In this document: piece by piece, positions 1-64,000 of the stretch
Position numbering within the stretch: position 1 is the first letter of the stretch
Layout of the letters: the number at the start of each line of letters is the position of its first letter
Origin: Xylocopilactobacillus apicola
GTDB taxonomy: Bacteria > Bacillota > Bacilli > Lactobacillales > Lactobacillaceae
Direction: 5' to 3'
NCBI RefSeq assembly: GCF_033095985.1
Contig: NZ_AP026802.1
Location: 1-64,000 of the forward strand
Length of the DNA stretch: 64,000 bases
Made by a program: the position numbers and the translations under genes
The notes under the pieces: model-generated
What the model saw: the letters and a program-made list of their open reading frames with translations, nothing else
What the model was told of the DNA's origin: nothing
The model's database searches: none

Positions 1-1338
1 ATGTCTGAAATCACTGATTTTTGGTCAGCGGTTAATAATGAATTTAACAATACGATGACCAAAGCCAGCTTCGACACGTGGATTCAAACAACTCACCCAG
101 TAGAATACAAGGGAAATCAGATTTATTTAGAAGTCCCATCCCCATTACATAAGGGGTATTGGGAGAACAATTTAGTTAGTGAAGTAACTGATATTGCGAG
201 TGGATTACTAAACAAACCAATCCATATTATTGTAAGAACTACTGATGAGTATGCGTCGTTAGATCCGACGATTGTTGAAGAGGAAGTTAAAGCACCTGTC
301 AAAGATAAACCGCAACAAGAAACACATCTTAATGGTAAATACACGTTCGATTCATTTGTAACGGGTAAAGGAAATGAGATGGCTCACGCTGCTGCATTAG
401 TGGTTGCAGAAAATCCAGGTGCCACTTACAACCCGCTGTTAATTTACGGCGGAGGTGGTTTAGGCAAAACCCATTTGATGGAAGCAATTGGGCATTACGT
501 CTTAGATAACGAAAACGACAAAATCGTTAAGTACGTCACTAGCGAAACCTTCACTAATGACTTTATTAACTCAATTCGAAGTAATCACCAAGAAGAATTC
601 CGGCAAGCCTACCGCAACGTAGATGTCTTATTGGTCGATGATATTCAGTTCCTTGCAGATAAAGAAGGGACCCAAGAGGAGTTTTTCCACACCTTCAACA
701 CCCTTTATAATGATCAAAAGCAAATCGTTCTTACTTCTGATCGACTGCCAAATGAAATTGCAAAACTTTCAGACCGACTAGTTTCCCGCTTTAAATGGGG
801 ATTATCAGTCGATGTGGCACCACCAGATTTAGAAACTAGAATTGCAATTCTTCAAAGTAAAGCGCATGCTGAAAGTCTAGAGATATCTGATGAAACGATC
901 ACTTACATTGCAAAACAAGTTAGCTCAAATGTTCGTGAACTTGAAGGAACCTTGGTCCGCGTTCAAGCCTACAGCGCAATTAAGCGCCAGGACATTACGA
1001 CAGAACTTGCAATGCAGGCGCTTGACGGACTAAAAGTTAACCAGCGCACAGATATCACTGCCAGCAAGATCCAACGCAAGGTGGCAGACTTTTATGAAAT
1101 CACCCCTGCTGATCTGAAAGGTAAAAAGCGAAGCAAAACGATCGTAGTTCCCCGTCAGATTGCGATGTATCTCTGCCGTGAACTTACATCTGATTCTCTT
1201 CCACGAATTGGACAAGAGTTCGGCGGCAAAGATCACACTACTGTCATGCACGCCATTAATCGAATTCAAGAAGAGATGGAAGGATCGCAACGACTTCGCG
1301 ATGAGGTTAATCAGCTAAAAAATAAAATTCGTGAGTAA
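1..1338 (+). CDS. dnaA: Chromosomal replication initiator DnaA
   Basis: A 445-residue protein of normal DnaA length. It initiates replication by binding DnaA boxes and opening the origin. N-terminal domain I is residues 1-80. The AAA+ core has a Walker A motif (GGGGLGKTH, near 150) and Walker B (VLLVDDIQF, near 210). The C-terminal helix-turn-helix carries the signature around FGGKDHTTVMHA (near 410). The ATG is the first base of the window, so the upstream promoter and any upstream half of the origin are not visible. Four DnaA-box-like 9-mers lie directly downstream, followed by dnaN, the usual dnaA-dnaN order. Identification is secure. Confidence 0.98.
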   Translation: MSEITDFWSAVNNEFNNTMTKASFDTWIQTTHPVEYKGNQIYLEVPSPLHKGYWENNLVSEVTDIASGLLNKPIHIIVRTTDEYASLDPTIVEEEVKAPVKDKPQQETHLNGKYTFDSFVTGKGNEMAHAAALVVAENPGATYNPLLIYGGGGLGKTHLMEAIGHYVLDNENDKIVKYVTSETFTNDFINSIRSNHQEEFRQAYRNVDVLLVDDIQFLADKEGTQEEFFHTFNTLYNDQKQIVLTSDRLPNEIAKLSDRLVSRFKWGLSVDVAPPDLETRIAILQSKAHAESLEISDETITYIAKQVSSNVRELEGTLVRVQAYSAIKRQDITTELAMQALDGLKVNQRTDITASKIQRKVADFYEITPADLKGKKRSKTIVVPRQIAMYLCRELTSDSLPRIGQEFGGKDHTTVMHAINRIQEEMEGSQRLRDEVNQLKNKIRE

Positions 1339-1498
1339 CCTGTGGATAACCTCGAACTTTTCCACAAGTTATCCCCTGTTTATCCACAAGCAGAATGTTG
1401 ATAACTTCCAAACGGTTAGTTTTTTTCACCGAATTCACAGGACCTACTATTACTTCTAAGAAAAAACAATAAAACTTATTAAAAAAAAAGAGGAAGCA
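1339..1498. other. oriC: Candidate oriC segment in the dnaA-dnaN spacer
   Basis: The 160-bp spacer holds DnaA-box-like 9-mers at 1341-1349 (TGTGGATAA, perfect box on the minus strand), 1358-1366 (TTTTCCACA), 1380-1388 (TTATCCACA, perfect) and 1396-1404 (TGTTGATAA, one mismatch). An A/T-rich stretch with poly-T and poly-A runs (1420-1495) follows and could be the unwinding element. Many Firmicute origins are split around dnaA, so this may be only the downstream half. The end at 1498 includes the purine-rich ribosome binding site of dnaN. Confidence 0.75.
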
Positions 1499-2632
1499 AT
1501 GAAATTCAAAATAAAAAGAAACCTACTACTCAAACATATCACCCGGGCTAATAAAGGCATTGCCAGCAAAACTCCGCAAGAAGTTTTACACAACCTTTTC
1601 TTAGAAGTTCTAAATGACCAAATTCGTATCACTGGTTCTAATTCTTCTTTAAGAATTGAAAGTGAGATTCCTGTGGATAACAATGAAGATCTCCAAATTT
1701 CTGAAATTGGCTCAATCATTGTGGATGCTAAACTACTTACAGATATTATTCGTCGAATGTCTAACGAATATATTAATTTAGAGTTAGTTGGTCAAAGAAC
1801 GCTTCATATTTTCGATGTGGATACTGAATTTAAAGTCCAAATCTCAAAGCAAGATGAATATCCAACTGTGGAAAAAGCTGATTTCCAAAATAGTTACACT
1901 ATGTCTTCGGAAATCTTCAGCAATGTGATTAAAGATGTGATTTTCGCCATTTCAAAACTTGAAATTCAAGTGGTAATGACTGGTGTTAATCTCCGCTTTG
2001 AACCGGGGAAAATCTACTTTATTGCAACGGATTCTCATCGTTTAAGCCAAAGAGTTATTGAAGCTCCCGAAGTAACTAGCAATTTTTCAGTCATTATTCC
2101 GGGATCGAATCTAAATGTACTATTGGGACTCTTAGAAGAAGAAAAAGAAGTTAGGATGTCAGTTAGCGACGATTTGGTGGTATTCCGTTTCTCTGACTAC
2201 AGTTTCTATTCTCGTTTAATTAAAGAAACGTATCCAGATACTGATGCAGTTTTTCCACATGAATTCAACATGGTTGTTAAAGCTGATACGCATGAATGGT
2301 TTCAGGCTGTGGAAAGAGCAGCAATTATCAGTAGCGGAAATTCATCAAATATGATAACATTTAACCTTGACGGAGACAGAAAAAAGATTATCCTCAGTGG
2401 TGTATCTGACAAGGAAGACTCTTATAAAGAGGAGTTACCTTTTAGTGAAATTACTGGCGATAATTTGGTGATCCACTTCAACGCTAACTTTATGTTAGAT
2501 GCACTGCGGGCCTACAGCGAAGGTGAAACTCAGATGAATTTCACAACTAGTCGTGGAGCTTTGACGTTAGAAAATGAAAATTACGGGGAAAGTTTTCTCC
2601 AATTAGTAACACCAATCATTACTTACGATTGA
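1499..2632 (+). CDS. dnaN: DNA polymerase III sliding clamp, beta subunit
   Basis: A 377-residue protein with the three-fold clamp architecture, about 125 residues per domain, and a typical C-terminus (LVTPIITYD, compared with the usual QLVLPVR-type end). It forms the ring that tethers DNA polymerase III to DNA. The start ATG follows an AGAGGAAG ribosome binding site. It is downstream of dnaA and the oriC spacer, as in nearly all Firmicutes. The usual next genes (yaaA, recF, gyrB, gyrA) do not follow: a tRNA gene, a terminator and insertion-sequence debris come instead. Confidence 0.97.
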   Translation: MKFKIKRNLLLKHITRANKGIASKTPQEVLHNLFLEVLNDQIRITGSNSSLRIESEIPVDNNEDLQISEIGSIIVDAKLLTDIIRRMSNEYINLELVGQRTLHIFDVDTEFKVQISKQDEYPTVEKADFQNSYTMSSEIFSNVIKDVIFAISKLEIQVVMTGVNLRFEPGKIYFIATDSHRLSQRVIEAPEVTSNFSVIIPGSNLNVLLGLLEEEKEVRMSVSDDLVVFRFSDYSFYSRLIKETYPDTDAVFPHEFNMVVKADTHEWFQAVERAAIISSGNSSNMITFNLDGDRKKIILSGVSDKEDSYKEELPFSEITGDNLVIHFNANFMLDALRAYSEGETQMNFTTSRGALTLENENYGESFLQLVTPIITYD

Positions 2633-2643
2633 TGTTTTATCTT

Positions 2644-2717
2644 CGGGATGTGGCTCAGTTTGGTAGAGCACCACGTTCGGGACGTGGGGGTCACAGGTTC
2701 AAATCCTGCCATCCCGA
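2644..2717 (+). tRNA. tRNA-Pro (anticodon CGG)
   Basis: The 74-nt cloverleaf has acceptor CGGGATG paired with CATCCCG, anticodon stem CCACG/CGTGG with loop TTCGGGA (anticodon CGG at 2678-2680), and T-arm CAGGTTCAAATCCTG. CCA is not encoded; TCA follows the discriminator. CGG reads the CCG proline codon. It lies 11 bp after dnaN and directly before a terminator, at the edge of an insertion-sequence-rich, non-syntenic stretch. Confidence 0.95.
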
Positions 2718-2725
2718 TCAATGAT

Positions 2726-2752
2726 AACTAGCCTAGGCTAGCTATTTTTTTG
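2726..2752 (+). terminator. Intrinsic terminator after tRNA-Pro
   Basis: A perfect palindrome CTAGCCTAGGCTAG (2728-2741) is followed by CTA and a run of seven T. It ends the dnaN/tRNA-Pro transcript. Confidence 0.75.
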
Positions 2753-2897
2753 GGCTCTATAATATTGAGTGTTGATCAGTAATGATCGGCGCTTTTTTAT
2801 TTATACCAAATTATAAGCAAAATAAAAAGGAACACCGCAATTCTAAAATTTAGAAAAATAACCAGGATATTACGTATGGAAAGAATTGGAAATAAGG

Positions 2898-2944
2898 GTG
2901 CTATGCTCACCGTTTTAAGTTAAAGATGTCAAAGACTCAAATTT
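2898..2944 (+). repeat. Degenerate copy 1 of ISL3 end sequence
   Basis: This closely matches 3496-3544: both read GTGCTAnGCnCACCGTTTTAA, then TTAAAGnTGTCAAAGACTC and AAATTT. In copy 1 about 40 bp are inserted after AAATTT, with ends AAATTTAAG and CTTAAATTT, before the shared TTGACAATTGAAGCA resumes near 2990. It is probably a relic of an earlier insertion of the same element. Confidence 0.7.
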
Positions 2945-3141
2945 AAGAAAAACGCTTAAATATAGTTCTATTGCTAGAAATCCTTAAATTTGACAATTGA
3001 AGCAAGAATTCGTGATGAAATTTAAAATCAAATATAATGGGAGAGCGTAACTGCATTTGACTTACCGATAAAATTGAATTAGAATATATGTACAACAAAG
3101 ATGCTTGAACCAAAGGAGAAGAATATTCCTTCTTTTCTTTA

Positions 3142-3179
3142 AAAGAGAACTGGTGCGCCAACACCAGATTCTCTTTTTT
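3142..3179 (+). terminator. Strong intrinsic terminator hairpin
   Basis: Stem AGAGAA-CTGGTG pairs with CACCAG-(A)TTCTCT around a six-base loop, followed by six T on the plus strand. The CTGGTG-loop-CACCAG core resembles the hairpins of the two type I toxin loci near 20.4 and 24.2 kb. No clear plus-strand gene ends here, so it may be left from a lost transcript or small RNA. Confidence 0.6.
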
Positions 3180-3243
3180 GTACTCAAAGAAACTTAAATC
3201 CATAAAAAAGAGAGAAATTCGCCAAAATTCCTCTCCCAAAAAA

Positions 3244-3477
3244 TTAGCGCTTTTTCCGTTTGTCATCCAGATTTTTTTCAATCTGGTTGCCCAAAACATC
3301 CAAAACTTTTTTGAACAGTGCTATACACACTGCTACAAAAATGCTGTCCCACAAAGGAGTTTTCCTCCTTCCAATCACAAAATTTATCGCTAGCGATAGA
3401 AATGTGATCAGTCTTATTTTACTTGATTTTCTATCAGTATCCAAATCAACATTTTCTAATTTAAAAAACATGTCCAA
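3244..3477 (-). CDS. Possible small membrane protein (hypothetical)
   Basis: A 77-residue reading frame with two hydrophobic stretches (about residues 23-36 and 44-58) and a basic tail (DDKRKKR). I do not recognise a family and see no good ribosome binding site before the start. It lies between two copies of ISL3-end sequence, on the opposite strand to the transposase remnant. It could be a small membrane protein or chance coding in A+T-rich DNA. Confidence 0.25.
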   Translation of the reverse strand: MDMFFKLENVDLDTDRKSSKIRLITFLSLAINFVIGRRKTPLWDSIFVAVCIALFKKVLDVLGNQIEKNLDDKRKKR

Positions 3478-3495
3478 TTTACTAACAAAATTGTC

Positions 3496-4715
3496 GTGCT
3501 ACGCGCACCGTTTTAAATTAAAGGTGTCAAAGACTCAAATTTGACAATTGAAGCAGCAGAACCTGGATCTATTAGAGTACAACCGACAGAAAAACTAACA
3601 TTTGGGATGCAAGCACAAGATGTTAATGTCTACGTTTTAGATGCAGTAGAGTCTACTTTAGTAATTCTCCATCATGTAAGAGGAAAAGCTGGAGATTTGG
3701 CAATGCGATTAGACGGCCTGTTAGCCTCGGAGATGTATATGACATTTACTGCCAAGACTAATGTTGTTAAAAGATCTCGTTGGATTTCTAAGCAAGTCCA
3801 GCTATCAGTGAACCTAGAAGCAATGCGCAATAGTTCATTAAAAGATATTGCCGAACGGCACGGAATTTCAGCATCTAGTGTTCAACGCTTGATTATAGAA
3901 GCCAATCCAAGTCTCTTGGGTAATCAATGTCATCATTTACCGGAGCACTTACTCTTTGATGAGACTAAGACTACCGGTGGAATGTATAGTTTTGTGATGA
4001 TGGATAGTCGGCAGCATCAGCTGCTGGAAATGTTACCAATTCGCTTAACGAAAGATTTGAAACGTTACTTTGGGCGCTTTTCATTAGCTGAATGAATATA
4101 GCCAAAGAGTTAAAACCATTGTTGTTGATTTGAATGCGGCATATGTGAGTTTTATCCCGCAAATATTTCCCAATGCTGAAATTATTATCGATCGGTTTCA
4201 TCTGGTCCAGATGCCTAATCGTTCAGTAAATATCATCAGAACGAAGTTGATGCGAACGAGTTATGGCTTTAGGAGTTGGGAGAATTTCAGATTAATGATT
4301 TATCTGGAATGCGGTATGCTTAAGGTTAGCTAAAGGGACCTGAAACAGGGTTCAGTTAACGACAAAGCAAGACAGCCAGACTAGTTACTAATGCAACGAA
4401 AAGGACTACTTATTTAGCGCACCCAAAAACCCATCAAAATAAGCATCAAGAAGAACTGAGAAGCAGTTCAAAAGAAATAAATACAAAAACGATTTGAAAA
4501 GTAAAAACCAGCTAGACCAATTTAGATCTGGCTGGTTGGAAAATTACTCATCAACACTGGTTGACATTAGAACCCAAAAAAACCAACCGAAAGGTTGGCT
4601 AAAAGGATTTATAACACCATGTGAAAGTAAAACAAATCTAGCATCAGTAGACAGTTCAAATCTACCGATAACCAATTATAACATTAATTAATAGAACAGT
4701 CCAGCAATTGATGAA
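3496..4715 (+). mobile_element. Decayed ISL3-family insertion sequence
   Basis: The region runs from the end-like sequence at 3496-3555 through two out-of-frame transposase fragments (3541-4095 and 4130-4333) into a non-coding tail. The tail holds CCAGCTAGACC/GATCTGGCTGG (4508-4536) and CCAACC/GGTTGG (4586-4602) hairpins plus an end-like CAACACTGGTTGACATTAGA near 4552. From 4334 to 4715 I see no intact gene. The transposase C-terminus is missing, so the element is dead. The exact borders are estimates. Confidence 0.6.
3541..4333 (+). pseudogene. ISL3-family transposase, frameshifted and truncated
   Basis: The first fragment (3541-4095) has a helix-turn-helix (SLKDIAERHGISASSVQRLI, ending near residue 120) followed by the start of the DDE domain (HLLFDETKTTGGMYSFVMMD). 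The second (about 4100-4333) continues the family with KTIVVDLNAAYVSFIPQIFP and IIIDRFHLVQMPNRSVN. The frame changes near 4090, where GCTGAATGAATATAGCC leaves the first frame. The homology then ends around 4270 and the C-terminal third is absent. The N-terminal zinc-finger region is also missing or abnormal. The product is certainly inactive. Confidence 0.8.
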
Positions 4716-5216
4716 TTATTGTTTCTTTAATTCAAAAAGAAGATTTAAAACATATTCTGGTGGAACACTTACAGCTCGGGCAACTCTTTTTAGTGGATAA
4801 CCACGCCCTAAGGCTTTAATAATTATTTTTTCATCTTCCAGATTGCATCGTTCCAAGAAAAAGTCTACACTTTCTTGATTCGTAAACGAACCGAGCCGTC
4901 GTTCTTCAAAATCATCATCATATCCCGGTTCACCGCTGTGTTTAATATCATCGATTACTTCATCTCTTACGAAATTTAAAGCCGAGTGTAAAAATATCTC
5001 ATTTTCTAACTCGTAACCTTCGGGTTTCAACCAAATATGGCGATAATCAATTAAATATCCTAATCCCTTAATTGTATATTTAGCAAGTTCTTTGCTATTC
5101 TCTGGCACTAAACCAGTTTCAACTATTATATCTCTAACGACTTGATATGTCTTCATATAAGAATCAAAGGCGTTATCAAAGTGATCGTCAAATGAATCAT
5201 CAAATGAATTACTCAT
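4716..5216 (-). CDS. Hypothetical acidic protein
   Basis: About 166 residues, not recognised. The start is an acidic repeat-like stretch (SFDDSFDDHFDNAFDSY), followed by a helical domain and a C-terminal segment (IIKALGRGYPLKRVARAVSV) that could be a degenerate helix-turn-helix. GGAGG lies before two adjacent ATG codons; I prefer the second (5216) on spacing. It sits downstream of gutM on the same strand, separated by about 140 bp. Function is unknown. Confidence 0.7.
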   Translation of the reverse strand: MSNSFDDSFDDHFDNAFDSYMKTYQVVRDIIVETGLVPENSKELAKYTIKGLGYLIDYRHIWLKPEGYELENEIFLHSALNFVRDEVIDDIKHSGEPGYDDDFEERRLGSFTNQESVDFFLERCNLEDEKIIIKALGRGYPLKRVARAVSVPPEYVLNLLFELKKQ

Positions 5217-5356
5217 CATTCCTCCATTCACTGTAACTTTATGTGACAGTATTAACTAAGCAAATTCTATCACTTATGAAGCGTGATTTCAAGAAAATTA
5301 TTATTTTTTACCGAAAAAATAGCCTTGTACAATCGAGGATTAAAAATTAAATGGTT

Positions 5357-5737
5357 TTATGACCTTCTTTTTTGCGCGTTTAACGCATTTTCAATTGCAA
5401 GAGTGATTGATTTATAATACTTACTTGATTTAAGCGCTTTACTATCAATATTTTCTTTAATAATTGTATCATCAGGATGAAATCTGGCGAAAACAGATAA
5501 TCCCTTAATCACGCGGCAATCTTGAATAATGTTTTGATCATCAATCACAATTAAACAAACTTGACCGATTTTGAATTTTGGCTGGTAAACCCCAACGCCA
5601 AAATAACCATTTTTGCGGTTATTAATCATTTCTTTGTACTCTTGAGTGTATATTTTACTGTTGAAATAACCAATGATTTGTTTGATGACAATGACAATAA
5701 TTAAAAAAATTAAAAATGAAATTCCGTTGTTGCTCAT
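5357..5737 (-). CDS. gutM: Glucitol operon activator protein GutM
   Basis: A 126-residue protein of the GutM (SrlM) family. One N-terminal membrane segment (residues 7-24) is followed by a conserved cytoplasmic domain containing GYFGVGVYQPKF and the IDDQN..I.DCRVIKGLSVFARF stretch. In known sorbitol operons GutM is an accessory activator. It is the last gene of the leftward PTS operon, 7 bp after srlE. That placement supports glucitol-type polyol uptake as the operon's role. Confidence 0.88.
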   Translation of the reverse strand: MSNNGISFLIFLIIVIVIKQIIGYFNSKIYTQEYKEMINNRKNGYFGVGVYQPKFKIGQVCLIVIDDQNIIQDCRVIKGLSVFARFHPDDTIIKENIDSKALKSSKYYKSITLAIENALNAQKRRS

Positions 5738-5744
5738 GTGCTGC

Positions 5745-6719
5745 CTACTTCAACAAAAATGAAAATGCAAAGGCGATTAGGACGGCAATTGGTGATGTGA
5801 TCAGCCGGGAAAATAAAATTGCAGGAGTCCCAGAGGTAATTGTATCTGGTTGGGCTTCCCCCAGGGTCAATCCGACCGGAATAAAATCGCATCCTGCCTG
5901 GGCATCAATTGCAAACAAAGCCGGAAGTGCTAAGAACATTGGAACAATTCCGGTGGCGATTTGTTGGCCAATTAAGGTTCCAACTACTGCAGCGATCACT
6001 CCTGCTGGTCCTAATATTGGTGATAGAAAAGGCAAAGCACAGATTAAACTTAAAATAACTAATCCAACGATATTTCCTGCAAGTGGACTTAATATTTTTG
6101 CAAGAATTTTACCGATTCCTGAATAATTAATAATTCCCACTAAAGTAGCAACAAAGGCCATAAAAGGTAAGATATTCTTAATTACGGTATCGATTGTGTC
6201 GCGCCCAGCTTGGTAGAAAGTATTGACGAATTCGCCAGCGATTTTGCCAACAACGTCGATTAGTTTAAGAAATCCGCTATCATTAGTTGGTTTAACTTCA
6301 TCATTGCTTGAAGGAGTCGGTTCACTTGTAGATTGGAAAGTAGAGTCTTCTTTGGAGCTTTCAACTTCTTCAACGGTAACGCCCGAAACAAAAATATCTT
6401 CTTTAATAAACTGTGCTAAAGGTCCAGCTGGGGTGATTGCCACCGTGTTAATAGTTGGAATTCCCATTTTAGGGTAAACACCACTTCGAGCAGTTCCCCC
6501 GCAATTGACAACTGCGGCAAAAGTTTCTTCCTTCAAGACTGGATTGTTAAATGAATCCACCACTTCCCCGCCGCTTAGATCAGCAATCTTTTGGGCGACG
6601 GGGTCAATTCCGCCACCTGTTACACTGATTACGTATTTTTTTTGTTCATCTGGTTTAACAATCAGCGGTCCACCCCAGCCATGGTTACCTTTGACGATTT
6701 TTACACTATGATAAGTCAT
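5745..6719 (-). CDS. srlE: PTS glucitol/sorbitol transporter subunit IIBC
   Basis: A 324-residue IIBC subunit. The cytoplasmic IIB domain holds the phosphorylated cysteine ([11 protein letters not shown], Cys73). After a linker rich in Ser, Thr and Glu (about 120-145), the C-terminal half is membrane-embedded with several hydrophobic helices. It would pass phosphate from IIA to the incoming polyol. It lies 4 bp downstream of the IIC2 gene and 7 bp upstream of gutM in one operon. Confidence 0.93.
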
Positions 6720-6723
6720 TTAA

Positions 6724-7308
6724 TTAAGCCTCCTCTGCGTTTTCTTTTTTCAAATCATTGACATCTAATTTTTGGTTCAATATTTCAGTATTACCGTTGC
6801 GTTTGAAAAAGAAGATACTGAGTCTTTCGGTGACCATTCCTCTGATGAAAATGACAATGATTCCGGTTATGAAATATAACAGCGCTAAACGAGTCTGATT
6901 GCCGCCCGCTTTGGTAAATCCATTAGCAATTCCCAAGAATACGAATAATTCCGCTGAGTTGGCATGGGGAAAAATACCAGTGACTGGGTGCAAAAATGAC
7001 ACACACGAATCGAAGTAAGCTGGTTTATATTTTTCGGGTAAGAAACGTCCTGCTGTGTAACACATTGGATTAGTAAAAAAGAAAACCCCCAGGATCGGTA
7101 ATAAGGTGTAACGCAAAATTGAATACTTAGTGAGTTTGGCCATGAAATTGTTAACCCGATCTTCACCAATAAACTTAATTAGAGCATTAATTGCAGTAAT
7201 TAAAGAGATTAATAAAGGAATAATATCGGTCATATATCCCATAAATACTTTGCCGCCCGCTTTAAAAAGTCCGATAAAGCCAGTTGCTACATTAGTTAAA
7301 ATATCCAT
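6724..7308 (-). CDS. srlA: PTS glucitol/sorbitol transporter subunit IIC2
   Basis: A 194-residue integral membrane protein of the GutA/SrlA family (PTS EII-GUT IIC N-terminal part). It has the family features NVATGFIGLFKAGGKVFMGY at the start and the FFTNPMCYTAGRFLPEKYKP segment mid-protein. It forms the substrate channel together with the membrane half of SrlE. It sits between the IIA and IIBC genes with very short gaps. Confidence 0.92.
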   Translation of the reverse strand: MDILTNVATGFIGLFKAGGKVFMGYMTDIIPLLISLITAINALIKFIGEDRVNNFMAKLTKYSILRYTLLPILGVFFFTNPMCYTAGRFLPEKYKPAYFDSCVSFLHPVTGIFPHANSAELFVFLGIANGFTKAGGNQTRLALLYFITGIIVIFIRGMVTERLSIFFFKRNGNTEILNQKLDVNDLKKENAEEA

Positions 7309-7329
7309 TAATTAATCCTCCATGTTTTA

Positions 7330-7692
7330 TTATTGAATCGTTACGACTTGGTTCACTTCGAGAGTTGGAATCGCTGTTTTATTTGAAGAAACAAAAATTG
7401 AACCAGGAAGTTTGCCCACATCTTCGTCAGTATTATTGAAATAAATTGATAAATGCCCTAGTTTGTCAAAATTTTGGTTAGCGTCATTGCCAACAAAATC
7501 AATCTTAAAACTTTGATCACCAAAGCTAATCTGTCCACCAACATGAAGGACGTTTGTCTCATCTCCCTGTTTTTCATGGAGAGCTGCTACGTCCTTTAAT
7601 TCCTGGGGAGCGTTGGGGTTAAACATAATTAACACTCCAGCATCGATTAACTCAAAAGCATCGTTTCCAATTGAAATAATTTTTGTTTTCAT
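7330..7692 (-). CDS. srlB: PTS glucitol/sorbitol transporter subunit IIA
   Basis: A 120-residue IIA protein of the glucitol family. It carries the histidine-containing motif NVLHVGGQ (His near 48) and the later DFVGNDANQNFDKLGHLSIYF stretch typical of SrlB. It accepts phosphate from HPr and passes it to SrlE. It is followed by IIC2 after 21 bp and preceded by a hairpin that separates it from the oxidoreductase gene. Confidence 0.92.
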   Translation of the reverse strand: MKTKIISIGNDAFELIDAGVLIMFNPNAPQELKDVAALHEKQGDETNVLHVGGQISFGDQSFKIDFVGNDANQNFDKLGHLSIYFNNTDEDVGKLPGSIFVSSNKTAIPTLEVNQVVTIQ

Positions 7693-7732
7693 TTAGATTA
7701 TCCTCCTTAAGATACCGCTTACATCGGTTCGC

Positions 7733-7797
7733 TAAAAAGAATAGCACACTCTACAGATTAAAGCTTGAAGAAATCTACAAGAGTCGTGCTATTCAGT
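7733..7797 (-). terminator. Long attenuator-like hairpin inside the glucitol operon
   Basis: GAATAGCAC (7739-7747) pairs with GTGCTATTC (7786-7794). Inner pairs CTCT/AGAG and AGATT/AATCT extend the stem, and CTTTTTAG follows on the minus strand. It lies between the oxidoreductase gene and srlB, so it could lower transcription of the PTS genes relative to the enzyme, or be a processing or stability element. Confidence 0.65.
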
Positions 7798-7800
7798 AAC

Positions 7801-9051
7801 TTATTTTGCAAAAACGCTATCCTGCAACTGACGTAGTTTTACTACGACAGAATTAGGATCTAATTCTATGGAATCATTTGTTAAAGCTTGACCATTTTTA
7901 ATATCTTTTTTGGCAATTGTTTGACCAGTGATACATCCAATTGGGACGTGGTTATTAGCGACAAAGTCACTGTGAGTTTCGATTGAGCCGCGAACTGAAT
8001 ATCCACCAATTCCATCAATAACTTCGCCTGCTTTAATATCTCTTTTGGCAACGGCAATTGTTTCAGAAACTGGAGCACCCAAAGGCACGATTGCGTGGTC
8101 ATGATTCAAAACAGCTTTAGCGATTGTTAGTGGAGTTTCAAGGCTTGCTAAATGGAATGGCCGGTACAAAATATGGTGCTTGCGATCACCTTTCTTCAAG
8201 AGATAATTCATCTCGTTAGCTACGCCTTCGTTTTGGCCTTCGACAATAACGAAGACACTGGGAGCAATTCCGTCTACATATTCTACGACGCCAAATTTAT
8301 CAAGAACGCCGCCGTTTGATTTCAAGTCCAGTTCTTTGACCGTGCCATCGACATCGGCTTTAATTCCGTGCATCCCAGCAATATCAGGAATTAAGCCGGT
8401 CGCATTTGATAACAAGGTCATCTCGGCCATCGTCTTAGTTCCATCTTGAAAAGCTGCTAGCATGTGAGGTGACATGTGTTTACTTTCAGCTTCTTCTTTT
8501 GCGGTATCTGGATTGGCTTCCAATTTAATTTTATTATTCTTCCCTTTACCAGCAACGAGAACTTTCATTCCCATGGATTTAGCAAATTCGAAAAGTCCCG
8601 TAGTTACTGCTGGCTCATCGCCATCAGAGCCAGTGTAAACTAAGTTACCAGCGTCATAAAGTTTTTTCATTAAAGGTCCGATGGTTACATCGATTTCAAC
8701 GTTTAACAATACTAAATGTTTTTTTGCAACCAAGGTTTCAAGCGCCAATTGAGCCCCGACCTCAGTTACTCCTGTTGCGTCAACTACAACTTCCACGTTA
8801 TCACAATGAACAATTTCCTTAAAATCAGTTGATGTTAAAATATCAACTGGTTTCTTAGAGTTGGCGTTAAATGAATCTTTAGCGCGGTTTGCGTTTTCTA
8901 ATTTAATATCACTAATTCCAGTAACTACCATTCCTGGAATTCCAGCAATCTGGGAAATCATTCCAAATCCCATTTGACCTGCTCCGATAACTCCGACTTT
9001 GATCGGGTTATCTGCTGCTTCTCTTTGTTGTAACTGTTGATATAATGTCAT
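7801..9051 (-). CDS. NAD(P)-binding oxidoreductase with SAF domain
   Basis: About 416 residues from the ATG at 9051, chosen because GGAAGGG lies seven bases before it. The N-terminus is a Rossmann fold (KVGVIGAGQMGFGMISQIAG) as in homoserine-dehydrogenase-like enzymes. The C-terminal third looks like an SAF domain (AVAKRDIKAGEVIDGIGG and ITGQTIAKKDIKNGQALTND). It is the first gene of the glucitol-type PTS operon, where a sorbitol-6-phosphate dehydrogenase (short-chain type) would be expected, and may oxidise the imported phosphorylated polyol or a related acid. The substrate is not known to me. Confidence 0.8.
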   Translation of the reverse strand: MTLYQQLQQREAADNPIKVGVIGAGQMGFGMISQIAGIPGMVVTGISDIKLENANRAKDSFNANSKKPVDILTSTDFKEIVHCDNVEVVVDATGVTEVGAQLALETLVAKKHLVLLNVEIDVTIGPLMKKLYDAGNLVYTGSDGDEPAVTTGLFEFAKSMGMKVLVAGKGKNNKIKLEANPDTAKEEAESKHMSPHMLAAFQDGTKTMAEMTLLSNATGLIPDIAGMHGIKADVDGTVKELDLKSNGGVLDKFGVVEYVDGIAPSVFVIVEGQNEGVANEMNYLLKKGDRKHHILYRPFHLASLETPLTIAKAVLNHDHAIVPLGAPVSETIAVAKRDIKAGEVIDGIGGYSVRGSIETHSDFVANNHVPIGCITGQTIAKKDIKNGQALTNDSIELDPNSVVVKLRQLQDSVFAK

Positions 9052-9074
9052 AATTCTACCCTTCCTAACAAAAT

Positions 9075-9145
9075 TTCTATGTTCGAACAATTGTCATAAT
9101 AACGCTTTCCTGAACTTATGTCAACAACTGTAACAAATGTTATGA
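9075..9145. promoter_or_regulatory. Palindromes in the divergent oxidoreductase/sorC promoter region
   Basis: The 173-bp divergent spacer contains two palindromes, GTTCGAAC (9081-9088) and TAACAAATGTTA (9131-9142). They are plausible operators for the SorC-type regulator encoded on the right, which would control the leftward PTS operon and itself. Confidence 0.4.
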
Positions 9146-9224
9146 ATTTGAGTCTGATCGATTTTATTTTTGTCAGCCAATGTGTTAGATTGAAGTTAAA
9201 AATCAATTTTCCAAGAGGTAAATA

Positions 9225-10172
9225 ATGACCCATAATGATTTCACGGATCGCGATTTATTGCTAAAAGCTGCGATTTTGTATTATGAACAAAATATGACCC
9301 AAGAACAGATTGCTAAAATCATTGGGATTTCTAGACCAGCAGTTTCCAAAATTTTACAGAATGCACGAGATCAACATTTAGTTGAGTTTTTTGTCAAAGA
9401 TTTTTCTAAGCGGACGGTGGAATTAGAAATTGAGATTCAAAAGAAATATAATTTGAAAACCGTGAAGGTGGTTTCAAATCGCTTCAATCGAACCACCGAA
9501 GCCATTGAGATGCAAGTAGGATTTTTGTCTGCCCAATATTTACAAAGTATTGTGAAGGATGTTTCCTCGATTGGGATTGGTTGGGGCAATGCTGTGTCTA
9601 AGTTTGTCGATGAGACTGATTATTTTTTGGCGCGTAAATTAACGGTTACGCCGCTAGTTGGTGGACTTGGACTGCTTAATTTGGACATTCATGCCAATAA
9701 TTTAGCTTCTAAACTAGCAACCAAATTAGGCTGTCAATATTCGACTTTTTATGCACCAGTCATTGCGGCTTCGGCTAAGGAGGCTAAAGAATTAAAAGAG
9801 TCCGAGCTGGTATCTTCTTGTATTGAGGCAGCAAAAAATGTCGACGTTGCTTTCATCGGGGTCGGAAATGACGTCGAATCATCAACTTGGCGGAAGCTGG
9901 AATATATTTCTGAATCTGAAACGAAGGAATTGACTAAGGCTGGGGCAATTGGCGATGTAGTTGCTGATTTTTTTGATCGAGATGGTCAGCGGGTTCACAC
10001 TGGATTTTCTAACCGATTAATTGGAGTCACAATCGATGATTTAAAGAAGATCCCCAATGTTGTAGCTATGGCAGTTGGGACTAAGAAAACGCAAAGTGTG
10101 AAAGTTTTGCTCGAAAATAAAATCATCAATGCATTGATGATTGATCAGGATTTAGCCGAACAAATCGGATAA
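9225..10172 (+). CDS. SorC/DeoR-family sugar-binding transcriptional regulator
   Basis: A 315-residue regulator. The N-terminal helix-turn-helix (MTQEQIAKIIGISRPAVSKI, residues 25-45) is followed by a SorC-type sugar-binding domain with VVSNRF, SIGIGWGNAVSKFV and a C-terminal VTIDDLKKIPNVVAMAVG stretch. Members sense phosphorylated sugars or polyols. It is divergent from the glucitol-type PTS operon and preceded by an AAGAGG ribosome binding site, so it most likely regulates that operon. The amidohydrolase gene follows after 47 bp. Confidence 0.9.
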   Translation: MTHNDFTDRDLLLKAAILYYEQNMTQEQIAKIIGISRPAVSKILQNARDQHLVEFFVKDFSKRTVELEIEIQKKYNLKTVKVVSNRFNRTTEAIEMQVGFLSAQYLQSIVKDVSSIGIGWGNAVSKFVDETDYFLARKLTVTPLVGGLGLLNLDIHANNLASKLATKLGCQYSTFYAPVIAASAKEAKELKESELVSSCIEAAKNVDVAFIGVGNDVESSTWRKLEYISESETKELTKAGAIGDVVADFFDRDGQRVHTGFSNRLIGVTIDDLKKIPNVVAMAVGTKKTQSVKVLLENKIINALMIDQDLAEQIG

Positions 10173-10219
10173 AAAACAATTAAAATGATAGCAATGAAAA
10201 CAAGAAAGCAAGTAAAAAA

Positions 10220-11185
10220 ATGAAAAAAATTGATGCACATCTTCATTTAGTAAAATCTGTTGCGGGATTAAATGGTAGAGGACGCCTGACGCCTTTGGGT
10301 GATGGCAAGGCAATTTGGGATGATGGGACTTTAATTAAGCTAATCCCGGATGGCTGGGGATCGGATAATTTTCTAGCAGAGTCAGCTCTAAAAGTAATGA
10401 AAGAAAACGGAATTGAGAAATCTGTTTTGCTCCAGGGCAGTTTGAATGGATACCAAAACTACTATTCTTATCAAACAGTCAAGAAATATCCGGATAAATT
10501 CATTGCAGCCTTCTCGGTTGATCCTTTTGCTGATAATGCAATGAGGATCGTTAAAAGACATGTTGAAGATTTAGGTTTTCGCGCGATTAAGTTTGAAATC
10601 AGTCAAGGTGGCGGACTCCACGGATATCACCACCCTTTTCGTTTAGATATTTCTCTTGAAGTGGGTAAAATTCTCCACTTTATTTCCGATTATCCGGGAT
10701 TTGTTGTTACTGTTGATTATGGTGATTATACGCAATTTAGCTACGAGCCAGAAGCGATTGCAAATTTGGCTATGCGTTATCCAAAACTCGATTTCGTAGT
10801 TTGCCATCTGTCCTTTCCTAATGCTGATCACCTCGATCGCTTGGAAAATGCTTTAGAACAATGGAAGCCATTTAATAATATCTCAACTGAGATCTCGGCC
10901 ATTCAAGATATTGAAGGAGAAACAGAATTTCCTTTTCCACGCTGTCAAAAAGATGTCGCTTTAGCAAAGAAAATTTTAGGAGCAAAAAGAATTTTCTGGG
11001 GAACCGACTCTCCTTGGTCTTCAACGTTTAATTCATATCACGATCTATCCACTTGGTTACAAGCCACTGATATTTTTACAAAAAGCGAACTAGAGGACGT
11101 TTTCTACAATAACGCCGAGAGAATTTATTTCAAACCTGAGCATATCAAGGCGATGCGCGAGAGCGTTGATCCAGTGATGGCGTAA
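10220..11185 (+). CDS. Amidohydrolase-family metal-dependent hydrolase
   Basis: A 321-residue TIM-barrel protein of the amidohydrolase-2 type. Its metal-binding HxH is at the start (IDAHLHL, His6/His8), with later conserved histidines (VVCHLSFPNADH, near 195) and the catalytic aspartate region FWGTDSPW (near 265). Family members hydrolyse or decarboxylate small ring compounds and lactones. The position after the SorC regulator suggests a role in the same polyol or sugar-acid route, perhaps as a lactonase, but this is inference. Confidence 0.82.
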   Translation: MKKIDAHLHLVKSVAGLNGRGRLTPLGDGKAIWDDGTLIKLIPDGWGSDNFLAESALKVMKENGIEKSVLLQGSLNGYQNYYSYQTVKKYPDKFIAAFSVDPFADNAMRIVKRHVEDLGFRAIKFEISQGGGLHGYHHPFRLDISLEVGKILHFISDYPGFVVTVDYGDYTQFSYEPEAIANLAMRYPKLDFVVCHLSFPNADHLDRLENALEQWKPFNNISTEISAIQDIEGETEFPFPRCQKDVALAKKILGAKRIFWGTDSPWSSTFNSYHDLSTWLQATDIFTKSELEDVFYNNAERIYFKPEHIKAMRESVDPVMA

Positions 11186-11194
11186 AGCAGCTCC

Positions 11195-11226
11195 AAATGA
11201 AGAAACGACAGCAGTGCTGACGATTA
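11195..11226 (+). repeat. 32-bp direct repeat, left copy, flanking yefM/yoeB
   Basis: Identical over 32 bp to 11929-11960. It contains the small palindrome CAGCAGTGCTG. The two copies stand on either side of the toxin-antitoxin genes, as expected for a recombined or inserted cassette. Confidence 0.85.
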
Positions 11227-11283
11227 TAAAAAGTTAGAAAATAATACTAAACCCTTTTCAATTTTTTTGTTTATTGAAAAGAT

Positions 11284-11312
11284 GTGGTACAATAAATGGT
11301 ACAATTACTTCG
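11284..11312 (+). promoter_or_regulatory. Promoter and tandem operator-like repeat of yefM-yoeB
   Basis: TGGTACAAT occurs twice, separated by AAA, just upstream of the antitoxin gene (about 11284-11305). TACAAT resembles a -10 box, and the tandem repeat is a likely site for autoregulation by the antitoxin-toxin complex. Confidence 0.45.
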
Positions 11313-11334
11313 TAAAATGTAAAGGAGAAATATA

Positions 11335-11604
11335 ATGGATGCCGTTTCTTACTCAAATTTTCGTTATAAATTAAAATATTATTTTAAAAAAGTAAACGAA
11401 GATGCAGAACCTCTAGTAGTCACTAATAAAGATGAGAATGATGACGTTGTTGTAATGTCGAAACGAGATTATGACGCTTTTATGGAAACTTTCAGGACTT
11501 TATCAAATCCTTATTTATTAGATAAAATCAAGCGTGGGGATGAACAATTTAAATCGGGAAAATTTCAAAACCATGAATTAATTGATTTTGAAGATTATGA
11601 TTAA
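11335..11604 (+). CDS. yefM: Type II antitoxin, YefM/Phd family
   Basis: An 89-residue protein beginning MDAVSYSNFRYKLKYYF with VTNKDENDDVVVMSKRDYDAF, the Phd/YefM DNA-binding fold. The acidic C-terminus (ELIDFEDYD) would wrap the toxin. An AAAGGAG ribosome binding site precedes it. The toxin gene overlaps its stop codon by eight bases, which implies translational coupling. Confidence 0.92.
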   Translation: MDAVSYSNFRYKLKYYFKKVNEDAEPLVVTNKDENDDVVVMSKRDYDAFMETFRTLSNPYLLDKIKRGDEQFKSGKFQNHELIDFEDYD

Positions 11605-11854
11605 ATCTTGGTCAGATGAAGCTTGGGAAGATTATTTATCTTGGTTTCAAAAAGGTGATAAGAATATTATTAAAAAAATTAACAGACTTCTTAAAGATAT
11701 TGAACGTCATCATTATACAGGAATTGGTAAGCCAGAACCTTTAAAATATGAATTATCTGGTAAGTGGTCACGGAGAATTAATGGTGAACATCGGTTAATT
11801 TATAAGATTGAAAAAGATACGATTTTTATTTATTCAGCTCGTGATCATTATTAA
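11597..11854 (+). CDS. yoeB: Type II toxin, YoeB/Txe family mRNA interferase
   Basis: 85 residues from the ATG at 11597, which lies inside the antitoxin stop region. The catalytic set of YoeB is present: Glu47 (GKPEPLK), Arg66 (GEHRLIYK) and His84 (ARDHY). These match Glu46, Arg65 and His83 of the E. coli enzyme, which cleaves mRNA at the ribosome. Length is normal and the module looks intact. Confidence 0.93.
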   Translation: MIKSWSDEAWEDYLSWFQKGDKNIIKKINRLLKDIERHHYTGIGKPEPLKYELSGKWSRRINGEHRLIYKIEKDTIFIYSARDHY

Positions 11855-11928
11855 ATTTTTCTCGTTAAATTATAAAAGGGCTCAAATGGCCGTAAGTTAG
11901 GCCAAAGCTCGAAAATCCTAATGATGCA

Positions 11929-11960
11929 AAATGAAGAAACGACAGCAGTGCTGACGATTA
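11929..11960 (+). repeat. 32-bp direct repeat, right copy, flanking yefM/yoeB
   Basis: A perfect second copy of 11195-11226. Beyond the 32 bp the flanks differ, so it is not simply an extended duplication of the neighbouring gene end. Confidence 0.85.
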
Positions 11961-12047
11961 CTTCGAAACTTCGGTCAAATCCTGTTAATCTGAATTTGTT
12001 GAGAGGTTGAATAAGAAAACTTTCTTAAATAAAAAAGCTAAAAGTGA

Positions 12048-12920
12048 TTAAACACTTTTAACTTTTTTTAATTGCTCGAAAGAATTAGCAGCACCGATCA
12101 GATTCGCATCGTTATGAAACTTAGCAGCAACAATTTCTGGCACGATCGGAGCAAATTCAACCTCTTTAACTAGCTCTTGGATAGATTTTCTTAGTTGCTC
12201 TAAGAAATATGGATTTTTGGAAACTCCACCGCCAATGATGAATTTCTCGGGATCAAAACTATATTGTAAGTTGTAAATAGCTTTAGCTAAACTTTGAAAC
12301 ATGAGTTTAGCTTCGCTAGAAGATACTTCATCGCCTTGCTTTGCCAACTCCAACACTTCTTGACCAGATAAATTGGTGTTTTTGATTTTATTGTAGCGCT
12401 CTGCCAAGTGGACCACGGTTCCAACAAGACTAAGCGATTGCCCATCTATTAGCATCAGGCCAAATTCCCCACCGTAGAGGTGTTTGCCGGGAACAATTTG
12501 ACGATTAACGACTACCGTTCCCCCAATGCCAGGTTCCAATCACGATAAACAAAACGTTTTGGAGGTTTTTGGCTGCACCGACTGATAATTCGGCAATTGC
12601 CGAACAATTAGCATCGTTTTCGATTGTCACTGGTAGTTGAAGACGGCGCTGAAGCTCATCTCTAATTGGCAAGTTATGAAAATATGGAACAGCACTGATT
12701 CCTTCGATGTAACCAGATTCCTGGTTAATGACTCCGGGGAGACTCAACGCAACTCCCTAATTTCATGACGAGAAACAATTTGATTCATTAAATCGTAAAA
12801 AGTTGTTAAATCTCCCGGAGTTGCGGTCTTAAATGTCTGTAAAAGTTTTTGTTGGTCAGGGTCCCACAAGCCGTATTTAACTGCAGTCCCGCCCACGTCA
12901 ATTGCAGCTATTTTCTTCAC
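12048..12920 (-). pseudogene. ROK-family sugar kinase, two frameshifts
   Basis: A complete ROK kinase can be read across three frames. The N-terminal ATP-binding part is IAAIDVGGTAVKYGLW (GTG start at 12920), then SLPGVINQESGYIEGIS, then IENDANCSAIAE, then GIGGTVVVNRQIVPGKH and a C-terminal IIGGGVSKNPYF. One frame change lies near 12755 (stop after HEIRELR, resuming as VALSLPGV). The second lies near 12535, where one extra C in GGAACCTGG breaks GTGIGG. It would have phosphorylated a monosaccharide released by the neighbouring glycosidases. The start overlaps the fucosidase stop by four bases. Indel errors in assembly are possible. Confidence 0.85.
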
Positions 12921-14191
12921 ACAGTCTCCTCAATCATCTCTAGAACTGTAAATTCATCTTCACTGGAGTTTTTATTTATTTCAACTCTTGAATCGTTAAT
13001 TTGCACTTCAACATTTTTATCAAGTGCTTTAACACTCAAAATCTTTTGTGAATAGTCCCAGTTTTTTTCACTATCTTGCTTGACGAAAGCATATAGATGG
13101 TTATCTCGCTGGGTAAAAAACCAACCAGCGGGCGGATTACTAATGTCAACGGCTCGAGTTTTAAATATTGCTTGGCCGTATTTTTGAAGCCAAATTTTCA
13201 GTTGCGCTAGTATTTTTAGCGCCTCGTGAGGCAAAGTTCCGTCCGGTTTTGGCCCAATTCCCAAAATCACATTTCCGCCTTTGCTCACGATTTCAACAAT
13301 CATCGATTCAATTTCAGAAAACGTTTTGTATTGATCGTTGGGGACGTAGCCCCAATTTTTGGCAAGAGGAATGTTACTTTCCCAAACTTTCTTTGGCGGA
13401 GTTTCTGGAATCGACCGCTCGGGAGTGACATAATTCTCATAAAGTCCCCCGATTGTGCGATCGACAACCAAAATATTGGGCTGATGCAAACGAATTTGCT
13501 TGACAATGCTTTCCATCTCTAAAAACTCATGATGATCTTTATTAACCCAGCCGCCGTCAAGCCATAGAATATCAATTGGTCCGTAATTAGTCGTCAATTC
13601 AAGGAGCTGGTTTTTGACAAAATCATTGAACTGCTGCCATTTAGCGGGATTTTCCTTCGGATCATAAGAAGCATAGCGCCCAATTGGGTCGCTTCCTGGT
13701 TCCCAATAATTTTCGTTATGCCAATCTGGTTTTGAGTAATACGCCCCTACTTTTAGATTGTGTTGTTGCATTGTTTGGCTAAAGATCTTAAAAATATCTA
13801 AGTTCGAGTGAAAATTTGAGAACTTAGTATCGAAAATACTGAATCCATCGTGATGCTTGGTTGTCAAGATCCCGTATTTTATTCCTGTATCTTTAATTGT
13901 AGCTGCCCAGGAGACGACGTTGTCAGGATTTGGATGAAAATCATTTGCTAAGTTCCAATAATCATGGCGCAATTCAGCCAAATCGGATCGCCAAGGTTTT
14001 TTGCGAGCCCAAGTGTCTTCTTTAGATAATTGCCAAGATTCAACAATCCCAGCAAGCGAGTAAAGTCCAAAATGGAAAATAACGCCAATTTTATCGTCTT
14101 GGAATTGATTCAGTTGCTCAATTAAATTAGCAGGAAGGTTCTCGTACTCTTCGTTGAAAGTTTCTTGATCTGTAACAATATCTTTTCGCAA
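12917..14191 (-). CDS. Alpha-L-fucosidase family (GH29) glycosidase
   Basis: A 424-residue protein with the GH29 barrel: FHFGLYS near 40, TKHHDGFSIFD (residues 111-121), the catalytic nucleophile Asp212 in DILWLDGGW, and NVILGIGPKPDGTLP near 305. No signal peptide, so it acts in the cytoplasm on imported fucosides or related glycosides. It lies between the EIIC gene (upstream) and the ROK kinase (overlapping). The exact substrate cannot be told; GH29 includes enzymes of varied linkage. Confidence 0.9.
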   Translation of the reverse strand: MRKDIVTDQETFNEEYENLPANLIEQLNQFQDDKIGVIFHFGLYSLAGIVESWQLSKEDTWARKKPWRSDLAELRHDYWNLANDFHPNPDNVVSWAATIKDTGIKYGILTTKHHDGFSIFDTKFSNFHSNLDIFKIFSQTMQQHNLKVGAYYSKPDWHNENYWEPGSDPIGRYASYDPKENPAKWQQFNDFVKNQLLELTTNYGPIDILWLDGGWVNKDHHEFLEMESIVKQIRLHQPNILVVDRTIGGLYENYVTPERSIPETPPKKVWESNIPLAKNWGYVPNDQYKTFSEIESMIVEIVSKGGNVILGIGPKPDGTLPHEALKILAQLKIWLQKYGQAIFKTRAVDISNPPAGWFFTQRDNHLYAFVKQDSEKNWDYSQKILSVKALDKNVEVQINDSRVEINKNSSEDEFTVLEMIEETV

Positions 14192-14208
14192 ATGAGTTTT
14201 CCTCTTTT

Positions 14209-15528
14209 TTAGATTTCTTTCGATTTATTACTTGCCAGGACAAACGGCAGGTAAAGGAAAATATCCATTATAAATAATAAAGCTGATAAAATTGTTGCGG
14301 GAATGTCTCCGGCTGTCGTTACCCAGGCAGTTAATATTGGAGGTAAAGTCCAAGGTGGAATCACAACACTTTTAGCGACTAGGCCCATTGCCGTCAGAGG
14401 GTAAGCAATCGCTAAATTAATGATTGGAACAAAAAGAAACGGAATTGCCAAAAATGGATTCATAACTACTGGTAACCCAAACATAATTGGTTCTGAAACG
14501 TTGAAGAAACTTGGGACAAGCCCTAATTTGGCGACTTCCCGATAATTTTGTCTTTTTGATCCAATAAAGATTGCGATCAAAAGCGGTAAAATGGCACCAG
14601 TTCCACCAAATAGAGTATACATTCCAATCCAAGGGTTGGTTACGATAAAAGGCACATGTTTTCCAGCGCTAAAAGCAGAAATATTTTGCTGGATAGCCGC
14701 TAACATTGACGGAGATGTAACCGAAGAAACAATGTTTTGACCATGCAAACCGAAGAACCAAAGAATTTGCGTCACGATTTGAACCATAAATAATCCAATT
14801 GGTGATTCCATCGCTGCTTGAAGCGGGATCGCGATTACGGTTTGAACGAGTTGAGTAATTGTTTGACCAGTAATTTGGATATAAATGAAAGTAAATAACG
14901 CAAAGATAATAACAACAAGACTTTCTGGAATCAAAGAATTAAAAGATTGCGCAACTGCTGGTGGAACACCATCTGGCATCTTGATTCTAAGTTTTCCGCT
15001 TTTGGTAATTTTAATTAATAATTCAGTACTTAAAAGTGCGCCAATGAGCCCAACAAACATTCCACCCGAAGAGGTTAGAGCCTGAGTATAGACCCCAGCG
15101 ACTTTGACGATCTTAGTGCTGTTGGCAACATTTACATCGTTAAATAGTGGGAACATGATTAAAGTTACTGCGACACTAATAATTCCTGCGTGCAGCGGGC
15201 TTAAATTCTCTTCAGTAATAGTTTTAGCAGCAACATAATGCTTGGTTAAACGATAACCAATTAAAAATGTTACAAAGATGGTCATAAAACCTAATGTACC
15301 ATTGTTTACCATGGTACCAATATCTAATAGTTTCTTAAAATATGGAAACTTCTTTTGCAAACCAGGATTAGAAAACAATAGACTATTTAACAAAATAAAT
15401 AGTGAATTCACCATGATGATTGGTGAAATATCAATAAAACTATCGCGGATTGCAATCAAATGGCGTTGATTACCAATTTTATTTGCATAAGGTAAAATCC
15501 ATTTGTTGATTTTATCTGCTATTTTCAA
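14209..15528 (-). CDS. PTS EIIC, lactose/cellobiose family
   Basis: A 439-residue, multi-helix permease of the cellobiose/lactose EIIC family. Features are INKWILPYANKIGNQRHLIAIRDSF at the start, WFFGLHGQNIVSSV near 250 and FNVSEPIMFGLPVVMNPFLAIPF near 340. The start is TTG with GGGGAG before it. No IIA or IIB gene lies in this cluster, so it probably uses subunits encoded elsewhere, possibly those at 24829-25475. It lies between the GH1 gene and the fucosidase in one operon. Confidence 0.92.
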   Translation of the reverse strand: MKIADKINKWILPYANKIGNQRHLIAIRDSFIDISPIIMVNSLFILLNSLLFSNPGLQKKFPYFKKLLDIGTMVNNGTLGFMTIFVTFLIGYRLTKHYVAAKTITEENLSPLHAGIISVAVTLIMFPLFNDVNVANSTKIVKVAGVYTQALTSSGGMFVGLIGALLSTELLIKITKSGKLRIKMPDGVPPAVAQSFNSLIPESLVVIIFALFTFIYIQITGQTITQLVQTVIAIPLQAAMESPIGLFMVQIVTQILWFFGLHGQNIVSSVTSPSMLAAIQQNISAFSAGKHVPFIVTNPWIGMYTLFGGTGAILPLLIAIFIGSKRQNYREVAKLGLVPSFFNVSEPIMFGLPVVMNPFLAIPFLFVPIINLAIAYPLTAMGLVAKSVVIPPWTLPPILTAWVTTAGDIPATILSALLFIMDIFLYLPFVLASNKSKEI

Positions 15529-15548
15529 AATTTATTACTCCCCTTTTT

Positions 15549-16922
15549 TTACATGACTTCTCCATTGGTATGAATCACTTGTTTCAACCAATGGTAACTT
15601 TCTTTTGGAATTCTCTTTAAATCCAATAGATCATGATTAGTGCGGTTGACATAAACTACCCCATAACGTTTATCGACATTACCTTGAGAACTAGGAATAT
15701 CGATTAATCCCCAGCCGAGATAACCAATTACATTGGCACCATCTTGAATCGCGTCTTTTAGCGCTTCAAGGTGCTCACGGTGGTATTTGATACGATATTG
15801 ATCATTAATTTCGTGTTTGCCGTCCCAACTTTCTCTAACGCCAATTCCGTTTTCAACTGGAAAAATTGGCAGCCTGGTTCGATTAGATAAATCCATAATA
15901 ACGTTATAGAATCCCGTTGGATCAATCTCCCAGCCCCATTCATTGGCATTTAAATAATGATTAGGAACTTTTGAATAATCAGCCCAATAGTTTGGTGGCG
16001 TGCCTACAGGAACTTTGGTACTATCTAAAGCCGCCGAAGTGTAATAACTAAAACTGATAAAATCACTTCGCGTTTTACTGATTTGCGCTAAATCGTTTGG
16101 ATCCAAAATGTCGTCCAAGTGATTCTCTTTCATAAAAGCAACAACTTCCTTGGAATACTCTCCAGTCGTAAATAACTGCAACAAATTGTAAGTAGTAAAT
16201 TCTTTATACTTACGGACAACTTGTTGATCTTTAGGATTAGTTGTCGCGGGATACAATTCATGCAAAGCTTGCATGCCGCCAATTTGGATTCCCGGAAAAA
16301 ATTCATGGATATAATTAGCTATTTTGGCATGAGCTAAGGCAACGTTATGTTGAATTTGATACAAATCGTGCAGTGATCTCTCACCTTGTTGATAACCACT
16401 ATAATCGAAACCGCCCCCTGAACTGTAAAGATTTTGTTCATTAAAAGTCAACCAATACTTAACTTGATCACCAAATTCTTGAATCATTTTTTTTGCATAG
16501 ATCACAAAATTATCCACGACAGTTTTACTTATAAATCCGTTGTATTTGTTTGCTTGATTCAATGGCATATCGAAGTGATATAAGCAAATCATTGGTTGGA
16601 TCCCAGCTTTTAACAACTGATCAATTAGGTCATGATAAAACTTGATCCCTTTTTGATTAAATTCCCCCTCTCCTTTTGGTTGAACTCGGCTCCAAGAAAT
16701 TTGAAATCGATAAAAGTTCATCCCTAAATCTTTCATCAAAGCAATATCTTCTGGATAGCGATGGTATGCATCAATTGCTACTTTCCAATCGCTAGCATCT
16801 TTTTGTGCGGGACGCACGTCGTAAACCGAGGGCCCTTTACCATCTAGATCAAAGGCTCCTTCAGTTTGCATACTGGACGTTGAATTCCCCCAGAAAAAAT
16901 TGTTTGGTAACTTAATCATCAT
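15549..16922 (-). CDS. Glycoside hydrolase family 1 (6-phospho-beta-glucosidase type)
   Basis: A 457-residue GH1 enzyme with acid/base Glu162 (YWLTFNEQN) and nucleophile Glu357 (IFPVENGIG). The N-terminus has the usual FFWGNSTSSMQTEGAF. As the first gene of an operon with a PTS EIIC, it most likely splits 6-phospho-beta-glucosides in the cytoplasm. AGGAGG precedes two adjacent ATG codons. It is divergent from a GntR regulator. Confidence 0.93.
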   Translation of the reverse strand: MMIKLPNNFFWGNSTSSMQTEGAFDLDGKGPSVYDVRPAQKDASDWKVAIDAYHRYPEDIALMKDLGMNFYRFQISWSRVQPKGEGEFNQKGIKFYHDLIDQLLKAGIQPMICLYHFDMPLNQANKYNGFISKTVVDNFVIYAKKMIQEFGDQVKYWLTFNEQNLYSSGGGFDYSGYQQGERSLHDLYQIQHNVALAHAKIANYIHEFFPGIQIGGMQALHELYPATTNPKDQQVVRKYKEFTTYNLLQLFTTGEYSKEVVAFMKENHLDDILDPNDLAQISKTRSDFISFSYYTSAALDSTKVPVGTPPNYWADYSKVPNHYLNANEWGWEIDPTGFYNVIMDLSNRTRLPIFPVENGIGVRESWDGKHEINDQYRIKYHREHLEALKDAIQDGANVIGYLGWGLIDIPSSQGNVDKRYGVVYVNRTNHDLLDLKRIPKESYHWLKQVIHTNGEVM

Positions 16923-16984
16923 TAATCCTCCTAGAAAAGGCTTACAATAGCAAACACAAATATAGTATATACCCTTTTTAGAAA

Positions 16985-16996
16985 ATGTAAATACAT
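16985..16996. promoter_or_regulatory. Candidate operator for the divergent GntR regulator
   Basis: ATGTAAATACAT (inverted ATGTA/TACAT) lies in the 130-bp spacer between the GH1 operon and the GntR gene, beside TATAGTATATACCC promoter-like sequence. GntR regulators of beta-glucoside operons often bind such short palindromes. Confidence 0.4.
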
Positions 16997-17052
16997 CTTT
17001 GGAGATTGTTTTTTACCTTTTTTTTTGTAATAATTCTAAAAGGAGGGTAAAA

Positions 17053-17775
17053 ATGCCAAAATATCAGGATATTGAACAAGAATTAATCAGAAGAATTCAA
17101 AAGGGAATTTATAAGGCGGGTGCCCCCTTTCCAAATCAAAATCAATTAGCCAAAGAATTTAATACAACGCGGATGACCGTTCAAAAAGCTCTTAGTGGGC
17201 TTTTTAAAAAGGATTTAATTTATACACAGCAAGGTGCAGGGACTTATGTAAAGGTTAATGCGCGACTTGCTTCGCAATTAGATGCAAGTGTCGATCAATA
17301 CGTGGGAACGACGAAATTAATGGGCGCCGATCATGAGGTTGAAAGTCAGATTCTCAAATTCGAAATTAGATTTCCCAATGAAGACGAACAAGAACAGCTT
17401 TATATTTCGGCTAATGAACCGATTTATGATATTCAAAGAGTTCGGATTGTGGATAAGATGCCATCTTCAATTGAGTACACCAATATGCCAGTCAGTGTAA
17501 TTCCAGGCCTAAGTGAAGAAATTTTAAAAAAATCGATTTATCACTATATTGAGAATGACCTGAAAAAAAAGATTGGCGCGGCTTATCGAATAATTGGTGC
17601 AGATCATCCGCAACAATTTGATATTGATTATTTGAAATGCAAAAAAAACGACCCAATCCTCAAAGTTCGGCAGGTCGTGTTTTTACAAGATGGGACGCCT
17701 TTTGAATATTCAGAGACTCGCCATCGCCATGATAAAGGGAATATTATGATTTATTTACCGGGAAATAATTTCTGA
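17053..17775 (+). CDS. GntR-family regulator (HutC/UTRA type)
   Basis: 240 residues from the ATG at 17053, chosen for the AGGAGGG site before it. The N-terminal winged helix (IQKGIYKAGAPFPNQNQLAK and TTRMTVQKALSGL) is followed by a UTRA effector domain (IQRVRIVDKMPSSIEYTNMP and PFEYSETRHRHDKG). It is divergent from the GH1-EIIC-GH29 operon and would repress it until a phosphorylated glucoside binds. Confidence 0.92.
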   Translation: MPKYQDIEQELIRRIQKGIYKAGAPFPNQNQLAKEFNTTRMTVQKALSGLFKKDLIYTQQGAGTYVKVNARLASQLDASVDQYVGTTKLMGADHEVESQILKFEIRFPNEDEQEQLYISANEPIYDIQRVRIVDKMPSSIEYTNMPVSVIPGLSEEILKKSIYHYIENDLKKKIGAAYRIIGADHPQQFDIDYLKCKKNDPILKVRQVVFLQDGTPFEYSETRHRHDKGNIMIYLPGNNF

Positions 17776-17779
17776 TTTT

Positions 17780-18561
17780 CTATTGATTTAAATTCTTCAT
17801 TGCATAATCGATCTCAGAATCTGTGTAGTGGGAGTTCTTCAAAATTCGTTTAATGTCTTCAGTTCTAGTATTTCCTTTAAATCGTTTAGCATCTTTTAAA
17901 GCCATTTTGTTCCAATTAGTTTTCAAATGGTCGATAGCATACTTAGCTTGGGAAGTAGTAAAATTCTCTCCGTATTGGGAAATCAATTGATTATAAATTC
18001 CTTTTTGGGAGAAAGCTTGATGTTTCAAATAACTTTCTGCAGATTTTTTTGCAACTTGGTTCCAGTCAACGTCAAGATGATCGATCGCATATTTTCCCTC
18101 TTCTTTAGTAAAACCCTCAGCTTTTGGGTCAGTTAGCATTTCATAAAGTCTTTTTTTGGATGTTGGATAATCTTTAACTCTGTATTTTGCAGCTTTTAAA
18201 GCTTGTTGTTTCCTGCTTTATCTGCTTCTTTTTTGCTAACATTATAGCCGCCTTTATCGATGGGATCAGTTAAATTTTTGTAAATATCTTTCTTCGAAGG
18301 GTGCCATTCGTATTGAGCTATTACCTTCGCCTCATCAAAGGCCGTCGAAGATTCAGATTTACTATCAGAGCTTGAGGTAGTCTCGTGAACGGAATCGTCC
18401 TGATCTTTTTTAAAAGGTGCTGGTCCAAAGGCCAATATTGTTAAAATTATAATTAACCAAAACTCCCAGTGCTGATAAATTTTTTTGGGTGCGCGGTTAT
18501 TAATCTTCCCAGTGTCTTTAAAATGATAATAATTTTCAGTTTGAGGCGTATTATTTCTCAT
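17780..18561 (-). pseudogene. Membrane-anchored Ltp-repeat surface protein, frameshifted
   Basis: The N-terminal part (18196-18561) has a membrane anchor (WEFWLIIILTILAFG) and a Ser-rich linker. The C-terminal part (17780-18139 plus upstream codons) has the Ltp-type surface lipoprotein repeats (GFTKEEGKYAIDHL and YGENFTTSQAKYAIDHL). The frame changes near 18200: reading on gives QALKAAKYRVKDYPTSKKRL, which joins both parts into one protein of about 260 residues. Such repeats occur in surface proteins and some phage-exclusion lipoproteins. One indel separates the parts; it may be real or an assembly error. Confidence 0.75.
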
Positions 18562-18584
18562 TTTTGTCTCCGATCCATTTTAAA

Positions 18585-18612
18585 CAAAAACTCCCTCTCA
18601 AGTGAGAAGGAG
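18585..18612 (-). terminator. Intrinsic terminator after the lipoprotein gene
   Basis: CTCCTTCTCA pairs with TGAGAGGGAG on the minus strand, followed by TTTTTG. It lies seven bases past the stop of the lipoprotein gene at 18619. Confidence 0.7.
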
Positions 18613-18618
18613 CAGATT

Positions 18619-19572
18619 TTAACGACCGCCCATTATTTGTAGAAGCTGCTCAGAAAATTCTTTTGGTGAGACGATCTTGTCGCTTGAAGGCATCTCAATT
18701 TTCTTATCGTATTTCTCGGTTTGAGTATTAAATTCAGCTTCGATTTCGCCGCCATCCTTTGGTTGCATTGTTAAGGTGTATTTTAATTTGGAAGCTTTTG
18801 TATCAAATTTGATGACGATATCTAATGCCTTCTGTTTTGAGAAGAATTTATCAATGTCGGACTGCTTCATCGGCTTCACATCATCGTCTTTATGCTTCTC
18901 AAGATATTTGTTATAAATTTCCGTTGCTTTTTTAACATCATATTTGTGTAATGTTGCTGTAATTACATTATCTTTTTTGGTGACAGCATCTTTTGGTAAT
19001 GAATCCACAACTTCTTTTAAGGCTGCAGCAGAATCTTGTTGAATGTTATTAGCAGCTTTTGTCGCATTTTTTTTGTTTGCTGAACTAACTTTTTTACCCG
19101 ATTCTTCCGACAGAGCTATCACGTCAACGTATTTACCAGATAATTTCGAAAAATCATAGCTAGGAACTTTTGAGCTAAACGATCCCATCAGTTTAATGAT
19201 CGATCCAAGAAAGTCGGCATCTAGATAAACTTTTTGGTCATTGCCCACAAAATCTAACGGAATTGTCTGCTCCATCGCATTAACTTTGATGTTTCCCTTA
19301 CCGTTTTTACCATCGGAATAAAGTTCGCCGTTTATAGTGCTCTGTTTAAAAAGATTGAGTGCCATCATACTCGATGCATCCATCTTCTCTTTTTCATCGT
19401 TTGATAATTCGAGTTTGTTGATTTTTAAATCAAAAGTTGCTTTCGCTTCTTTTTGGCTCGCCATTTTCTCGTACTCACTTACCAGAGCTTGTTTATTAGA
19501 TTTGGCACACCCAGTTAAGACCAGCAACATCGATAATAAAACTAGTAAAAAAATTGTTTTTTTGTTTTTCAT
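18619..19572 (-). CDS. Hypothetical lipoprotein
   Basis: 317 residues from the ATG at 19572, preceded by TTGGAGGG. The signal peptide ends in the lipobox LVLTGC (Cys near 21), so it is an outer-face lipoprotein. The mature part resembles DUF6612/LppX-like lipoproteins, with two antiparallel-sheet halves (ATFDLKINKLEL; KQKALDIVIKFDTKASKLKYTLTM, two segments). Function is not known. It is transcribed alone and ends in a terminator. Confidence 0.8.
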   Translation of the reverse strand: MKNKKTIFLLVLLSMLLVLTGCAKSNKQALVSEYEKMASQKEAKATFDLKINKLELSNDEKEKMDASSMMALNLFKQSTINGELYSDGKNGKGNIKVNAMEQTIPLDFVGNDQKVYLDADFLGSIIKLMGSFSSKVPSYDFSKLSGKYVDVIALSEESGKKVSSANKKNATKAANNIQQDSAAALKEVVDSLPKDAVTKKDNVITATLHKYDVKKATEIYNKYLEKHKDDDVKPMKQSDIDKFFSKQKALDIVIKFDTKASKLKYTLTMQPKDGGEIEAEFNTQTEKYDKKIEMPSSDKIVSPKEFSEQLLQIMGGR

Positions 19573-19659
19573 TTTTCCCTCCAATATGATGATATCTAAT
19601 AGTAAAAATAATGTCAAAGGAGTGTGGTAAAATATATTAAAAACATGGAGGCAACTGGG

Positions 19660-20340
19660 ATGGAGTATCCGGATAAGTACAAATTTACTAAAGATGAAAA
19701 TCGACGTTTTGCTCGAAGTAATCTTGTTAAATTAGTACACACTGAATCTCGTTTTGAGGGTGTTAATACAACGTTGCCACAAACTCAGACAATTATGGAC
19801 GGAATGAGTGTTCAAGGAGTACCCGTAGCTGATATTTTAACGATTGTTAATTTGAAAAAAGCTTGGCAATTTATCACAGAGAGCAATGCGAGTTTAAGTT
19901 TGGATTTTGAAAAGCAAATTAATTTGATTGTCGCAAAAGAAGATGCTTTGATTCCGGGTAGTTTAAGAAGCGGACAAGGTGGAGTTAGTCTATCTGATAA
20001 TGAATTTTTTGAGCCACCAATTGTAAATGAACAAGAAGAAATTAAATTTATAGAAGAACTGCAAGATAACGATTGTAGCATCACCGATCGGGCGATCACT
20101 CTGATGTATCACAACATGCGTAATCAGATTTTTTGGGACGGCAATAAACGAACAGCAACAATAGTTGCCAATAAATTGATGATTGACCATGGAGCTGGCC
20201 TAATAAATGTACCGCTTGATAAATGGGAATTATGGAACCAATTGCTGAGCAATTTTTATCGAACAAATGAGATGAGTCAACTAAAAACGTGGACTTATGA
20301 TAATGCAATTCAAGGCTTGAGTGTGAGAATGGCCAGGTAG
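19660..20340 (+). CDS. Fic/Doc-family protein with Gln at the catalytic His position
   Basis: 226 residues from the ATG at 19660, which follows GGAGG by eight bases; an upstream GTG at 19624 is less likely. The Fic core motif reads QIFWDGNKRTA (residues 156-166), where active enzymes have HxFx(D/E)GNG/KR. The catalytic His is therefore Gln156. An inhibitory-helix-like TESRFEGVNT lies near the N-terminus (28-37). Fic enzymes transfer AMP or phosphate to proteins; this one may be inactive or use different chemistry. It stands alone, with no obvious antitoxin gene. Confidence 0.85.
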   Translation: MEYPDKYKFTKDENRRFARSNLVKLVHTESRFEGVNTTLPQTQTIMDGMSVQGVPVADILTIVNLKKAWQFITESNASLSLDFEKQINLIVAKEDALIPGSLRSGQGGVSLSDNEFFEPPIVNEQEEIKFIEELQDNDCSITDRAITLMYHNMRNQIFWDGNKRTATIVANKLMIDHGAGLINVPLDKWELWNQLLSNFYRTNEMSQLKTWTYDNAIQGLSVRMAR

Positions 20341-20353
20341 AAAGAGCTGAGAC

Positions 20354-20382
20354 TTGCAGTTAAATGCTCAAACATGTATAAT
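20354..20382 (+). promoter_or_regulatory. Promoter of type I antitoxin RNA, locus A
   Basis: TTGCAG (20354-20359), a 17-bp spacer and TATAAT (20377-20382) make a near-consensus vegetative promoter. Transcription would start about 20389, just before the first hairpin of the antisense RNA. Confidence 0.7.
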
Positions 20383-20388
20383 TTAGTT

Positions 20389-20512
20389 ACAAAAAGCCAG
20401 TGCGTTAACACTGGCTCTGGTAAGCCGCTTTAAAGGCGGTGACCAATTATATTGTAGACATTTCTGCCACTCTATAACCTGTCAAAGTTATATAGAGCGG
20501 CTTTTTTTTATC
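20389..20512 (+). ncRNA. Antisense antitoxin RNA, locus A (predicted)
   Basis: The predicted RNA of about 124 nt begins with the hairpin AGCCAGTG/CACTGGCT, then AAGCCGCTTTAAAGGCGGT. It ends with a terminator (CTCTATAAC/GTTATATAGAG, then CGGC and eight T, 20466-20510). It is complementary to the 3' end of the holin-like toxin mRNA, as in the TxpA/RatA arrangement. The same structure recurs at 24235-24359. Confidence 0.65.
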
Positions 20513-20617
20513 TATCGTGATGTTAACAATTAAGATGCCAAACATGAGCATCAGGGATAGCGCTTCGAAAACTGACAAAGCTGGCTGATTTCCTTTCAAG
20601 TGTAATTGCAAAATCAT
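20447..20617 (-). CDS. Type I toxin, TxpA/holin-like family, locus A
   Basis: A 56-residue peptide starting at the ATG that follows AGGAGGT (start 20617). It has one hydrophobic segment (ALSVFEALSLMLMFGILIVN), typical of the holin-like/TxpA toxin family, and a tail KKKPLYITLTG that resembles the KK..PIYITV tail of TxpA as I recall it. The tail is translated through the terminator hairpin region. The gene overlaps the antisense RNA encoded on the other strand. The minus-strand transcript would end at the AGCCAGTG hairpin followed by TTTTTG (about 20390). Confidence 0.75.
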   Translation of the reverse strand: MILQLHLKGNQPALSVFEALSLMLMFGILIVNITIDKKKPLYITLTGYRVAEMSTI

Positions 20618-20688
20618 TCGCAACACCTCCTCTCGAAGATCACAGTCACCGCCCATAAAACTCTTACTACAATGAGAATAAAATAAAA

Positions 20689-20713
20689 AAGCCGGTGCGC
20701 TAACACCAGCCTA
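20689..20713 (-). terminator. Terminator of the ABC transporter operon
   Basis: On the minus strand GGCTGGTG-TTAGCG-CACCGGCT is followed by TTTTTTA, three bases past the permease stop. It uses the same hairpin family as the toxin loci. Confidence 0.7.
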
Positions 20714-20715
20714 AT

Positions 20716-21504
20716 TTATAATTCTTTTCTCTGGAACAATAAGAGCGATATGATAAAACAAATCAGTAAGATTAAACAACTCGTGAGAATGTAGGGTAGA
20801 AATTGATTTAGGGTGATTAGTTTAAGAGCAATTTTGTTAGAAACACCAAAGAAATCAAGGTATTTCAGCCAATCCCATTTAGTCACGGTCGTAACCAAGT
20901 TAACTAAGACTGGAAAAAGGACAATGAAGACTGCACTGACGATGGATAAACTGGTTAAAATTAAAAGAACAATTGCCATACCAAAAATAACACTGATAAA
21001 AAAAGTGGTCACAAAAGTGGTGGTAAAAGTTGTACTTAATAAATATCCCCAACTAGAACCCAATTTTCGTCCGCAAAGTAAGCCAGTGATGATTCCAGTT
21101 AAATAAAAAACAAAAACTTGAAGTAGGATATTGATAAGCATTGTGAGATATTTGACGACGATGAACTGGAGGCGGGAAATGCCAGAAATTAGCGTATTTT
21201 TATAAGTATTTTGGCTAAATTCCGTTCCAATCACCATCACAAAAATGCTGATAAATACGTAAATTAGTAAACTTGAGCCCATTGTCAAAAATTTTACGCC
21301 AGTTAAGACCGACCAGTTCGTGGTGTCGATCTCTTCTAGTGCATGTTGGATCCCTCCAGTCATCACTACGCCACCGACCGATTTGTAAAATGTAGTCAAT
21401 GCACTATAACAAATAACAAAAATAGTTAAAAGATAGTTTCCTTTGGTATGAAACTGGCGGTACATTTCCGCGCGCAGTTGATTAATCATGGTTTCCTCCT
21501 TCAT
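20716..21504 (-). CDS. ABC-2 type transporter permease
   Basis: A 262-residue integral membrane protein with about six membrane segments, in the style of BcrB/LanFEG permeases. It begins MINQLRAEMYRQFHTKGNYLL (internal ATG at 21489, eight codons before the toxin-like overlap) and contains VIGTEFSQNTYKNTLISGISRLQF. It partners with the overlapping ATPase gene. Such pairs beside a two-component system usually export or resist antimicrobial peptides. The start at 21504 or 21489 is uncertain. Confidence 0.88.
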   Translation of the reverse strand: MKEETMINQLRAEMYRQFHTKGNYLLTIFVICYSALTTFYKSVGGVVMTGGIQHALEEIDTTNWSVLTGVKFLTMGSSLLIYVFISIFVMVIGTEFSQNTYKNTLISGISRLQFIVVKYLTMLINILLQVFVFYLTGIITGLLCGRKLGSSWGYLLSTTFTTTFVTTFFISVIFGMAIVLLILTSLSIVSAVFIVLFPVLVNLVTTVTKWDWLKYLDFFGVSNKIALKLITLNQFLPYILTSCLILLICFIISLLLFQRKEL

Positions 21505-22402
21505 TTTGCAAGAGAGCGGTGTAGTAATTTTCTAAGGAACCCTCTTGCTGGGTGATGTTGTAGACCGCGAGGTTATTAGTAACTAAGATTTGATTTAATT
21601 CAGCGGTATTAAAAGCCAGACTATTAATGAGAATTCTGCGCTCATCAAGGACGGTGAACGGAGAGATCTGACGCTGATCCAAGATTTGGGCCGCTTTTTT
21701 GACGTCATCAACCTCAATGAGGATTCCAGCAGCGTTTTCTTGATCCAGCTTTTCCTTGGTGACTTCTTTGATAAAACGTCCGTGGGAAATGAAGCCAAAC
21801 TTCGTCGATACCTGGTAAAGTTCACTAAGGATGTGACTTGAAATTAAAATTGTGGTATTACGTTCTTGATTCAACTTTTTGATTAGTTTGCGAAAAGCTA
21901 GGATGCCGGATGGGTCCAAGCCGTTAATTGGCTCATCGAGAATCAGAAAATCTGGTTGAGCCAAAAGGGCGATGGCGAGGCCGAGTCGTTGGCGCTGACC
22001 GAGAGATAGTCGACCCGCACGAGTTTTGGTTTTTTCACTCAGACCGACTAATTCGATCGTTTCATCGATAACGGACAGGTCTTCAATCCCGTGTTGAATC
22101 GCTGATATTTTGAGGTTTTCGAGCACCGTTAATTTCTTAAAAGCAGCGGGATTTTCGATAATTGCTCCCAAGTGTTTAAGTGCTTGATTGTAGTGCGGCG
22201 CCTGTTCTCCGAGCAAGGTGATTTTGCCATCACTAAGGGGCGATAAACTGGTGATGAGGCGCATTAATGTAGTTTTGCCGGCACCATTTTCGCCAATTAA
22301 GCCATAAACATCGCCGCGGTTGATCGTAAATGAGACGTCGGTCAAAGCGCGAAAGTTGCCAAAACGCTTATTTACATGTTCTATTTTTAAAATTTGAGTC
22401 AT
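21482..22402 (-). CDS. ABC transporter ATP-binding protein (BcrA/LanF type)
   Basis: A 306-residue ATPase with Walker A GENGAGKTT (near 40), signature LSLGQRQR (near 130), Walker B FLILDEP and the switch His in LISSHILSEL. The C-terminal extension is typical of bacitracin/lantibiotic transporters. It overlaps the permease gene and is divergent from the response regulator at 22528, which probably controls it. Confidence 0.94.
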   Translation of the reverse strand: MTQILKIEHVNKRFGNFRALTDVSFTINRGDVYGLIGENGAGKTTLMRLITSLSPLSDGKITLLGEQAPHYNQALKHLGAIIENPAAFKKLTVLENLKISAIQHGIEDLSVIDETIELVGLSEKTKTRAGRLSLGQRQRLGLAIALLAQPDFLILDEPINGLDPSGILAFRKLIKKLNQERNTTILISSHILSELYQVSTKFGFISHGRFIKEVTKEKLDQENAAGILIEVDDVKKAAQILDQRQISPFTVLDERRILINSLAFNTAELNQILVTNNLAVYNITQQEGSLENYYTALLQNEGGNHD

Positions 22403-22527
22403 TTAACTCCTCCTTGAAGACTAGTTTAACTGGCGTTTCTTAAGACCTTTGCTAAATAATTCTTAAATAATTCTAAATTGTGCAACTGATTTCTGTGCGT
22501 TAAAATCTTGTTAAAGGAGAATCTACG

Positions 22528-23202
22528 ATGACTGCTAAGATTTTAATTGTTGACGATCATGAAGATATTCGCGCTTTATTAAGCGATGTTCTAAAGGAAT
22601 TCTACACTGTTTTTGTTGCGGCTAATGGCGTCAGCGCTCTTGCGCAAGTTAATCAATGTCAGCCAGATTTGATGATTTTAGATCTAATGTTACCAGAAAT
22701 TATGGGTGAAAGTGTGCTCAAAACGCTTCGCAAAACTTCTCAAATTCCAGTAATAGTTCTTACAGCCATTCAAAATAAGGACAAAATTGTGGAGCTACTC
22801 GAAAACGGCGCCAATGATTATCTAACGAAGCCTTTTGATATTGATGAATTATTGGCGCGCGTGAAGGTTCAGTTAAGGCAATCACGGCCTCGTTCGGTGC
22901 AAAAAGAACTCTTGGATTATGGCCCGATCAGTCTAAATCAAGTGACCCACCAAGTTTTGGTCGCAGGGCAGGATTTAGTTTTGCCGAAAAAAGAATTTGC
23001 GATTCTCCAGATTTTATTAGCTCATCCCAAGCAAGTTTTTCCAAAAGATCAGCTTTATGAAGCCGTCTGGGGTGAACCTTATTTCAATGCAGAAAATACG
23101 CTGAACGTTCATTTGAGCAACTTGCGCACGAAAATTGCCGATCTCGCCGAGGGTGCCTCATACATTAATTCAATTTGGGGGATTGGAGTTCGTTTTGACT
23201 AA
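22528..23202 (+). CDS. OmpR-family response regulator
   Basis: A 224-residue regulator with receiver domain (phospho-Asp52 in LMILDLMLPE, switch Thr in VIVLTAI, Lys in YLTKPFD) and a C-terminal winged helix (NVHLSNLRTKI). An AAAGGAGA site precedes the ATG. It is divergent from the ABC pair and overlaps the kinase gene, making a BceRS/LiaRS-like resistance module likely. Confidence 0.95.
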   Translation: MTAKILIVDDHEDIRALLSDVLKEFYTVFVAANGVSALAQVNQCQPDLMILDLMLPEIMGESVLKTLRKTSQIPVIVLTAIQNKDKIVELLENGANDYLTKPFDIDELLARVKVQLRQSRPRSVQKELLDYGPISLNQVTHQVLVAGQDLVLPKKEFAILQILLAHPKQVFPKDQLYEAVWGEPYFNAENTLNVHLSNLRTKIADLAEGASYINSIWGIGVRFD

Positions 23203-24082
23203 ACTCATCGTAATTATTGTTTTGAGCCTGATTTGTTTCGCGCTTTTAGTCAGCCTGCTCCTAATTGTAAGCGACGTGAAACGGATTACCGAAGAATTGA
23301 TTTACATCAATGAGCACCCGACCAATGGTTTTGTGACGGGTAGCAGCGGTTTGCCATTGATTCAGCGGTTAATCAATGCCAGTAATATAAATTTGAAATT
23401 AAACCGGCAGCTGCAAAATGAACAGTTGCAGCAAGAAAAGAAAATTCGCTCGATGCTTACAAATCTCACCCACGATATTAAGACTCCCCTCACCGTCTCG
23501 CGCGGCTATGTTCAGGTTCTTGGTAAAAAGCTGGATTCAAAGCATCGCGAACAATTCACTCGGATCGAGCGCAATTTGGATTCGGTCAATTACTATTTGC
23601 GATATTTGATGGATTTTAATCTCCTCCAGGAAAAAAGCGTCAATTTAAAAGTAAAAGAAATTAATGTTTCCCAACTTTTAGAAAATGAAATTTTCAACTA
23701 TTATGATGAATTTAGTCAGAAAAAACTGGAATTGGTTCCGAAGATTCCGACGGGAGTTTTTTGGCAAACGGACGCCACTTTACTAAGTCGGATTTTCGAA
23801 AATTTAATCAGCAACATTTTGAAATATGGGAACGGTCAAGTTAAAGTAGATCTCAACCAAGATCATGATCGGCTCAAAATAACTTTTGCTAACCAGGGGT
23901 CTGACATATCTGTTGAAACTAATGATTTGCTTAATCGATTTTATACGCAGGATCAATTACAAGGTTCGGGGCTGGGACTGAGTATTGTTCAGTCGCTTGT
24001 GGTGAGCCTCGGGGGAGAGTTGGAAATTAAGACGGATGATGGCTGGTTTAAGGTGATGGTAATTTTAAAAAATGAAAATTGA
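23195..24082 (+). CDS. Sensor histidine kinase, small-sensor type
   Basis: 295 residues from a TTG at 23195, preceded by GGAG and overlapping the regulator stop. One membrane segment (residues 3-26) is followed directly by the dimerisation domain with His93 (LTHDIKTPLT), N box (ENLISNILKYG) and G box (GSGLGLSIVQ). It lacks a large extracellular sensor domain, so it may sense through the ABC transporter, as known for BceS-like kinases. Confidence 0.92.
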   Translation: MTKLIVIIVLSLICFALLVSLLLIVSDVKRITEELIYINEHPTNGFVTGSSGLPLIQRLINASNINLKLNRQLQNEQLQQEKKIRSMLTNLTHDIKTPLTVSRGYVQVLGKKLDSKHREQFTRIERNLDSVNYYLRYLMDFNLLQEKSVNLKVKEINVSQLLENEIFNYYDEFSQKKLELVPKIPTGVFWQTDATLLSRIFENLISNILKYGNGQVKVDLNQDHDRLKITFANQGSDISVETNDLLNRFYTQDQLQGSGLGLSIVQSLVVSLGGELEIKTDDGWFKVMVILKNEN

Positions 24083-24227
24083 TAGTTTACTGGACGAAGA
24101 ATTAAAGAATCCTGAATTTGCAGAATTTTTTCAAATCGAGAGCAAAAAATTAAATGTGGAGCTTGATTTATACGACGAAAGTATTAAGAATCCTAAAGTT
24201 TGCAAAGAAACTCCATGGAGTATATAA
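24072..24227 (+). CDS. Small ORF, possible antitoxin-like remnant
   Basis: A 51-codon frame overlapping the kinase stop. It reads MKIDSLLDEELKNPEFAEFF then ESKKLNVELDLYDESIKN. The LDEELKNPEF start resembles the N-terminus of XRE-type antitoxins (HigA-like), but no helix-turn-helix follows. Its stop overlaps the -10 box of the locus B antitoxin RNA. It may be a truncated remnant. Confidence 0.35.
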   Translation: MKIDSLLDEELKNPEFAEFFQIESKKLNVELDLYDESIKNPKVCKETPWSI

Positions 24228-24228
24228 T
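24200..24228 (+). promoter_or_regulatory. Promoter of type I antitoxin RNA, locus B
   Basis: TTGCAA (24200-24205), a 17-bp spacer and TATAAT (24223-24228). The architecture matches locus A, although the surrounding sequence differs. Confidence 0.7.
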
Positions 24229-24234
24229 TAGGGT

Positions 24235-24359
24235 ACAAAAAGAGCTGGTGCATTAACACCAGCTCAGGTAAGCCGCTTTAAAGGCGGTGACCAATTATAT
24301 TATGGATATCGTTGCCACTCTATAACCGATCAAAGTAATATAGAGCGGCATTTTTTTAT
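24235..24359 (+). ncRNA. Antisense antitoxin RNA, locus B (predicted)
   Basis: It starts with hairpin GAGCTGGTG/CACCAGCTC, then the same AAGCCGCTTTAAAGGCGGTG block as locus A. It ends at a terminator (CTCTATAAC.../...TATAGAGCGGC, then T-rich, 24314-24358). It overlaps the 3' end of the second toxin gene. Confidence 0.65.
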
Positions 24360-24475
24360 CTATCGTGATGTTTCATGATTGCAACAATTAAGCTGCCAAA
24401 CATGAGCATCAGGGATATCGCTTCGAAAACTGACAAAGCTGGCTGATTTCCTTTCAAGTGTAGTTGCCAAATCAT
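24356..24475 (-). CDS. Type I toxin, TxpA/holin-like family, locus B
   Basis: A 39-residue peptide with the same ribosome binding site (AGGAGGT) and nearly the same membrane segment as locus A (ALSVFEAISLMLMFGSLIVA), ending in MKHHDR. A short length difference before the hairpin puts it in another frame from locus A, so it stops before the terminator region and lacks the YITL tail. Confidence 0.75.
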   Translation of the reverse strand: MIWQLHLKGNQPALSVFEAISLMLMFGSLIVAIMKHHDR

Positions 24476-24578
24476 TTGCAACACCTCCTCTCGAAGATCA
24501 CAGTCACCGCCCGTAAAACTCTTACTAAATGAGAATAACATAAAAAGAGCTGGTGAGCTAACGCCCTCTTAAAATCAT

Positions 24579-24616
24579 CGCTACTCTAAATTTATAGAGT
24601 GGCGTTTTTATTTTTT
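24579..24616 (+). terminator. Orphan terminator resembling the antitoxin RNA terminators
   Basis: CGCTACTCTA pairs with TAGAGTGGCG, followed by TTTTTATTTTTT. The stem resembles the antitoxin RNA ends, and a degenerate CTGGTGAGCTAACGCC hairpin half lies upstream (24549), so this may be the relic of a third toxin-antitoxin copy. Confidence 0.6.
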
Positions 24617-24631
24617 AAAATTGCTTTATGT

Positions 24632-24756
24632 TATACACATTTCAGATTATTCATACACAAATCATGTTTCTGAGTCAAAAATATATACACAAAAGGATTT
24701 CTGCTTTGATAATCAGCTAAATTACTAGAATTTAAAAAAGTATAGCTATACACAAA
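24632..24756 (+). promoter_or_regulatory. Repeated TATACACAAA motifs upstream of the cellobiose-type operon
   Basis: Copies at 24632 (TATACACAT), 24652 (CATACACAAA), 24684 and 24747 (both TATACACAAA) are spaced 20, 32 and 63 bp, close to whole helical turns. An inverted TTTTTGTGT lies near 24772. They are good candidates for activator sites of the LevR-type regulator at 27799-30240. Confidence 0.55.
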
Positions 24757-24828
24757 TATGTAAGCGGTTTTTGTGTTTTTTAAAAAGATCTCTTAAGATT
24801 GAATAATAGAAGAAAGGAGGAGTTAGTA

Positions 24829-25176
24829 ATGTCAGAAATTCCACCAACTGGTGAGAATACAAAAATTCAAGATCTTGCAATGGAAATAATTGCTTTTGCT
24901 GGTGATGGGCACGCAGAATCACTTCGAGCAATTGACGAGGAGTTTGCAGAGAATTCGGTTGAGTCAATCAATTTATTAGAAAAAGCGCATGGAAATATTG
25001 AGCGGGCCCACAAAGCACAAACTAAACTTTTGCAGATGGAAGCCAAAGGAGAAGAAATTACTCCATCACTGTTAATGGTCCATGCGCAAAATCATCTAAT
25101 GAACAGTATTTTGATCAATGAATTGAGCGAAAAAATGATTCAAATGTATCGCAAACTTAAGGAGCGGGAAGTATGA
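24829..25176 (+). CDS. PTS IIA, lactose/cellobiose family
   Basis: 115 residues from the ATG at 24829 after AAAGGAGGAG. The phospho-accepting histidine is in LLMVHAQNHLMNS (His85). The four-helix IIA receives phosphate from HPr. It overlaps the IIB gene by four bases (ATGA) and could also serve the orphan EIIC at 14209. Confidence 0.93.
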   Translation: MSEIPPTGENTKIQDLAMEIIAFAGDGHAESLRAIDEEFAENSVESINLLEKAHGNIERAHKAQTKLLQMEAKGEEITPSLLMVHAQNHLMNSILINELSEKMIQMYRKLKEREV

Positions 25177-25475
25177 AGATTCTCTTTGTTTGTGCTGCTG
25201 GGATGTCCACCGGTATTTTAACTCGAAAACTTGAGCATTATATTAAAGAGCATCAATTAAAAATGGTCGTAGATGCTGTTGGTTTATCAGAATATGAAGA
25301 AATTTGTCATGGTTATGATGTCATTTTGATTGGTCCTCAAATCTCCTATCAAATTGATGAAATTAGAAGGAAATCAGGGCTGCCAGTGGCGAAAATTCCG
25401 GCACTAGATTATTCGATTGGTAACTGTGAAAATATTATCAAATTAGTAAATAAATTACAAAAAGGAGAGAAATAG
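25173..25475 (+). CDS. PTS IIB, lactose/cellobiose family
   Basis: A 100-residue IIB with the active cysteine at the N-terminus (MKILFVCAAGMSTGIL, Cys7). It passes phosphate from IIA to the sugar bound by EIIC. It is coupled to the IIA gene by overlap and lies two bases before the IIC gene. Confidence 0.94.
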   Translation: MKILFVCAAGMSTGILTRKLEHYIKEHQLKMVVDAVGLSEYEEICHGYDVILIGPQISYQIDEIRRKSGLPVAKIPALDYSIGNCENIIKLVNKLQKGEK

Positions 25476-25476
25476 A

Positions 25477-26721
25477 ATGAAAAGCGGGGAAAAATTAAAC
25501 AATCTTATTGTCAAATTTTCAAACAATATTTTTATTAAAGCGATTGCTGATGGAATGATGGCGATCATGCCGATTACTTTGTTGGGAAGTTTCCTATTAG
25601 TAATTAAAATGATTCCTAATTTGCCCAAAATAATCATCAACATTTGCACGATTGGAGCAAATGTTTCAAGCAATTTGATTGCATTATTTATTGCAATTGC
25701 CTTGTCTTATACATTGGCACGTGAAATGAAATCAAATATCATCGCTTCAATTATTTTGGCATTAGCTTGTTTTACGGCATTAATGCCAAATGATGCTCTA
25801 AAAGTTGAAGGTAAACCAGTACCTGTAATTAAGCTCGATTATATGGGTTCAAAAGGAATTATTGTGGCAATGATCTGTTCGTTGTTGGTAACTTGGAGTT
25901 TCGCCAAATTAATTGAGAAAAAGGTAACCATTAGGATGCCAGAAAGTGTGCCCCCTTTTATCAACAAAACCTTTGAATCGATTGTTCCAGCTGCAATAGT
26001 ATTTTCAGTTACTATTATAATTGCAGCTTTAATGCAACTAACCAAATACCATGATATTCAAGATTTTATATATAAGATGCTTCAAGCCCCTTTACAGAAT
26101 TTGGGTAATTCAGTTTGGTCGATGTTATTAATTATGTTGTTATCAGAAATGTTATGGTGGTTTGGAATTCATGGAAGTAATGTAACTCAGTCGATTATCA
26201 TGGTGCTATTTGCTTCCAACGGTTACGCAAATATGGCAAGTGCCGCTGCAGGCAAACAGCCAACTAATATTATTTCTTCTTTCTTTATCGATGCGTACAA
26301 AGGTCCGCGCGCATTGGCAATTGTTTTTGTAATTTTACTCTTCTGTAAAAGTGAAAAATTGAAAGCAATTGGTAAAGTTTCTTTCATTCCAAGCTGGTTT
26401 GGGATTACAGAGCCGATGAAATTTGGAATTCCGCAGGTTATGAATCCATTGATGTTTATTCCGTTGACCTTAGCGGCACCAATTTGTATGGCAATTGCTT
26501 ACGTTGCAACAAAGATTGGTTTTATTCCAATTATTGCTTATGATGTTCCTAAACAATTTCCGGCAATTTTTGGTGGATTCGTTGCAGGTGGTTGGCAAGG
26601 ATTTGTCGTTCAGATCATTCAATTTGTGGTTGTTGTAGCACTTTATCTACCTTTTCTAAAAAAACAAGATAAAATTGAATTAGCAAATGAATTAGCAAAT
26701 CTTGAAGCACAGGAGGCATAA
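25477..26721 (+). CDS. PTS EIIC, lactose/cellobiose family
   Basis: A 414-residue multi-helix permease with WFGIHGSNVTQSI near 228 and SWFGITEPMKFGIPQVMNP near 305. It shares the family of the 14209 EIIC but is clearly distinct. It is preceded by an AAGGAGAG site and followed after three bases by a phosphatase gene. Confidence 0.94.
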   Translation: MKSGEKLNNLIVKFSNNIFIKAIADGMMAIMPITLLGSFLLVIKMIPNLPKIIINICTIGANVSSNLIALFIAIALSYTLAREMKSNIIASIILALACFTALMPNDALKVEGKPVPVIKLDYMGSKGIIVAMICSLLVTWSFAKLIEKKVTIRMPESVPPFINKTFESIVPAAIVFSVTIIIAALMQLTKYHDIQDFIYKMLQAPLQNLGNSVWSMLLIMLLSEMLWWFGIHGSNVTQSIIMVLFASNGYANMASAAAGKQPTNIISSFFIDAYKGPRALAIVFVILLFCKSEKLKAIGKVSFIPSWFGITEPMKFGIPQVMNPLMFIPLTLAAPICMAIAYVATKIGFIPIIAYDVPKQFPAIFGGFVAGGWQGFVVQIIQFVVVVALYLPFLKKQDKIELANELANLEAQEA

Positions 26722-26724
26722 TTT

Positions 26725-27762
26725 TTGCAAATTTCGCGCAAGCAAAATAAAATTTTGGGTCAAATTCCAGATCCCCTCACCGATCACGGGCAAGTCACAA
26801 TTTATCTTGACTACAAATTGGAAAAAGTTGCTGAAGTTGTTGACGTTAAGTTAATTAATGGTAGTTTTGAACTTGCAGATAAATTTGTTGCTAATCGAAT
26901 TTTCGTTAAATTAGTAGTTGGCTTTCAAACTTATCTGGGGGCAACTCGACACGTGAATCTTGCAACTCTTTACAATTTAAGAGACATTGGTGGCTATGAG
27001 GGCCCGCTTGGCATGATCAAATGGGGGTGGTTGTATCGAAGCGATGCACTTGATCATTTGAGCCTGTCTGATCGCAATTTTTTGGAAAAATTACCAATCG
27101 AAACGGTGATCGATTTGCGTTCTCAAAAAGAAATAAAGCAAAATCCAGATCAAAATATTGGTGAGCATGATTATTTTGCGATCGATCCAGCGGCAGCAGT
27201 TGCAGCTGAAGCGAGCAAGATCCCAACTGGCAAAAACCATGATCAGCAAAAAGTTGAAGCATTCGAAAAGTTGGCGCAGACAGAAGCAGGACGTCAGAAA
27301 CTTAAGGGTATGCAGCAGCAGATGCTAATTCAGATGCATGATATGGTGACACAACCGACGTCGCAGGAATCTTATGCCAAGTTTCTACGAGTGATTTTAA
27401 GTTCATCAGGGCCAGTGATCTATCATTGCCAGGGCGGTAAAGATCGCACCGGTTGGGGCACGGTCTTATTGTTAGGATTGTTAGGGATTGATGATGAGAC
27501 CATTATGGCAGATTACTTAATGACTAAGAAGTACAACGCTCCAAGAAATGCTAAACGGATGCAGATTTACAAACAATTTACGAATAACGAATTTGTTCTG
27601 GATTATCTACACTCCCTTCAATTGGCCACAGAAGAATATTTAAATTCAGCACTGGCTGCTTTAAATCAGCTTGCTTCATCTTACGAGGATTATGCTAAAA
27701 GATATTTAGATTTCTCTAGTCAAGATATCGAAAATTTAAGATTAAAGTATTTAATGAAATAA
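26725..27762 (+). CDS. Tyrosine-protein phosphatase family protein
   Basis: 345 residues starting at TTG after AGGAGG. The active-site loop is HCQGGKDRTGWG (Cys235, Arg241), with NLRDIGGYEG (near 84) typical of the bacterial IphP/LipA-type phosphatases. It may dephosphorylate a sugar phosphate, phospholipid or protein. It is the last gene of the cellobiose-type PTS operon, which suggests a sugar-phosphate role, but this is inference. Confidence 0.85.
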   Translation: MQISRKQNKILGQIPDPLTDHGQVTIYLDYKLEKVAEVVDVKLINGSFELADKFVANRIFVKLVVGFQTYLGATRHVNLATLYNLRDIGGYEGPLGMIKWGWLYRSDALDHLSLSDRNFLEKLPIETVIDLRSQKEIKQNPDQNIGEHDYFAIDPAAAVAAEASKIPTGKNHDQQKVEAFEKLAQTEAGRQKLKGMQQQMLIQMHDMVTQPTSQESYAKFLRVILSSSGPVIYHCQGGKDRTGWGTVLLLGLLGIDDETIMADYLMTKKYNAPRNAKRMQIYKQFTNNEFVLDYLHSLQLATEEYLNSALAALNQLASSYEDYAKRYLDFSSQDIENLRLKYLMK

Positions 27763-27772
27763 ATTAAACAAA

Positions 27773-27799
27773 AAGCAGACGCTTAAAACGCCTGTTTTT
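27773..27799 (+). terminator. Terminator between phosphatase and LevR-type regulator
   Basis: CAGACG and CGCCTG flank CTTAAAA and form an imperfect stem, followed by TTTTTT. It ends the rightward operon where it meets the convergent regulator gene. Confidence 0.5.
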
Positions 27800-30240
27800 T
27801 AGATTTTCTTGACGGTCTTAATGATAATTGCAATTTCGTCATCACTTATAATGATATTAAATTTACGCTCAATACTTTTCATTAGTTTACTGATGTAGGA
27901 ATAATCCTCAGGGAACTGGCGAATAATTTTTTGATTATTTTCATTACTGGATTGGGTTTTTCCGCTCAAAATTCGTTCGATAAGACTACCCAAATGAGTA
28001 AATAATCCAAGCTTTTGATCACGATTTAAATGGTATTGGATCGTTAATTCGTCGATAATTTCTGGCAAAACATCTTTGATTTTCGCAATTGAAGCAAATT
28101 TAAATTCTTCTGAAAAATATTGATAGATTCTTTCATAGATTAGAGAATTTGTGGTCAATGGTTGAAAGGTTAAGACTTTGTCTAAATTTTTATGCGGCAC
28201 AGAAAAAATTTTTTGAATTGAGATAAATGGAATGTCAAAGAGATGAGGGTTGTAAGTCCCAATAAACGCGCGAATGTTGTAAACTTGGCGGAGTTGGGTT
28301 ACTTCATCAATTAAGTGTTCCCGGTGGGAAATGTTCATCGCCTTGACTAAATAATTCAGATGTGAATATTCTTCAATGTAGTTTTTTAGCTGAACAGCCC
28401 CTCCTTCTCCCGTGTGACATAATGTTATTATTAGATTTTCTTTGCCGCTATTATCCAAAAATAGATGTTTTAAATTAACCGAGATATCGTGATACACATA
28501 ATCAATATCACTTTCATTCTGCGCTTTATGAGCAATCTCAATGCCCAATAAAGTAATTGGGACCTTAAACAAGCGAATTTTCAGTTGAGTTTCTTCGGCA
28601 ATCCGATCTAACATCACCTTAAAAGACCCCATATCGTAAATTATGATTATTCCTGCTCCCTGATCTATTGACAACAAGTGCTTTTTTAGTTTTTGATAAG
28701 CAATTTTATTATCCTGATCTAAATCTAAGTCGAAATAGTAAGCCTGTTGACCTGGGTTTAAAGCATTTGTAGTTTGGGCAAGTGCTTTAGCAGTCCCTTT
28801 TCCATGCATCGCATAAAGTAACACCGGATGATTTTGTATTTTTTCTTGATTATCTGGTTTAATTAGAAAAAGTAAAAGAATTGCTACTTCTGATTTGGAA
28901 ATGACAAGGGAGAACTGAGTTTCTATCATCTTCTTAAGTTTTAATACTTCCTGATATTCCAGGGGATAATTGTTGATTATTTCCAGGCTTTTAGTCTTGC
29001 TAATTCGTTGATTATTAAAATGAAGTTCAACTAATGAATTAACGTGGAGACATAAGTTGTAGAAAATATCGGGACTAAAAAGTCGTCCCAAATTTTTAGA
29101 AGTTGAATCCAACCAATTCTCAATCATATTAATAATTAGAGGATTAATTAATTTAGACAATTCACGTTTGTTTTTATCTGTTCTCTCAATAGGATCAGAA
29201 GTGAGCTCAGTTCCCTCAAAAGTGATTCTCTCTTGATCGTCAAATAGATTTTGCAGCAATTCATAATTTTGTTTACTATTCAAAATTCCTAATCTGGTTT
29301 GGCCGTTTAAATCTGAGGAGTAGATATGCAAAACCGGATCATTTGTATCAACAATTCGAAGGTGGGCATTAGCGCAGGCCAGCGTAATTTGTCGTTTTAG
29401 CTCCTGAATATTGCCAGAAAAGTCACAAAGAAGCAACGCCTTGATGACATCTATCTCAACAATTAATTCACATCCTGCCTTTCGTGCTTCTTGGTTAAAG
29501 AAATCCATAATTAAAGCGTGTTTCTCATTTAAGGGGCGTTGCTTGAGATCAGGCAAAGTAAGATTTACCGGGAAAAACTGCTGTAAATTTTCTGAAACCT
29601 CGGGAGTTGAGGATACAATAATGAAAATATTACGGATATAATCATCTTTTAAGTGAGTATCAAGAAAGTTAGAAAAACGCGTTTTCTGTTGATTATTAAG
29701 ATATTCTAAATGATTAAAAAATAAAATTCCATTTTGATTTTGCGAAAAAATACGATAATTATGGCCAAAAAGAAGCTCGTTGAGCGTTTCAGGATCATTA
29801 AGATAATTATGACAATTGATCGTGATTACTGGTGCGCCTTCAGCTATTATTTGATGTTTTTTGGCAAAATTAATAATGCACTGAACAAAAGTTGATGAAC
29901 CGCAGCCTCGATTGGCGCTGATATTAATATTTAAGCTTCCTTTGGGATACAGAATTGCAGCTTTTGTATCTTGAATAGCTTTTTTTAGACTGCCATGATT
30001 TCCAATTAATGCCAAAAATGGATCATTGTTTTTTTGCGGAGCCAAAAAATATTTCACGGGTCGAGTTTTGGTTTTATTTAGCAATCCTTCTTGAACCAAT
30101 TTATTTAATAAGGCACTGACGTTGGTTCGTTGCATGTTTAATGCTAAAGCAATTTCAGTAGTTTCAATGCCGATATTCGGGTCGATTCGGTTGAGTAGAA
30201 CGTTTTGAACGTACTGATAGACATTTTCTTTATTGTTCAT
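27799..30240 (-). CDS. LevR-type PRD transcriptional regulator with degenerate AAA+ domain
   Basis: An 813-residue protein ordered as helix-turn-helix (residues 15-65), AAA+ region (85-330), PRD, EIIA-Man-like domain (HPVLLYAMHGKGTAKAL, about 480-500) and C-terminal PRD. The Walker A position reads SANRGCGSSTF (108-118) without the Lys, and the GAFTGA loop that contacts sigma-54 is replaced near FGHNYRIFSQNQ. It is therefore unlikely to be an ATP-driven sigma-54 activator, unlike classical LevR. It is convergent with the cellobiose-type operon and probably regulates it through PTS phosphorylation of its PRDs. Confidence 0.85.
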   Translation of the reverse strand: MNNKENVYQYVQNVLLNRIDPNIGIETTEIALALNMQRTNVSALLNKLVQEGLLNKTKTRPVKYFLAPQKNNDPFLALIGNHGSLKKAIQDTKAAILYPKGSLNINISANRGCGSSTFVQCIINFAKKHQIIAEGAPVITINCHNYLNDPETLNELLFGHNYRIFSQNQNGILFFNHLEYLNNQQKTRFSNFLDTHLKDDYIRNIFIIVSSTPEVSENLQQFFPVNLTLPDLKQRPLNEKHALIMDFFNQEARKAGCELIVEIDVIKALLLCDFSGNIQELKRQITLACANAHLRIVDTNDPVLHIYSSDLNGQTRLGILNSKQNYELLQNLFDDQERITFEGTELTSDPIERTDKNKRELSKLINPLIINMIENWLDSTSKNLGRLFSPDIFYNLCLHVNSLVELHFNNQRISKTKSLEIINNYPLEYQEVLKLKKMIETQFSLVISKSEVAILLLFLIKPDNQEKIQNHPVLLYAMHGKGTAKALAQTTNALNPGQQAYYFDLDLDQDNKIAYQKLKKHLLSIDQGAGIIIIYDMGSFKVMLDRIAEETQLKIRLFKVPITLLGIEIAHKAQNESDIDYVYHDISVNLKHLFLDNSGKENLIITLCHTGEGGAVQLKNYIEEYSHLNYLVKAMNISHREHLIDEVTQLRQVYNIRAFIGTYNPHLFDIPFISIQKIFSVPHKNLDKVLTFQPLTTNSLIYERIYQYFSEEFKFASIAKIKDVLPEIIDELTIQYHLNRDQKLGLFTHLGSLIERILSGKTQSSNENNQKIIRQFPEDYSYISKLMKSIERKFNIIISDDEIAIIIKTVKKI

Positions 30241-30294
30241 CGCTTACCTTCCTTAATAAGAATAGTTTAACTCATTTCCAAAGGAAAATGCCCG

Positions 30295-30393
30295 CTTGTA
30301 TTCAAATTCGTGAAACCGCATACAAGTTTTTGCGATATTTCGCTTGACTGTATTGAAGGCGCTTAGATCCCGCTATATATTTAACTTGTATAC
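30295..30393 (+). promoter_or_regulatory. Promoter and operators of the galactitol-type operon
   Basis: CTTGTATTC (30295), ATACAAG (30320, inverted) and CTTGTATAC (30385) are repeated operator-like motifs. TTGAAG (30353-30358), a 17-bp spacer and TATATT (30376-30381) form a promoter. The last motif would overlap the transcription start, fitting repression by the GntR protein encoded next. Confidence 0.5.
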
Positions 30394-30458
30394 AGAGGTA
30401 CCCCTTATTACAAATATTGGCCTATGATGTTCATATGAAGCTTGAAAGGAAGATATCC

Positions 30459-31199
30459 ATGAAGATTGAAATTGATAAATCATCGATGGTTCCCATCTAT
30501 GAACAAATAGCCGATGGACTTAGAGATTTGATGTACGGAGGTAATTTACAGGACGGGGATAAGATCGATTCAGAGCAGAAAATGTGTATGGATTTGGGGA
30601 TTAGTCGCGCGACAGTCCGCAAAGCTTTGAACATTTTAATTAAAGAAGGGCGGATTAGAAAGATCCATGGGAAAGGAACATATGTGATTCAGCCAAATGT
30701 TGAATATTCACTAAACGACAAATTATTTTCTTTTGCTGAATCTTTGGCCCAACAACAGTTGAACTATGAAACCCAAGTAATTAAACAAGAATTGTTACCG
30801 GCGAATAAGAAAATTGCCGAGCAGTTAAAGATCGATGTTGGAAATAAGTACCTTTATTTAGAGCGAATTCGATCCATTAATAATGAAAAAATTATGCTGA
30901 TTGAAAATCGAATTAATGTTAAACATTGTCGCGGAATTGAAAATTCGAATTTCAACAATGTCAGTTTGTTTGCCAAAATCGAGGAGCTTTCACGAAGAAA
31001 AATTTCATTTGCTAAAAGCTCATATGAAGCTTTGATTGTTGGGAGTGAACGGGGCAAGCTTTTAGATTTGGCGCCAAATTTACCGATTTTAAAGATGCAA
31101 CAGACAGTCTTTTTATCCAAGAACGAGCCAGTCGAGTATGGTTCGGTCTGGTTGAAAGCTAATAAGTACCTTTTAACTACAACATTACAAAGAAGATAG
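30459..31199 (+). CDS. GntR-family regulator (UTRA type)
   Basis: 246 residues from the ATG at 30459 after GAAAGGAAG. The winged helix (PIYEQIADGLRDLMYGG; ISRATVRKALNILIKEG) is followed by a UTRA domain (NKYLYLERIRSINNEKIMLI; EPVEYGSVWLKANKY). It is the first gene of the aldolase/galactitol-type PTS operon, 11 bp before the aldolase, so it is probably an autoregulated repressor of that operon. Confidence 0.92.
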   Translation: MKIEIDKSSMVPIYEQIADGLRDLMYGGNLQDGDKIDSEQKMCMDLGISRATVRKALNILIKEGRIRKIHGKGTYVIQPNVEYSLNDKLFSFAESLAQQQLNYETQVIKQELLPANKKIAEQLKIDVGNKYLYLERIRSINNEKIMLIENRINVKHCRGIENSNFNNVSLFAKIEELSRRKISFAKSSYEALIVGSERGKLLDLAPNLPILKMQQTVFLSKNEPVEYGSVWLKANKYLLTTTLQRR

Positions 31200-31210
31200 G
31201 AGAATTATTA

Positions 31211-32065
31211 ATGCCATTAGTAAATGGTTTTGATTTAATCGATATTATAAAAGAAGAACATGTGGTGGCCGGAGCATTTAATACCACCAATCTTGAAACA
31301 ACAATTGGAATTTTACAGGCAGTGGAGAAGAGTCGAATTCCCGCTTTTATTCAAATTGCCCCAACTAATATTCCAGTTTCTGGCTATGGATTTATTGCGG
31401 ATATGGTTAATCGCTATGCAGCAGAAATGGACACACCAGTCGCTTTGCATCTTGACCACGGGAAGTCTTTTGACTCTGTTCGTCAAGCAGCGCGGGCGGG
31501 TTTCACCTCGGTCATGACTGATAATGCTAAATATGATTATGAAGAAAATGTTCAGCATACCTATGAAGCAGTTCAATTTGCCAAAGGTTATGGCATTCCA
31601 GTTGAAGCTGAACTTGGGGCAATTGCGGGTAAAGAAGATGATATTGTGACAGAGGGCAACAGTAAGACGGATCCCAAGCAAGTCCTTGATTTTGTTGAAC
31701 GAACGGGGGTCAATATGTTGGCTGTAGCTGTGGGCAATGTCCATGGGCTCAATTTAGATCCAAATATTGATTTTCCGTTGCTAAAGCAAATTCAGGATAT
31801 TTGTCCAGTTCCTCTGGTTTTGCATGGGGCATCCGGCATCCCGGATGAACAAATCAGCCAAATGGTGGACAACGGAGTGATAAAAATCAACGTCGCTAGT
31901 GATTTGCGGCAGGCTTTTATCCAATCAGCTGGTAAGGATTACGAAGCTGATCCTGAGCGCTTTGATATCGTTAATGTATCGCTTAATGCCGAAAAGGCCG
32001 TCGAAGAAGTGGTTTATCATAAAATTCAAGTGATGAATCGCAACTCACCAACACCGGTTCGCTAG
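31211..32065 (+). CDS. Class II aldolase (fructose/tagatose-bisphosphate type)
   Basis: A 284-residue class II aldolase with the metal-binding HLDHGKSFDSV (near 80), GNVHGLNLDPNIDF (near 178) and PLVLHGASGIPDEQI (near 205). It cleaves a ketose bisphosphate to dihydroxyacetone phosphate and glyceraldehyde-3-phosphate. The operon context (galactitol-type PTS and an FGGY kinase) suggests a tagatose- or related ketose-1,6-bisphosphate as substrate. Confidence 0.92.
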   Translation: MPLVNGFDLIDIIKEEHVVAGAFNTTNLETTIGILQAVEKSRIPAFIQIAPTNIPVSGYGFIADMVNRYAAEMDTPVALHLDHGKSFDSVRQAARAGFTSVMTDNAKYDYEENVQHTYEAVQFAKGYGIPVEAELGAIAGKEDDIVTEGNSKTDPKQVLDFVERTGVNMLAVAVGNVHGLNLDPNIDFPLLKQIQDICPVPLVLHGASGIPDEQISQMVDNGVIKINVASDLRQAFIQSAGKDYEADPERFDIVNVSLNAEKAVEEVVYHKIQVMNRNSPTPVR

Positions 32066-32074
32066 GTACTACTA

Positions 32075-32548
32075 ATGAGTGAACAAGTAAATTTTGATAA
32101 AGATTTTGTCAAACATTTCCCAACTGAAATTAGTTTTTCAGAGATAGTTGATGAAATGTCCACAAATTTAATAGCAAAAGATCTAGTGACCCCAACTTAT
32201 CCACAAGCGGTTAAAGAAAGAGAACTTGTGTTTCCAACCGGGTTACCGACGGAACCCATCGGGGTGGCAATTCCCCACACTGATCCAAATTATGTTAAGC
32301 AAAATGCGATCTCGGTCGGGATTTTGCACGAACCAATTACCATGACGGTAATGGGGACTGAAGACGAATTGGTCGACGTGAAAATTATTTTTCTTTTATC
32401 ACTAGCACAATCTAATAAACAGTTAAATATTCTCCAAAAAATCATGTCAATTGTTCAAGACCAAAATTTGTTGGAAGAATTTTTAACTAAATCAGACGAG
32501 TTCATCGTTAAAGAAGTAAAAAAATCAATCTTGGAGGAATCATCATGA
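32075..32548 (+). CDS. gatA: PTS IIA, galactitol/fructose type
   Basis: A 157-residue IIA of the fructose-mannitol fold. The phospho-histidine is in GVAIPHTDPNYVK (His68). It overlaps the IIB gene by four bases. Together with IIB and IIC it forms a galactitol-family PTS. Confidence 0.88.
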   Translation: MSEQVNFDKDFVKHFPTEISFSEIVDEMSTNLIAKDLVTPTYPQAVKERELVFPTGLPTEPIGVAIPHTDPNYVKQNAISVGILHEPITMTVMGTEDELVDVKIIFLLSLAQSNKQLNILQKIMSIVQDQNLLEEFLTKSDEFIVKEVKKSILEESS

Positions 32549-32844
32549 CCCAAAACGGAACCAAAAAAACAATTCTTTTTGTTTGTGCGACCGGAATCGC
32601 AACTTCAACAGTAGTAGCTGAAAAAACTTTGGATTATTTAAAAGATCAAGGAATTGACGTTAACTATACGCAAACTAACGTTGCCTCATTACCTGAATAC
32701 GATCTTAAAAACGCAGATTTAATCGTTTCGACCACTAATGTCCCTTATGAATTAGAAATTCCAGTAATTCGAGCGCTACCGCTAATTACCGGAGTTGGTG
32801 CGGATAAAGTGCTAGAAGATATTAAAAATCATCTTGTTGATTAG
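32545..32844 (+). CDS. gatB: PTS IIB, galactitol family
   Basis: A 99-residue IIB with the N-terminal active cysteine in LFVCATGIATSTVV (Cys14). The ATG sits within the end of the IIA gene. Length and motif fit GatB. Confidence 0.9.
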   Translation: MTQNGTKKTILFVCATGIATSTVVAEKTLDYLKDQGIDVNYTQTNVASLPEYDLKNADLIVSTTNVPYELEIPVIRALPLITGVGADKVLEDIKNHLVD

Positions 32845-32855
32845 GGAGGATAACG

Positions 32856-34235
32856 ATGTCTAATCTAATAGCACAATTAAACGGGATTGTGCAATATGTT
32901 TTAGGGATGGGCGCCACCGTTATGCTCCCGCTCTTCTTGTTTATCCTCGCAATTTGCTTTCGAGTAAAACCAGCTAAAGCCTTGCGCTCAGCCGTAACAG
33001 TTGGGGTGGGATTTGTTGGAATTAATGCCGTAATGACCATTTTATCGGATAACGTTGGTCCAGCCGCTAAGGTCATGGTTAAGCATATTGGATTGAATTT
33101 ACCGCATGCTGATCTAGGCTGGCCTGCCCTTTCGGCAATTACTTGGGGCCTGCCGATTGCCCCATTAGTTATTATTATGACAATTGTGATTAATATCGCA
33201 ATGTTGGCGCTAAAGTGGACTAAAACTGTCGATGTCGATTTATGGAACTATTGGCATTTCGCCCTGCTAGGCACGTTAGTTTATTATGTGACTGGCAGCT
33301 ATTGGTTGGGAATTTTGGCTGCTGCAATTATTACGGTGATTGTTTTCAAACTTGCCGATTGGGCAGCACCGATGGGAGAGAAATATTTTGGACTCGAAGG
33401 AATTTCGCTTCCGACCGTTTCCTCAATAACTTTTTGGCCAATTGGTTTGTTGGGAAATTATATTATCGATCATATTCCTGGTCTTAACAAAATCAAAATA
33501 AGACCAGAAACGATTCAGAAAAAGTTTGGCATCATGGGCGAGCCTTTGATGATTGGAACAATTTTGGGAATTATCTTAGGACTTTTGGCCGGATATGACC
33601 TCCGTCAGGTTTTGCAAACCGGGATTAATCTGGGCGCAGTAATGTTTATTTTGCCCCGGATGGTAAGAATTCTGATGGAAGGCTTAATGCCGATTTCAGA
33701 AGCAGTTAAAGATTGGCTCAATCAGCATGTCAAAAATAGCGGTGAACTTTACATTGGGTTAGATATCGCAGTGGCAATTGGGAATCCGGCGGTTATTTCG
33801 ACCGGTTTAATCTTAACTCCCCTTGCGGTAGTGCTTGCGTTTTTCTTACCCGGAAATGGTACGATGCCGCTGGCAGATTTGGCTAATTTAGCAGTATTTG
33901 CCTCAATGATTGTCTTAGCGACCCACGGAGATGTTTTCCGCTCAATCCTTATTTCAATTCCTTGTCTAATTGGGGACCTTTATATTTCTTCTGCTTTAGC
34001 AGCAACGATTACTAAAATGGCCAAAGCTGTTAATTACTCCGGAGCCAACAAAGCTTCAGTGACCAGTTTCTTAGACGGCGGAAACCCCTTAAGATTTTGG
34101 ATTGTCAAAATTTTTGAGCTAAATCCGATTGCTTTGGTGCTGATTCCGATAGTTGGCTTATTGATTTGGTGGACTTATCGAATTTATAAAAAAGAAATGG
34201 CTGGTTTAAGTGGTGCGAATGAATCTAACAATTGA
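32856..34235 (+). CDS. gatC: PTS EIIC, galactitol family
   Basis: A 459-residue membrane permease of the GatC family: QYVLGMGATVMLPLFLFILA at the start, NAVMTILSDNVGPAA, LDIAVAIGNPAVISTGL and FLPGNGTMPLADL. It would import and phosphorylate a hexitol or related polyol. Its 3' end overlaps the kinase gene. Confidence 0.92.
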   Translation: MSNLIAQLNGIVQYVLGMGATVMLPLFLFILAICFRVKPAKALRSAVTVGVGFVGINAVMTILSDNVGPAAKVMVKHIGLNLPHADLGWPALSAITWGLPIAPLVIIMTIVINIAMLALKWTKTVDVDLWNYWHFALLGTLVYYVTGSYWLGILAAAIITVIVFKLADWAAPMGEKYFGLEGISLPTVSSITFWPIGLLGNYIIDHIPGLNKIKIRPETIQKKFGIMGEPLMIGTILGIILGLLAGYDLRQVLQTGINLGAVMFILPRMVRILMEGLMPISEAVKDWLNQHVKNSGELYIGLDIAVAIGNPAVISTGLILTPLAVVLAFFLPGNGTMPLADLANLAVFASMIVLATHGDVFRSILISIPCLIGDLYISSALAATITKMAKAVNYSGANKASVTSFLDGGNPLRFWIVKIFELNPIALVLIPIVGLLIWWTYRIYKKEMAGLSGANESNN

Positions 34236-35676
34236 TGTTGGGACAACTAATACTAAAATTTCAATTTGGAATGATCCTAGTTCGGTTGCACCCAGTAATC
34301 AAGTTAAATTCAAGACCCCAAAGTCAATTCATGACGGTTTAATTGATTTCGATGCAGATCAATTAGTTGCTCAAATTAAAAAAATAATTAGTAATTTTCC
34401 TTTGGAAGTTTTAGCTCAAGTGAAACAAATTGCAATTGCCAGTGTTGGTGAATCCGGCGTTTTAATTGATCAGCATGGTCAGACGGTTTCGCCAATGATT
34501 GCTTGGTATGATTGCCGCTCACAAGAGATAATTGATCATTTAACTCCAAATGAAAAAAATGAAATTTATGAAATTACGGGATTGCCAGCGCATGTCCACT
34601 ATTCGGTTAGCAAAATAAAGTGGCTGCTTGCTAATGAATCAGGACTTGATGACAAGCAAAATTATACTTGGCTTTGTATTCCCGATTATCTTGCCTATCA
34701 ACTGACGGGGGTGATGAATTCGGAGTATTCCATTGCGAGTAGGACAATGGTGTATGATTTAAAAAATCATTGTTGGTCTGAACGAATTAAGGAAATTTTC
34801 CAAATTACCAACATTAGCTTCCCGGCTTTAATTACGGCGGGGGATAAAATTGGTTTTGTCAAAAAAGAGATTGCCAAAGAGCTTAATTTAAATGATCAAG
34901 TTAAAGTGACAATTGCTGGACACGATCATATGGTAGGGTCAATTGCCAGTGGTCAAAAGCAAGATGAACTATTGGATTCAACTGGAACCACCGAGGGAAT
35001 TTTGGTTTTGTTGGATCAATTTAAGACAAGTAAAAATGATGAAGAACACGGGATTGCTTACGGGATTTATCCAGATCCCCAGTACTATACAGCTTTTACA
35101 GCGCTACCGGCGGTCGGTTCAGTTATTCAGTGGTTCGATGAACTTTATAAATTATCAGAAGAAGAATTTATGGATTTGTCAAACGAAATTGATCAAGATT
35201 ATCGCAACGATCGGCTCACACCTGGGAGTTTTAATTTCGTAATTCCTCATTTTAACGGAAGCGGCAGTCCTACGAAGTCGGTGATAACAAAAGGGCTTTG
35301 GTATGGCCTCACTGATCAAACGACGATTAAGGAATTGATTTTTGGTTTGTTTTTAGGTCTGACTTTTGAATTGAAGTATGCTTTAGAGTGTCTACCAACT
35401 AAGCAAGTTAAGAGAATTAAACTGATTGGTCCGGCAACCAAGGATCCCATCTGGATTCAGCTGAGAGCAGATTTGTTAAATTTGCCGATTCAAGTCATGC
35501 AAACACCCGAATCTGTATCGCGCGGAGCCAACTTAATTGGCAGTAAAGTAGAGCCACTCGTATCGAATGAACTTATTTTGCCGCAAGAGCATTTGTTATT
35601 GGTCGAAAAATTGAGGTCAATATATGAACATCAATATAAGAAGCTTTACCGTGCAAAAGTTGAGATGGAATTATAG
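34219..35676 (+). CDS. FGGY-family carbohydrate kinase
   Basis: About 485 residues from the ATG at 34219 (a GTG at 34210 is also possible). It has the N-terminal phosphate loop LTIDVGTTNTKISIW, the catalytic-region MIAWYDCRS, AGHDHMVGSIASG and STGTTEG, as in gluconokinase/xylulokinase-type enzymes. A kinase after a PTS is unexpected for simple hexitols. It might phosphorylate a tagatose-6-phosphate-like or sugar-acid intermediate, or an independently imported sugar. Substrate unknown. Confidence 0.88.
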   Translation: MNLTIDVGTTNTKISIWNDPSSVAPSNQVKFKTPKSIHDGLIDFDADQLVAQIKKIISNFPLEVLAQVKQIAIASVGESGVLIDQHGQTVSPMIAWYDCRSQEIIDHLTPNEKNEIYEITGLPAHVHYSVSKIKWLLANESGLDDKQNYTWLCIPDYLAYQLTGVMNSEYSIASRTMVYDLKNHCWSERIKEIFQITNISFPALITAGDKIGFVKKEIAKELNLNDQVKVTIAGHDHMVGSIASGQKQDELLDSTGTTEGILVLLDQFKTSKNDEEHGIAYGIYPDPQYYTAFTALPAVGSVIQWFDELYKLSEEEFMDLSNEIDQDYRNDRLTPGSFNFVIPHFNGSGSPTKSVITKGLWYGLTDQTTIKELIFGLFLGLTFELKYALECLPTKQVKRIKLIGPATKDPIWIQLRADLLNLPIQVMQTPESVSRGANLIGSKVEPLVSNELILPQEHLLLVEKLRSIYEHQYKKLYRAKVEMEL

Positions 35677-35708
35677 CAGGAAACCGCTATTTGTTTGGTG
35701 CTAAAATA

Positions 35709-35717
35709 TGCTATAAT
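35709..35717 (+). promoter_or_regulatory. Extended -10 promoter of tRNA-Sec
   Basis: TGCTATAAT (35709-35717) is a perfect -10 box with an upstream TGn extension, seven bases before the first tRNA base. No strong -35 is needed for such a promoter, and none is clear. Confidence 0.6.
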
Positions 35718-35723
35718 AGCGTC

Positions 35724-35820
35724 GGGAGCGGATGGGTTCTGGTGTTCCCTCTGGTCTTCAAAACCAGTATGAGGGGTTTAAAGCTTCTTGGGTGGGTTCG
35801 ATTCCCACACGTTCCCGCCA
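35724..35820 (+). tRNA. selC: tRNA-Sec (anticodon UCA)
   Basis: A 97-nt tRNA with encoded CCA. The anticodon stem-loop CTGGT-CTTCAAA-ACCAG carries TCA at 35758-35760, like E. coli selC. The acceptor arm GGGAGCG pairs with CGTTCCC (one G-T pair), the discriminator is G, the T-arm is GTGGGTTCGATTCCCAC, and the extended variable arm is AGGGG/CTTCT. It decodes UGA as selenocysteine with SelB. It lies next to the selenium genes, on the opposite strand. Confidence 0.96.
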
Positions 35821-35863
35821 GTAAATCAGCTTCTGGTTCTTACTAGAAGAATAACAATTTGTC

Positions 35864-35897
35864 GCCTGCCTAAAAGTTTTAGGTGGGTGTTTTTTTG
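35864..35897 (+). terminator. Terminator after tRNA-Sec
   Basis: GCCTGCCTAAAA pairs with TTTTAGGTGGGTG, followed by seven T on the plus strand. Confidence 0.75.
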
Positions 35898-35899
35898 CA

Positions 35900-35928
35900 A
35901 AAAAACAGTTAGCACTGAGGCTAACTGC
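35900..35928 (-). terminator. Terminator of the prd/sel gene series
   Basis: On the minus strand CAGTTAGC-CTCAGT-GCTAACTG is followed by TTTTTTTGC, just past the prdC stop. It faces the tRNA-Sec terminator, so the two convergent units are well insulated. Confidence 0.8.
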
Positions 35929-35934
35929 AACATT

Positions 35935-37248
35935 TTATTGATCGTTTTCGGGGAGCATGTAACGCATAATTCGCATACCCGTTGCTCGCCGCGCAAAATC
36001 TGTCGTGTGAATAACTGGTAGTTTCAGTTTTGGTGCTACTCCCATGACGGTATTGGTACAATCGGTACAGTTACCGACCATGAGCTCTTCAGCACCATCT
36101 GCTCGTAATTTTAGAATTTTTTCGGCTTGTCCTGGACAAATACCAGGGTTGATACATTTTGCTCGGCCGGTTTTTTCATCGACGACGGCGTTTTTACACC
36201 ATTCGATCCCTACTACTTCGGCATCCATCGAAGCAGCTAGTTCTTTCATTCGTTCTGGTGTTGCGCCGCATGCACAAGCGAGCAGGCCAACTTTTTTGCC
36301 TTTAAGGCTTGGAAATGGGATTGTTGCAATGACTCCGCCCGCGGTTTTACTAATTGGTTGAGTTAGATCAGTGCGAGATCCGGTGAAAGGTCCACCCAAG
36401 ATCAATTCTCCGTATTCAGCCATTTTAGGATAATCTGTTAAAATATCTCCAACTAAAGTGCCGATTGGGACGTCTAGCTTGACATCGATAACCTCATTAT
36501 CGCCGTTTAAGCGCCCAGCCACGGTAATGTCTTTGGTCATAACTGGCTTGCGGTCCTCAATTGCTTCAGCTGCTCGAAAGACAGTCTCTAAATTAGTTAC
36601 GATCGCATTAGCAGCATAAGGTAATTCATCGGTTTTTAAAAGCTTGTGGAGATTGGAATCCCGGATGATTGCCCGTTCTTCCCCTTCTGGATAGCGATTT
36701 AGCATTAACTCTAACGAAATATCGTCGTGACCGCGAATCGCTTCTTCTAGTAGAGCGACAGCATTAGTGTTTTTGCGTTTAATTGCAATTTGAACATCTT
36801 TTGCACCGACAATATCCTTGATGTATTCAATTCCACGAACAATTTTCTCGGCATCCGTAATGATGCGAGCGATGTTGTGACGCAAAACAGGTTCACATTC
36901 AGCAGCGTTAATAAATAAATGACCGTCAGGAATGGGGCGGGCATATTTAGCACCAGCTGGAAAACCAGCACCTCCACATCCGACAACACCTGCTTCAGTA
37001 ATTGCTTCTAAATTTGAAGCAGTGTCAGGGATTTTGACAAAGTCAGAACTTTGTTTTTGGTCAGCAGTAATTTCAATGTATTGATCAGTGACCTCTTTAA
37101 TGATGCCATCAACACTGGAGTGTAAATTCACGCCTAAACCGTTTGGAACGGCAATGAGCTGGCCGCGTTTAACTTTATCACCAACTTTGACAGTCGGGTT
37201 ATCGAAAGCGCCAACGCTTTGCTTCAATGATAACTTAATTAAACTCAT
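35935..37248 (-). CDS. prdC: PrdC, RnfC-like electron transfer protein of proline reductase
   Basis: A 437-residue RnfC-like protein: N-terminal sandwich domain (VGDKVKRGQLIAVPNGLGVN), glycine-rich nucleotide-binding part (VVGCGGAGFPAGAKYARP, near 88), SLBB-like region, and a cysteine-rich C-terminus (LLACACGA; GRAKCINPGICPGQ; GNCTDCTN). In clostridia PrdC passes electrons from NADH to proline reductase. Here it is the last gene of the series instead of preceding prdA. No in-frame UGA is present, so it is a Cys-only form. Confidence 0.9.
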   Translation of the reverse strand: MSLIKLSLKQSVGAFDNPTVKVGDKVKRGQLIAVPNGLGVNLHSSVDGIIKEVTDQYIEITADQKQSSDFVKIPDTASNLEAITEAGVVGCGGAGFPAGAKYARPIPDGHLFINAAECEPVLRHNIARIITDAEKIVRGIEYIKDIVGAKDVQIAIKRKNTNAVALLEEAIRGHDDISLELMLNRYPEGEERAIIRDSNLHKLLKTDELPYAANAIVTNLETVFRAAEAIEDRKPVMTKDITVAGRLNGDNEVIDVKLDVPIGTLVGDILTDYPKMAEYGELILGGPFTGSRTDLTQPISKTAGGVIATIPFPSLKGKKVGLLACACGATPERMKELAASMDAEVVGIEWCKNAVVDEKTGRAKCINPGICPGQAEKILKLRADGAEELMVGNCTDCTNTVMGVAPKLKLPVIHTTDFARRATGMRIMRYMLPENDQ

Positions 37249-37264
37249 AGATTATTTCCTCTCT

Positions 37265-38950
37265 TTAATCGTGAATGCCTAGAAACAACTTGGCATAGCG
37301 GCTCATTTTTGCCGTAGTCCAAGCAGGTTCCCAGACAAGCTTAATAGTGCATTCTTCAATTTCTTTGATTGCCAGAACTTGTTCTTTGATTTGTTCAGAT
37401 AACATCTCGCTTAATGGACAGCCCATAATAGTTAGAGTCATCGTAATTAAGCATTGGTGATTGAAACATGTTACATCGTAAATCAAGCCTAAATTAACAA
37501 TATCAATTCCTAATTCAGGGTCAATGACGTCTTCTAGTTGACCATAAACTGTATCGGCTAAAAGTTCATCTTCATTAGTTTCATTCATGGTTTTCACTTT
37601 TTTAAAAATTTTTGTAAGTTCTTCAATGATAACGGATAAATCTGTTTGTGTTAAAGTTCTAAGATCAAACAATAACTGCTCATTTTTTAAACGAGTGATT
37701 ATTGGGATTGTTGCTTGACGTAATCGAGTATCGAAATCTTGCGTAGAAATCTTCGGAGACGAAACAGCAACAATTGAGGTTGGCAGCTCTAAATTTGGGA
37801 AAGTTCCACCCCCAACTTCTGAATAACCAGCAATGATTTCTGATTTAATATCTGGTAATTGTTGCAGTTGAGCTAGGAAATACTCTGCGCTACTTTGTAG
37901 TTCGTTTTTTGTTCGAGTGAGCATCCGTAAAGTCGGGATTTCCTTTAAAGCACGGGCTGGCTCTTGGTAAATTTGCAGGGTTGCCTCTAAAGCAGCAAGA
38001 GTTAGCTTGTCAATCCTTAAGGCTCTAAGTAGCTGATGGTGTTTAAGCTGATCAATGTATTTTGATTTCCCAACAATAATACCAGCTTGGGGTCCACCTA
38101 ATAATTTGTCGCCTGAAAAAGCTACCAAATCGCTGAATTGCGCAATTTCTCTAACTGTTGGTTCATCATTAATATCTGGTAGATTGACCATTAGCCCGCT
38201 CCCGAGATCAGTAATTAGCGGTAAATTTGCTTGATGAGCAAGTTCCACCAACTCTGATTCTGGAACTTGTTCGGTAAAGCCGATAATTTCGTAATTACTA
38301 GGGTGAACTTTTAAAATAGCTCCAGTTTGTTCGTTAATTGCGCTCTGATAGTCAGCTAAATGAGTTTTGTTGGTAGTTCCGACTTCTCTTAAGGTGCTAT
38401 TAACACTTGTGATAATGTCAGGGATTCGAAACGAACCGCCAATTTCAACTAATTCTCCACGCGAGACAACTACCTCTTTTTTGTGAGCAATTGTTGATAA
38501 GATTAATAATACTGCAGCGGCATTATTGTTTACTACTAAAGCTGATTCAGTTCCTGTCAGCTCTTTTAGGATGCTTTCTACATGTTCATAGCGACTTCCC
38601 CGTTTTTTTTCATTGAGCGAAAATTCGAGGTTAGAATAATTAAAGGAAATATCATTTAATTTTTCCTTGACACACTTACTTAAAACCGATCGACCCAAAT
38701 TAGTATGGAGAATAATTCCAGTTGCATTAATTACTGGTTGCAACGAGTTAGCTGAATTTTCTTTTATTTTCTTGGTGATCATGATTTTAAGATCTGCAAT
38801 GTTTACTTGCGTGATTTTGCCGTTTTGGATTTGGGCCCTAGTGTTTTTTAACACTTGTTCGATGGCAGCTTTAACTGCAGGAGTGTTACCTAAACTTTCA
38901 ACTAGTTCATTCATCGAAGGGATTTGACGAAAAATTTCAGTCTGATTCAT
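37265..38950 (-). CDS. selA: Selenocysteine synthase SelA fused to a MIP18/DUF59 domain
   Basis: A 561-residue protein. Residues 1-452 are L-seryl-tRNA(Sec) selenium transferase: INATGIILHTNLGRS (74-88) and the PLP lysine Lys282 (AFSGDKLLGGPQAG). Residues 455-561 are a MIP18/DUF59 domain (DVIDPELGIDIVNLGLIYDV; MGCPLSE, Cys511) of the kind found in iron-sulfur assembly proteins such as SufT. Normal SelA is about 460 residues. The joint is in frame, and the internal ATG (37588) has no clear ribosome binding site, so a true fusion is likely. It overlaps the cysteine desulfurase gene by four bases. Confidence 0.93.
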   Translation of the reverse strand: MNQTEIFRQIPSMNELVESLGNTPAVKAAIEQVLKNTRAQIQNGKITQVNIADLKIMITKKIKENSANSLQPVINATGIILHTNLGRSVLSKCVKEKLNDISFNYSNLEFSLNEKKRGSRYEHVESILKELTGTESALVVNNNAAAVLLILSTIAHKKEVVVSRGELVEIGGSFRIPDIITSVNSTLREVGTTNKTHLADYQSAINEQTGAILKVHPSNYEIIGFTEQVPESELVELAHQANLPLITDLGSGLMVNLPDINDEPTVREIAQFSDLVAFSGDKLLGGPQAGIIVGKSKYIDQLKHHQLLRALRIDKLTLAALEATLQIYQEPARALKEIPTLRMLTRTKNELQSSAEYFLAQLQQLPDIKSEIIAGYSEVGGGTFPNLELPTSIVAVSSPKISTQDFDTRLRQATIPIITRLKNEQLLFDLRTLTQTDLSVIIEELTKIFKKVKTMNETNEDELLADTVYGQLEDVIDPELGIDIVNLGLIYDVTCFNHQCLITMTLTIMGCPLSEMLSEQIKEQVLAIKEIEECTIKLVWEPAWTTAKMSRYAKLFLGIHD

Positions 38951-40107
38951 GTTCTGGCTTCCCTTTCTAGTTCATCAGAGAGTGTTTTGATTGCCTTAAC
39001 CGCTTGATCGACATCACTTGGCTGGTTGAAACTTGAGAAAGAAAATCTAACCATCCCCTGATCCTTAGTCTTAAGCGCACAGTGTAGAAGAGGAGCACAA
39101 TGAGCCCCAGCCCGAGTTGCGATGTCATAATGCGTCTGAAGGAAGTCGCTTATTTCAGCTGAGTTTATATCCCCTAGATTAAGACTAACCGTCGCCACTT
39201 TCGGGCGATTTAAATTTCCATAGATTTTAACTTGTGGCAAATTTTTGATTCCTGCAATGAAACGATCGGCTAAATTCCTTGCAACAGTGCCTGAATTCTC
39301 AATTCCTTGAGCTAAAACATATTCGATTCCAGCACCCAATCCAGCAATGCCAGCAACATTTAAGGTTCCCGCTTCAAGGTGCTCGGGAAAAACAGCTGGT
39401 TGATCATGGTTAAAAGAATCAATTCCGGTTCCTCCCGAGATCAAAGGTTCAATAGCCAGTTGATGGCTTAAACAAATTCCGCCCGTTCCCTGGGGGCCGA
39501 AAAGAGATTTGTGACCAGTAAAACAAAGAACATCAATGCCATCGCGTCTAACGTCAATCGGTATAACACCCGCTGTCTGGGCCGCGTCGACAACCATTAA
39601 TAATTGGTTCTGGTGACAAAAATCACTAATAAACTTAAGGTCCAATATTTCGCCAGTCACATTTGAGGCGTGAGGACAAACGACCATTTTAGTGTTAGGT
39701 TTGAGGAGTCGCTCAAATTGGTTGTAATCCAGAGACCCATCTTTGTTTAGTCCAACAAAATCATGTTCAATACCGGTTTTTTCTAACTGATAAATTGGCC
39801 TTAGCACTGAGTTATGATCTAATGTAGTTGCAATAACATGATCTCCTGATTTCAAAAGCCCTTTGATGGCAAAGTTTAAAGCTTCTGTTGCGTTATTTGT
39901 AAAAGCAGTCAAACTAGGATCTGCTAAATTGAACAATTTTCGAATCAATTTACGGGTTTTGAAAACTTCATCAAGAGCGTTGACTGAAGCATTGGAAGAA
40001 CCACGAGCTGGATTTCCAAACTTTGCACTACTAATTATTTCAAATACTTTTTTTCCAACAATTGATGGTTTAATTAGTGTAGTAGCCGCATTATCTAGGT
40101 AAATCAT
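38947..40107 (-). CDS. Cysteine desulfurase family protein (selenium-associated type)
   Basis: A 386-residue PLP enzyme with MIYLDNAATT at the start, the PLP lysine Lys200 (FTGHKSLFGPQG) and the sulfur-accepting Cys337 (TRAGAHCAPLLHC). It would liberate selenium or sulfur from selenocysteine/cysteine to feed SelD or cluster assembly. It is of the subgroup found beside selD/yedF genes in Firmicutes. It overlaps both selB (4 bp) and selA (4 bp), so it is translationally coupled to both. Confidence 0.9.
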   Translation of the reverse strand: MIYLDNAATTLIKPSIVGKKVFEIISSAKFGNPARGSSNASVNALDEVFKTRKLIRKLFNLADPSLTAFTNNATEALNFAIKGLLKSGDHVIATTLDHNSVLRPIYQLEKTGIEHDFVGLNKDGSLDYNQFERLLKPNTKMVVCPHASNVTGEILDLKFISDFCHQNQLLMVVDAAQTAGVIPIDVRRDGIDVLCFTGHKSLFGPQGTGGICLSHQLAIEPLISGGTGIDSFNHDQPAVFPEHLEAGTLNVAGIAGLGAGIEYVLAQGIENSGTVARNLADRFIAGIKNLPQVKIYGNLNRPKVATVSLNLGDINSAEISDFLQTHYDIATRAGAHCAPLLHCALKTKDQGMVRFSFSSFNQPSDVDQAVKAIKTLSDELEREART

Positions 40108-42002
40108 GTCGTTTCATGACCTTTCTTTAATATCCGTTTATTGCTCGATCTTTCAGTAATTCCGTCTTGATCCATTTTAGTCAAAACCAACATTGCATAA
40201 CGTCGACTTGATCCCGTTAAATCACGGTAATCTGCCAAACTCATTGGACCATTTTCTTTAATAAAGGATCTAACTTGCTCTGCTATTTTTTGATAAACTT
40301 CTCGATCGATTACGGTTTCAGAATCTAAAAGAACCACATCATCTCCAATCATTGACATTAGTACTTCTTTTGCTCTGGCCTGTCCATTAACCAGTTCATC
40401 AATTGAAGGAGGTGTATTACCTGAAGCCACTAATCGTTGATGGATTTCTAATTGGATTGCTTGATCTTCTTTAGTCAGTTGCGGTGAGAAGGAGGCCAAG
40501 TGATAATTTTCACCATTTATTCTAATCAGATCTTTTGTTTCGAGATATTTTAAAATCACTTTTGCAGCAGATTCACCAATTTCAGCACTTAATTGGGCTT
40601 GAACTACTGATCTTGGACAACCTGAACGAAGAGGATACTGTTGGTGATATTTCTCTAGCTCATTAATAATTTGTTGATTTTTGAGTTTAGCATTTTTGAT
40701 CACCAACAATTGATTGTCAATTTTTACAATTTCCTGATCAGTGATTAGATTTTCAATTTCCCGGGAAATAATGTTAGGACTCTCGTTAAAAGTCACTGCT
40801 AGATCCTTTGGATTGAGCAAATATTCTTTTTGATAAGATGCATAGTCAACAATCATTTCTTTTAATTTGCCGCGATGGCGAATTTTTAATTGCTGCAAAA
40901 TCTGTTGATCAAATCTTTTTCGAGTTGGGGGTTTCGGATCTAAAATTTGACCACCACCCAAGGTTATTAATGGTGAGTAGGAACGAATAATGAAATGATC
41001 GCCATACTTAACCACAATAGGTTGCTCTAATCTAATTTGTGCAAAGCACTCGCTTTCTGGTTTAAAATCATCAGTCCCTAAAGGATAAATCCTACCCAAA
41101 ACTTCAGTGGCACCAACATAAACGTGAACGCGGGTGTTAAGTTCTAGTAGCTGCTCTTTGAAATTCAGGGTCTTTAAATTGACATTAATTTCGTCAGTAA
41201 TTTGAACAGTATTTTTGGTTGCAATAACGGAACCACGGGAAATTTCGTCAGCAGCTAAATTAACATTTAATGCTGTTCGCTGACCAGGTAAAGCAGTATC
41301 AGTTGCTTGATCATAAGTTCTCACGCTTTTTACGTGAACATTTTTCTCTTCGGGATAAAGTATTAGGTTATCCCCGTTTTTAACAGCACCCTCTAAAAGG
41401 GTGCCAGTTACGACGGTTCCAAAACCTTTAATAACAAAATTACGATCAATGTTCAAACGAGCAAAACCAGTGTTTTTTCGAGGTTTAATTTTTTGGGACA
41501 TCTTTTGAATTTCTGCAATCAAATCATTTAGTCCAAACCCGCTTGCAGCATCAGTCTTAATGATTGGAGCATTTATAAGCACCGGGTCAGATTTAAAAGT
41601 TTCCTTGATGTCAGAGATTGTAAATTCAATCATTTCCTGATCAGTAGTTTTAACTTTTGTTAAAACAATAATAAAATTAGTCAAACCAATTAGGCGCAAA
41701 ATGCTGGCATGTTCAATGGTTTGTGGCATGACGCTTTCATTGACATCAATAACAAGAAGTACTAAATCCACGCCAGATAAGCCCGCTAACATGTTTTTTA
41801 AGAATTTCTCATGACCGGGAACATCGACAATTCCAACTCGTTGATCGTTAGGTAATTTCAAAAAGGTAAAACCCAGATTAATTGTAAGACCACGGCTCTT
41901 TTCTTCTTCGGTAGTATCGGTATCAACCCCAGTAAGACTTTTGATCAGGGTTGTTTTACCGTGGTCAACGTGTCCTGCTGTTGCAATTACTATTTGATCC
42001 AA
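40104..42002 (-). CDS. selB: Selenocysteine-specific elongation factor SelB
   Basis: About 632 residues. The EF-Tu-like GTPase has GHVDHGKTTLIKSLTG, DVPGHEKFLKNML and the switch region SRGLTINLGF. Domains II and III follow, then C-terminal winged helices (final part MSLADYRDLTGSSRRYAMLV) that bind the SECIS hairpin. I choose the TTG at 42002 because AGAGGA lies six bases before it; ATG codons at 42017, 42047 and 42065 lack such a site. The start overlaps the DUF3343 gene. SelB brings Sec-tRNA to UGA codons. Confidence 0.95.
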   Translation of the reverse strand: MDQIVIATAGHVDHGKTTLIKSLTGVDTDTTEEEKSRGLTINLGFTFLKLPNDQRVGIVDVPGHEKFLKNMLAGLSGVDLVLLVIDVNESVMPQTIEHASILRLIGLTNFIIVLTKVKTTDQEMIEFTISDIKETFKSDPVLINAPIIKTDAASGFGLNDLIAEIQKMSQKIKPRKNTGFARLNIDRNFVIKGFGTVVTGTLLEGAVKNGDNLILYPEEKNVHVKSVRTYDQATDTALPGQRTALNVNLAADEISRGSVIATKNTVQITDEINVNLKTLNFKEQLLELNTRVHVYVGATEVLGRIYPLGTDDFKPESECFAQIRLEQPIVVKYGDHFIIRSYSPLITLGGGQILDPKPPTRKRFDQQILQQLKIRHRGKLKEMIVDYASYQKEYLLNPKDLAVTFNESPNIISREIENLITDQEIVKIDNQLLVIKNAKLKNQQIINELEKYHQQYPLRSGCPRSVVQAQLSAEIGESAAKVILKYLETKDLIRINGENYHLASFSPQLTKEDQAIQLEIHQRLVASGNTPPSIDELVNGQARAKEVLMSMIGDDVVLLDSETVIDREVYQKIAEQVRSFIKENGPMSLADYRDLTGSSRRYAMLVLTKMDQDGITERSSNKRILKKGHETT

Positions 42003-42252
42003 GTTCAATCCTCTCATAATGGGTTTTGAGCCCGTTTTTGTGTCCGACATATATTGCATTTTCATTGTCTAATAGTTTAATTATCTCTTCAAGGTCTTCA
42101 ACTGCACAGAAGATACTCAAACCACACCCAGCGCTTATTGTTCCAGGTGTAGTTAAAACCCGTGTTTGATAATGCTTAGCTGTCAGAAGGTCTTGTGCTT
42201 TAATTGCTAATTGAGTTGACTCAAAAACAATTAACCCGAAATCGTCATCCAT
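41965..42252 (-). CDS. DUF3343 protein, selenium-locus associated
   Basis: A 95-residue protein: GLIVFESTQLAIKAQDLL, VLTTPGTISAGCGLSIF and EEIIKLLD, the DUF3343 pattern (putative selenium or sulfur carrier-related, function unproven). A single conserved cysteine sits in SAGCGLS. It lies three bases after yedF and overlaps the start of selB, fitting the frequent yedF-DUF3343 pairing. Confidence 0.82.
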   Translation of the reverse strand: MDDDFGLIVFESTQLAIKAQDLLTAKHYQTRVLTTPGTISAGCGLSIFCAVEDLEEIIKLLDNENAIYVGHKNGLKTHYERIELGSNSNCNSRTR

Positions 42253-42255
42253 AAT

Positions 42256-42906
42256 TTATGGTTTAACGATGCGTTGAGCCTTGCGCATTAGTTCTAAGAT
42301 ATGGTACAAATTCGTAATTTCACCCACTTGTAATTGATCTTTGATTCCGTAGAAATCTACACAAGTTCCGCAGACCAAAATCTTAACACCCTTTTCTTGG
42401 AGTGCTTTAATGTCTGGAACCGATTCAGAGCCTTCAACGAGAAGTTTGACGCCGCCGTTAAAGAAAATAACGGTTTCTGGTAAAACATCTTGTTCAGTTA
42501 GTGAATAAATGAAGCTCTTCATGAGAATCGCGCCAAGTTGATCATCGCCTTGTCCCATGACGTTGGTGCCGATAACCGTTAAATAACCATCAGACAACCG
42601 GACATTATTAACAAAAGCTGGTTCGATTGCTTGAGTTAGATTATCATCAATTGCTTGTGAGACTTTAGCAGGTGTTGGGATCCTCTGGATTGCAGAATTT
42701 TCGCGGTTAATCTCAATTTGAACATCTTGGTTTCCAATTTCTTGTTTACTAAAAGAATATTGCAATTGTTGAGCTAATTTTTCAAGATTTTCTGCTGCCT
42801 CTTCATTATCAACGGTAATCTGAATTTCAGTGTGATCTCTGAGTGCTTTTTTTGCCTTAATTACAGGTAACGGACAAGCAAGTCCGCGCGCATCAATTTT
42901 TTTCAT
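42256..42906 (-). CDS. yedF: Selenium metabolism protein YedF (TusA-like plus DsrE-like)
   Basis: A 216-residue two-domain protein. The TusA/SirA-like N-terminus has DARGLACPLPVIKAKKAL (Cys11). The C-terminal DsrE-like half has VIFFNGGVKLL and ILVCGTCVDFYGI (two cysteines). It is thought to carry or deliver selenium in Sec-using bacteria. It stands between selD and the DUF3343 gene with short gaps. Confidence 0.92.
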   Translation of the reverse strand: MKKIDARGLACPLPVIKAKKALRDHTEIQITVDNEEAAENLEKLAQQLQYSFSKQEIGNQDVQIEINRENSAIQRIPTPAKVSQAIDDNLTQAIEPAFVNNVRLSDGYLTVIGTNVMGQGDDQLGAILMKSFIYSLTEQDVLPETVIFFNGGVKLLVEGSESVPDIKALQEKGVKILVCGTCVDFYGIKDQLQVGEITNLYHILELMRKAQRIVKP

Positions 42907-42915
42907 TTTAACTCC

Positions 42916-43947
42916 TTAATCTACGATAATGTCTGCGGCCGTGGGGACAGGTTTCTTTTGGATTCGGCCAATTTTACTAAATGGAACTTTTTTCTGAGTC
43001 ATTTCAGCCATCATTGCCTCGGCGTCTTCAGCTTTAACGCTGATTAAAAGACCACCAGAAGTCTGGGGATCAAAGACGATTTCTTCTAAAGCATGATCGA
43101 CAAAGTTGAAATGAATTCGCTCTTTGAGAAATTTTCGATTCCTTTGGCCGCCAGCAGTAACTAATAAATCTTCCGCACAGGCGTAAGCCTCAGGAATGAT
43201 TGGTAAATCTTCGGCCTCGATAACAGCTTGATGTTGACCACCTGTAAGCATTTCAGCCAAGTGACCGGCAAGACCAAAGCCCGTTACATCAGTACAAGCG
43301 CTAATTGAATACTTGCGCATAACCATAGATGCATCACGGTTAAGCATTGTCATAGAGGCAACGGCTGTATTGAAAGCTTCAGGGCTTACCGCTTCGGCTT
43401 GATAACTTGCGGTGATGATTCCCACTCCCAATTTCTTGGTTAAGATCAAAACGTCGCCATCATTAACCTTGTTATTGCAGATAATTTGATGAGGGTCAAT
43501 TGAGCCAGTAACTGAAAGTCCATACTTGGGCAAATGGTCATGGATGGAGTGCCCTCCTGCAATGACGCCTCCTGCTTCAGTAACTTTCTCTTGGCCGCCA
43601 GCTAGAATTTTCTTCAAAGTTGTTAAACTACCCTTTTCCGGAAAACAAACGATATTGAGCGCTAATAAAACATCGCCGCCCATTGCAAAGATGTCACTTA
43701 AGGCGTTAGTTGCAGCAATTTGACCAAACAGATAAGGATCAGTGACCATTGAAGGAAAGAAATCAATTGTTTGAATAGTCGCAAGATGCTCATTTAATTG
43801 ATAAACTGCTGCGTCATCAGTAGAGTCAAAACCTACTAGCAGCCGAGGATCGTGATTTTGGGGCAAATCATTTAAAAGATTTTTGAGGTCCCCTGGCCCC
43901 ATTTTGGCATTACATCCACCACAGACAAACAATTGTTCTTCATCCAT
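42916..43947 (-). CDS. selD: Selenophosphate synthetase SelD
   Basis: A 343-residue protein. The active-site pair is Cys12 and Lys15 in CGGCNAKMGPG, equivalent to Cys17/Lys20 of E. coli SelD. The ATP/metal-binding parts VGFDSTDDAAVYQ, ATNALSDIFAMGGDVLLALN and DVTGFGLAGHLAEM follow. It makes selenophosphate for SelA. It uses Cys, not Sec. It begins after a hairpin that separates it from the TSUP gene. Confidence 0.96.
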   Translation of the reverse strand: MDEEQLFVCGGCNAKMGPGDLKNLLNDLPQNHDPRLLVGFDSTDDAAVYQLNEHLATIQTIDFFPSMVTDPYLFGQIAATNALSDIFAMGGDVLLALNIVCFPEKGSLTTLKKILAGGQEKVTEAGGVIAGGHSIHDHLPKYGLSVTGSIDPHQIICNNKVNDGDVLILTKKLGVGIITASYQAEAVSPEAFNTAVASMTMLNRDASMVMRKYSISACTDVTGFGLAGHLAEMLTGGQHQAVIEAEDLPIIPEAYACAEDLLVTAGGQRNRKFLKERIHFNFVDHALEEIVFDPQTSGGLLISVKAEDAEAMMAEMTQKKVPFSKIGRIQKKPVPTAADIIVD

Positions 43948-43971
43948 CTTAAACTCCTTATCTAAAAGACC

Positions 43972-44001
43972 GCAATCTAAAAATTGATTACGGTCTTTTG
44001 T
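43972..44001 (-). terminator. Hairpin between the prd genes and selD
   Basis: AAAAGACCG (minus strand) pairs with CGGTCTTTT across an A/T-rich loop, in the 91-bp gap between the TSUP permease and selD. It resembles a leaky terminator that would set selD-and-downstream expression below the prd genes. Confidence 0.55.
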
Positions 44002-44038
44002 AAAACTAACGATTACCTAAACCGCAGTTGAATAAAAA

Positions 44039-44920
44039 TTATTTAGCAGTTTTGCGAAAACCTTGATATAACATTGTTAAAGCGGTATAAGCAACAACAA
44101 TGATAACAAGCCATGACAAAACTTTAACGTCAAGACTTTTAACAAATTTAACTGCAACATAAACACCGATTACTCCACCGATTGTAATTCCAATCGAACC
44201 CATTCGGTTATAATCGCCCTTTTTAATGAATTCGCGGCTAGCAACTGGCATTAAGGCAGCACAAGATGCCATCATAATTGGAAAAGCAGCGATTGGAGTT
44301 AGGCCTAAAAGGTAAATCATTGCCATACAAGGAGCATAAAGCCCGATTCCGGCAGTCATAAGAGCTCCTAGGATTAAATTACCAATAATTCCAATGAATA
44401 GTTTGCCACCAGTTAAGGCAGTAGCTTCATTACCGTTTCCAAGTCCTGCTAAAACACCAGTATTTTGTAACAGCATCAAGATTGAAGTTACGACAAGGGC
44501 AAATCCCATAATTATTTGAATTTTCTTCTCATCAACTTTTGCAATAAATTTAGAGCCAAAAAATGAACCAACAGCTGAAGCGATTACTAGTGAGATCAAA
44601 GTTAAACCGTCAACTTTGACCGAAGTAATAAACATAAATGCTTCAACTAAAACCGGAATAGAACAAGCAACATTTAGAGTTCCAGGTAGCAACTTGTCAG
44701 ATTTTAAAAATTTTGTCAGCTTTAAAAACATTGTGGTTGGTGCATAGCTACCAATCCCGAGGGCATCAAAAAAATTACAAATAAATCCAATGCCCCCCGC
44801 AATATAAACATTTCCATCGTTAATCTCATCGCGATGTTTTACTAGATCACGAATCCAGATAAACGCAAAATAGATGCCTAAAATGCCTAATAATATTTGA
44901 AGTACAGTCTTAATTGGCAA
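44039..44920 (-). CDS. TSUP (TauE/SafE) family permease
   Basis: A 293-residue integral membrane protein with about eight hydrophobic helices and the family's repeated halves (GGIGFICNFFDALGIGSYAP and ILGALMTAGIGLYAPCMAMI). TSUP proteins move sulfite, sulfonates and other small anions. Between prdF and selD, selenium or sulfur oxyanion uptake, or proline/5-aminovalerate handling, are possibilities. None is proven. Confidence 0.85.
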   Translation of the reverse strand: MPIKTVLQILLGILGIYFAFIWIRDLVKHRDEINDGNVYIAGGIGFICNFFDALGIGSYAPTTMFLKLTKFLKSDKLLPGTLNVACSIPVLVEAFMFITSVKVDGLTLISLVIASAVGSFFGSKFIAKVDEKKIQIIMGFALVVTSILMLLQNTGVLAGLGNGNEATALTGGKLFIGIIGNLILGALMTAGIGLYAPCMAMIYLLGLTPIAAFPIMMASCAALMPVASREFIKKGDYNRMGSIGITIGGVIGVYVAVKFVKSLDVKVLSWLVIIVVAYTALTMLYQGFRKTAK

Positions 44921-44932
44921 AATCTTTACCTC

Positions 44933-45949
44933 CTATTTCAGTGTAAATCCTCCAGATAATGGATCTGACGGATCGAACAAGAAGGTGTTAAATCCAGTAA
45001 GATATGCCGATCCGGTAATCTCAGGAATAATTGCATTAACTCCGCCGATCGAAGTTTCTTCGACTACTCGGCCAACAAATTTGGTATTTAGAATACTTTC
45101 ATAAACAAATGGCTCGTTTAAGCCAATCTGTTTTTTGGCATACAAGGTCGCTAATTTAGCACTGGTACCAGTTCCACAAGGAGAACGATCAACTTGACCA
45201 TCGCCAAAGACTACGACGTTTTGCATTGTAGCATCACTAGACTGCGGCTCACCGTACATTTCTACTAAATCAATGGTATTGATATAGTCCATGGCCGGAT
45301 GTTGAACCGGAATCTGTTCATTAGCAGCTTTAAGAATTTTCATTCCAATTTCTGCCAACTGGTTACTATTGTTTTTTTCAATTTTTAAGTTGAGTTCAGC
45401 GATTGGTAAAATCGCAAAAAAACTACCCCCAAATGAAACATCTAGTTTGATTGAACCCAACTCAGCAACATTGATTTCAACGTCACGCTTCAGTAAGAAT
45501 GCAGGGACGTTACGAAAAGAAACGCTTTGAACATGATATGGTTCATCTAAATGAGCAGTTGCGTGAATAATTCCCGCAGGTGCTTCTAAGACAACCTCTT
45601 TTTCACGGTCGTTCTCTGAAACGTCAACCATGCCAGTTTCAACAATTGCAGTTACTGCGGCAATCGTATTGTGACCACACATGTTTAAATAACCGCCAGT
45701 ATCCATGAAGATAATGCCAAAATCAGCTTCGTCGCTGACAGCAGGAATCAAAAATGCGCCAAACATTTCATCGTGTCCCCGCGGTTCCAGCATTAAAGCT
45801 TTACGTAAATCATCTTTTTCTTCTATTAAATACTGTTTCTTTTCGGCAATCGTTTTACCCTTTAATTTTGGAATCCCTCCAGTAATGATTCTAGCTGCTT
45901 CACCAGCCGTGTGAGAATCGATCCCTGAAAGCATTCTTGAAATTTTCAA
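44933..45949 (-). CDS. prdF: Proline racemase PrdF
   Basis: A 338-residue proline racemase with the two catalytic cysteines Cys91 (GYLNMCGHNT) and Cys258 (VDRSPCGTGTSAK). It converts L-proline to D-proline, the substrate of the reductase. The start is a TTG overlapping the prdE stop (TTGA), indicating coupling. Length and motifs are normal. Confidence 0.95.
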   Translation of the reverse strand: MKISRMLSGIDSHTAGEAARIITGGIPKLKGKTIAEKKQYLIEEKDDLRKALMLEPRGHDEMFGAFLIPAVSDEADFGIIFMDTGGYLNMCGHNTIAAVTAIVETGMVDVSENDREKEVVLEAPAGIIHATAHLDEPYHVQSVSFRNVPAFLLKRDVEINVAELGSIKLDVSFGGSFFAILPIAELNLKIEKNNSNQLAEIGMKILKAANEQIPVQHPAMDYINTIDLVEMYGEPQSSDATMQNVVVFGDGQVDRSPCGTGTSAKLATLYAKKQIGLNEPFVYESILNTKFVGRVVEETSIGGVNAIIPEITGSAYLTGFNTFLFDPSDPLSGGFTLK

Positions 45950-46440
45950 TTGTTTTCCTCCAATTCAGCAGACTTTTGATCTGCACGCATTTTTAATTTT
46001 AAAAAACCAAGAGCTTTATTGGCATCACGTTCATCGAGACTGTTCTCTGCAAGGACCGTGGTTTCTTTGCCGCTAGGAGATTTGTTAATATCTAATACGT
46101 AAGGAGTATATTCATTAGTTACAACAAAAGTTGCTTGGGTGCCGATAAATTTTAAACCAATCACCGAGATTCCCTCAGAACCAATACTTTCCATTGTATT
46201 CATGAAATCGACATCAGAATTGCCCCAGCCATCAGCAGAGATTACTGCGCCGTCGGTTCGCATAGCTTTAAGCCATTTAGCGACTCGCTTACCAACAAGA
46301 TTCTTTAAAACATTATCCTGCGGAGTGCCGACGACAATAATTCCTTGAAAATCAATGTCTGGATCTTGGGCAAAAACACGCACCAAGGGATCCTTAAAGT
46401 GATGTTTTGTTGTTTCTTTAGTTGATGGACCAACTCCCAT
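45946..46440 (-). CDS. prdE: PrdE, homologous to the C-terminal part of PrdA
   Basis: A 164-residue protein matching the C-terminal piece of PrdA: MGVGPSTKETTKHHFKDPLV against CIGPASKETTRHYWREPLV. It starts almost exactly at the PrdA cleavage point, with Met in place of the pyruvoyl-forming Cys. AAGGAGG precedes it. The partner protein PrdD matches the N-terminal piece. Known in prd operons; the exact function is unclear. Confidence 0.88.
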   Translation of the reverse strand: MGVGPSTKETTKHHFKDPLVRVFAQDPDIDFQGIIVVGTPQDNVLKNLVGKRVAKWLKAMRTDGAVISADGWGNSDVDFMNTMESIGSEGISVIGLKFIGTQATFVVTNEYTPYVLDINKSPSGKETTVLAENSLDERDANKALGFLKLKMRADQKSAELEENN

Positions 46441-46452
46441 TCTATCCTCCTT

Positions 46453-47193
46453 TTAAACCATTGCTCTAATTGCGCCATCGCGATACTCATTGGGAGTGAG
46501 AAGAACGGGAAAATTATTGAGATCAATAATGGAAATTCCGTCTTCCATCCCACTTGGTTCTTTGGCGAAAAGTAAATTATCATACATTGCTCCTTGGCCA
46601 GAGACTTGTTTGACAATCGCGACTTTTGGTTTACCCGGATGGACCTCATTGACATATTCATGAGTATAGTCAGCTTCCAAACCGTTAGTTACTTTCAAAA
46701 TTTTGCGAATTGGCTGAATGTAAGCATCAGCAAAAGCAAAAATTTCGGTCATCGACTTACGATCCATCTTGGAGGTGCTTTTAACAATGACATTAAACAT
46801 AATAATGTAATCATTAGTGCCTGGCGTTCCATCGCGGTCTAACATGATTTGATCTTTTAAGATTCCATCAGAAGATCCAAAATCATGGATTTGGCGCCCT
46901 TGTTGATCTGCGCCAGTTAGTAGCACACAAGTACCGGTGAGAGTATGGGTAATCCCCTCTCCGATGTTTCCCAGCACTTTAGTAGAGATTGGAATAACAT
47001 CCATAATGGCGTTAGTGGGCACATCTAGTTGATTAGGGGGCAAAACTTTAATTTCAACCGATTGAAAATCAGCTGGCAGCACTTCTTGCGGCTTTTTTGG
47101 AATCACTAACTGATGATCCTTAAGCTGATAACTATCTCCTATTTGAACGTGGTCAATAATAAACTCTTTAATCTTAAGCGTTTCATTAGGCAT
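46453..47193 (-). CDS. prdD: PrdD, homologous to the PrdA proprotein N-terminal part
   Basis: A 246-residue protein similar to PrdA residues 180-424 (NAIMDVIPISTKVLGNIGEG; VKQVSGQGAMYDNLLF; NEYRDGAIRAMV at the end). It ends where PrdA would be cleaved and lacks the pyruvoyl Cys. It lies 31 bp after prdB and 12 bp before prdE. Confidence 0.88.
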   Translation of the reverse strand: MPNETLKIKEFIIDHVQIGDSYQLKDHQLVIPKKPQEVLPADFQSVEIKVLPPNQLDVPTNAIMDVIPISTKVLGNIGEGITHTLTGTCVLLTGADQQGRQIHDFGSSDGILKDQIMLDRDGTPGTNDYIIMFNVIVKSTSKMDRKSMTEIFAFADAYIQPIRKILKVTNGLEADYTHEYVNEVHPGKPKVAIVKQVSGQGAMYDNLLFAKEPSGMEDGISIIDLNNFPVLLTPNEYRDGAIRAMV

Positions 47194-47224
47194 CTTTTAA
47201 CTCTCTAAATGCTTTAGATTTTTT

Positions 47225-47950
47225 TTAAATTTTAGCAAGATATTCATATGGTAATGGGATGATTTTACCTGGTTGTTCAAGCTTTTCAAGCTGAGATAAA
47301 GTATCCTTTAAAATACCAGTTTGCATTTCGATATTATGAGGTTCACCAGCGTTAGCTCCCATTGGAACACGAGGAGCAACGGCCCGTGGAGATCCTTGTT
47401 GACGTACGACTGGAGGTAGGGCTGCAATAATAATAGTTGGGATGCCAACTTCTTCAATAGCTCGCTGCACGATCACGGCAGTTCTATGACAGGTCCCTCA
47501 CCCGGCAGTTAAAACAACAGCATCAACTTTTTCTTCTAATAATTTTTGAGCAATTTCCGGCCCAGTTTGTTCGGTGAAGACTTTAACGTCTCCCCCGCCA
47601 CCCATACAAGTATACATGCTTGGAGCAACTGCCTTGATAAAGCCAGAATCAGCTAATTCGCGTAGGCGGTCGATTGGAAACATTGAGTTGATATCACGAT
47701 TTACATCAGTATTATCGTATCCGCCATGAGATACCATCAATTCATCGGTTTGAGCGGTTCCTGGAACCATCCGATATGAAGTATCTCCTGCAAGGTTAAA
47801 TGGTTTATCAGTTTTTAAATGGACGCCTGCTGCGGTAACTAGCGCAACAGTCATATCTTTTAACGGTTTAGTAACTGGTGCCCAAACCGGTTTTGGGGTA
47901 ATCGGGACAAAAATTTCTGATTGTAGTCCCTCAAACTTCTTGAGACTCAT
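47225..47950 (-). CDS. prdB: D-proline reductase selenoprotein PrdB
   Basis: Read with UGA as selenocysteine it is 241 residues, the usual PrdB length. The UGA (47498-47500) is Sec151 in VVLTAG-U-GTCHRTAV, giving the family's UxxC motif. Frame and homology continue after it (VQRAIEEVGIPTIIIAALPP; RAVAPRVPMGANAGEPHNIE). It is the catalytic selenoprotein that reduces D-proline to 5-aminovalerate together with pyruvoyl-PrdA. Automatic callers will split it into 47498-47950 and 47225-47476. Its start overlaps the preceding gene by 20 bp. Confidence 0.96.
47465..47481 (-). promoter_or_regulatory. Candidate SECIS hairpin in prdB
   Basis: Downstream of the UGA by 16 nt, CTGC (47481-47478) pairs with GCAG (47468-47465), with a possible inner CG/CG, around a short loop containing UGAU. 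Position fits a bacterial SECIS, which SelB binds right after the UGA. The stem is short and I have not folded it quantitatively. Confidence 0.5.
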
Positions 47951-48281
47951 TGTGAGTACTCCCTTCCTTTAATAAATTTCTTTGTTTGGTTTTTTCTTGA
48001 ACTTCTCGCATCCTCTGATGATAAGCGGCTAATGCATTAACGTATTTTTCATTTGGAGCTTCTTGTATGACTTCAGGATAAGACATTAAGAAAGCAACTT
48101 CTTGTCCGATGCGCATTTCGTATTCGGTAATAACCATGCGTTTAGGAACTTCAAGTCGTCCCATCCGGCCCTTGAGGTCAATTACAACACTAGCATCAGT
48201 CAACTCAATGATGACACCCTGCCAAACAGTTTCAGTTGATGCGTATTTAAGTTCATCAAAGCCAATATTTTCTTCGGCCAA
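47931..48281 (-). CDS. Small proline-reductase-cluster protein (CBO2463/CBO2479 type)
   Basis: A 116-residue protein between prdA and prdB, the place where clostridial operons also carry a small gene. Features: VWQGVIIELTDASVVIDLKGRMGRLEVPKR, a beta-rich core read in two parts, and a charged helical C-terminus (HQRMREVQEKTKQRNLLKEG). Role unknown. It starts five bases after prdA and overlaps prdB. Confidence 0.8.
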   Translation of the reverse strand: MAEENIGFDELKYASTETVWQGVIIELTDASVVIDLKGRMGRLEVPKRMVITEYEMRIGQEVAFLMSYPEVIQEAPNEKYVNALAAYHQRMREVQEKTKQRNLLKEGSTHNESQEV

Positions 48282-48286
48282 TGTTG

Positions 48287-50179
48287 TTAACCTTCGGCTT
48301 TTTCGTAAATTTCACGCCGTTTTTTGCTCATTGGCAGAGATTGCTCATTTTGAACCAGATGAATCTTTTGGCCCGTCTGTTTTTCAATCACTTCAATGTT
48401 ATTTTGTTTAACATTTGGATTCCATTGACGTTCTGGTTTCTTAATCGTTCCACCAGCCATTTTGGTTTCCAGCATTGCTAGAGCCCGGACAGCTTCTTCA
48501 GGACACAAGGTGTTGTTTGAGAGAACTTCGTTTTCAATTCCCTGACGCGACTTATTATTGTCAACCATTGCATCCATATATTTGTTACCAGTGACTAATT
48601 GGCCTTGGACAGCTGAGAAAGTAACCCCAACGACAGCAACACCGCGTTTACCAATTTCTTCATGGTGGAATCCGAAGTCAATATGATTATTACCAAAACC
48701 TTCAGTTGTAATAATTGCACCATCAAGGTTCATCGCTTCAACCATCATTCCAAGACGTTTTGAAACGTAGGATTTTTGGGTGTTTTCCTGGGGAGAACCG
48801 ACTAAAGCAACACCTACTAAATCGATGTCTTCGTTATGCATAGCTTCTTCTACTAGAGGTTCTCTCCAATAGTGGCGTGTCGTTTCCTTAGAAGCAGGTC
48901 CAATACAAGTTAAAGCATGAATTCCGCCATCTAAAAGCTCAGTTGGCGCTAAAACTACCGGAACATTACCAAGGTCAACGTTTGGTTTTGCTCCCAGAGT
49001 TCCAGCAGGTTCTACTGGCATGATTAAGTTATCATGCATTGCACCCTGGCCCATGATTTCCTTAACGATAAGTACGCGTTTTTGACTTGGGTGACGTTTT
49101 TGAACAAATTCTTCACTATGGTCAACTAAACCTGCATCCGCTTCTTTTAAAGCTTCCCGAATTTCTTCAGTAATTGTATCTGTTGCCAAGTGGGCAGACA
49201 ATGGACCTTTACGCTCACGGTTAGTACCAGCGGCAACAGTGATGTTGAGTTTGATCATAATATCGCCTTTATCAACAGCGCCTGGACGACCCCACATGAT
49301 ATTTTCATCCATCGGGCCTTCAGATGAACCAAATTCACCGATTTGGACTCCGTTTTCGTCAGTTCCGGTTAAAACCATTACGACGCCATCTAAGACACGA
49401 GTGACACCTTCACCGATCTCACCTTCTTGCTTGGTTGCAATTGGCTGGACATCCATAATAGTATTGCTAAATTCATGATATTTATCTGGTGTAATAATCT
49501 CCATACTCATATCTTTAACAATATCTTGAGTTTCAACCGCTTCTTTGCATAAATCCTCAGCACTGCGCAATTGAAGAGTTTTTCCTTTGATCTCTGTTTT
49601 ATCACCAAAGGTAACTTTTTCGATTGGATAGTAGTCCTTAACCAATTTGCGGACTACCGTTGCTTCAACTTGTTCAGATTTATCCTCTGTAGGAGCAACA
49701 TCTGGACTTTCTGTTGTCTTTTGAGCTGGTTTGTTAGGATCCGTTGGTGCATCTGGTAAGACATTTTGTAACGCACTTAAAGGAATCTGCAAATCAATCC
49801 CCTTACCTTCAGCAATTGAAAGATGCAAAGTATTACCATCTTTAGTTATACCAGGAGCAACTGGTGCTGGACTTGGAGCCGCAGCAATAGGTGCAGCAGT
49901 CTCTGGTTTAGCTTCAGTTTTTGTTTCTTGGACCTGATCAACTGAATCAGGAGTTAAGGGAACTAAAGCATCTGTTGTTTTCTTTAAGGTCCCTCCCAAA
50001 GCTTGACCAATACTGAGCACGTCCTCAGGAATAGTTAACAATCCTGAACTGACGTAATCATCAAATAAAGTCGGATCTTCAAAATCAGCGGCTTCTAGAA
50101 CTTTGCCACTATCTCGACGACAACAGAGAACGGCTGGGTCAGCAGAATGCTCCTTCGCCATTTCTGGTGTAATAGACAT
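48287..50179 (-). CDS. prdA: D-proline reductase proprotein PrdA
   Basis: A 630-residue proprotein. A Pro/Ala-rich linker lies at about 85-170. The self-cleavage site is Cys425 in GGIHALTCIGPASKE, which would give a C-terminal subunit of about 206 residues starting with a pyruvoyl group; this matches Cys421 known in Clostridium sticklandii. The pyruvoyl binds D-proline and PrdB supplies the Sec. It is the first gene of the leftward series, with GGAGG upstream. The following gene is five bases away. Confidence 0.95.
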   Translation of the reverse strand: MSITPEMAKEHSADPAVLCCRRDSGKVLEAADFEDPTLFDDYVSSGLLTIPEDVLSIGQALGGTLKKTTDALVPLTPDSVDQVQETKTEAKPETAAPIAAAPSPAPVAPGITKDGNTLHLSIAEGKGIDLQIPLSALQNVLPDAPTDPNKPAQKTTESPDVAPTEDKSEQVEATVVRKLVKDYYPIEKVTFGDKTEIKGKTLQLRSAEDLCKEAVETQDIVKDMSMEIITPDKYHEFSNTIMDVQPIATKQEGEIGEGVTRVLDGVVMVLTGTDENGVQIGEFGSSEGPMDENIMWGRPGAVDKGDIMIKLNITVAAGTNRERKGPLSAHLATDTITEEIREALKEADAGLVDHSEEFVQKRHPSQKRVLIVKEIMGQGAMHDNLIMPVEPAGTLGAKPNVDLGNVPVVLAPTELLDGGIHALTCIGPASKETTRHYWREPLVEEAMHNEDIDLVGVALVGSPQENTQKSYVSKRLGMMVEAMNLDGAIITTEGFGNNHIDFGFHHEEIGKRGVAVVGVTFSAVQGQLVTGNKYMDAMVDNNKSRQGIENEVLSNNTLCPEEAVRALAMLETKMAGGTIKKPERQWNPNVKQNNIEVIEKQTGQKIHLVQNEQSLPMSKKRREIYEKAEG

Positions 50180-50406
50180 ATTTATACCTCCTTAAAATAT
50201 CGGAGAGAACACTTGAAATAGCGAGCCAAATCCCAGCCCGCTTAAAAATTTCGAATGAACTCTCAATTAGCTTGAACAACCTATTTAAAGATAAAATTAA
50301 AATCCCATCTTTAAACAGGATAAGTATAACATAGAGCAGTTTCAAAATGGCTAATTTTATTAAATAATTTGCATTTTTGAAATTGTCTTTTTTGGATCTA
50401 AAAAAA

Positions 50407-50550
50407 GGCTGTGGCATAAGTCGCAAAAATCGGTCAGCCATGCGATTATAGTCTGAGTTTAAAGAAAAACGCTGATGAAAAAACGAGATCAAGAACGATT
50501 TCGAATTCATCAGCGTTATTTTATTTTCGAGAGGTAGTTATGTCACAGCC
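50407..50550. repeat. Inverted-repeat-bounded element (MITE- or IS-remnant-like)
   Basis: GGCTGTGGCATAAG (50407-50420) and GTTATGTCACAGCC (50537-50550) are near-perfect inverted ends about 145 bp apart. No transposase frame is inside. Confidence 0.45.
50470..50520 (-). terminator. Terminator of the BspA/WxL surface-protein gene
   Basis: AACGCTGATGAA pairs perfectly with TTCATCAGCGTT around a loop of about 25 bases, followed on the minus strand by TTTCTTT. It lies inside the inverted-repeat element, 40-80 bases after the surface-protein stop. Confidence 0.6.
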
Positions 50551-50556
50551 TCTTCA

Positions 50557-53500
50557 TTATGGTGTGTTATTGACTAAAGTAAAAGTAATTTGACCATTAT
50601 AACTTCCAGCCGTTGGAATATCACTTGGAATTGATTTAAAGCTTAACGTCCAGGGATAATTCTTAGTATCTGGCTTGTTATCACTTTTAGTCCCACTGTA
50701 AATCGTCTGTCCTGTTGACGTCAGATGCGTTGTTGTCCCTGCTGTTGTATCGTGATAGTATAGCGGATCTCCCTTAATTACCTTTGTAGAATTTGTTGTC
50801 AGCGTAAATGGTTTCGTTACCGCTGCCTCAATATGCCACTGCTTTGCGGTATCGCTGTTGCGGTTGTCGGTTTTCTTTATATTCTGGGAATCACTCACAT
50901 ACTCCTGATTCTTTAAATATCCCTCATGCGTCCCAAAATCAATACTTCTGGAAGTCGCTTCTAAAGTCTGAGTCCCTACCTGATCCCACACGTACGTTCT
51001 TGTATCGCTTCTTACAGCTGATTCATTCATCATCTGGGTTACAGTCAGCTCATTTCCTTTTGGTTCGTGCGGTGAACCTGTTCCAACTTCTCGCCACTGA
51101 GGATTAGTTACATAGTAAATCGGTGTCGGATTATCAACATCATTGATCGCATCCTCGACAGTAGGGTTTGCTAACATCTCGTTGCTGACATAATCTTCAA
51201 GGATAAAATTCGGTCCAAATGTGATCTTCCAGAGCTTCGGTGTATTCGCCAGCATCCCTTTGCGATAGCTGCTGTACACCCGCTTTGTGTTGAATTGGGT
51301 TAAATCCAAGCTTGTTAATTTACTACACCCACTGAACATCGCATTAAAGTTACCCACTTTTTCGGTGTCAAAGCCGCTTACATCTAACCTTGTTATCTCG
51401 GCACAGCCGCCAAACATTCCATTCATATTCGTCACATTTTTTGTCTTAAAAAAGCTGACATCAATATTTGGCAGTACGGTACAGCGATTAAACATATTAT
51501 CCATTGCCGTTACCTGACTCGTGTCAAACTTCACTGAATCCAGCTTGAGATCAGTCATCGACCGGCAGTAGTAGAACATCCCTGACATACTGGTAACTTT
51601 GCTTGTATCAAAATTCCTAAGATCAAGTGTTGTTAGCCCAGTACTAAAACCAAACATCGAACGCATATCCAAAACATTACTGGTAACGAAATTATTCAAA
51701 TTTATTGTTGGTAACGAGCTACATTCGAAAAACATTAAACTCATATCTGTTACCAGACTGGTGTTGAAGTGGGTCACATCTAAACTGGTTATCTTCTTGC
51801 AGCTCGTGAACATTGCTGACATATTTGTTACTTTGCTGGTATCAAATTTGGTCACATCGATATTTGTTAAGTTATTGCACTCCTTAAACATCGCTGCCAT
51901 ATTTTCCACTTTACTGGTATCAAAATGGGTCACATCTAGATTAGGCAGCTGACTACAGTAGCCAAACATGCTAGACATATCTGTTACGTTGCTTGTATTA
52001 AAATTGGTTACGTCTATCGCTGTTAATGACGAACATTGCGAAAACATTGAGCTCATGTTGGTCACTTCACTGGTGTCAAGCTGGGCAAGGCCCTCAATTG
52101 AGGTCATTGCACTCATTCGGCTGAAAAGTCCAAATAGTGAATTCTTGGCAGTCACTCCAGGAGAAATAACCGTTTTAACGATCTGACTATCTTTTCGATA
52201 CCAAGGCCAGTCTGATGTGGGTTTTCCATCATCACCAATGTAATTAACACGATCTACATCAAAATTCAGCTCATGCGGATAGATTGTCAATACGTTGTTA
52301 CTATCAACAACCCACCAGCTCCCTAAATTAAAAGTTGTTTGATTACTCACCCCATCTTGATCTTTGATGGTCACCGTGATCGTTTGATTATAAGTATCTG
52401 AAGGATTGTAGCCCATGTCATCTGGTAGTTGAGCGGTCCAATTCTGGTCAACTCCTGAAGCACTGGTGATTAAACGATTCAATACCCCAGTCGTTGGATT
52501 TTGTAAATTCCAAGGGACTGTTTTTGTCACTCCGGTTTTGGACCGGTATGTTAAATAAAAATCGACGTACGCGGGATTACCAACAACTCCAGTTGAACGG
52601 TTATTTACTTTTCCGCTAATAACCGAATGATCTCCATTATATTTAGGCTGATCGGTTTTGACTGTTGGCCGAAAAATTAAGATTTTATTGCTTGCGCTAT
52701 TAGTTTCACTAGTTGTGGCAGGTTTGGTCCCAACTTGATAAGTTAACGTGGCTTTATTGGGGTAGCCGAGATAAAAGCTTTGAGGATCAGCGGTTGACTG
52801 CCATTGAGCTTGCCAAGTCGCTGAATTATTTTTGTTGACACATCCTTTGATTAGAAAAGTGAAAATATGGCCAGCAGTACCGTAAAAATTGGTGTCTGAA
52901 AGAGCGGTGGGTTTGGCTGCAATAGTCAAATGATTTAAAGTATTAATGGTAATATCGAAATTGTTAGTAACAACGTTTCCGTCCTCATCAGTTACTACCA
53001 CGTCGAGTGGATTAACCTGCCAGGCGGGATTAAGATCGTCTTCGATCTGATACTTTTTTAAATAATCTGCAGGACTTTGAGGGTAAGTCAGAATTTGAGT
53101 GATTGAATATAGAGGCCGGACCTGACTTGGGTGAATCGTTGGATAGGGCGGGTCAAGTAACGGAGTTGGTTGGAAATCGGAGAGGGTCCCGAGCGGCAAG
53201 GCTTGAGCGTTAATTGTAAGCGGGTCGATACTTTCATCATTTCCGGCTTTGTTAGCACCTGGCATTGCAATATTAGCCAAAGAACCCAAGATAAAGCCGC
53301 TGCCTAAAATTCCCCAAGCATCAGGCGTAGTTTTAAATTCGTATTGAAAACCAGATTTATTTTCGAAAATTCCTGTTAACTGTGATGGTGCAGTAATGGA
53401 CCAAGTATCAGCAGAAAAATCAGTTAGCCCATTTAAGCCAGGGGCGTATTTGATAATCGTGTCGCTTCTGGTATAAATTTTGATAAATTGATTAATATCA

Positions 53501-54102
53501 AAGCTGACAACTTTGACATTATTAATCGTACCCATGGTAATATGACCGCCCGAAACAACTGCTGGTGTATCCGTGCCGTGAAGGACAAAACTTGATTTTA
53601 CTTTGGCGCTCATTTGACCAGGCGCGGTGTTGGAAGTTCCGACTGCCCCAATGGGAATCAAAAATGCGTATTTAGTTGCATTTGTCGTTGTGACTTCTGT
53701 AATGACATCAATCGCATGACCAAAATTATCAAATCCGACGTTAGTATAAGTTATCTTAGCTTGCATATTGCCATTTGAACCAGCAGTTGGATATAACATA
53801 TAAATTCCGGGCGTATTGGGCATGTTAGGAATGTTCATACTGGCATCGTAAGGTTGGAGCGTACAATTACTGATCGGAGTTGCAACAATTCTTGTTTGCG
53901 CGCTGACCACCGGTGAAAAAGCATATTTGCCGTCGATTTGCGTAGTAAGATCGGTGCTAACTCCTGGCATTTGAGGTAACGGAGTTCCAGTAAATGCTGA
54001 AACTATTTTCCCTTGAAAGAGAAATGCTGAAAATAATGCAATAAAGAAAGCCATTGCTAATCCCTTTTTATTCATCATTTTTTCAATAAATTTTTTTAAC
54101 AT
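50557..54102 (-). CDS. BspA-type leucine-rich-repeat surface protein with WxL-like end
   Basis: An 1181-residue exported protein. The signal peptide (residues 10-37, LAMAFFIALFSAFLFQGKIVS, read in part) is followed by beta-rich domains. A long array of BspA-like/DUF285 repeats (about 660-1000) carries the pattern NMSSMFSQCSSLTAIDVTNF. The C-terminus has AKQWHIEAAVTKPF and YPWTLSF ending ITFTLVNNTP, as in WxL cell-wall-binding domains. No LPxTG sorting signal. A likely non-covalently wall-bound adhesin. Transcribed alone. Confidence 0.88.
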   Translation of the reverse strand: MLKKFIEKMMNKKGLAMAFFIALFSAFLFQGKIVSAFTGTPLPQMPGVSTDLTTQIDGKYAFSPVVSAQTRIVATPISNCTLQPYDASMNIPNMPNTPGIYMLYPTAGSNGNMQAKITYTNVGFDNFGHAIDVITEVTTTNATKYAFLIPIGAVGTSNTAPGQMSAKVKSSFVLHGTDTPAVVSGGHITMGTINNVKVVSFDINQFIKIYTRSDTIIKYAPGLNGLTDFSADTWSITAPSQLTGIFENKSGFQYEFKTTPDAWGILGSGFILGSLANIAMPGANKAGNDESIDPLTINAQALPLGTLSDFQPTPLLDPPYPTIHPSQVRPLYSITQILTYPQSPADYLKKYQIEDDLNPAWQVNPLDVVVTDEDGNVVTNNFDITINTLNHLTIAAKPTALSDTNFYGTAGHIFTFLIKGCVNKNNSATWQAQWQSTADPQSFYLGYPNKATLTYQVGTKPATTSETNSASNKILIFRPTVKTDQPKYNGDHSVISGKVNNRSTGVVGNPAYVDFYLTYRSKTGVTKTVPWNLQNPTTGVLNRLITSASGVDQNWTAQLPDDMGYNPSDTYNQTITVTIKDQDGVSNQTTFNLGSWWVVDSNNVLTIYPHELNFDVDRVNYIGDDGKPTSDWPWYRKDSQIVKTVISPGVTAKNSLFGLFSRMSAMTSIEGLAQLDTSEVTNMSSMFSQCSSLTAIDVTNFNTSNVTDMSSMFGYCSQLPNLDVTHFDTSKVENMAAMFKECNNLTNIDVTKFDTSKVTNMSAMFTSCKKITSLDVTHFNTSLVTDMSLMFFECSSLPTINLNNFVTSNVLDMRSMFGFSTGLTTLDLRNFDTSKVTSMSGMFYYCRSMTDLKLDSVKFDTSQVTAMDNMFNRCTVLPNIDVSFFKTKNVTNMNGMFGGCAEITRLDVSGFDTEKVGNFNAMFSGCSKLTSLDLTQFNTKRVYSSYRKGMLANTPKLWKITFGPNFILEDYVSNEMLANPTVEDAINDVDNPTPIYYVTNPQWREVGTGSPHEPKGNELTVTQMMNESAVRSDTRTYVWDQVGTQTLEATSRSIDFGTHEGYLKNQEYVSDSQNIKKTDNRNSDTAKQWHIEAAVTKPFTLTTNSTKVIKGDPLYYHDTTAGTTTHLTSTGQTIYSGTKSDNKPDTKNYPWTLSFKSIPSDIPTAGSYNGQITFTLVNNTP

Positions 54103-54247
54103 TTTCCACCACTTTCCGAAACACTACTCCCTAAATGGTAACAAATCTAGAAATAATCACACGTCAGTATTTATAAATTTTTTTCAAATTATGATACACT
54201 TGTGAAAAAAAGTGAAATTTCTTTACTTGAACACAAGGGGAAAAGTT

Positions 54248-54689
54248 ATGGAATATTTTGAAGATCACAAACTTTATCAGTTGCTTGATGAACCAAATTT
54301 TGAACTTATCAAAGATTTTCTTTCAGAGTTTGGTTTAGATAGTGTGGATTGGCATGGACGGACATTCATGATGTCAGCAGTAGTTGAAGGAAAATCTGAA
54401 TTGGTTGAATATTTGATCAATTAGGATGCAATGTTGATGCAAAAGATTTGCAAGGATTAACACGCTATATTTGGCAGCTATTAATGATCAAACAGAAAGC
54501 TTAAAAATTTTGATTGATGCGGGTGCAAAAATTGATATCCAGGATAACGAGGGTAATACACCTTTATGGCGGGCAGCTATGAGAAACCGTAAAGGGTCGC
54601 CAGTGATTGATGCATTAATGGAAGCTGGTGCAAATCCAGCTATTTCAAATAATCACGGGGTATCTGCTCAAAATTTATTGGGAGCATAA
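54248..54689 (+). pseudogene. Ankyrin-repeat protein, two single-base frameshifts
   Basis: Two fragments in different frames give one ankyrin protein: HGRTFMMSAVVEGKSELVEY (first), then GCNVDAKDLQGLT, then LAAINDQTESLKILIDAGAK and GNTPLWRAAMRNRKG (second). A missing T near 54423 (NTLG read as a stop) and a missing C near 54464 (ACACGC where ACACCGC is expected) explain both shifts. About 148 residues when repaired. Role unknown; ankyrin genes in such islands often pair with toxins. Confidence 0.7.
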
Positions 54690-54809
54690 ATGGTTAATTC
54701 TAAAGAAGAATTTGATGGATATCATCTGAATACTGATCAAGCGGTTTTGAAAGATATCAATTGGTCAGTTTTATCAGACATCATTCAGGCGGCTAAGGTT
54801 TATGAATGA
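54690..54809 (+). CDS. Small hypothetical protein
   Basis: A 39-residue frame (MVNSKEEFDGYHLNTDQAVL, then KDINWSVLSDIIQAAKVYE) beginning right after the ankyrin stop. Its stop overlaps the next gene's ATG (ATGA). The overlap and spacing suggest it belongs to the same operon. Not recognised; it may be a truncated piece of a longer protein. Confidence 0.4.
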   Translation: MVNSKEEFDGYHLNTDQAVLKDINWSVLSDIIQAAKVYE

Positions 54810-55262
54810 TTAGCAATATAAACGATCTTATCAAAGCCGAAGGATTGGACGATCTCCAAGCGCTTTTTGCCAAATATGAAACATTTGAAGAAATTCCCAT
54901 TTTTTCAAGGTTCAGTCATATTTCATTTCTCAGCTCACTTTCGTTTAATGAAAAGTACAAAGTTTTACTAAAAACGGGTTTAGATTTAGTTGAAAAATGC
55001 AATTCTATCACCCGTCAGTATTACTGATTGGGATAACTATGAGGAGATAAATTGCCTCATTCCTAACTTGTTTATTTCACCAAGAAAAGATTGGCTGCTA
55101 TCTAAGTTAAAGCTCAGAAGTACTCAAACCGTTGAAGAAAACTTGGTGCTCGAATATTTGTTTTCGTTAGATCGGATGGACTACAAGGTCTATCGGCAAA
55201 TGATTTTGAAAAATATAAGCGGATTTATGTTTGGAACAAAGTTTAATTTTAAAGGATTTTAG
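54806..55262 (+). pseudogene. Hypothetical protein interrupted by one frameshift
   Basis: The frames 54806-55027 and 54990-55262 join into one protein of about 151 residues if the A5 run at about 54993 is A4: GLDLVENAILSPVSITDWDN. The protein is helical, with no family I recognise. It is translationally coupled to the small upstream frame. The homopolymer position makes an assembly error a real possibility. Confidence 0.55.
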
Positions 55263-55305
55263 GTTAAACTGAATGAAAAAGTTTGCAGATAAGGAGGAGT
55301 GATTC

Positions 55306-56424
55306 ATGGTAGAAAGACTTAAGATCAACACAGATGTGCTGTCCTATTACGTTGAAAACTCTGGAATCCCAAAAGAAATACTGCAGACAAAAACTCAAAA
55401 TTTGGACAGTTTTTTAGACGGAAGTAAGAAACCGACGTTTAATCAACTATCTGAGCTTGCTAAAGTAATTAATGTTCCAACGGGATTATTGCTTTTGCAG
55501 CATTCGATGGAAATAACTCCGAGAAGGCTTAAATTTAGAACTTTAAATTCTGAAAGTCTTGATGGTTTAAGTAATGAATTAAGAAACACTGTTTCAGAAA
55601 TGCAGTTAAAACAAGACTTTTTGAAAGGCGAGATTGATACAAATTTAGATTTTATCGGCAAGTTTTCAATTGAAGACGATTACTTAGAAGTTGTTAAAGA
55701 CATAAGAGCTAGACTTTCAATTCCGATTAACTATCAAAAAGAAATCGGCCAGAATCCACTAAAATACTTTAGAACTAAGATCAATCAAATGGGTGTATTT
55801 GCGTTTTTTAACGGAAAGATAAAAGACAATACTCATTTAAATTTAGATCTTAATGAATTTAGAGGTTTTGTGCTTAGTGATAAAAGAGCTCCGATTATTT
55901 TTATTAATCAAAAGGATAGTAAAAGTGGACAACTGTTTACCCTGATTCATGAGCTCGTTCATTTGTTTATTGGGGATGATGAAATTTTTAATTTGTTGGA
56001 AACTGAATTATATACTTTCGATCAAACAGAGGCTTTTGTAAATAAAGTTGCTGCTGAAATATTAATGCCGAAGTCAGAAATTTTAAAAACGGATTCCAAA
56101 ATTGAGACGCTTTATAAATTGTTTCCTGTCAGCAAATTTGTCATTGTTCGCAGATTGTTAGATCTTGGAAAAATATCAAAAACTGAATATGAAGAAATTA
56201 TTGTTGAATTAGAAGATTATTTTAAGAGCCTTCCAAAAGCTAAGAAAGTCAAGGGCGGCGGGAATTACCTGAATAATTTGAATTTTAGAATGGATAAGAT
56301 GTTTTTTCACTATGTTGAAAATGCAGTAAAACAAAATCGAATTTCTTATACAGATGCTTTTAATATTGTCGGTGTTGGTTATAAGGGATACAAGACCTTA
56401 ATTTTAAGTATTTTAAACGTGTAA
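55306..56424 (+). CDS. HTH plus ImmA/IrrE-type metallopeptidase
   Basis: A 372-residue protein. The N-terminal XRE-like helix-turn-helix region (residues 10-65) is followed by a zinc peptidase domain with HELVH (215-219) and a downstream KVAAEILMP. Such proteins cleave repressors or act as antitoxin-like regulators in mobile and defence regions. The start follows AAGGAGGAG. No VapC-like partner is directly adjacent. Confidence 0.88.
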   Translation: MVERLKINTDVLSYYVENSGIPKEILQTKTQNLDSFLDGSKKPTFNQLSELAKVINVPTGLLLLQHSMEITPRRLKFRTLNSESLDGLSNELRNTVSEMQLKQDFLKGEIDTNLDFIGKFSIEDDYLEVVKDIRARLSIPINYQKEIGQNPLKYFRTKINQMGVFAFFNGKIKDNTHLNLDLNEFRGFVLSDKRAPIIFINQKDSKSGQLFTLIHELVHLFIGDDEIFNLLETELYTFDQTEAFVNKVAAEILMPKSEILKTDSKIETLYKLFPVSKFVIVRRLLDLGKISKTEYEEIIVELEDYFKSLPKAKKVKGGGNYLNNLNFRMDKMFFHYVENAVKQNRISYTDAFNIVGVGYKGYKTLILSILNV

Positions 56425-56495
56425 TTTATTTATATATGCAACTTAAATTCAACATGAAAGATAATAAATATCTTTAATTTACGAGAGAAATAGTC

Positions 56496-57443
56496 ATGAA
56501 AGAAGAATCAAATTATATATACAATCTATTAAATGATATATATGTAAAACATCAGAATTCAGATATTGGATTAGATTCAATATTAAAAAATGAATCTTTT
56601 AAAAAATTTTTTAAATTTTATTTAGAACCTGAACATTATCGAACAATATGTTTTGAAGCTATAGATAATTTTATAACTAGAATTGATACAGTTGATTATC
56701 AAGATGGGGCAAGTAATGTAAGTAATGAAGAAACGGATAAAATTATGTTGAATTTTAGCAATGATTTATCTGATGCCATTGATATTAGGTTAAGTATGCA
56801 AAATGATTCAAATGAAAGTTATTTGGGCGGAGTTAAAGAAGTAAGGGATCATATTAATATTATTGTTTTAAAAAAAATATGCTTCAAAACTTATCCTGTT
56901 ATGACAGCTGTAAGTAAAGTCGTATCATCTCAAGAGCTAAGAATTAGAGATCAAAAAAAGAGTTTAGATGATTTTATAGATAATAGCTATCACAAATTAA
57001 GAGATCTAGATAATGAGCAAGAAGGCATAAAAGAGAGTATCGATACTTTAAATTCTGATTTAGAAAAGTCTAAAGAAGGAGTGAATGAAATCAGAAGTAT
57101 TAAAAGTACTATTTACACAGATTTTATTGCAATATTGGGTATATTTTCAGCTTTAATCTTTTCTCTGTTTGGTGGATTTTCAAGTATTTCTAACATTTTA
57201 ACAGAGGTATCTGGGAAACAAAGTATTTCTAGAATAATTATTTCCATTTCATTATTAGGAATTTTATTGATATGTTTGATATTTTGTTTATTACAATTTA
57301 TTGCTACAATGTCCAATCGATCAATTTCATTGAGCAATAATAAGAATCCGTTTTCAAAATATCCTATATTTATTGTTAGTTTAATAATCTTTTTTATAAT
57401 GGCAATAATAGGATTAGCTTGTATGATTTTTGCTCATATATGA
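56496..57443 (+). CDS. Hypothetical coiled-coil protein with three C-terminal TM helices
   Basis: A 315-residue protein. The N-terminal 140 residues are helical and polar. A coiled coil (about 165-205, DQKKSLDDFIDNSYHKLRDL onwards) leads to three membrane helices (about 208-230, 245-268 and 290-313). The codon use is very A/T-rich. Not recognised. The plan of cytoplasmic sensor, coiled coil and membrane effector recalls membrane-acting defence proteins, but that is inference. Confidence 0.75.
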   Translation: MKEESNYIYNLLNDIYVKHQNSDIGLDSILKNESFKKFFKFYLEPEHYRTICFEAIDNFITRIDTVDYQDGASNVSNEETDKIMLNFSNDLSDAIDIRLSMQNDSNESYLGGVKEVRDHINIIVLKKICFKTYPVMTAVSKVVSSQELRIRDQKKSLDDFIDNSYHKLRDLDNEQEGIKESIDTLNSDLEKSKEGVNEIRSIKSTIYTDFIAILGIFSALIFSLFGGFSSISNILTEVSGKQSISRIIISISLLGILLICLIFCLLQFIATMSNRSISLSNNKNPFSKYPIFIVSLIIFFIMAIIGLACMIFAHI

Positions 57444-57632
57444 TTTTAGATAATAAATTTTAAATGTGGATAACGAAAGAACTTGAATACAATTAGATCT
57501 TCTTAATCTCGATGACAATCTATCGAGGAGTTGAGGCGTTTGATTTAATAACTTTATAAATTATAATAATTAAATCTAGAAGGTTCAATTATTCAATGAA
57601 TAGATGCGATATAGTATGGAGGAATAAATAAA

Positions 57633-58331
57633 TTGTCAAAAACCGATGCTTATTTTTTTACGGAAGATTTATCAAACTTTGAAAAAAGCAGTATAGATTT
57701 AATAAAGCCCGCAATTTGCGGATACTGTAATATGACAGGAGATCAAAAATTAATAAACACGATTATTGATGATATAAATATAAGTGATTTTGCGGGAGTA
57801 ACTTTAACTTTTTGCTATAATTGTAAAAATATTTCTGCCAGGTTTTTATTTTACAATGAATGGGAGGGAAATTATACTGTTGCCAAGTCTGCACCGGCAG
57901 AAGATTTTAAACAAGAGGATCTTAATAGTTATATTGAGAAAGAATATCCGGAATTTAGTGAAATATACAAGCAATCTCAAATTGCTGAAACAAATGGATT
58001 AAATCAAGTTGCAGGAATAGCTTATAGAAAATCGCTAGAGTTTTTAGTCTCAGATTTTTTATTAAAGGTGCAACATGAAGATGAGAATTGGGTTAACGAC
58101 TATAACACTTCGCTTTCCCAAAAAATAGAAAAACTAGGAGATCAAAGAATAAAGACATTAGCTAAGGCCAGTTCTTGGCTCGGTAATGATCAGGCCCACT
58201 ATTCCAAAAGGCATCCCGAATTTGATGTGGAAGATCTGAAAGCGTTTATAAAAGTCATGGTTTTGGCAATTGAAAATGATTACCAAATATCTAAAGCAGA
58301 AGCATTAATTAATAGAAAGAAAGAACAATAA
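57633..58331 (+). CDS. DUF4145 domain protein
   Basis: 232 residues starting at a TTG after GGAGG. A zinc-ribbon-like pair (CGYC near 30 and CYNC near 63) is followed by the DUF4145 helical domain (QVAGIAYRKSLEFLVSDFL; SWLGNDQAHYSKRHPE). DUF4145 occurs in and near restriction and abortive-infection genes. Function not established. Confidence 0.82.
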   Translation: MSKTDAYFFTEDLSNFEKSSIDLIKPAICGYCNMTGDQKLINTIIDDINISDFAGVTLTFCYNCKNISARFLFYNEWEGNYTVAKSAPAEDFKQEDLNSYIEKEYPEFSEIYKQSQIAETNGLNQVAGIAYRKSLEFLVSDFLLKVQHEDENWVNDYNTSLSQKIEKLGDQRIKTLAKASSWLGNDQAHYSKRHPEFDVEDLKAFIKVMVLAIENDYQISKAEALINRKKEQ

Positions 58332-58686
58332 AGAACAATATTTTTTATTAATGATATAAACCAAAGAAATTAGAATAAAAATTTATTTTACTATGTAAAA
58401 AGTAAATGATCGATTCTAAAAAGCAAAGAGCGCACTCTGTGAGTACGCTCTCAGGATCTCCTTCTACATCATGGTAGATGAGATAACATTATGTTAACAA
58501 CTCTTAATCAATTTGTTAATCTTCACGAAAAATTAATTTTAAATAACAGATAAGATTTTCAAATTTTGCTAGGATGACACACTTAAAGACATGAAAATTT
58601 GATTTACAAGTTAGCTAAGATTATATCTGGCAAAAGACAAATCTCGTCAAAGACTCATACAAATTATAGAAAAGGAGAGACGTAAA
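58332..58686. other. Gap with a strong hairpin
   Basis: 355 bp without a convincing gene. GAGCGcACTC pairs with GAGTaCGCTC (58428-58451), and the minus-strand side is followed by TTTGCTTTTT, so it looks like a terminator for leftward transcription although no leftward gene ends here. The right part supplies the AAAGGAGA site of the Fic-like gene. Confidence 0.45.
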
Positions 58687-59451
58687 TTGGATAATACTTC
58701 TTTAGCAAAATTTATTACCTCGTTGGGGAGTTTAAACGGGTACGGGAGTACAGTTTTGCAAACCAAAAAGGCTTTAGATTCAAAGTCGACAGAGCCATTG
58801 ACGCAAGATAGTGAAGATCCTGTCATTTTTTCCGATGCCTTGAAAGGAATCGCTGCTATCAAAGAAGTGGGCTTTTCCTCCGAGGGAATTATCTCAATCA
58901 ATAAGCAATTTGATTCGCCTTCAATCGAACAGCCTAATTGGCCCGGACATTTGAGAAATGCTACGTACAATGAAGAGGATCGCATCGCAATCATTGTTGA
59001 CGAGAAAAGCCAGTTAAAATACATTCCTAAAGAAGTTATTACTCGCAATGATCTTGATGAAATCGTAAATCAATATCGTCATTCTGCTCAAGAGGAATTC
59101 GATGCATGGACGGTGTTCGCTAAATTATCAAAATTACAAGCATTTCAGGATGGCAATAAACGAACAGCATTAATTGCAGCAAATAGTGCATATGGAACCT
59201 TTGAGTCGGGAAATTATTTAGTTCTTCCGTTTAATGATTTAGATCGTGCTGAATTTACTATTAACTTGATGCGTTATTATATCGCCAATGATGAAGCGAG
59301 CGAACAGAGTGCCTTTAATAAGATGATGAACACGTTACCTTCAACTGAAGAAAGAATTCGTGAGTTACACAAACCGATTAAAGAAGAAACTTTCACCGAT
59401 GCCAAAACCATCAGGCTTAAACCTCAAATCCGTTCGAAACATAACGATTAA
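58687..59451 (+). CDS. Second Fic/Doc-family protein with Gln at the catalytic His position
   Basis: 254 residues starting at TTG after AAAGGAGA. The Fic motif reads QAFQDGNKRTALIAANS (Gln151 in the His position), the same substitution as in the 19660 gene. N-terminal part: FSDALKGIAAIKEVGFSSEG; NWPGHLRNATYNEEDRIAII. It is likely cytoplasmic. The shared Gln suggests a subfamily rather than a chance loss. Confidence 0.85.
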   Translation: MDNTSLAKFITSLGSLNGYGSTVLQTKKALDSKSTEPLTQDSEDPVIFSDALKGIAAIKEVGFSSEGIISINKQFDSPSIEQPNWPGHLRNATYNEEDRIAIIVDEKSQLKYIPKEVITRNDLDEIVNQYRHSAQEEFDAWTVFAKLSKLQAFQDGNKRTALIAANSAYGTFESGNYLVLPFNDLDRAEFTINLMRYYIANDEASEQSAFNKMMNTLPSTEERIRELHKPIKEETFTDAKTIRLKPQIRSKHND

Positions 59452-59593
59452 ATTTATTAGCCAATTGCGATGTCTGGTAAAAGATAAATCTCAATTGACG
59501 AGTTGAAAATCCATCAACGATTTGCTGAATCAACTTTTAGTTTTTGAAATTTACTTAAATCAAGCCCTAACGGGAAATATTAGGAGGCCCATT

Positions 59594-60460
59594 TTGCCAA
59601 ACGGAAACGTAAAATTTAAAGAGATCGATGTATTTACAAAAGTTCCATATAAAGGAAATCCCGTTGCAGTGGTGATGGAAGGCGATAATTTATCGAGTAG
59701 TCAAATGCAGCAAATCGCTAATTGGATTCACCTTTCGGAGACAACTTTTGTTTGTTCTCCAAGTAATCCAGAAGCCGATTATCGCCTAAGGATTTTTTCT
59801 CCTAACAATGAATTGCCTTTTGCTGGCCACCCGACGATTGGCTCAGCTCATGCCGTATTAGAAAGTGGACTTCGCCCGCAGCACGAAGATTATGTGGTTC
59901 AAGAATGCGGCAGCGGTCTTGTGAAAATCTATCAAAAAGGCGAACAGTTGTTTCTGACGCTACCTGAACCAGTTAAGAAAGAAATCAGTTTTTCTCGGGT
60001 AAAACAACTTGCCGAAGCTCTTGGCATCAACGAGACAGAGATCGAAATTGCTGAACAAATTAATGTTGGCGCTGTTTGGGATACAGTAAAACTTCCAAGT
60101 GCTAAACGGGTCACAAATCTATTGCCAAATATGAACATGTTATCTAAATTAATTGCGCCTGGCGTTACAGGTCTGACTGTTTTTGGTCCAACTGATGATA
60201 ATTTCAGTGATTTTGAGGTTCGTTCTTTTGCACCTAATGAAGGCGTTGATGAAGATCCAGTCTGTGGCAGCGGCAATGGTAGTGTTGCAGTTTTAATTAA
60301 AGAACATCACCTGATCAATAAAAATAGTTACCTTGCAACTCAAGGAAAATGTCTTGGACGTGATGGACGAGTTGAAGTTAAGTTTACCGAGGATGACCAA
60401 ATTCTATTAGGCGGTAATGCTGTTAGCTGTATTGAAGGGAACTTGGTTTTGCCCGGTTAG
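59594..60460 (+). CDS. PhzF-family isomerase/epimerase
   Basis: 288 residues from the TTG at 59594, six bases after AGGAGG. Catalytic Glu49 lies in IHLSETTFVC; PFAGHPTIGSAHAV and DPVCGSGNGSVAVL are the two conserved glycine-rich loops of the diaminopimelate-epimerase-like fold. Members isomerise small acids; the substrate here is unknown. Confidence 0.9.
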   Translation: MPNGNVKFKEIDVFTKVPYKGNPVAVVMEGDNLSSSQMQQIANWIHLSETTFVCSPSNPEADYRLRIFSPNNELPFAGHPTIGSAHAVLESGLRPQHEDYVVQECGSGLVKIYQKGEQLFLTLPEPVKKEISFSRVKQLAEALGINETEIEIAEQINVGAVWDTVKLPSAKRVTNLLPNMNMLSKLIAPGVTGLTVFGPTDDNFSDFEVRSFAPNEGVDEDPVCGSGNGSVAVLIKEHHLINKNSYLATQGKCLGRDGRVEVKFTEDDQILLGGNAVSCIEGNLVLPG

Positions 60461-60526
60461 TGAATAAGCGACAACGTCGTTGAGCTTTGTTATAATAATA
60501 TCAAAAATAAATTAAGGAATTTGAAG

Positions 60527-61138
60527 ATGAAAGTTCACAAGTTTGATTTCAACGGAACTAAGCAAGAAAATTGTGGCATAAAATTTGGCGGCGGAGCGTT
60601 TTTGCAAGGAGAATGGCCTAAAAATCCAGCTGGAAAAGATCTGTCGCTGTTGTTTACAATCGATACTGATAAATTGAATAGCAAAGTTAGTGATCTTAAT
60701 TTGCCAAGCAATAAATTTATATCTGTATTTTCGACTTATGACGAGAATGACTATTTTTTGGATGACGTTTCTTTTTCGGGGGATCCTTTAGAATTAGAAG
60801 ATATCGAGGGCTACACCAAAGTGACAATTAGTGATCAAAGCTCGATACAAAATAATTCAAATGCGTTTGACAGCAAAGATGTCAATTTAGTAGAAACTGA
60901 GATTTCGGATGATGATTTTCCAGCATTTTCTCTAATATCCGACCAGATTCCAAATGGTCTTTCGGGGAGCGAGATATTTAATGACGAGTATCGCTTTATA
61001 TGCCAGGTTTATTCCATGGATCTTCCACCATATGATGGTTCTGCTCTATATCTTTCGGATGCGATTGGCTATCTTTTCTTGAAAAAAAATATTGTTGATA
61101 ATAATGATGCTGGATTTTTCTTTGTCCAAAGTGCTTAA
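60527..61138 (+). CDS. DUF1963 (YwqG-like) protein
   Basis: About 203 residues. The start KFGGGAFLQGEWPKNPAG and the end AIGYLFLKKN...DAGFFFVQSA fit the DUF1963 pattern (KFGG..L....WP at the N-terminus and a C-terminal G-F..Q). YwqG-like proteins often sit among polymorphic-toxin immunity genes. It is followed within six bases by another small gene. Role inferred only from context. Confidence 0.75.
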   Translation: MKVHKFDFNGTKQENCGIKFGGGAFLQGEWPKNPAGKDLSLLFTIDTDKLNSKVSDLNLPSNKFISVFSTYDENDYFLDDVSFSGDPLELEDIEGYTKVTISDQSSIQNNSNAFDSKDVNLVETEISDDDFPAFSLISDQIPNGLSGSEIFNDEYRFICQVYSMDLPPYDGSALYLSDAIGYLFLKKNIVDNNDAGFFFVQSA

Positions 61139-61143
61139 ATCGC

Positions 61144-61560
61144 ATGATCGAATTTGTTCATTTAAAAATAAACCCATCTTTTGATAATAAATATGTGTTT
61201 GCCGAATGCTTTTTTCAATTTGGAGATGTAGTTATTGGTGATCCGGATGTGAGAGTGCTGGCAGATAGTTTAAAGTTATCCTTTGATGATGCAATTTTAA
61301 GATTAAATCATCAGGATAACATTTTTTGTAATGAGGAAAATCTAGTCAATCAACTATCTATTCTGTCTGAGGACGTATTAAAAAATACAGTTCTTCCCAC
61401 GTGCATTGAATCTTTTGACGGAGATATCGGCTTTTTCATATATTACAACAAGCAGGAATTTTTAGTTATAAAAGCTTGGGGAACAGAGGATTTTATGTTC
61501 ATCCAAATGAGTAAGGCGGACTATCTTAAGCAATTAGAACAGGCTGTAAAGGAATTATAA
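61144..61560 (+). CDS. Hypothetical small protein, possibly immunity-like
   Basis: A 138-residue acidic protein (FAECFFQFGDVVIGDPDVRV, CIESFDGDIGFFIYY). It resembles the style of Imm42-type immunity proteins but I cannot assign it firmly. It follows the DUF1963 gene closely. Confidence 0.55.
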   Translation: MIEFVHLKINPSFDNKYVFAECFFQFGDVVIGDPDVRVLADSLKLSFDDAILRLNHQDNIFCNEENLVNQLSILSEDVLKNTVLPTCIESFDGDIGFFIYYNKQEFLVIKAWGTEDFMFIQMSKADYLKQLEQAVKEL

Positions 61561-61561
61561 A

Positions 61562-61942
61562 AATATAACCGGAATTTTATACGGCTTTTATACAACCAAA
61601 CCCATTGAGTTAGTTTTCGAGTTGTTGAAGGTTGAGGCTCAAAATATTAATTATCACTTTGAATATAATCGTTTCCAAAAAAAATCAGGAGATGTTGGAC
61701 CATCACTTAAGCTGGATCTAGAAGGCGAGGGCCGTTTTTGTGTCGAAGCAAAACGTGTTAATCTTCACGGAATTGCTTCGCTTTTTGAGTTTGAAGGCAA
61801 ATCAGACTTTGAACTTTACGATATTAACTTAAGTTTTGATAACATCTTTTATTATGTTTTAGTTGTTCCAGACCCAATTGAGAATTCCGATTTTTGTCTT
61901 AAGATTCACGACATGATAAAAAGGGTTTTGGCATTGAATTAA
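61562..61942 (+). CDS. Hypothetical protein with unclear start
   Basis: The frame is open from 61550, and protein-like sequence (NITGILYGFYTTKPIELVFE) precedes the first usable start, a TTG at 61622. The annotated protein from there is 106 residues. The true start may be lost, or the gene may be a 5'-truncated remnant. Not recognised; it lies in the immunity-like cluster. Confidence 0.4.
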   Translation, partial: NITGILYGFYTTKPIELVFELLKVEAQNINYHFEYNRFQKKSGDVGPSLKLDLEGEGRFCVEAKRVNLHGIASLFEFEGKSDFELYDINLSFDNIFYYVLVVPDPIENSDFCLKIHDMIKRVLALN

Positions 61943-61996
61943 AAGTAATCTGATTTAACCAATTTTGATAAAAAAATAAAATGGAAAAGGAGTCAA

Positions 61997-63487
61997 ATGA
62001 GTAAAGAAATTAGTTCTGAGATAAGCTCTGAAATGAATTCAGAATTTGTTTTAAATAGAGAAGAAGTGATAGGAAAGATTTGCGAAAGATCTCAGCAAGG
62101 AATGTTGGGTTTATTTCTAGGATCAGGTTTTTCAAAAGCTGTTGTTGGTGATAGAGCCTTATCATGGGCTGAATTGCTGAAACAGTCTGTAGAACGTTTA
62201 AATAGATCATGTGACAAACTGGATATTAAACTAGATCTTGAGGACGATTTGCTGAATTCCGGTTTAACTTATCCACTTGTTGCGAGCAGGATCAATAAAG
62301 CTGCAAACAAAGCTCTTAATGAAGCAAATGAAATAATTCAGCAGAGTAACAAACAAAAGAATCAGCAAGATGAAGATTATGTGAGGGCTAGTGATTTTCA
62401 ATTTAAAGAAATAATAGCTAACGTTGTTTCTGTATATCCCAAAAATAATGAAGAGAAGAAATGGAAAGACGTACTTATTAAGACGGATTGTTCATGGATA
62501 CTTACTACTAACTATGATCATATTGCAGAATGTTTACTGAATGGTCGAGCATTGTCGATTTATCCGAATAATATTTTTTCACAACCGAAAGGACTTGTTC
62601 CAGTTTTTCATTTACATGGTAGTATTTGGAATCCTGAAAGCATAGTTATTACTAACGAGGATTATGCTAAAATGTTACGCCCAGGAGACTATCGACAAAC
62701 AAGGTTACCATTTTTATTAAAGGAATACACAATCCTCATGGTTGGTTACGACTTGGGAGACCTCAATGTTCTTTCTGCTGTTGACTGGAATCGCACTGTT
62801 AAGGTTGATTCTTCTGTTGGTTATGAACAGGATGTTTACTTTATCCGTTATAAAGGTGAGGACGAAAAAGTAGTTGATAATCCTTATAAAGATCCTGAAA
62901 CGGGAATAACCATAATTGAAACTAATGACGTACATTCTATTTTTTCAGAAATAGTTAATCAGAATCATCTTTTAAAGAAAAAGTATTCGAAAAGCGAATC
63001 AGACGTAAAGAAATTAACACAAAAATTTGTAGAGGCTGAAAACTCACCTGATAAAGAATATTCAGATTCATCTATAGAGGATGTAAAGGATGATGCAAAA
63101 AAAGTACTAGAATTAGCTCCATTATATCCGTATTTGCTTTCAAACTTTTTCATATATATAAAGGCAGTAATTGATAATATTTACAAGCAAGCACGTAAAC
63201 CCAATGCTTTTGATAAATACGACATTGAAATACAAATGATTTTAATGTTAATGAACGTGGTTGAAGAAATGCAGATGCCCGACACGTATGTATCTCTGCT
63301 TTGCACAGCTCTTAATAATGTGGCAGAATTTTTTGGAGATCATTCTGAATTGGGAAAGGCATGGAAAGCTACGGATACATGGAATAATGGAAAAAGAGGG
63401 ATCCCTGATAAGCTTAAAGAACGCATGAAGAAATATTGTGACAATAGTTCCAATAAGCTCCTTTATGCACGTAAAGTATTGGAATGA
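61997..63487 (+). CDS. SIR2-family protein (putative NADase defence effector)
   Basis: A 496-residue protein with AAAAGGAG before its ATG. The SIR2-like domain has GLFLGSGFSKAVV (38-50), ILTTNYDHIAE (Asn172), VFHLHGSIW (His207) and ILMVGYDLGDLN (246-257). The residues expected for NAD hydrolysis are therefore present. The C-terminal 200 residues are helical and unrecognised. Stand-alone SIR2 proteins of this kind act in abortive anti-phage defence by NAD depletion; this role is inferred. Confidence 0.85.
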   Translation: MSKEISSEISSEMNSEFVLNREEVIGKICERSQQGMLGLFLGSGFSKAVVGDRALSWAELLKQSVERLNRSCDKLDIKLDLEDDLLNSGLTYPLVASRINKAANKALNEANEIIQQSNKQKNQQDEDYVRASDFQFKEIIANVVSVYPKNNEEKKWKDVLIKTDCSWILTTNYDHIAECLLNGRALSIYPNNIFSQPKGLVPVFHLHGSIWNPESIVITNEDYAKMLRPGDYRQTRLPFLLKEYTILMVGYDLGDLNVLSAVDWNRTVKVDSSVGYEQDVYFIRYKGEDEKVVDNPYKDPETGITIIETNDVHSIFSEIVNQNHLLKKKYSKSESDVKKLTQKFVEAENSPDKEYSDSSIEDVKDDAKKVLELAPLYPYLLSNFFIYIKAVIDNIYKQARKPNAFDKYDIEIQMILMLMNVVEEMQMPDTYVSLLCTALNNVAEFFGDHSELGKAWKATDTWNNGKRGIPDKLKERMKKYCDNSSNKLLYARKVLE

Positions 63488-63613
63488 GATGATTATTTTA
63501 GTGGTATTACACTTGAAAATATTGGCGTTTTTTTCGTGGTTCCAATTTTATTCTTTATTGCGTATAACACTATCTGGAGATTTGGCCTTCGAAGATATGA
63601 CAGTTTCGGGTAG
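63488..63613 (+). pseudogene. C-terminal remnant of an ABC-2 permease-like protein
   Basis: In frame after the SIR2 stop, GVFFVVPILFFIAYNTIWRF and GLRRYDSFG can be read before a stop. A membrane helix followed by GLRRYxSxG is the usual end of ABC-2 permeases. There is no start codon, so it is probably the scar of a deleted transporter. Confidence 0.45.
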
Positions 63614-63630
63614 ACATTGAGAGCGCGTAG

Positions 63631-63999
63631 GTGCAAAAATTGAATTACATAATATTAATAGGAAGAAACACGTACAATATGCTTGACTATCTTCATGATA
63701 TATCAGCGGATTTTTCGTTATTTAGTGAAGGTATTAGCCTCGAAGGTCTTGATTTTACTCTAAAATATCAAGCCAAGAATAAATCTAGTTTTAAGAAAAT
63801 CAAGAAGTGCCACTTGTTATTCACTACTGGACCTGATTTGGTTAGTCGTGATCTTAGGGTAGTTCTTGAACAAACTGTACCAACCGAAGTTGAATTTTTT
63901 GATGCCGAAATTTGTTATGAAAATGAAATTCTAAGTGGTTTCAGTGTGATAAATCCGATCAAAAAGATAGATTGTTGCGATATGGATAAGAGCGAATAA
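63631..63999 (+). CDS. Imm11/DUF1629-like protein, possibly shortened
   Basis: 122 residues from a GTG start. TGPDLVSRDLRVVLEQTVPTEVEF (read in part) and VINPIKKIDCCDMDKSE match the DUF1629 (Imm11-like) pattern, which normally continues past the DxDxS region. It stops at the window edge (63997-63999), so it may be truncated. Such proteins are immunity partners of polymorphic toxins. Confidence 0.6.
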   Translation: MQKLNYIILIGRNTYNMLDYLHDISADFSLFSEGISLEGLDFTLKYQAKNKSSFKKIKKCHLLFTTGPDLVSRDLRVVLEQTVPTEVEFFDAEICYENEILSGFSVINPIKKIDCCDMDKSE

Positions 64000-64000
64000 G

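Follow-up and report, generated by a model that had tools for sequence, protein, structure and literature searches.

A complete selenocysteine-dependent D-proline reductase operon in Xylocopilactobacillus apicola, probably acquired from other lactobacilli

Results

Identification of the prd operon

The window analyzed here, the first 64,000 nucleotides of the Xylocopilactobacillus apicola chromosome (NZ_AP026802.1), carries what is very probably a complete selenocysteine (Sec)-dependent D-proline reductase operon together with a dedicated Sec-decoding kit, probably gained by transfer among lactobacilli and likely to serve NAD+ regeneration. As read from the sequence, the system is intact: all subunits, the Sec codon and SECIS of prdB, the cleavage-site cysteine of PrdA, tRNA-Sec, SelA, SelB and SelD are in place. 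The operon (35724-50179) comprises 14 genes from prdA to prdC, all on the minus strand, and a convergent tRNA-Sec gene. The first-pass annotation had listed prdA, prdB (with a UGA), prdD, prdE, prdF, prdC, selA, selB, selC, selD, yedF, DUF3343 and a cysteine desulfurase gene, and all of them were recovered intact using NCBIfam, Pfam, ARAGORN and Rfam. For the NCBIfam profile searches, prdB was translated with TGA as Sec and the bit scores were compared with the curated cut-offs. Beyond that list, we observed a TauE/PrdG-like membrane protein, a CBO2463-type protein and, joined to SelA, a SufT-like domain.

The operon begins with prdA (48287-50179), encoding the D-proline reductase proprotein (TIGR04480, 929 bits; cut-off, 700). 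Between prdA and prdB lies a gene for a CBO2463/CBO2479-domain protein (47931-48281; NF041553, 87 bits), which is kept in all prd clusters compared. The selenoprotein subunit with Sec151 is encoded by prdB (47225-47950; TIGR04483, 405 bits; cut-off, 300). The products of prdD (46453-47193; TIGR04482, 346 bits; cut-off, 320) and prdE (45946-46440; matching the C-terminal region of TIGR04480, positions 415-566) resemble PrdA before and after the cleavage site, respectively. The putative proline racemase PrdF (44933-45949) scored 487 bits with PRK13969, below the curated cut-off of 556; the racemase model was the best match, and the assignment is clear from the place of the gene in the operon. 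It is followed by a TauE/SafE-family (TSUP) membrane protein gene (44039-44920; PF01925, 58.5 bits), which adjoins prdF in nearly all prd clusters, including that of Clostridioides difficile. In position this protein corresponds to PrdG and is a candidate 5-aminovalerate exporter, the exporter role of PrdG being a proposal (PMC3091704).

The Sec genes come next: selD, for a cysteine-type selenophosphate synthetase (42916-43947; TIGR00476, 370 bits; cut-off, 125), yedF (42256-42906; TIGR03527, 212 bits; cut-off, 110), the gene for a DUF3343 putative Se/S carrier (41965-42252; Se_S_carrier PF11823, 60 bits), selB, for the Sec-specific elongation factor (40104-42065; TIGR00475, 351 bits; cut-off, 242), and the gene for an EF2568-type cysteine desulfurase family protein, a putative Se/S donor (38947-40107; TIGR01977, 406 bits). 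Homology of SelB starts from residue 25, and its true start is probably an internal ATG near 42011-42015. The following gene (37265-38950) is an in-frame fusion of selA (TIGR00474, 563 bits; cut-off, 268; residues 12-446) with a SufT/FeS-assembly (DUF59) domain (TIGR02945, residues 466-559). The two are separate neighbors in Bombilactobacillus mellifer and Ligilactobacillus salivarius, and the fusion may reflect a one-base error in the A run before GTGAAAACCATG at the junction. The last gene, prdC (35935-37248; TIGR04481, 589 bits; cut-off, 490), encodes an RnfC-like NADH/FMN electron-transfer protein with Nuo51 FMN-binding and RnfC_N domains (Pfam); it is of the cysteine type, with CTDC at residues 394-397, and the gene contains no in-frame UGA.

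Facing the operon is selC (35724-35820, plus strand), a tRNA-Sec with a UCA anticodon detected by ARAGORN and Rfam (RF01852, 69.1 bits; gathering score, 47), which shares 88% identity and its relative place with the tRNA-Sec of B. mellifer. Back-to-back terminator-like hairpins (35863-35928; 12-bp and 9-bp stems plus T runs) would end selC on the plus strand and prdC on the minus strand, a pattern scan of this type being weak alone.

The chromosome itself is lactobacillar: the DnaA in the window is 92% identical to that of a complete genome of the same genus, and the sequence is a single contig of 2.31 Mb. The first-pass annotation had raised the possibilities of a clostridial dnaA beside the operon and of a chimeric contig. 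The flanking dnaA proved not to be clostridial, and no sign of a chimera was seen in the contig, which has zero Ns and whose cluster has homologs in other cultured strains. We take X. apicola to be a strict anaerobe and NAD auxotroph obtained from carpenter-bee guts, and it is almost certainly a lactic acid bacterium living as a gut symbiont of these bees. No match above the cut-off for nadE (NAD+ synthetase) was found in any of the four genomes of the genus. The chromosome sizes, 2,311,735 bp (single) for X. apicola and 2,271,855 bp for the sister species, can be set beside the published 2.31 Mbp for X. apicola XA3 and 2.27 Mbp for the sister species (PMC10433979).

Catalytic residues and Sec decoding

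Cys425 of PrdA (codon 48905-48907) lies within ALTCIGP and is the expected pyruvoyl precursor; the TC motif at the processing site was present in 82 of 82 PrdA sequences examined. The only stop within the prdB frame is the TGA of codon 151 (47498-47500), found in the context TAG-U-GTC, so that the UxxC active site reads U151-GTC. All other PrdB sequences long enough to judge share the in-frame UGA, save one cysteine version. A SECIS hairpin, CUGCCG-UGAU-CG-U-GCAG (47465-47481, minus strand), is located 19 nt downstream of the U of the UGA codon. Codons 156-163 showed by far the strongest constraint at synonymous positions within prdB (mean normalized codon entropy 0.20 versus 0.78 elsewhere, where the minimum was 0.50), as is expected of a SECIS hairpin. 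Furthermore, the stem was paired in 92-100% of cells across 50 distinct sequences, and covariation was absent because the pairs hardly vary. The folding energy of the region was not significant (z-score, 0.39), and synonymous-site conservation was used instead.

With SelA, SelB, SelD, tRNA-Sec and a SECIS just downstream of the UGA, the Sec-decoding set is complete. In principle, SelB and tRNA-Sec could be used by whatever gene has a UGA, and one Loigolactobacillus genome carries SelB without a true PrdA; it is nevertheless very improbable that the Sec kit is mainly for other selenoproteins and the proline reductase incidental. The sole other GRDB-family match in the X. apicola genome is a Sec-free N-terminal protein, and, among the Lactobacillaceae sampled, PrdA accompanies an above-cut-off SelB in 11 of 12 genomes.

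Predicted function and regulation

The mechanism proposed here is based on the biochemistry of the clostridial enzyme (PMC3091704). By analogy, PrdF would racemize L-proline, the pyruvoyl group of processed PrdA would bind D-proline, and the ring would be opened by Sec151 of PrdB. PrdC, with NADH and FMN, would then re-reduce PrdB via its CxxC (CxxU elsewhere), and the product 5-aminovalerate would exit, perhaps via the TauE/PrdG-like protein. Because no Rnf complex was found (no Rnf-Nqr subunit was detected), the likely gain would be NAD+ regenerated during sugar fermentation without Rnf. No proline transporter was identified, which counts against this explanation. The presumed NAD auxotrophy of X. 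apicola makes the benefit of proline reduction to a fermenter directly testable, with the sister species as a natural negative control. More tentatively, we suggest that a vertically transmitted, NAD-auxotrophic bee-gut lactobacillus might rely on dietary proline, which abounds in pollen, as an electron acceptor, using a selenoenzyme that lactobacilli of bee guts have exchanged; selenium and proline from the host diet could then set the redox balance with an NAD pool that is not self-made.

As the first-pass annotation had stated, prdR, which in clostridia encodes a sigma-54-dependent activator, is not in the window. A sigma-54 gene is present in the genome and missing from one Companilactobacillus genome with prd. 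Upstream of prdA, no -24/-12 site with fewer than three mismatches was found, and no shared or convincing sigma-54, Rex or CcpA site. A pattern scan of the same region gave no convincing promoter for the operon; a weak sigma-70-like candidate (50317-50345, minus strand; TTGAAA-17-TATCCT) was seen where such matches were no commoner than in shuffles. That no promoter stands out, that the sister species lives without the operon and that the SelA-SufT fusion is possibly a lesion would fit a decaying or silent operon, a selfish or relic module that was inherited and now serves no function. We regard this as very improbable: every reading frame is intact, with zero pseudogenes in 14 genes, and the catalytic residues and the SECIS are retained.

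Distribution among lactic acid bacteria

Sec decoding and proline-based Stickland reduction are usually viewed as foreign to lactobacilli, a premise that the first-pass annotation had adopted. In a 2006 survey, the lone selD of Enterococcus faecalis was the only selenium gene in Lactobacillales (PMC1794560). The premise is contradicted by the present counts, in which 12 of 398 Lactobacillaceae genomes (~3%) and 23 of 395 Lactobacillales genomes (~6%) had a PrdA scoring above the family cut-off, and by the cluster located on L. salivarius megaplasmids (PMC4165912). The X. apicola operon is therefore not unique, being a further case of a known system that is mostly unremarked in relatives. The full Sec/proline reductase trait is scattered through Lactobacillales, megaplasmids included, and occurs in strains that are cultured and non-pathogenic. 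The phenotype is easy to overlook, since automated annotation may take prdB for a pseudogene; the prdB of L. salivarius pMP1046A was labeled a probable pseudogene in 2014 (PMC4165912). Neither PrdA nor an above-cut-off SelB occurred in the other three Xylocopilactobacillus genomes, the sister species among them, and each was found in one of seven sampled genomes of the Bombilactobacillus group. A search of viral contigs for the cluster returned nothing.

Comparison with known prd clusters

The clostridial operons (Acetoanaerobium/Clostridium sticklandii and C. difficile) share with X. apicola all enzyme subunits, the racemase, the PrdA processing cysteine, the prdB UGA at the same place and the TauE/PrdG-like protein after prdF. 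X. apicola differs in that prdR, present in clostridia, is not in the window, no Rnf was found, the Sec genes are inside the operon and prdC has shifted to its 3' end. Its PrdC is of the cysteine type like that of C. difficile, whereas that of C. sticklandii is CxxU.

The cluster of B. mellifer Bin4 matches X. apicola in gene order from prdA to prdC and in the convergent tRNA-Sec, with 73.6% DNA identity from prdA to TSUP and 82% for the cysteine PrdC. It differs in that selA and sufT are distinct, overlapping genes, prdC is preceded by an additional gene for a putative metal transporter, and an amino-acid permease gene lies past tRNA-Sec. Region R1 of the L. salivarius JCM1046 megaplasmid pMP1046A has the same genes, including selA-sufT-prdC and tRNA-Sec (cysteine PrdC, 76%), but a permease separates TSUP from yedF, and the far end carries selD, yedE and another yedF (PMC4165912). 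Companilactobacillus, Enterococcus, Vagococcus, Listeria and Gemella share the core from prdA through prdF to TSUP, in lactobacillales usually followed by selD-yedF-selB-selA; here, prdC precedes prdA and its product is a selenoprotein, with Sec near residue 392. No SufT follows selA in any of three Companilactobacillus clusters inspected.

Origin of the operon

The PrdA tree used was built without a Cys-PrdB relative that had a very long branch in the first tree. All Lactobacillaceae PrdA formed one clade, and the window PrdA fell inside it (support, 100/99). The nearest PrdA, that of B. mellifer, is 78% identical, while DnaA of the same pair is 57% identical. The SelD and SelB trees gave similar groupings, the SelB tree having long joined branches and being given little weight. 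Acquisition as a unit, as the first-pass annotation had proposed, is probable given the same gene order and tRNA-Sec in B. mellifer and the three congeners without PrdA or SelB; clostridia as the immediate source, also proposed there, did not stand up to the PrdA phylogeny. The clostridia hold the deepest diversity of prd clusters, and the window PrdC shares a branch with the C. difficile cysteine PrdC. However, PrdA is nested in Lactobacillaceae, its grouping with clostridia was rejected (p-AU 2.5e-50), and the adjacent selD-yedF-DUF3343-selB-desulfurase-selA block found in many lactobacillales clusters is missing from most of the clostridial ones compared. It is thus very improbable that the package as a whole came straight from a clostridium in fairly recent times, and transfer among lactobacilli is likely.

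Vertical descent from a lactobacillar ancestor, followed by loss in most lineages, would agree with the single PrdA clade, the similar SelD and SelB groupings and the native-like codon usage. We consider it unlikely, though the least so of the alternatives, in view of the few genomes with PrdA, the congeners without it, the megaplasmid location in L. salivarius and a B. mellifer PrdA far more similar than DnaA predicts. Furthermore, nearly the same PrdA occurs in both Listeria farberi and Enterococcus termitis, which shows that the cluster moves. Composition was dropped as a marker of foreign origin, since neither GC (40.2% in the cluster versus 38.5% in other window genes) nor codon usage (r = 0.96) gave a useful contrast and this proposed check was uninformative. 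When the window was compared with the first 80 kb of the sister genome, synteny was seen only at dnaA-dnaN-tRNA-Pro and no empty site was found; hence, transfer was deduced from the patchy distribution and the trees. A neighboring kinase gene had no ortholog in the genus.

Taken together, these findings suggest that the cluster probably reached X. apicola as one piece from lactobacilli. The operon is a mosaic, its cysteine-type PrdC being at the end opposite to the Sec-PrdC of Companilactobacillus, Enterococcus and Listeria; grouping of the window PrdC with Companilactobacillus was rejected (p-AU 0.004). Sec-PrdC was probably swapped for Cys-PrdC earlier in the cluster lineage, before transfer to X. 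apicola, and this exchange allows the Sec and Cys forms of the same electron-transfer protein to be compared in nature.

Organization of the prd-sel cluster

The cluster (35724-50179) comprised 14 tightly packed genes on the minus strand, running from 50179 to 35935 in the order prdA, a CBO2463-type gene, prdB, prdD, prdE, prdF, a TauE-family membrane protein gene, selD, yedF, DUF3343, selB, a cysteine desulfurase gene, selA, and prdC. The tRNA-Sec gene was convergent with this operon just past the end of prdC, with terminator-like hairpins between the two. Each named part was matched by its family model in a family-model search. The sole soft point among the assignments is prdF: it scored under the curated cut-off for proline racemase, although that model was its best match and the gene occupied its usual position. 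The cluster is genuine, complete, and well conserved, and adds a new member to a known system in a host where it was not expected. Its minor novelties are the mosaic PrdC and what may be a fusion of SelA with SufT. Directly upstream of prdA, we observed a gene (50557-54102, minus strand) for a surface protein of 1181 aa that carries nine repeats of the PARCEL/Liste_lipo_26 type, and a related protein was found at 20-22 kb of the sister genome.

Predicted selenocysteine decoding in prdB

The only in-frame stop of prdB was a UGA at codon 151, inside the UxxC motif, and the selenocysteine (Sec) machinery was complete in the cluster. Among the loci examined, all other PrdB sequences of sufficient length shared the UGA at this codon, except for one cysteine version. 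Synonymous variation was extremely constrained in codons 156-163, immediately after the UGA: their mean normalised codon entropy was 0.20, against 0.78 elsewhere, and no codon outside this stretch had a normalised entropy below 0.50. The stretch folds as the hairpin CUGCCG-UGAU-CG-U-GCAG, in which 92-100% of cells were paired across 50 distinct sequences. Folding energy by itself did not single out this hairpin, and covariation was unusable because the pairs hardly vary.

In one Lactobacillaceae genome, the prd cluster (L131, G224:C121) carried a Cys-PrdB (TGGCGTC) and a Cys-PrdC; the hairpin motif was absent from this prdB, and no SelB over the cut-off was detected in the genome. Judged from its sequence, L131 encodes a selenium-free proline reductase. 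Three Loigolactobacillus-group and Companilactobacillus-group genomes (L130, L132, and L133) had a second, GRDB-like frame with an in-frame TGA (motif TSTUGTC), 28-31% identical to PrdB, which is possibly another selenoprotein reductase in Lactobacillaceae. In the genome of the window itself, a further locus (L140, C1:1201259-1201825, minus strand) encoded a protein without Sec whose match to GRDB was confined to the N-terminal half of that family; it is flanked on one side by a PTS EIIC gene and on the other by an asparaginase-like gene.

Proposed reaction and physiology

From the residues, domains, and genes present, we infer the catalysis using the clostridial proline reductase model as the template (PMC3091704). 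Proline would be racemised by PrdF, and D-proline would be bound by the pyruvoyl group of PrdA, derived from Cys425, and attacked by Sec151 of PrdB. PrdB would then be re-reduced by PrdC (NADH to FMN to the CTDC motif), and 5-aminovalerate would be released, perhaps via the TauE/PrdG-like protein. Neither this genome nor four relatives yielded an Rnf-Nqr subunit; accordingly, the gain to the cell is probably NAD+ regeneration rather than ion pumping driven by Rnf. Pollen has been described as a food rich in proline (PMC4559642), which is compatible with the bee-gut habitat but is not evidence of proline use. No regulator was identified for the cluster; sigma-54 was present in this genome and missing in one prd-carrying Companilactobacillus genome.

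Distribution

PrdA above the cut-off was found in 12 of the 398 sampled Lactobacillaceae genomes and SelB likewise in 12, 11 of them shared; across the order, PrdA carriers numbered 23/395. The carriers included Bombilactobacillus mellifer, Loigolactobacillus, Companilactobacillus, and a Limosilactobacillus MAG, together with Enterococcus, Vagococcus, Listeria, and Gemella. In Ligilactobacillus salivarius, the cluster was on megaplasmids; the JCM1046 region was described in a 2014 paper, which labelled prdB a probable pseudogene and interpreted the genes as proline interconversion and L-selenocysteine synthesis (PMC4165912). Hence, the premise of the first-pass annotation that lactobacilli lack Sec decoding and proline reductase was too strong. 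Among the plasmid hits (H11-H25), prd genes were also seen on megaplasmids of Enterococcus raffinosus and E. gilvus, as well as on eight plasmids from Terrisporobacter, each about 21 kb long.

Phylogeny and probable transfer

In a careful PrdA tree, all Lactobacillaceae PrdA formed one clade (100/99), within which the window and B. mellifer proteins were sisters (100/99), and forcing the window PrdA into clostridia was rejected (p-AU 2.5e-50). Identity to B. mellifer was 78% for PrdA and 57% for DnaA; to Companilactobacillus mishanensis, 63% and 54%, respectively. B. mellifer has the cluster genes in the same order and a likewise convergent tRNA-Sec. PrdA was absent from the three other genus genomes, and PrdA and SelB each occurred in 1/7 sampled genomes of the group containing B. 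mellifer, a group assigned to that genus through contig coordinates. Transfer among lactobacilli is the simplest reading. GC and codon usage were neutral and gave no foreign mark, and a comparison with the sister genome over its first 80 kb revealed no insertion borders. Separately, Enterococcus termitis and Listeria farberi (L012 and L015) had nearly identical PrdA, PrdC, SelB, and SelD, which reflects either a recent transfer between orders or contamination of an assembly.

PrdC and SelA-SufT

The prdC gene lies ahead of prdA, with a Sec codon at around residue 392, in clusters from Companilactobacillus, Enterococcus, Vagococcus, Listeria, and Gemella. PrdC of the window, like that of B. mellifer, L. 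salivarius, and Limosilactobacillus, is instead a cysteine protein on a separate branch (100/100), and its gene is not directly before prdA. Loigolactobacillus had the same type (69-72% identical, without an in-frame stop) on another contig. Grouping Cys-PrdC with Companilactobacillus PrdC was rejected (p-AU 0.004), although the PrdA proteins of its carriers do group with Companilactobacillus PrdA; this discordance indicates that PrdC was exchanged. Clostridioides difficile also has a cysteine PrdC (PMC3091704), so activity is compatible with this type. SufT comes after selA in the window and in B. mellifer and L. salivarius, but not in three Companilactobacillus clusters; as a guess, it might mature the Fe-S protein PrdC. 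In the window, selA and SufT were fused in frame, an appearance that would also result if a single base were missing from an A run.

Host genome and flanking regions

The genome, a single contig, begins with dnaA and is 2,311,735 bases long, and a complete genome of the same genus has 2,271,855; the published sizes are 2.31 Mbp for Xylocopilactobacillus apicola XA3 and 2.27 Mbp for X. apis KimC2 (PMC10433979). Both strains were reported as strictly anaerobic, homofermentative carpenter-bee gut bacteria needing supplied NAD, and proline is unmentioned in that paper (PMC10433979). No nadE above the cut-off was found in 4/4 genus genomes (present in 13/14 controls). Compared with the initial 80 kb of the sister genome, the window showed no synteny beyond dnaA-dnaN-tRNA-Pro; the origin-proximal region is highly variable in the genus. 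Two segments (20505-20690 and 24366-24547, minus strand) matched rli28, a Listeria sRNA family; since similar DNA recurs at several sites in the sister genome, this may be a dispersed repeat. GC content is low in the region 55300-63500, falling as far as 27%. This region includes genes for an IrrE/M78 peptidase and a SIR2_2-domain protein, plus a weak match to DUF4145, and resembles an accessory or defence island.

Follow-up and report, generated by a model that had tools for sequence, protein, structure and literature searches.

Probable selenocysteine at an in-frame UGA in prdB of Xylocopilactobacillus apicola, beside a compact set of prd and sel genes

The prdB gene of Xylocopilactobacillus apicola in all likelihood (probability about 0.97) codes for the selenocysteine (Sec) subunit of D-proline reductase; its codon 151, a UGA, would be decoded by tRNA-Sec via SelA, SelD and SelB and a hairpin in the mRNA. 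Sec at this codon had been proposed in a first-pass annotation. The proposal is borne out because homology extends over the full length of the protein, the TGA is conserved in relatives, all usual Sec genes are present in the neighbourhood, selA co-occurs with TGA-bearing genes among 397 genomes, and the codons of a short block after the TGA are constrained. Kabisch et al. reportedly dealt with a Sec-containing PrdB in 1999. Sec in PrdB is the correct reading and an ordinary one for D-proline reductase; in the portions of PMC3091704 and PMC13188914 used here PrdB is a long-known selenoprotein.

The prdB frame and its gene cluster

In the window, i.e. the whole 64-kb stretch of DNA that was analysed, prdB runs on the minus strand from 47950 to 47225. 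A single in-frame TGA is located at 47500-47498, corresponding to residue 151 of 241. The first-pass annotation had described two fragments in one frame separated only by this TGA, a joined length of 241 residues and a UGTC motif at residue 151. Translation of the minus strand confirmed each point and supplied the strand, which had gone unstated; the plus strand of 47225-47950 translated with many stops. The residues around the TGA are VVLTAG-U-GTCHRTAVIVQ and contain a UxxC redox motif (U151-G-T-C154). Upstream of the prdB ATG is the purine-rich, ribosome-binding-site-like AAAGGAAGGGAG. When read through, the protein matched the D-proline reductase PrdB profile TIGR04483 over its full length with 405 bits (E 9e-122; cut-off 300 bits; residues 7-240 on profile positions 4-237 of 238). 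Lower-scoring matches were the models of the glycine/betaine/sarcosine reductase selenoprotein B and PF07355 (GRDB). A PDB search yielded one match, a 36-residue stretch of SAKe6BE-L1 (7ong), which was taken as unrelated to PrdB.

Table 1. Features of prdB and of the surrounding prd and sel genes (positions in the window).
Feature	Position	Strand	Basis
prdA, D-proline reductase proprotein	48287..50179	-	TIGR04480, 929 bits
CBO2463/CBO2479-domain protein between prdA and prdB	47931..48281	-	NF041553; same position in relatives
prdB, 241 aa, probable Sec at residue 151, UxxC motif	47225..47950	-	translation and TIGR04483
In-frame TGA, taken as selenocysteine codon	47498..47500	-	ORF map, translation, homologues
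Conserved 17-nt block CTGCCGTGATCGTGCAG, putative SECIS apical hairpin	47465..47481	-	16 nt after TGA; codon constraint
prdD	46453..47193	-	TIGR04482, 346 bits
prdE-like, resembles C-terminal part of PrdA	45946..46440	-	TIGR04480 positions 415-566
Proline racemase family (prdF-like)	44933..45949	-	PF05544; NF010576 487 bits, under cut-off 556
TauE/SafE-type membrane protein	44039..44920	-	PF01925; same position in relatives
selD, Cys form (CGGC)	42916..43947	-	TIGR00476, 370 bits
yedF-like (TusA + DsrE)	42256..42906	-	PF01206, PF02635
DUF3343 / Se-S carrier-like	41965..42252	-	PF11823
selB	40104..42065	-	TIGR00475, 350 bits
Class-V aminotransferase, cysteine desulfurase/Sec lyase-like	38947..40107	-	PF00266
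selA fused to DUF59/SufT-type domain	37265..38950	-	TIGR00474 at 12-446; TIGR02945 at 466-559, under its cut-off
prdC, Cys form (CTDC)	35935..37248	-	TIGR04481, 589 bits
selC, tRNA-Sec, anticodon TCA	35724..35816	+	RF01852, 69.1 bits; ARAGORN 35724-35820

The protein genes of the cluster, between 50179 and 35935, are without exception on the minus strand, and prdA and partner prd genes adjoin prdB (Table 1). tRNA-Sec, selA, selB and selD are all present in the genome, within the window, and selC is the single tRNA-Sec match above gathering score in the whole genome. SelD and PrdC are in the Cys form; therefore, no gene of the cluster except prdB is TGA-bearing. An internal stop was encountered in one of 40 window genes checked, i.e. 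in prdB. Ten of the 40 terminate in TGA, thus TGA is an ordinary stop in X. apicola. That the UGA is decoded as another amino acid or passed by leaky readthrough, without Sec, is extremely improbable given these terminal TGAs, the restriction of an internal TGA to prdB and the presence of selA, selB and tRNA-Sec, which track the TGA-bearing genes. As side observations, the window contains at 50557-54102 (minus strand) a large cell-surface-like repeat protein with 85 related matches in the genome and 75 in its sister, an unusually large family. It also has two matches above gathering score to the Listeria sRNA family rli28 (20505-20690 and 24366-24547, minus strand).

Are other selenoproteins encoded? 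GrdB-type genes did not turn up in the X. apicola genome in the search that revealed them in other genomes. Molybdopterin oxidoreductase (PF00384) had no match in the genome, and the same search was positive in 11 of 14 controls. The absence of a match to GrdA (PF04723) carries no weight because the controls had none either. PrdB is perhaps the single UGA-bearing gene which the Sec machinery serves.

In the proposed mechanism, UGA codon 151 of prdB would be decoded by the tRNA-Sec at 35724-35816, charged through SelA with selenophosphate supplied by SelD. SelB would deliver the charged tRNA-Sec and bind a putative short mRNA hairpin that begins 16 nt past the UGA; such binding of a hairpin by SelB is a general feature of bacterial Sec insertion. 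As judged from homology, the pyruvoyl group of PrdA would then bind D-proline, the selenol of PrdB would cleave the ring to yield 5-aminovalerate, and PrdC, here in the Cys form, would re-reduce PrdB. The scheme for Clostridium sticklandii, in the portion of PMC3091704 used, has PrdF making D-proline, the PrdA pyruvoyl group binding it, the PrdB selenol attacking the alpha carbon, the ring being opened to 5-aminovalerate and PrdC re-reducing PrdB. In addition to Sec insertion the UGA might serve as a switch: at low selenium translation would stop at residue 150 and downstream expression would drop. The general logic of UGA decoding and the location of prdB mid-way in the prdA-to-selA gene run point in this direction; overall, we consider such a switch unlikely.

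Conservation of the TGA and co-occurrence with Sec genes

PrdB loci in named genomes were searched with peptide patterns placed away from the TGA, and 79 loci (the best 80 of 271 confirmed) were compared. TGA was at the PrdB site in 79 of 79, which are not all independent because several are from the same species. The loci, again from the best 80 of 271, include Loigolactobacillus, Bombilactobacillus, Companilactobacillus, a Limosilactobacillus MAG, Enterococcus, Vagococcus, Gemella and clostridia. PrdB of Loigolactobacillus bifermentans and of Bombilactobacillus mellifer is 87-88% identical to that of the window. According to the first-pass annotation, homologues that end at the UGA or continue past it with unrelated sequence would speak against Sec; such homologues were looked for and none was found. 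Eleven pairwise comparisons gave dN of 0.07-0.19 vs dS of 1.0-1.8 3' of the prdB TGA. On the 5' side dN was 0.08-0.22, and dS was high or not computable. By these substitution rates both halves of prdB are evidently strongly constrained as one protein. The match to PrdB is not a chance match because it covers TIGR04483 in full length, the TGA is shared by all of the 79 loci (best 80 of 271) and dN is low compared to dS 3' of the TGA.

Could the TGA be a true stop, and prdB a decaying pseudogene or two genes? A mechanical ORF caller does split prdB into 47950-47498 (150 aa) and 47476-47225 (83 aa, GTG start), and a 2014 paper listed the copy of Ligilactobacillus salivarius JCM1046 as 'probable pseudogene' (PMC4165912, text consulted in part). 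However, 79 of 79 homologues (best 80 of 271) retain the TGA as well as what follows it, dN/dS is low 3' of the TGA, and the Sec machinery is adjacent. A real stop is thus very improbable. The expectation of the first-pass annotation that prdB would be reported as fragments or as a pseudogene is accordingly matched by the 2014 listing; it does not hold for the current record of the L. salivarius copy, which has one full-length prdB.

In a family sample of 397 genomes, which includes three genus mates of the window genome, PrdB scored above cut-off in 12; eleven had one TGA and one (G224) had Cys. In a phylum sample of 398 genomes, 21 rows exceeded the cut-off, of which 20 carried one TGA and the remaining one, G600, had Cys. 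These Cys homologues would be in line with a sequencing error, i.e. a Cys codon (TGT or TGC) misread as TGA. Yet the identical TGA occurs in all 79 named loci (best 80 of 271), and the genome carries a Sec machinery for which it seems to have no other need. Such an error has next to no likelihood.

Sec decoding also agrees with the distribution of the machinery. Full-length selA was present in 12 of the 397 family genomes. This set coincides with the genomes that have a TGA in a PrdB or GrdB-type gene; eleven have the TGA-bearing PrdB and one (G033) has the GrdB-type gene only. The chance of a perfect 12-in-397 match is about 4e-23 if genomes are independent; this makes the match look stronger than it is, as the genomes are related. 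For selB and tRNA-Sec, 34 genomes were checked (the 12, the Cys-PrdB genome G224, G097, the three genus mates and 17 others). Both were above cut-off in 12 of 12 selA genomes and in 0 of the 22 others. In G224 no selA, selB or tRNA-Sec was found. In G033 the sel genes are beside the TGA-bearing GrdB-type gene, which takes the place of PrdB (L148, G033:C15:101000-120000). Genome G097 contains a selA fragment only (G097:C95:16154-16645; profile 289-454, under cut-off) and had no matches to selB or tRNA-Sec. Perhaps this fragment is a relic of loss.

A tree of 89 distinct PrdB rows placed all 13 rows carrying the Lactobacillaceae label to the same side of a single branch (99/90), adjoining the rows of Peptoniphilaceae. 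Among these 13, the window grouped with L. salivarius, Loigolactobacillus, Bombilactobacillus and the Limosilactobacillus MAG (100/99). The Cys PrdB of family genome G224 (L009), a row without the Lactobacillaceae label, fell elsewhere together with the other Cys row; its place is unsure because the two share a long branch.

The constrained block after the TGA

Downstream of the TGA codon choice is restricted. In 11 family genes, columns with a single residue used one invariant codon in 8 of 14 cases at codons +1 to +17 vs 9 of 124 elsewhere. Among 63 distinct sequences of 97, wobble conservation was 0.92-0.95 at codons +6, +7, +8, +10, +11 and +12 and 0.48-0.73 at the other codons of +1 to +19. 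The block CTGCCGTGATCGTGCAG was exact in 60 of the 79 named loci (best 80 of 271) and occurred in a looser form in 70 of the 79. The joint usage product of five of its codons in the cluster is about 9e-5, and 0 of 20,000 synonymous recodings reproduced it. The block was absent from both Cys homologues examined (L009, L035). Wobble positions frozen in this manner would fit a SECIS element.

The block is predicted to be able to fold into a stem of 4 pairs plus 2 additional ones, with one U bulged out. As a criterion for a SECIS, the part of PMC1088965 used here gives a G in a small apical loop of a hairpin just after the UGA. The fold energy over 61 nt showed no extra stability (z of -0.09 vs shuffles). 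Synonymous recodings folded at least as well in 564 of 2000 cases over 51 nt and in 214 of 2000 over the 30-nt core. Compensatory base changes were not seen in the core helix; covariation is uninformative for this hairpin because the core hardly varies. RNAalifold predicted the hairpin with family rows only, and the run with all rows gave no such hairpin. What supports the putative SECIS is constraint on the sequence rather than energy or covariation, and conservation of codons is the better evidence. In prdB of Aedoeadaptatus and Peptoniphilus (L095, L097, L101, L135) the TGA was kept; a different sequence follows it, with a possible shifted stem.

Gene order, related systems and significance

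Gene order was compared in 19 loci, some of which end short of the expected sel genes. Bombilactobacillus, Companilactobacillus, the Limosilactobacillus MAG and Vagococcus fluvialis share with the window the arrangement prdA-CBO2463-prdB-prdD-prdE-prdF-tauE-selD-yedF-DUF3343-selB-csd-selA, and that of Enterococcus hermanniensis is almost identical. Matches to selA and selB were both within the fetched stretch in 31 of 80 loci (the 79 named, best 80 of 271, plus L136). In the clade of the window, Bombilactobacillus and L. salivarius, selA is followed by DUF59 and then by a Cys-type prdC. In the Companilactobacillus type a Sec-type prdC (CQDU) is ahead of prdA, and DUF59 had no match within the stretches read. 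Among the matches listed, prdC was matched over sufficient length in 72 loci, and 57 of these had a TGA within it.

Among the loci that show both SelA and DUF59 (window, L136, L143), only the window has them as one reading frame. DUF59 is a separate stretch directly after selA in the L. salivarius plasmid and in Bombilactobacillus. The joint in the window contains an ATG in frame, which suggests that two genes were fused when the stop separating them was lost. Possibly, the single frame is due to a sequencing or assembly slip at the joint.

Five L. salivarius plasmids carry a prdB with 87-88% identity to that of the window. From the plasmids and the scattered distribution we infer that the prd and sel unit moves between genomes. 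Comparing the locus with the sister genome G009 for an empty site gave no usable result, and no insertion site was found; the flanking kinase has distant matches only and the other flank belongs to a very large repeat-protein family. We tentatively consider, at somewhat less than even odds, that a whole Sec kit is kept for perhaps one UGA, that prd, sel and tRNA genes form a module mobile across chromosomes and megaplasmids of Lactobacillaceae, and that the SelA-DUF59 fusion hints at a link between Fe-S assembly and selenium. The idea of a module is not new because Terrisporobacter plasmids with prd and sel genes are in print (PMC10564238, seen in part); its occurrence across Lactobacillaceae has apparently received little notice.

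Several known systems are close. PrdB of Clostridium (Acetoanaerobium) sticklandii shares family, prd neighbours and the UxxC motif, with 242 aa and Sec 152 there against 241 and 151 here (portions of PMC3091704; motif from PMC13188914). In that organism PrdC, too, is a selenoprotein, and the portion of PMC3091704 used lists eight selenoproteins there; in the window both PrdC and SelD have Cys. Region R1 of pMP1046A from L. salivarius JCM1046 has the same genes including tRNA-Sec, a PrdB 87.6% identical and the order selA-DUF59-prdC. It differs from the window in that it is plasmid-borne, its SelD has a TGA, DUF59 is a separate gene and selD is elsewhere in the order. The 21-kb plasmids of Terrisporobacter are similarly self-contained (prdA/B/C/D/E with selA, selB, selC and selD) with Sec in PrdB only, according to the part of PMC10564238 used; however, they are clostridial and small, and their PrdB is about 70% identical to that of the window. 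PrdB of Clostridioides difficile is 76-77% identical and shares the TGA and the 17-nt block, but in L089, its only locus used in the comparison of gene order, selA and selB had no match within the stretch.

In our literature search, which covered sources outside subscription and these in part, no paper was recognised as devoted to Sec in lactic acid bacteria; the JCM1046 paper (PMC4165912) was on point. The main text of the genome paper on Xylocopilactobacillus from carpenter bees (PMC10433979), as far as it was available, has no words beginning with 'selen' or 'proline'. The compact prd and sel unit in a lactic acid bacterium, common to the L. salivarius megaplasmids, is the less ordinary aspect and has drawn little attention so far. 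Stickland-type proline reduction with selenocysteine thus extends to scattered lactic acid bacteria, in which Sec use is hardly discussed. This matters for annotation, as the entry of the plasmid copy as a pseudogene illustrates. It bears on the use of proline and selenium by lactic acid bacteria and offers a test case for the gain of a code-expanding module in one piece.
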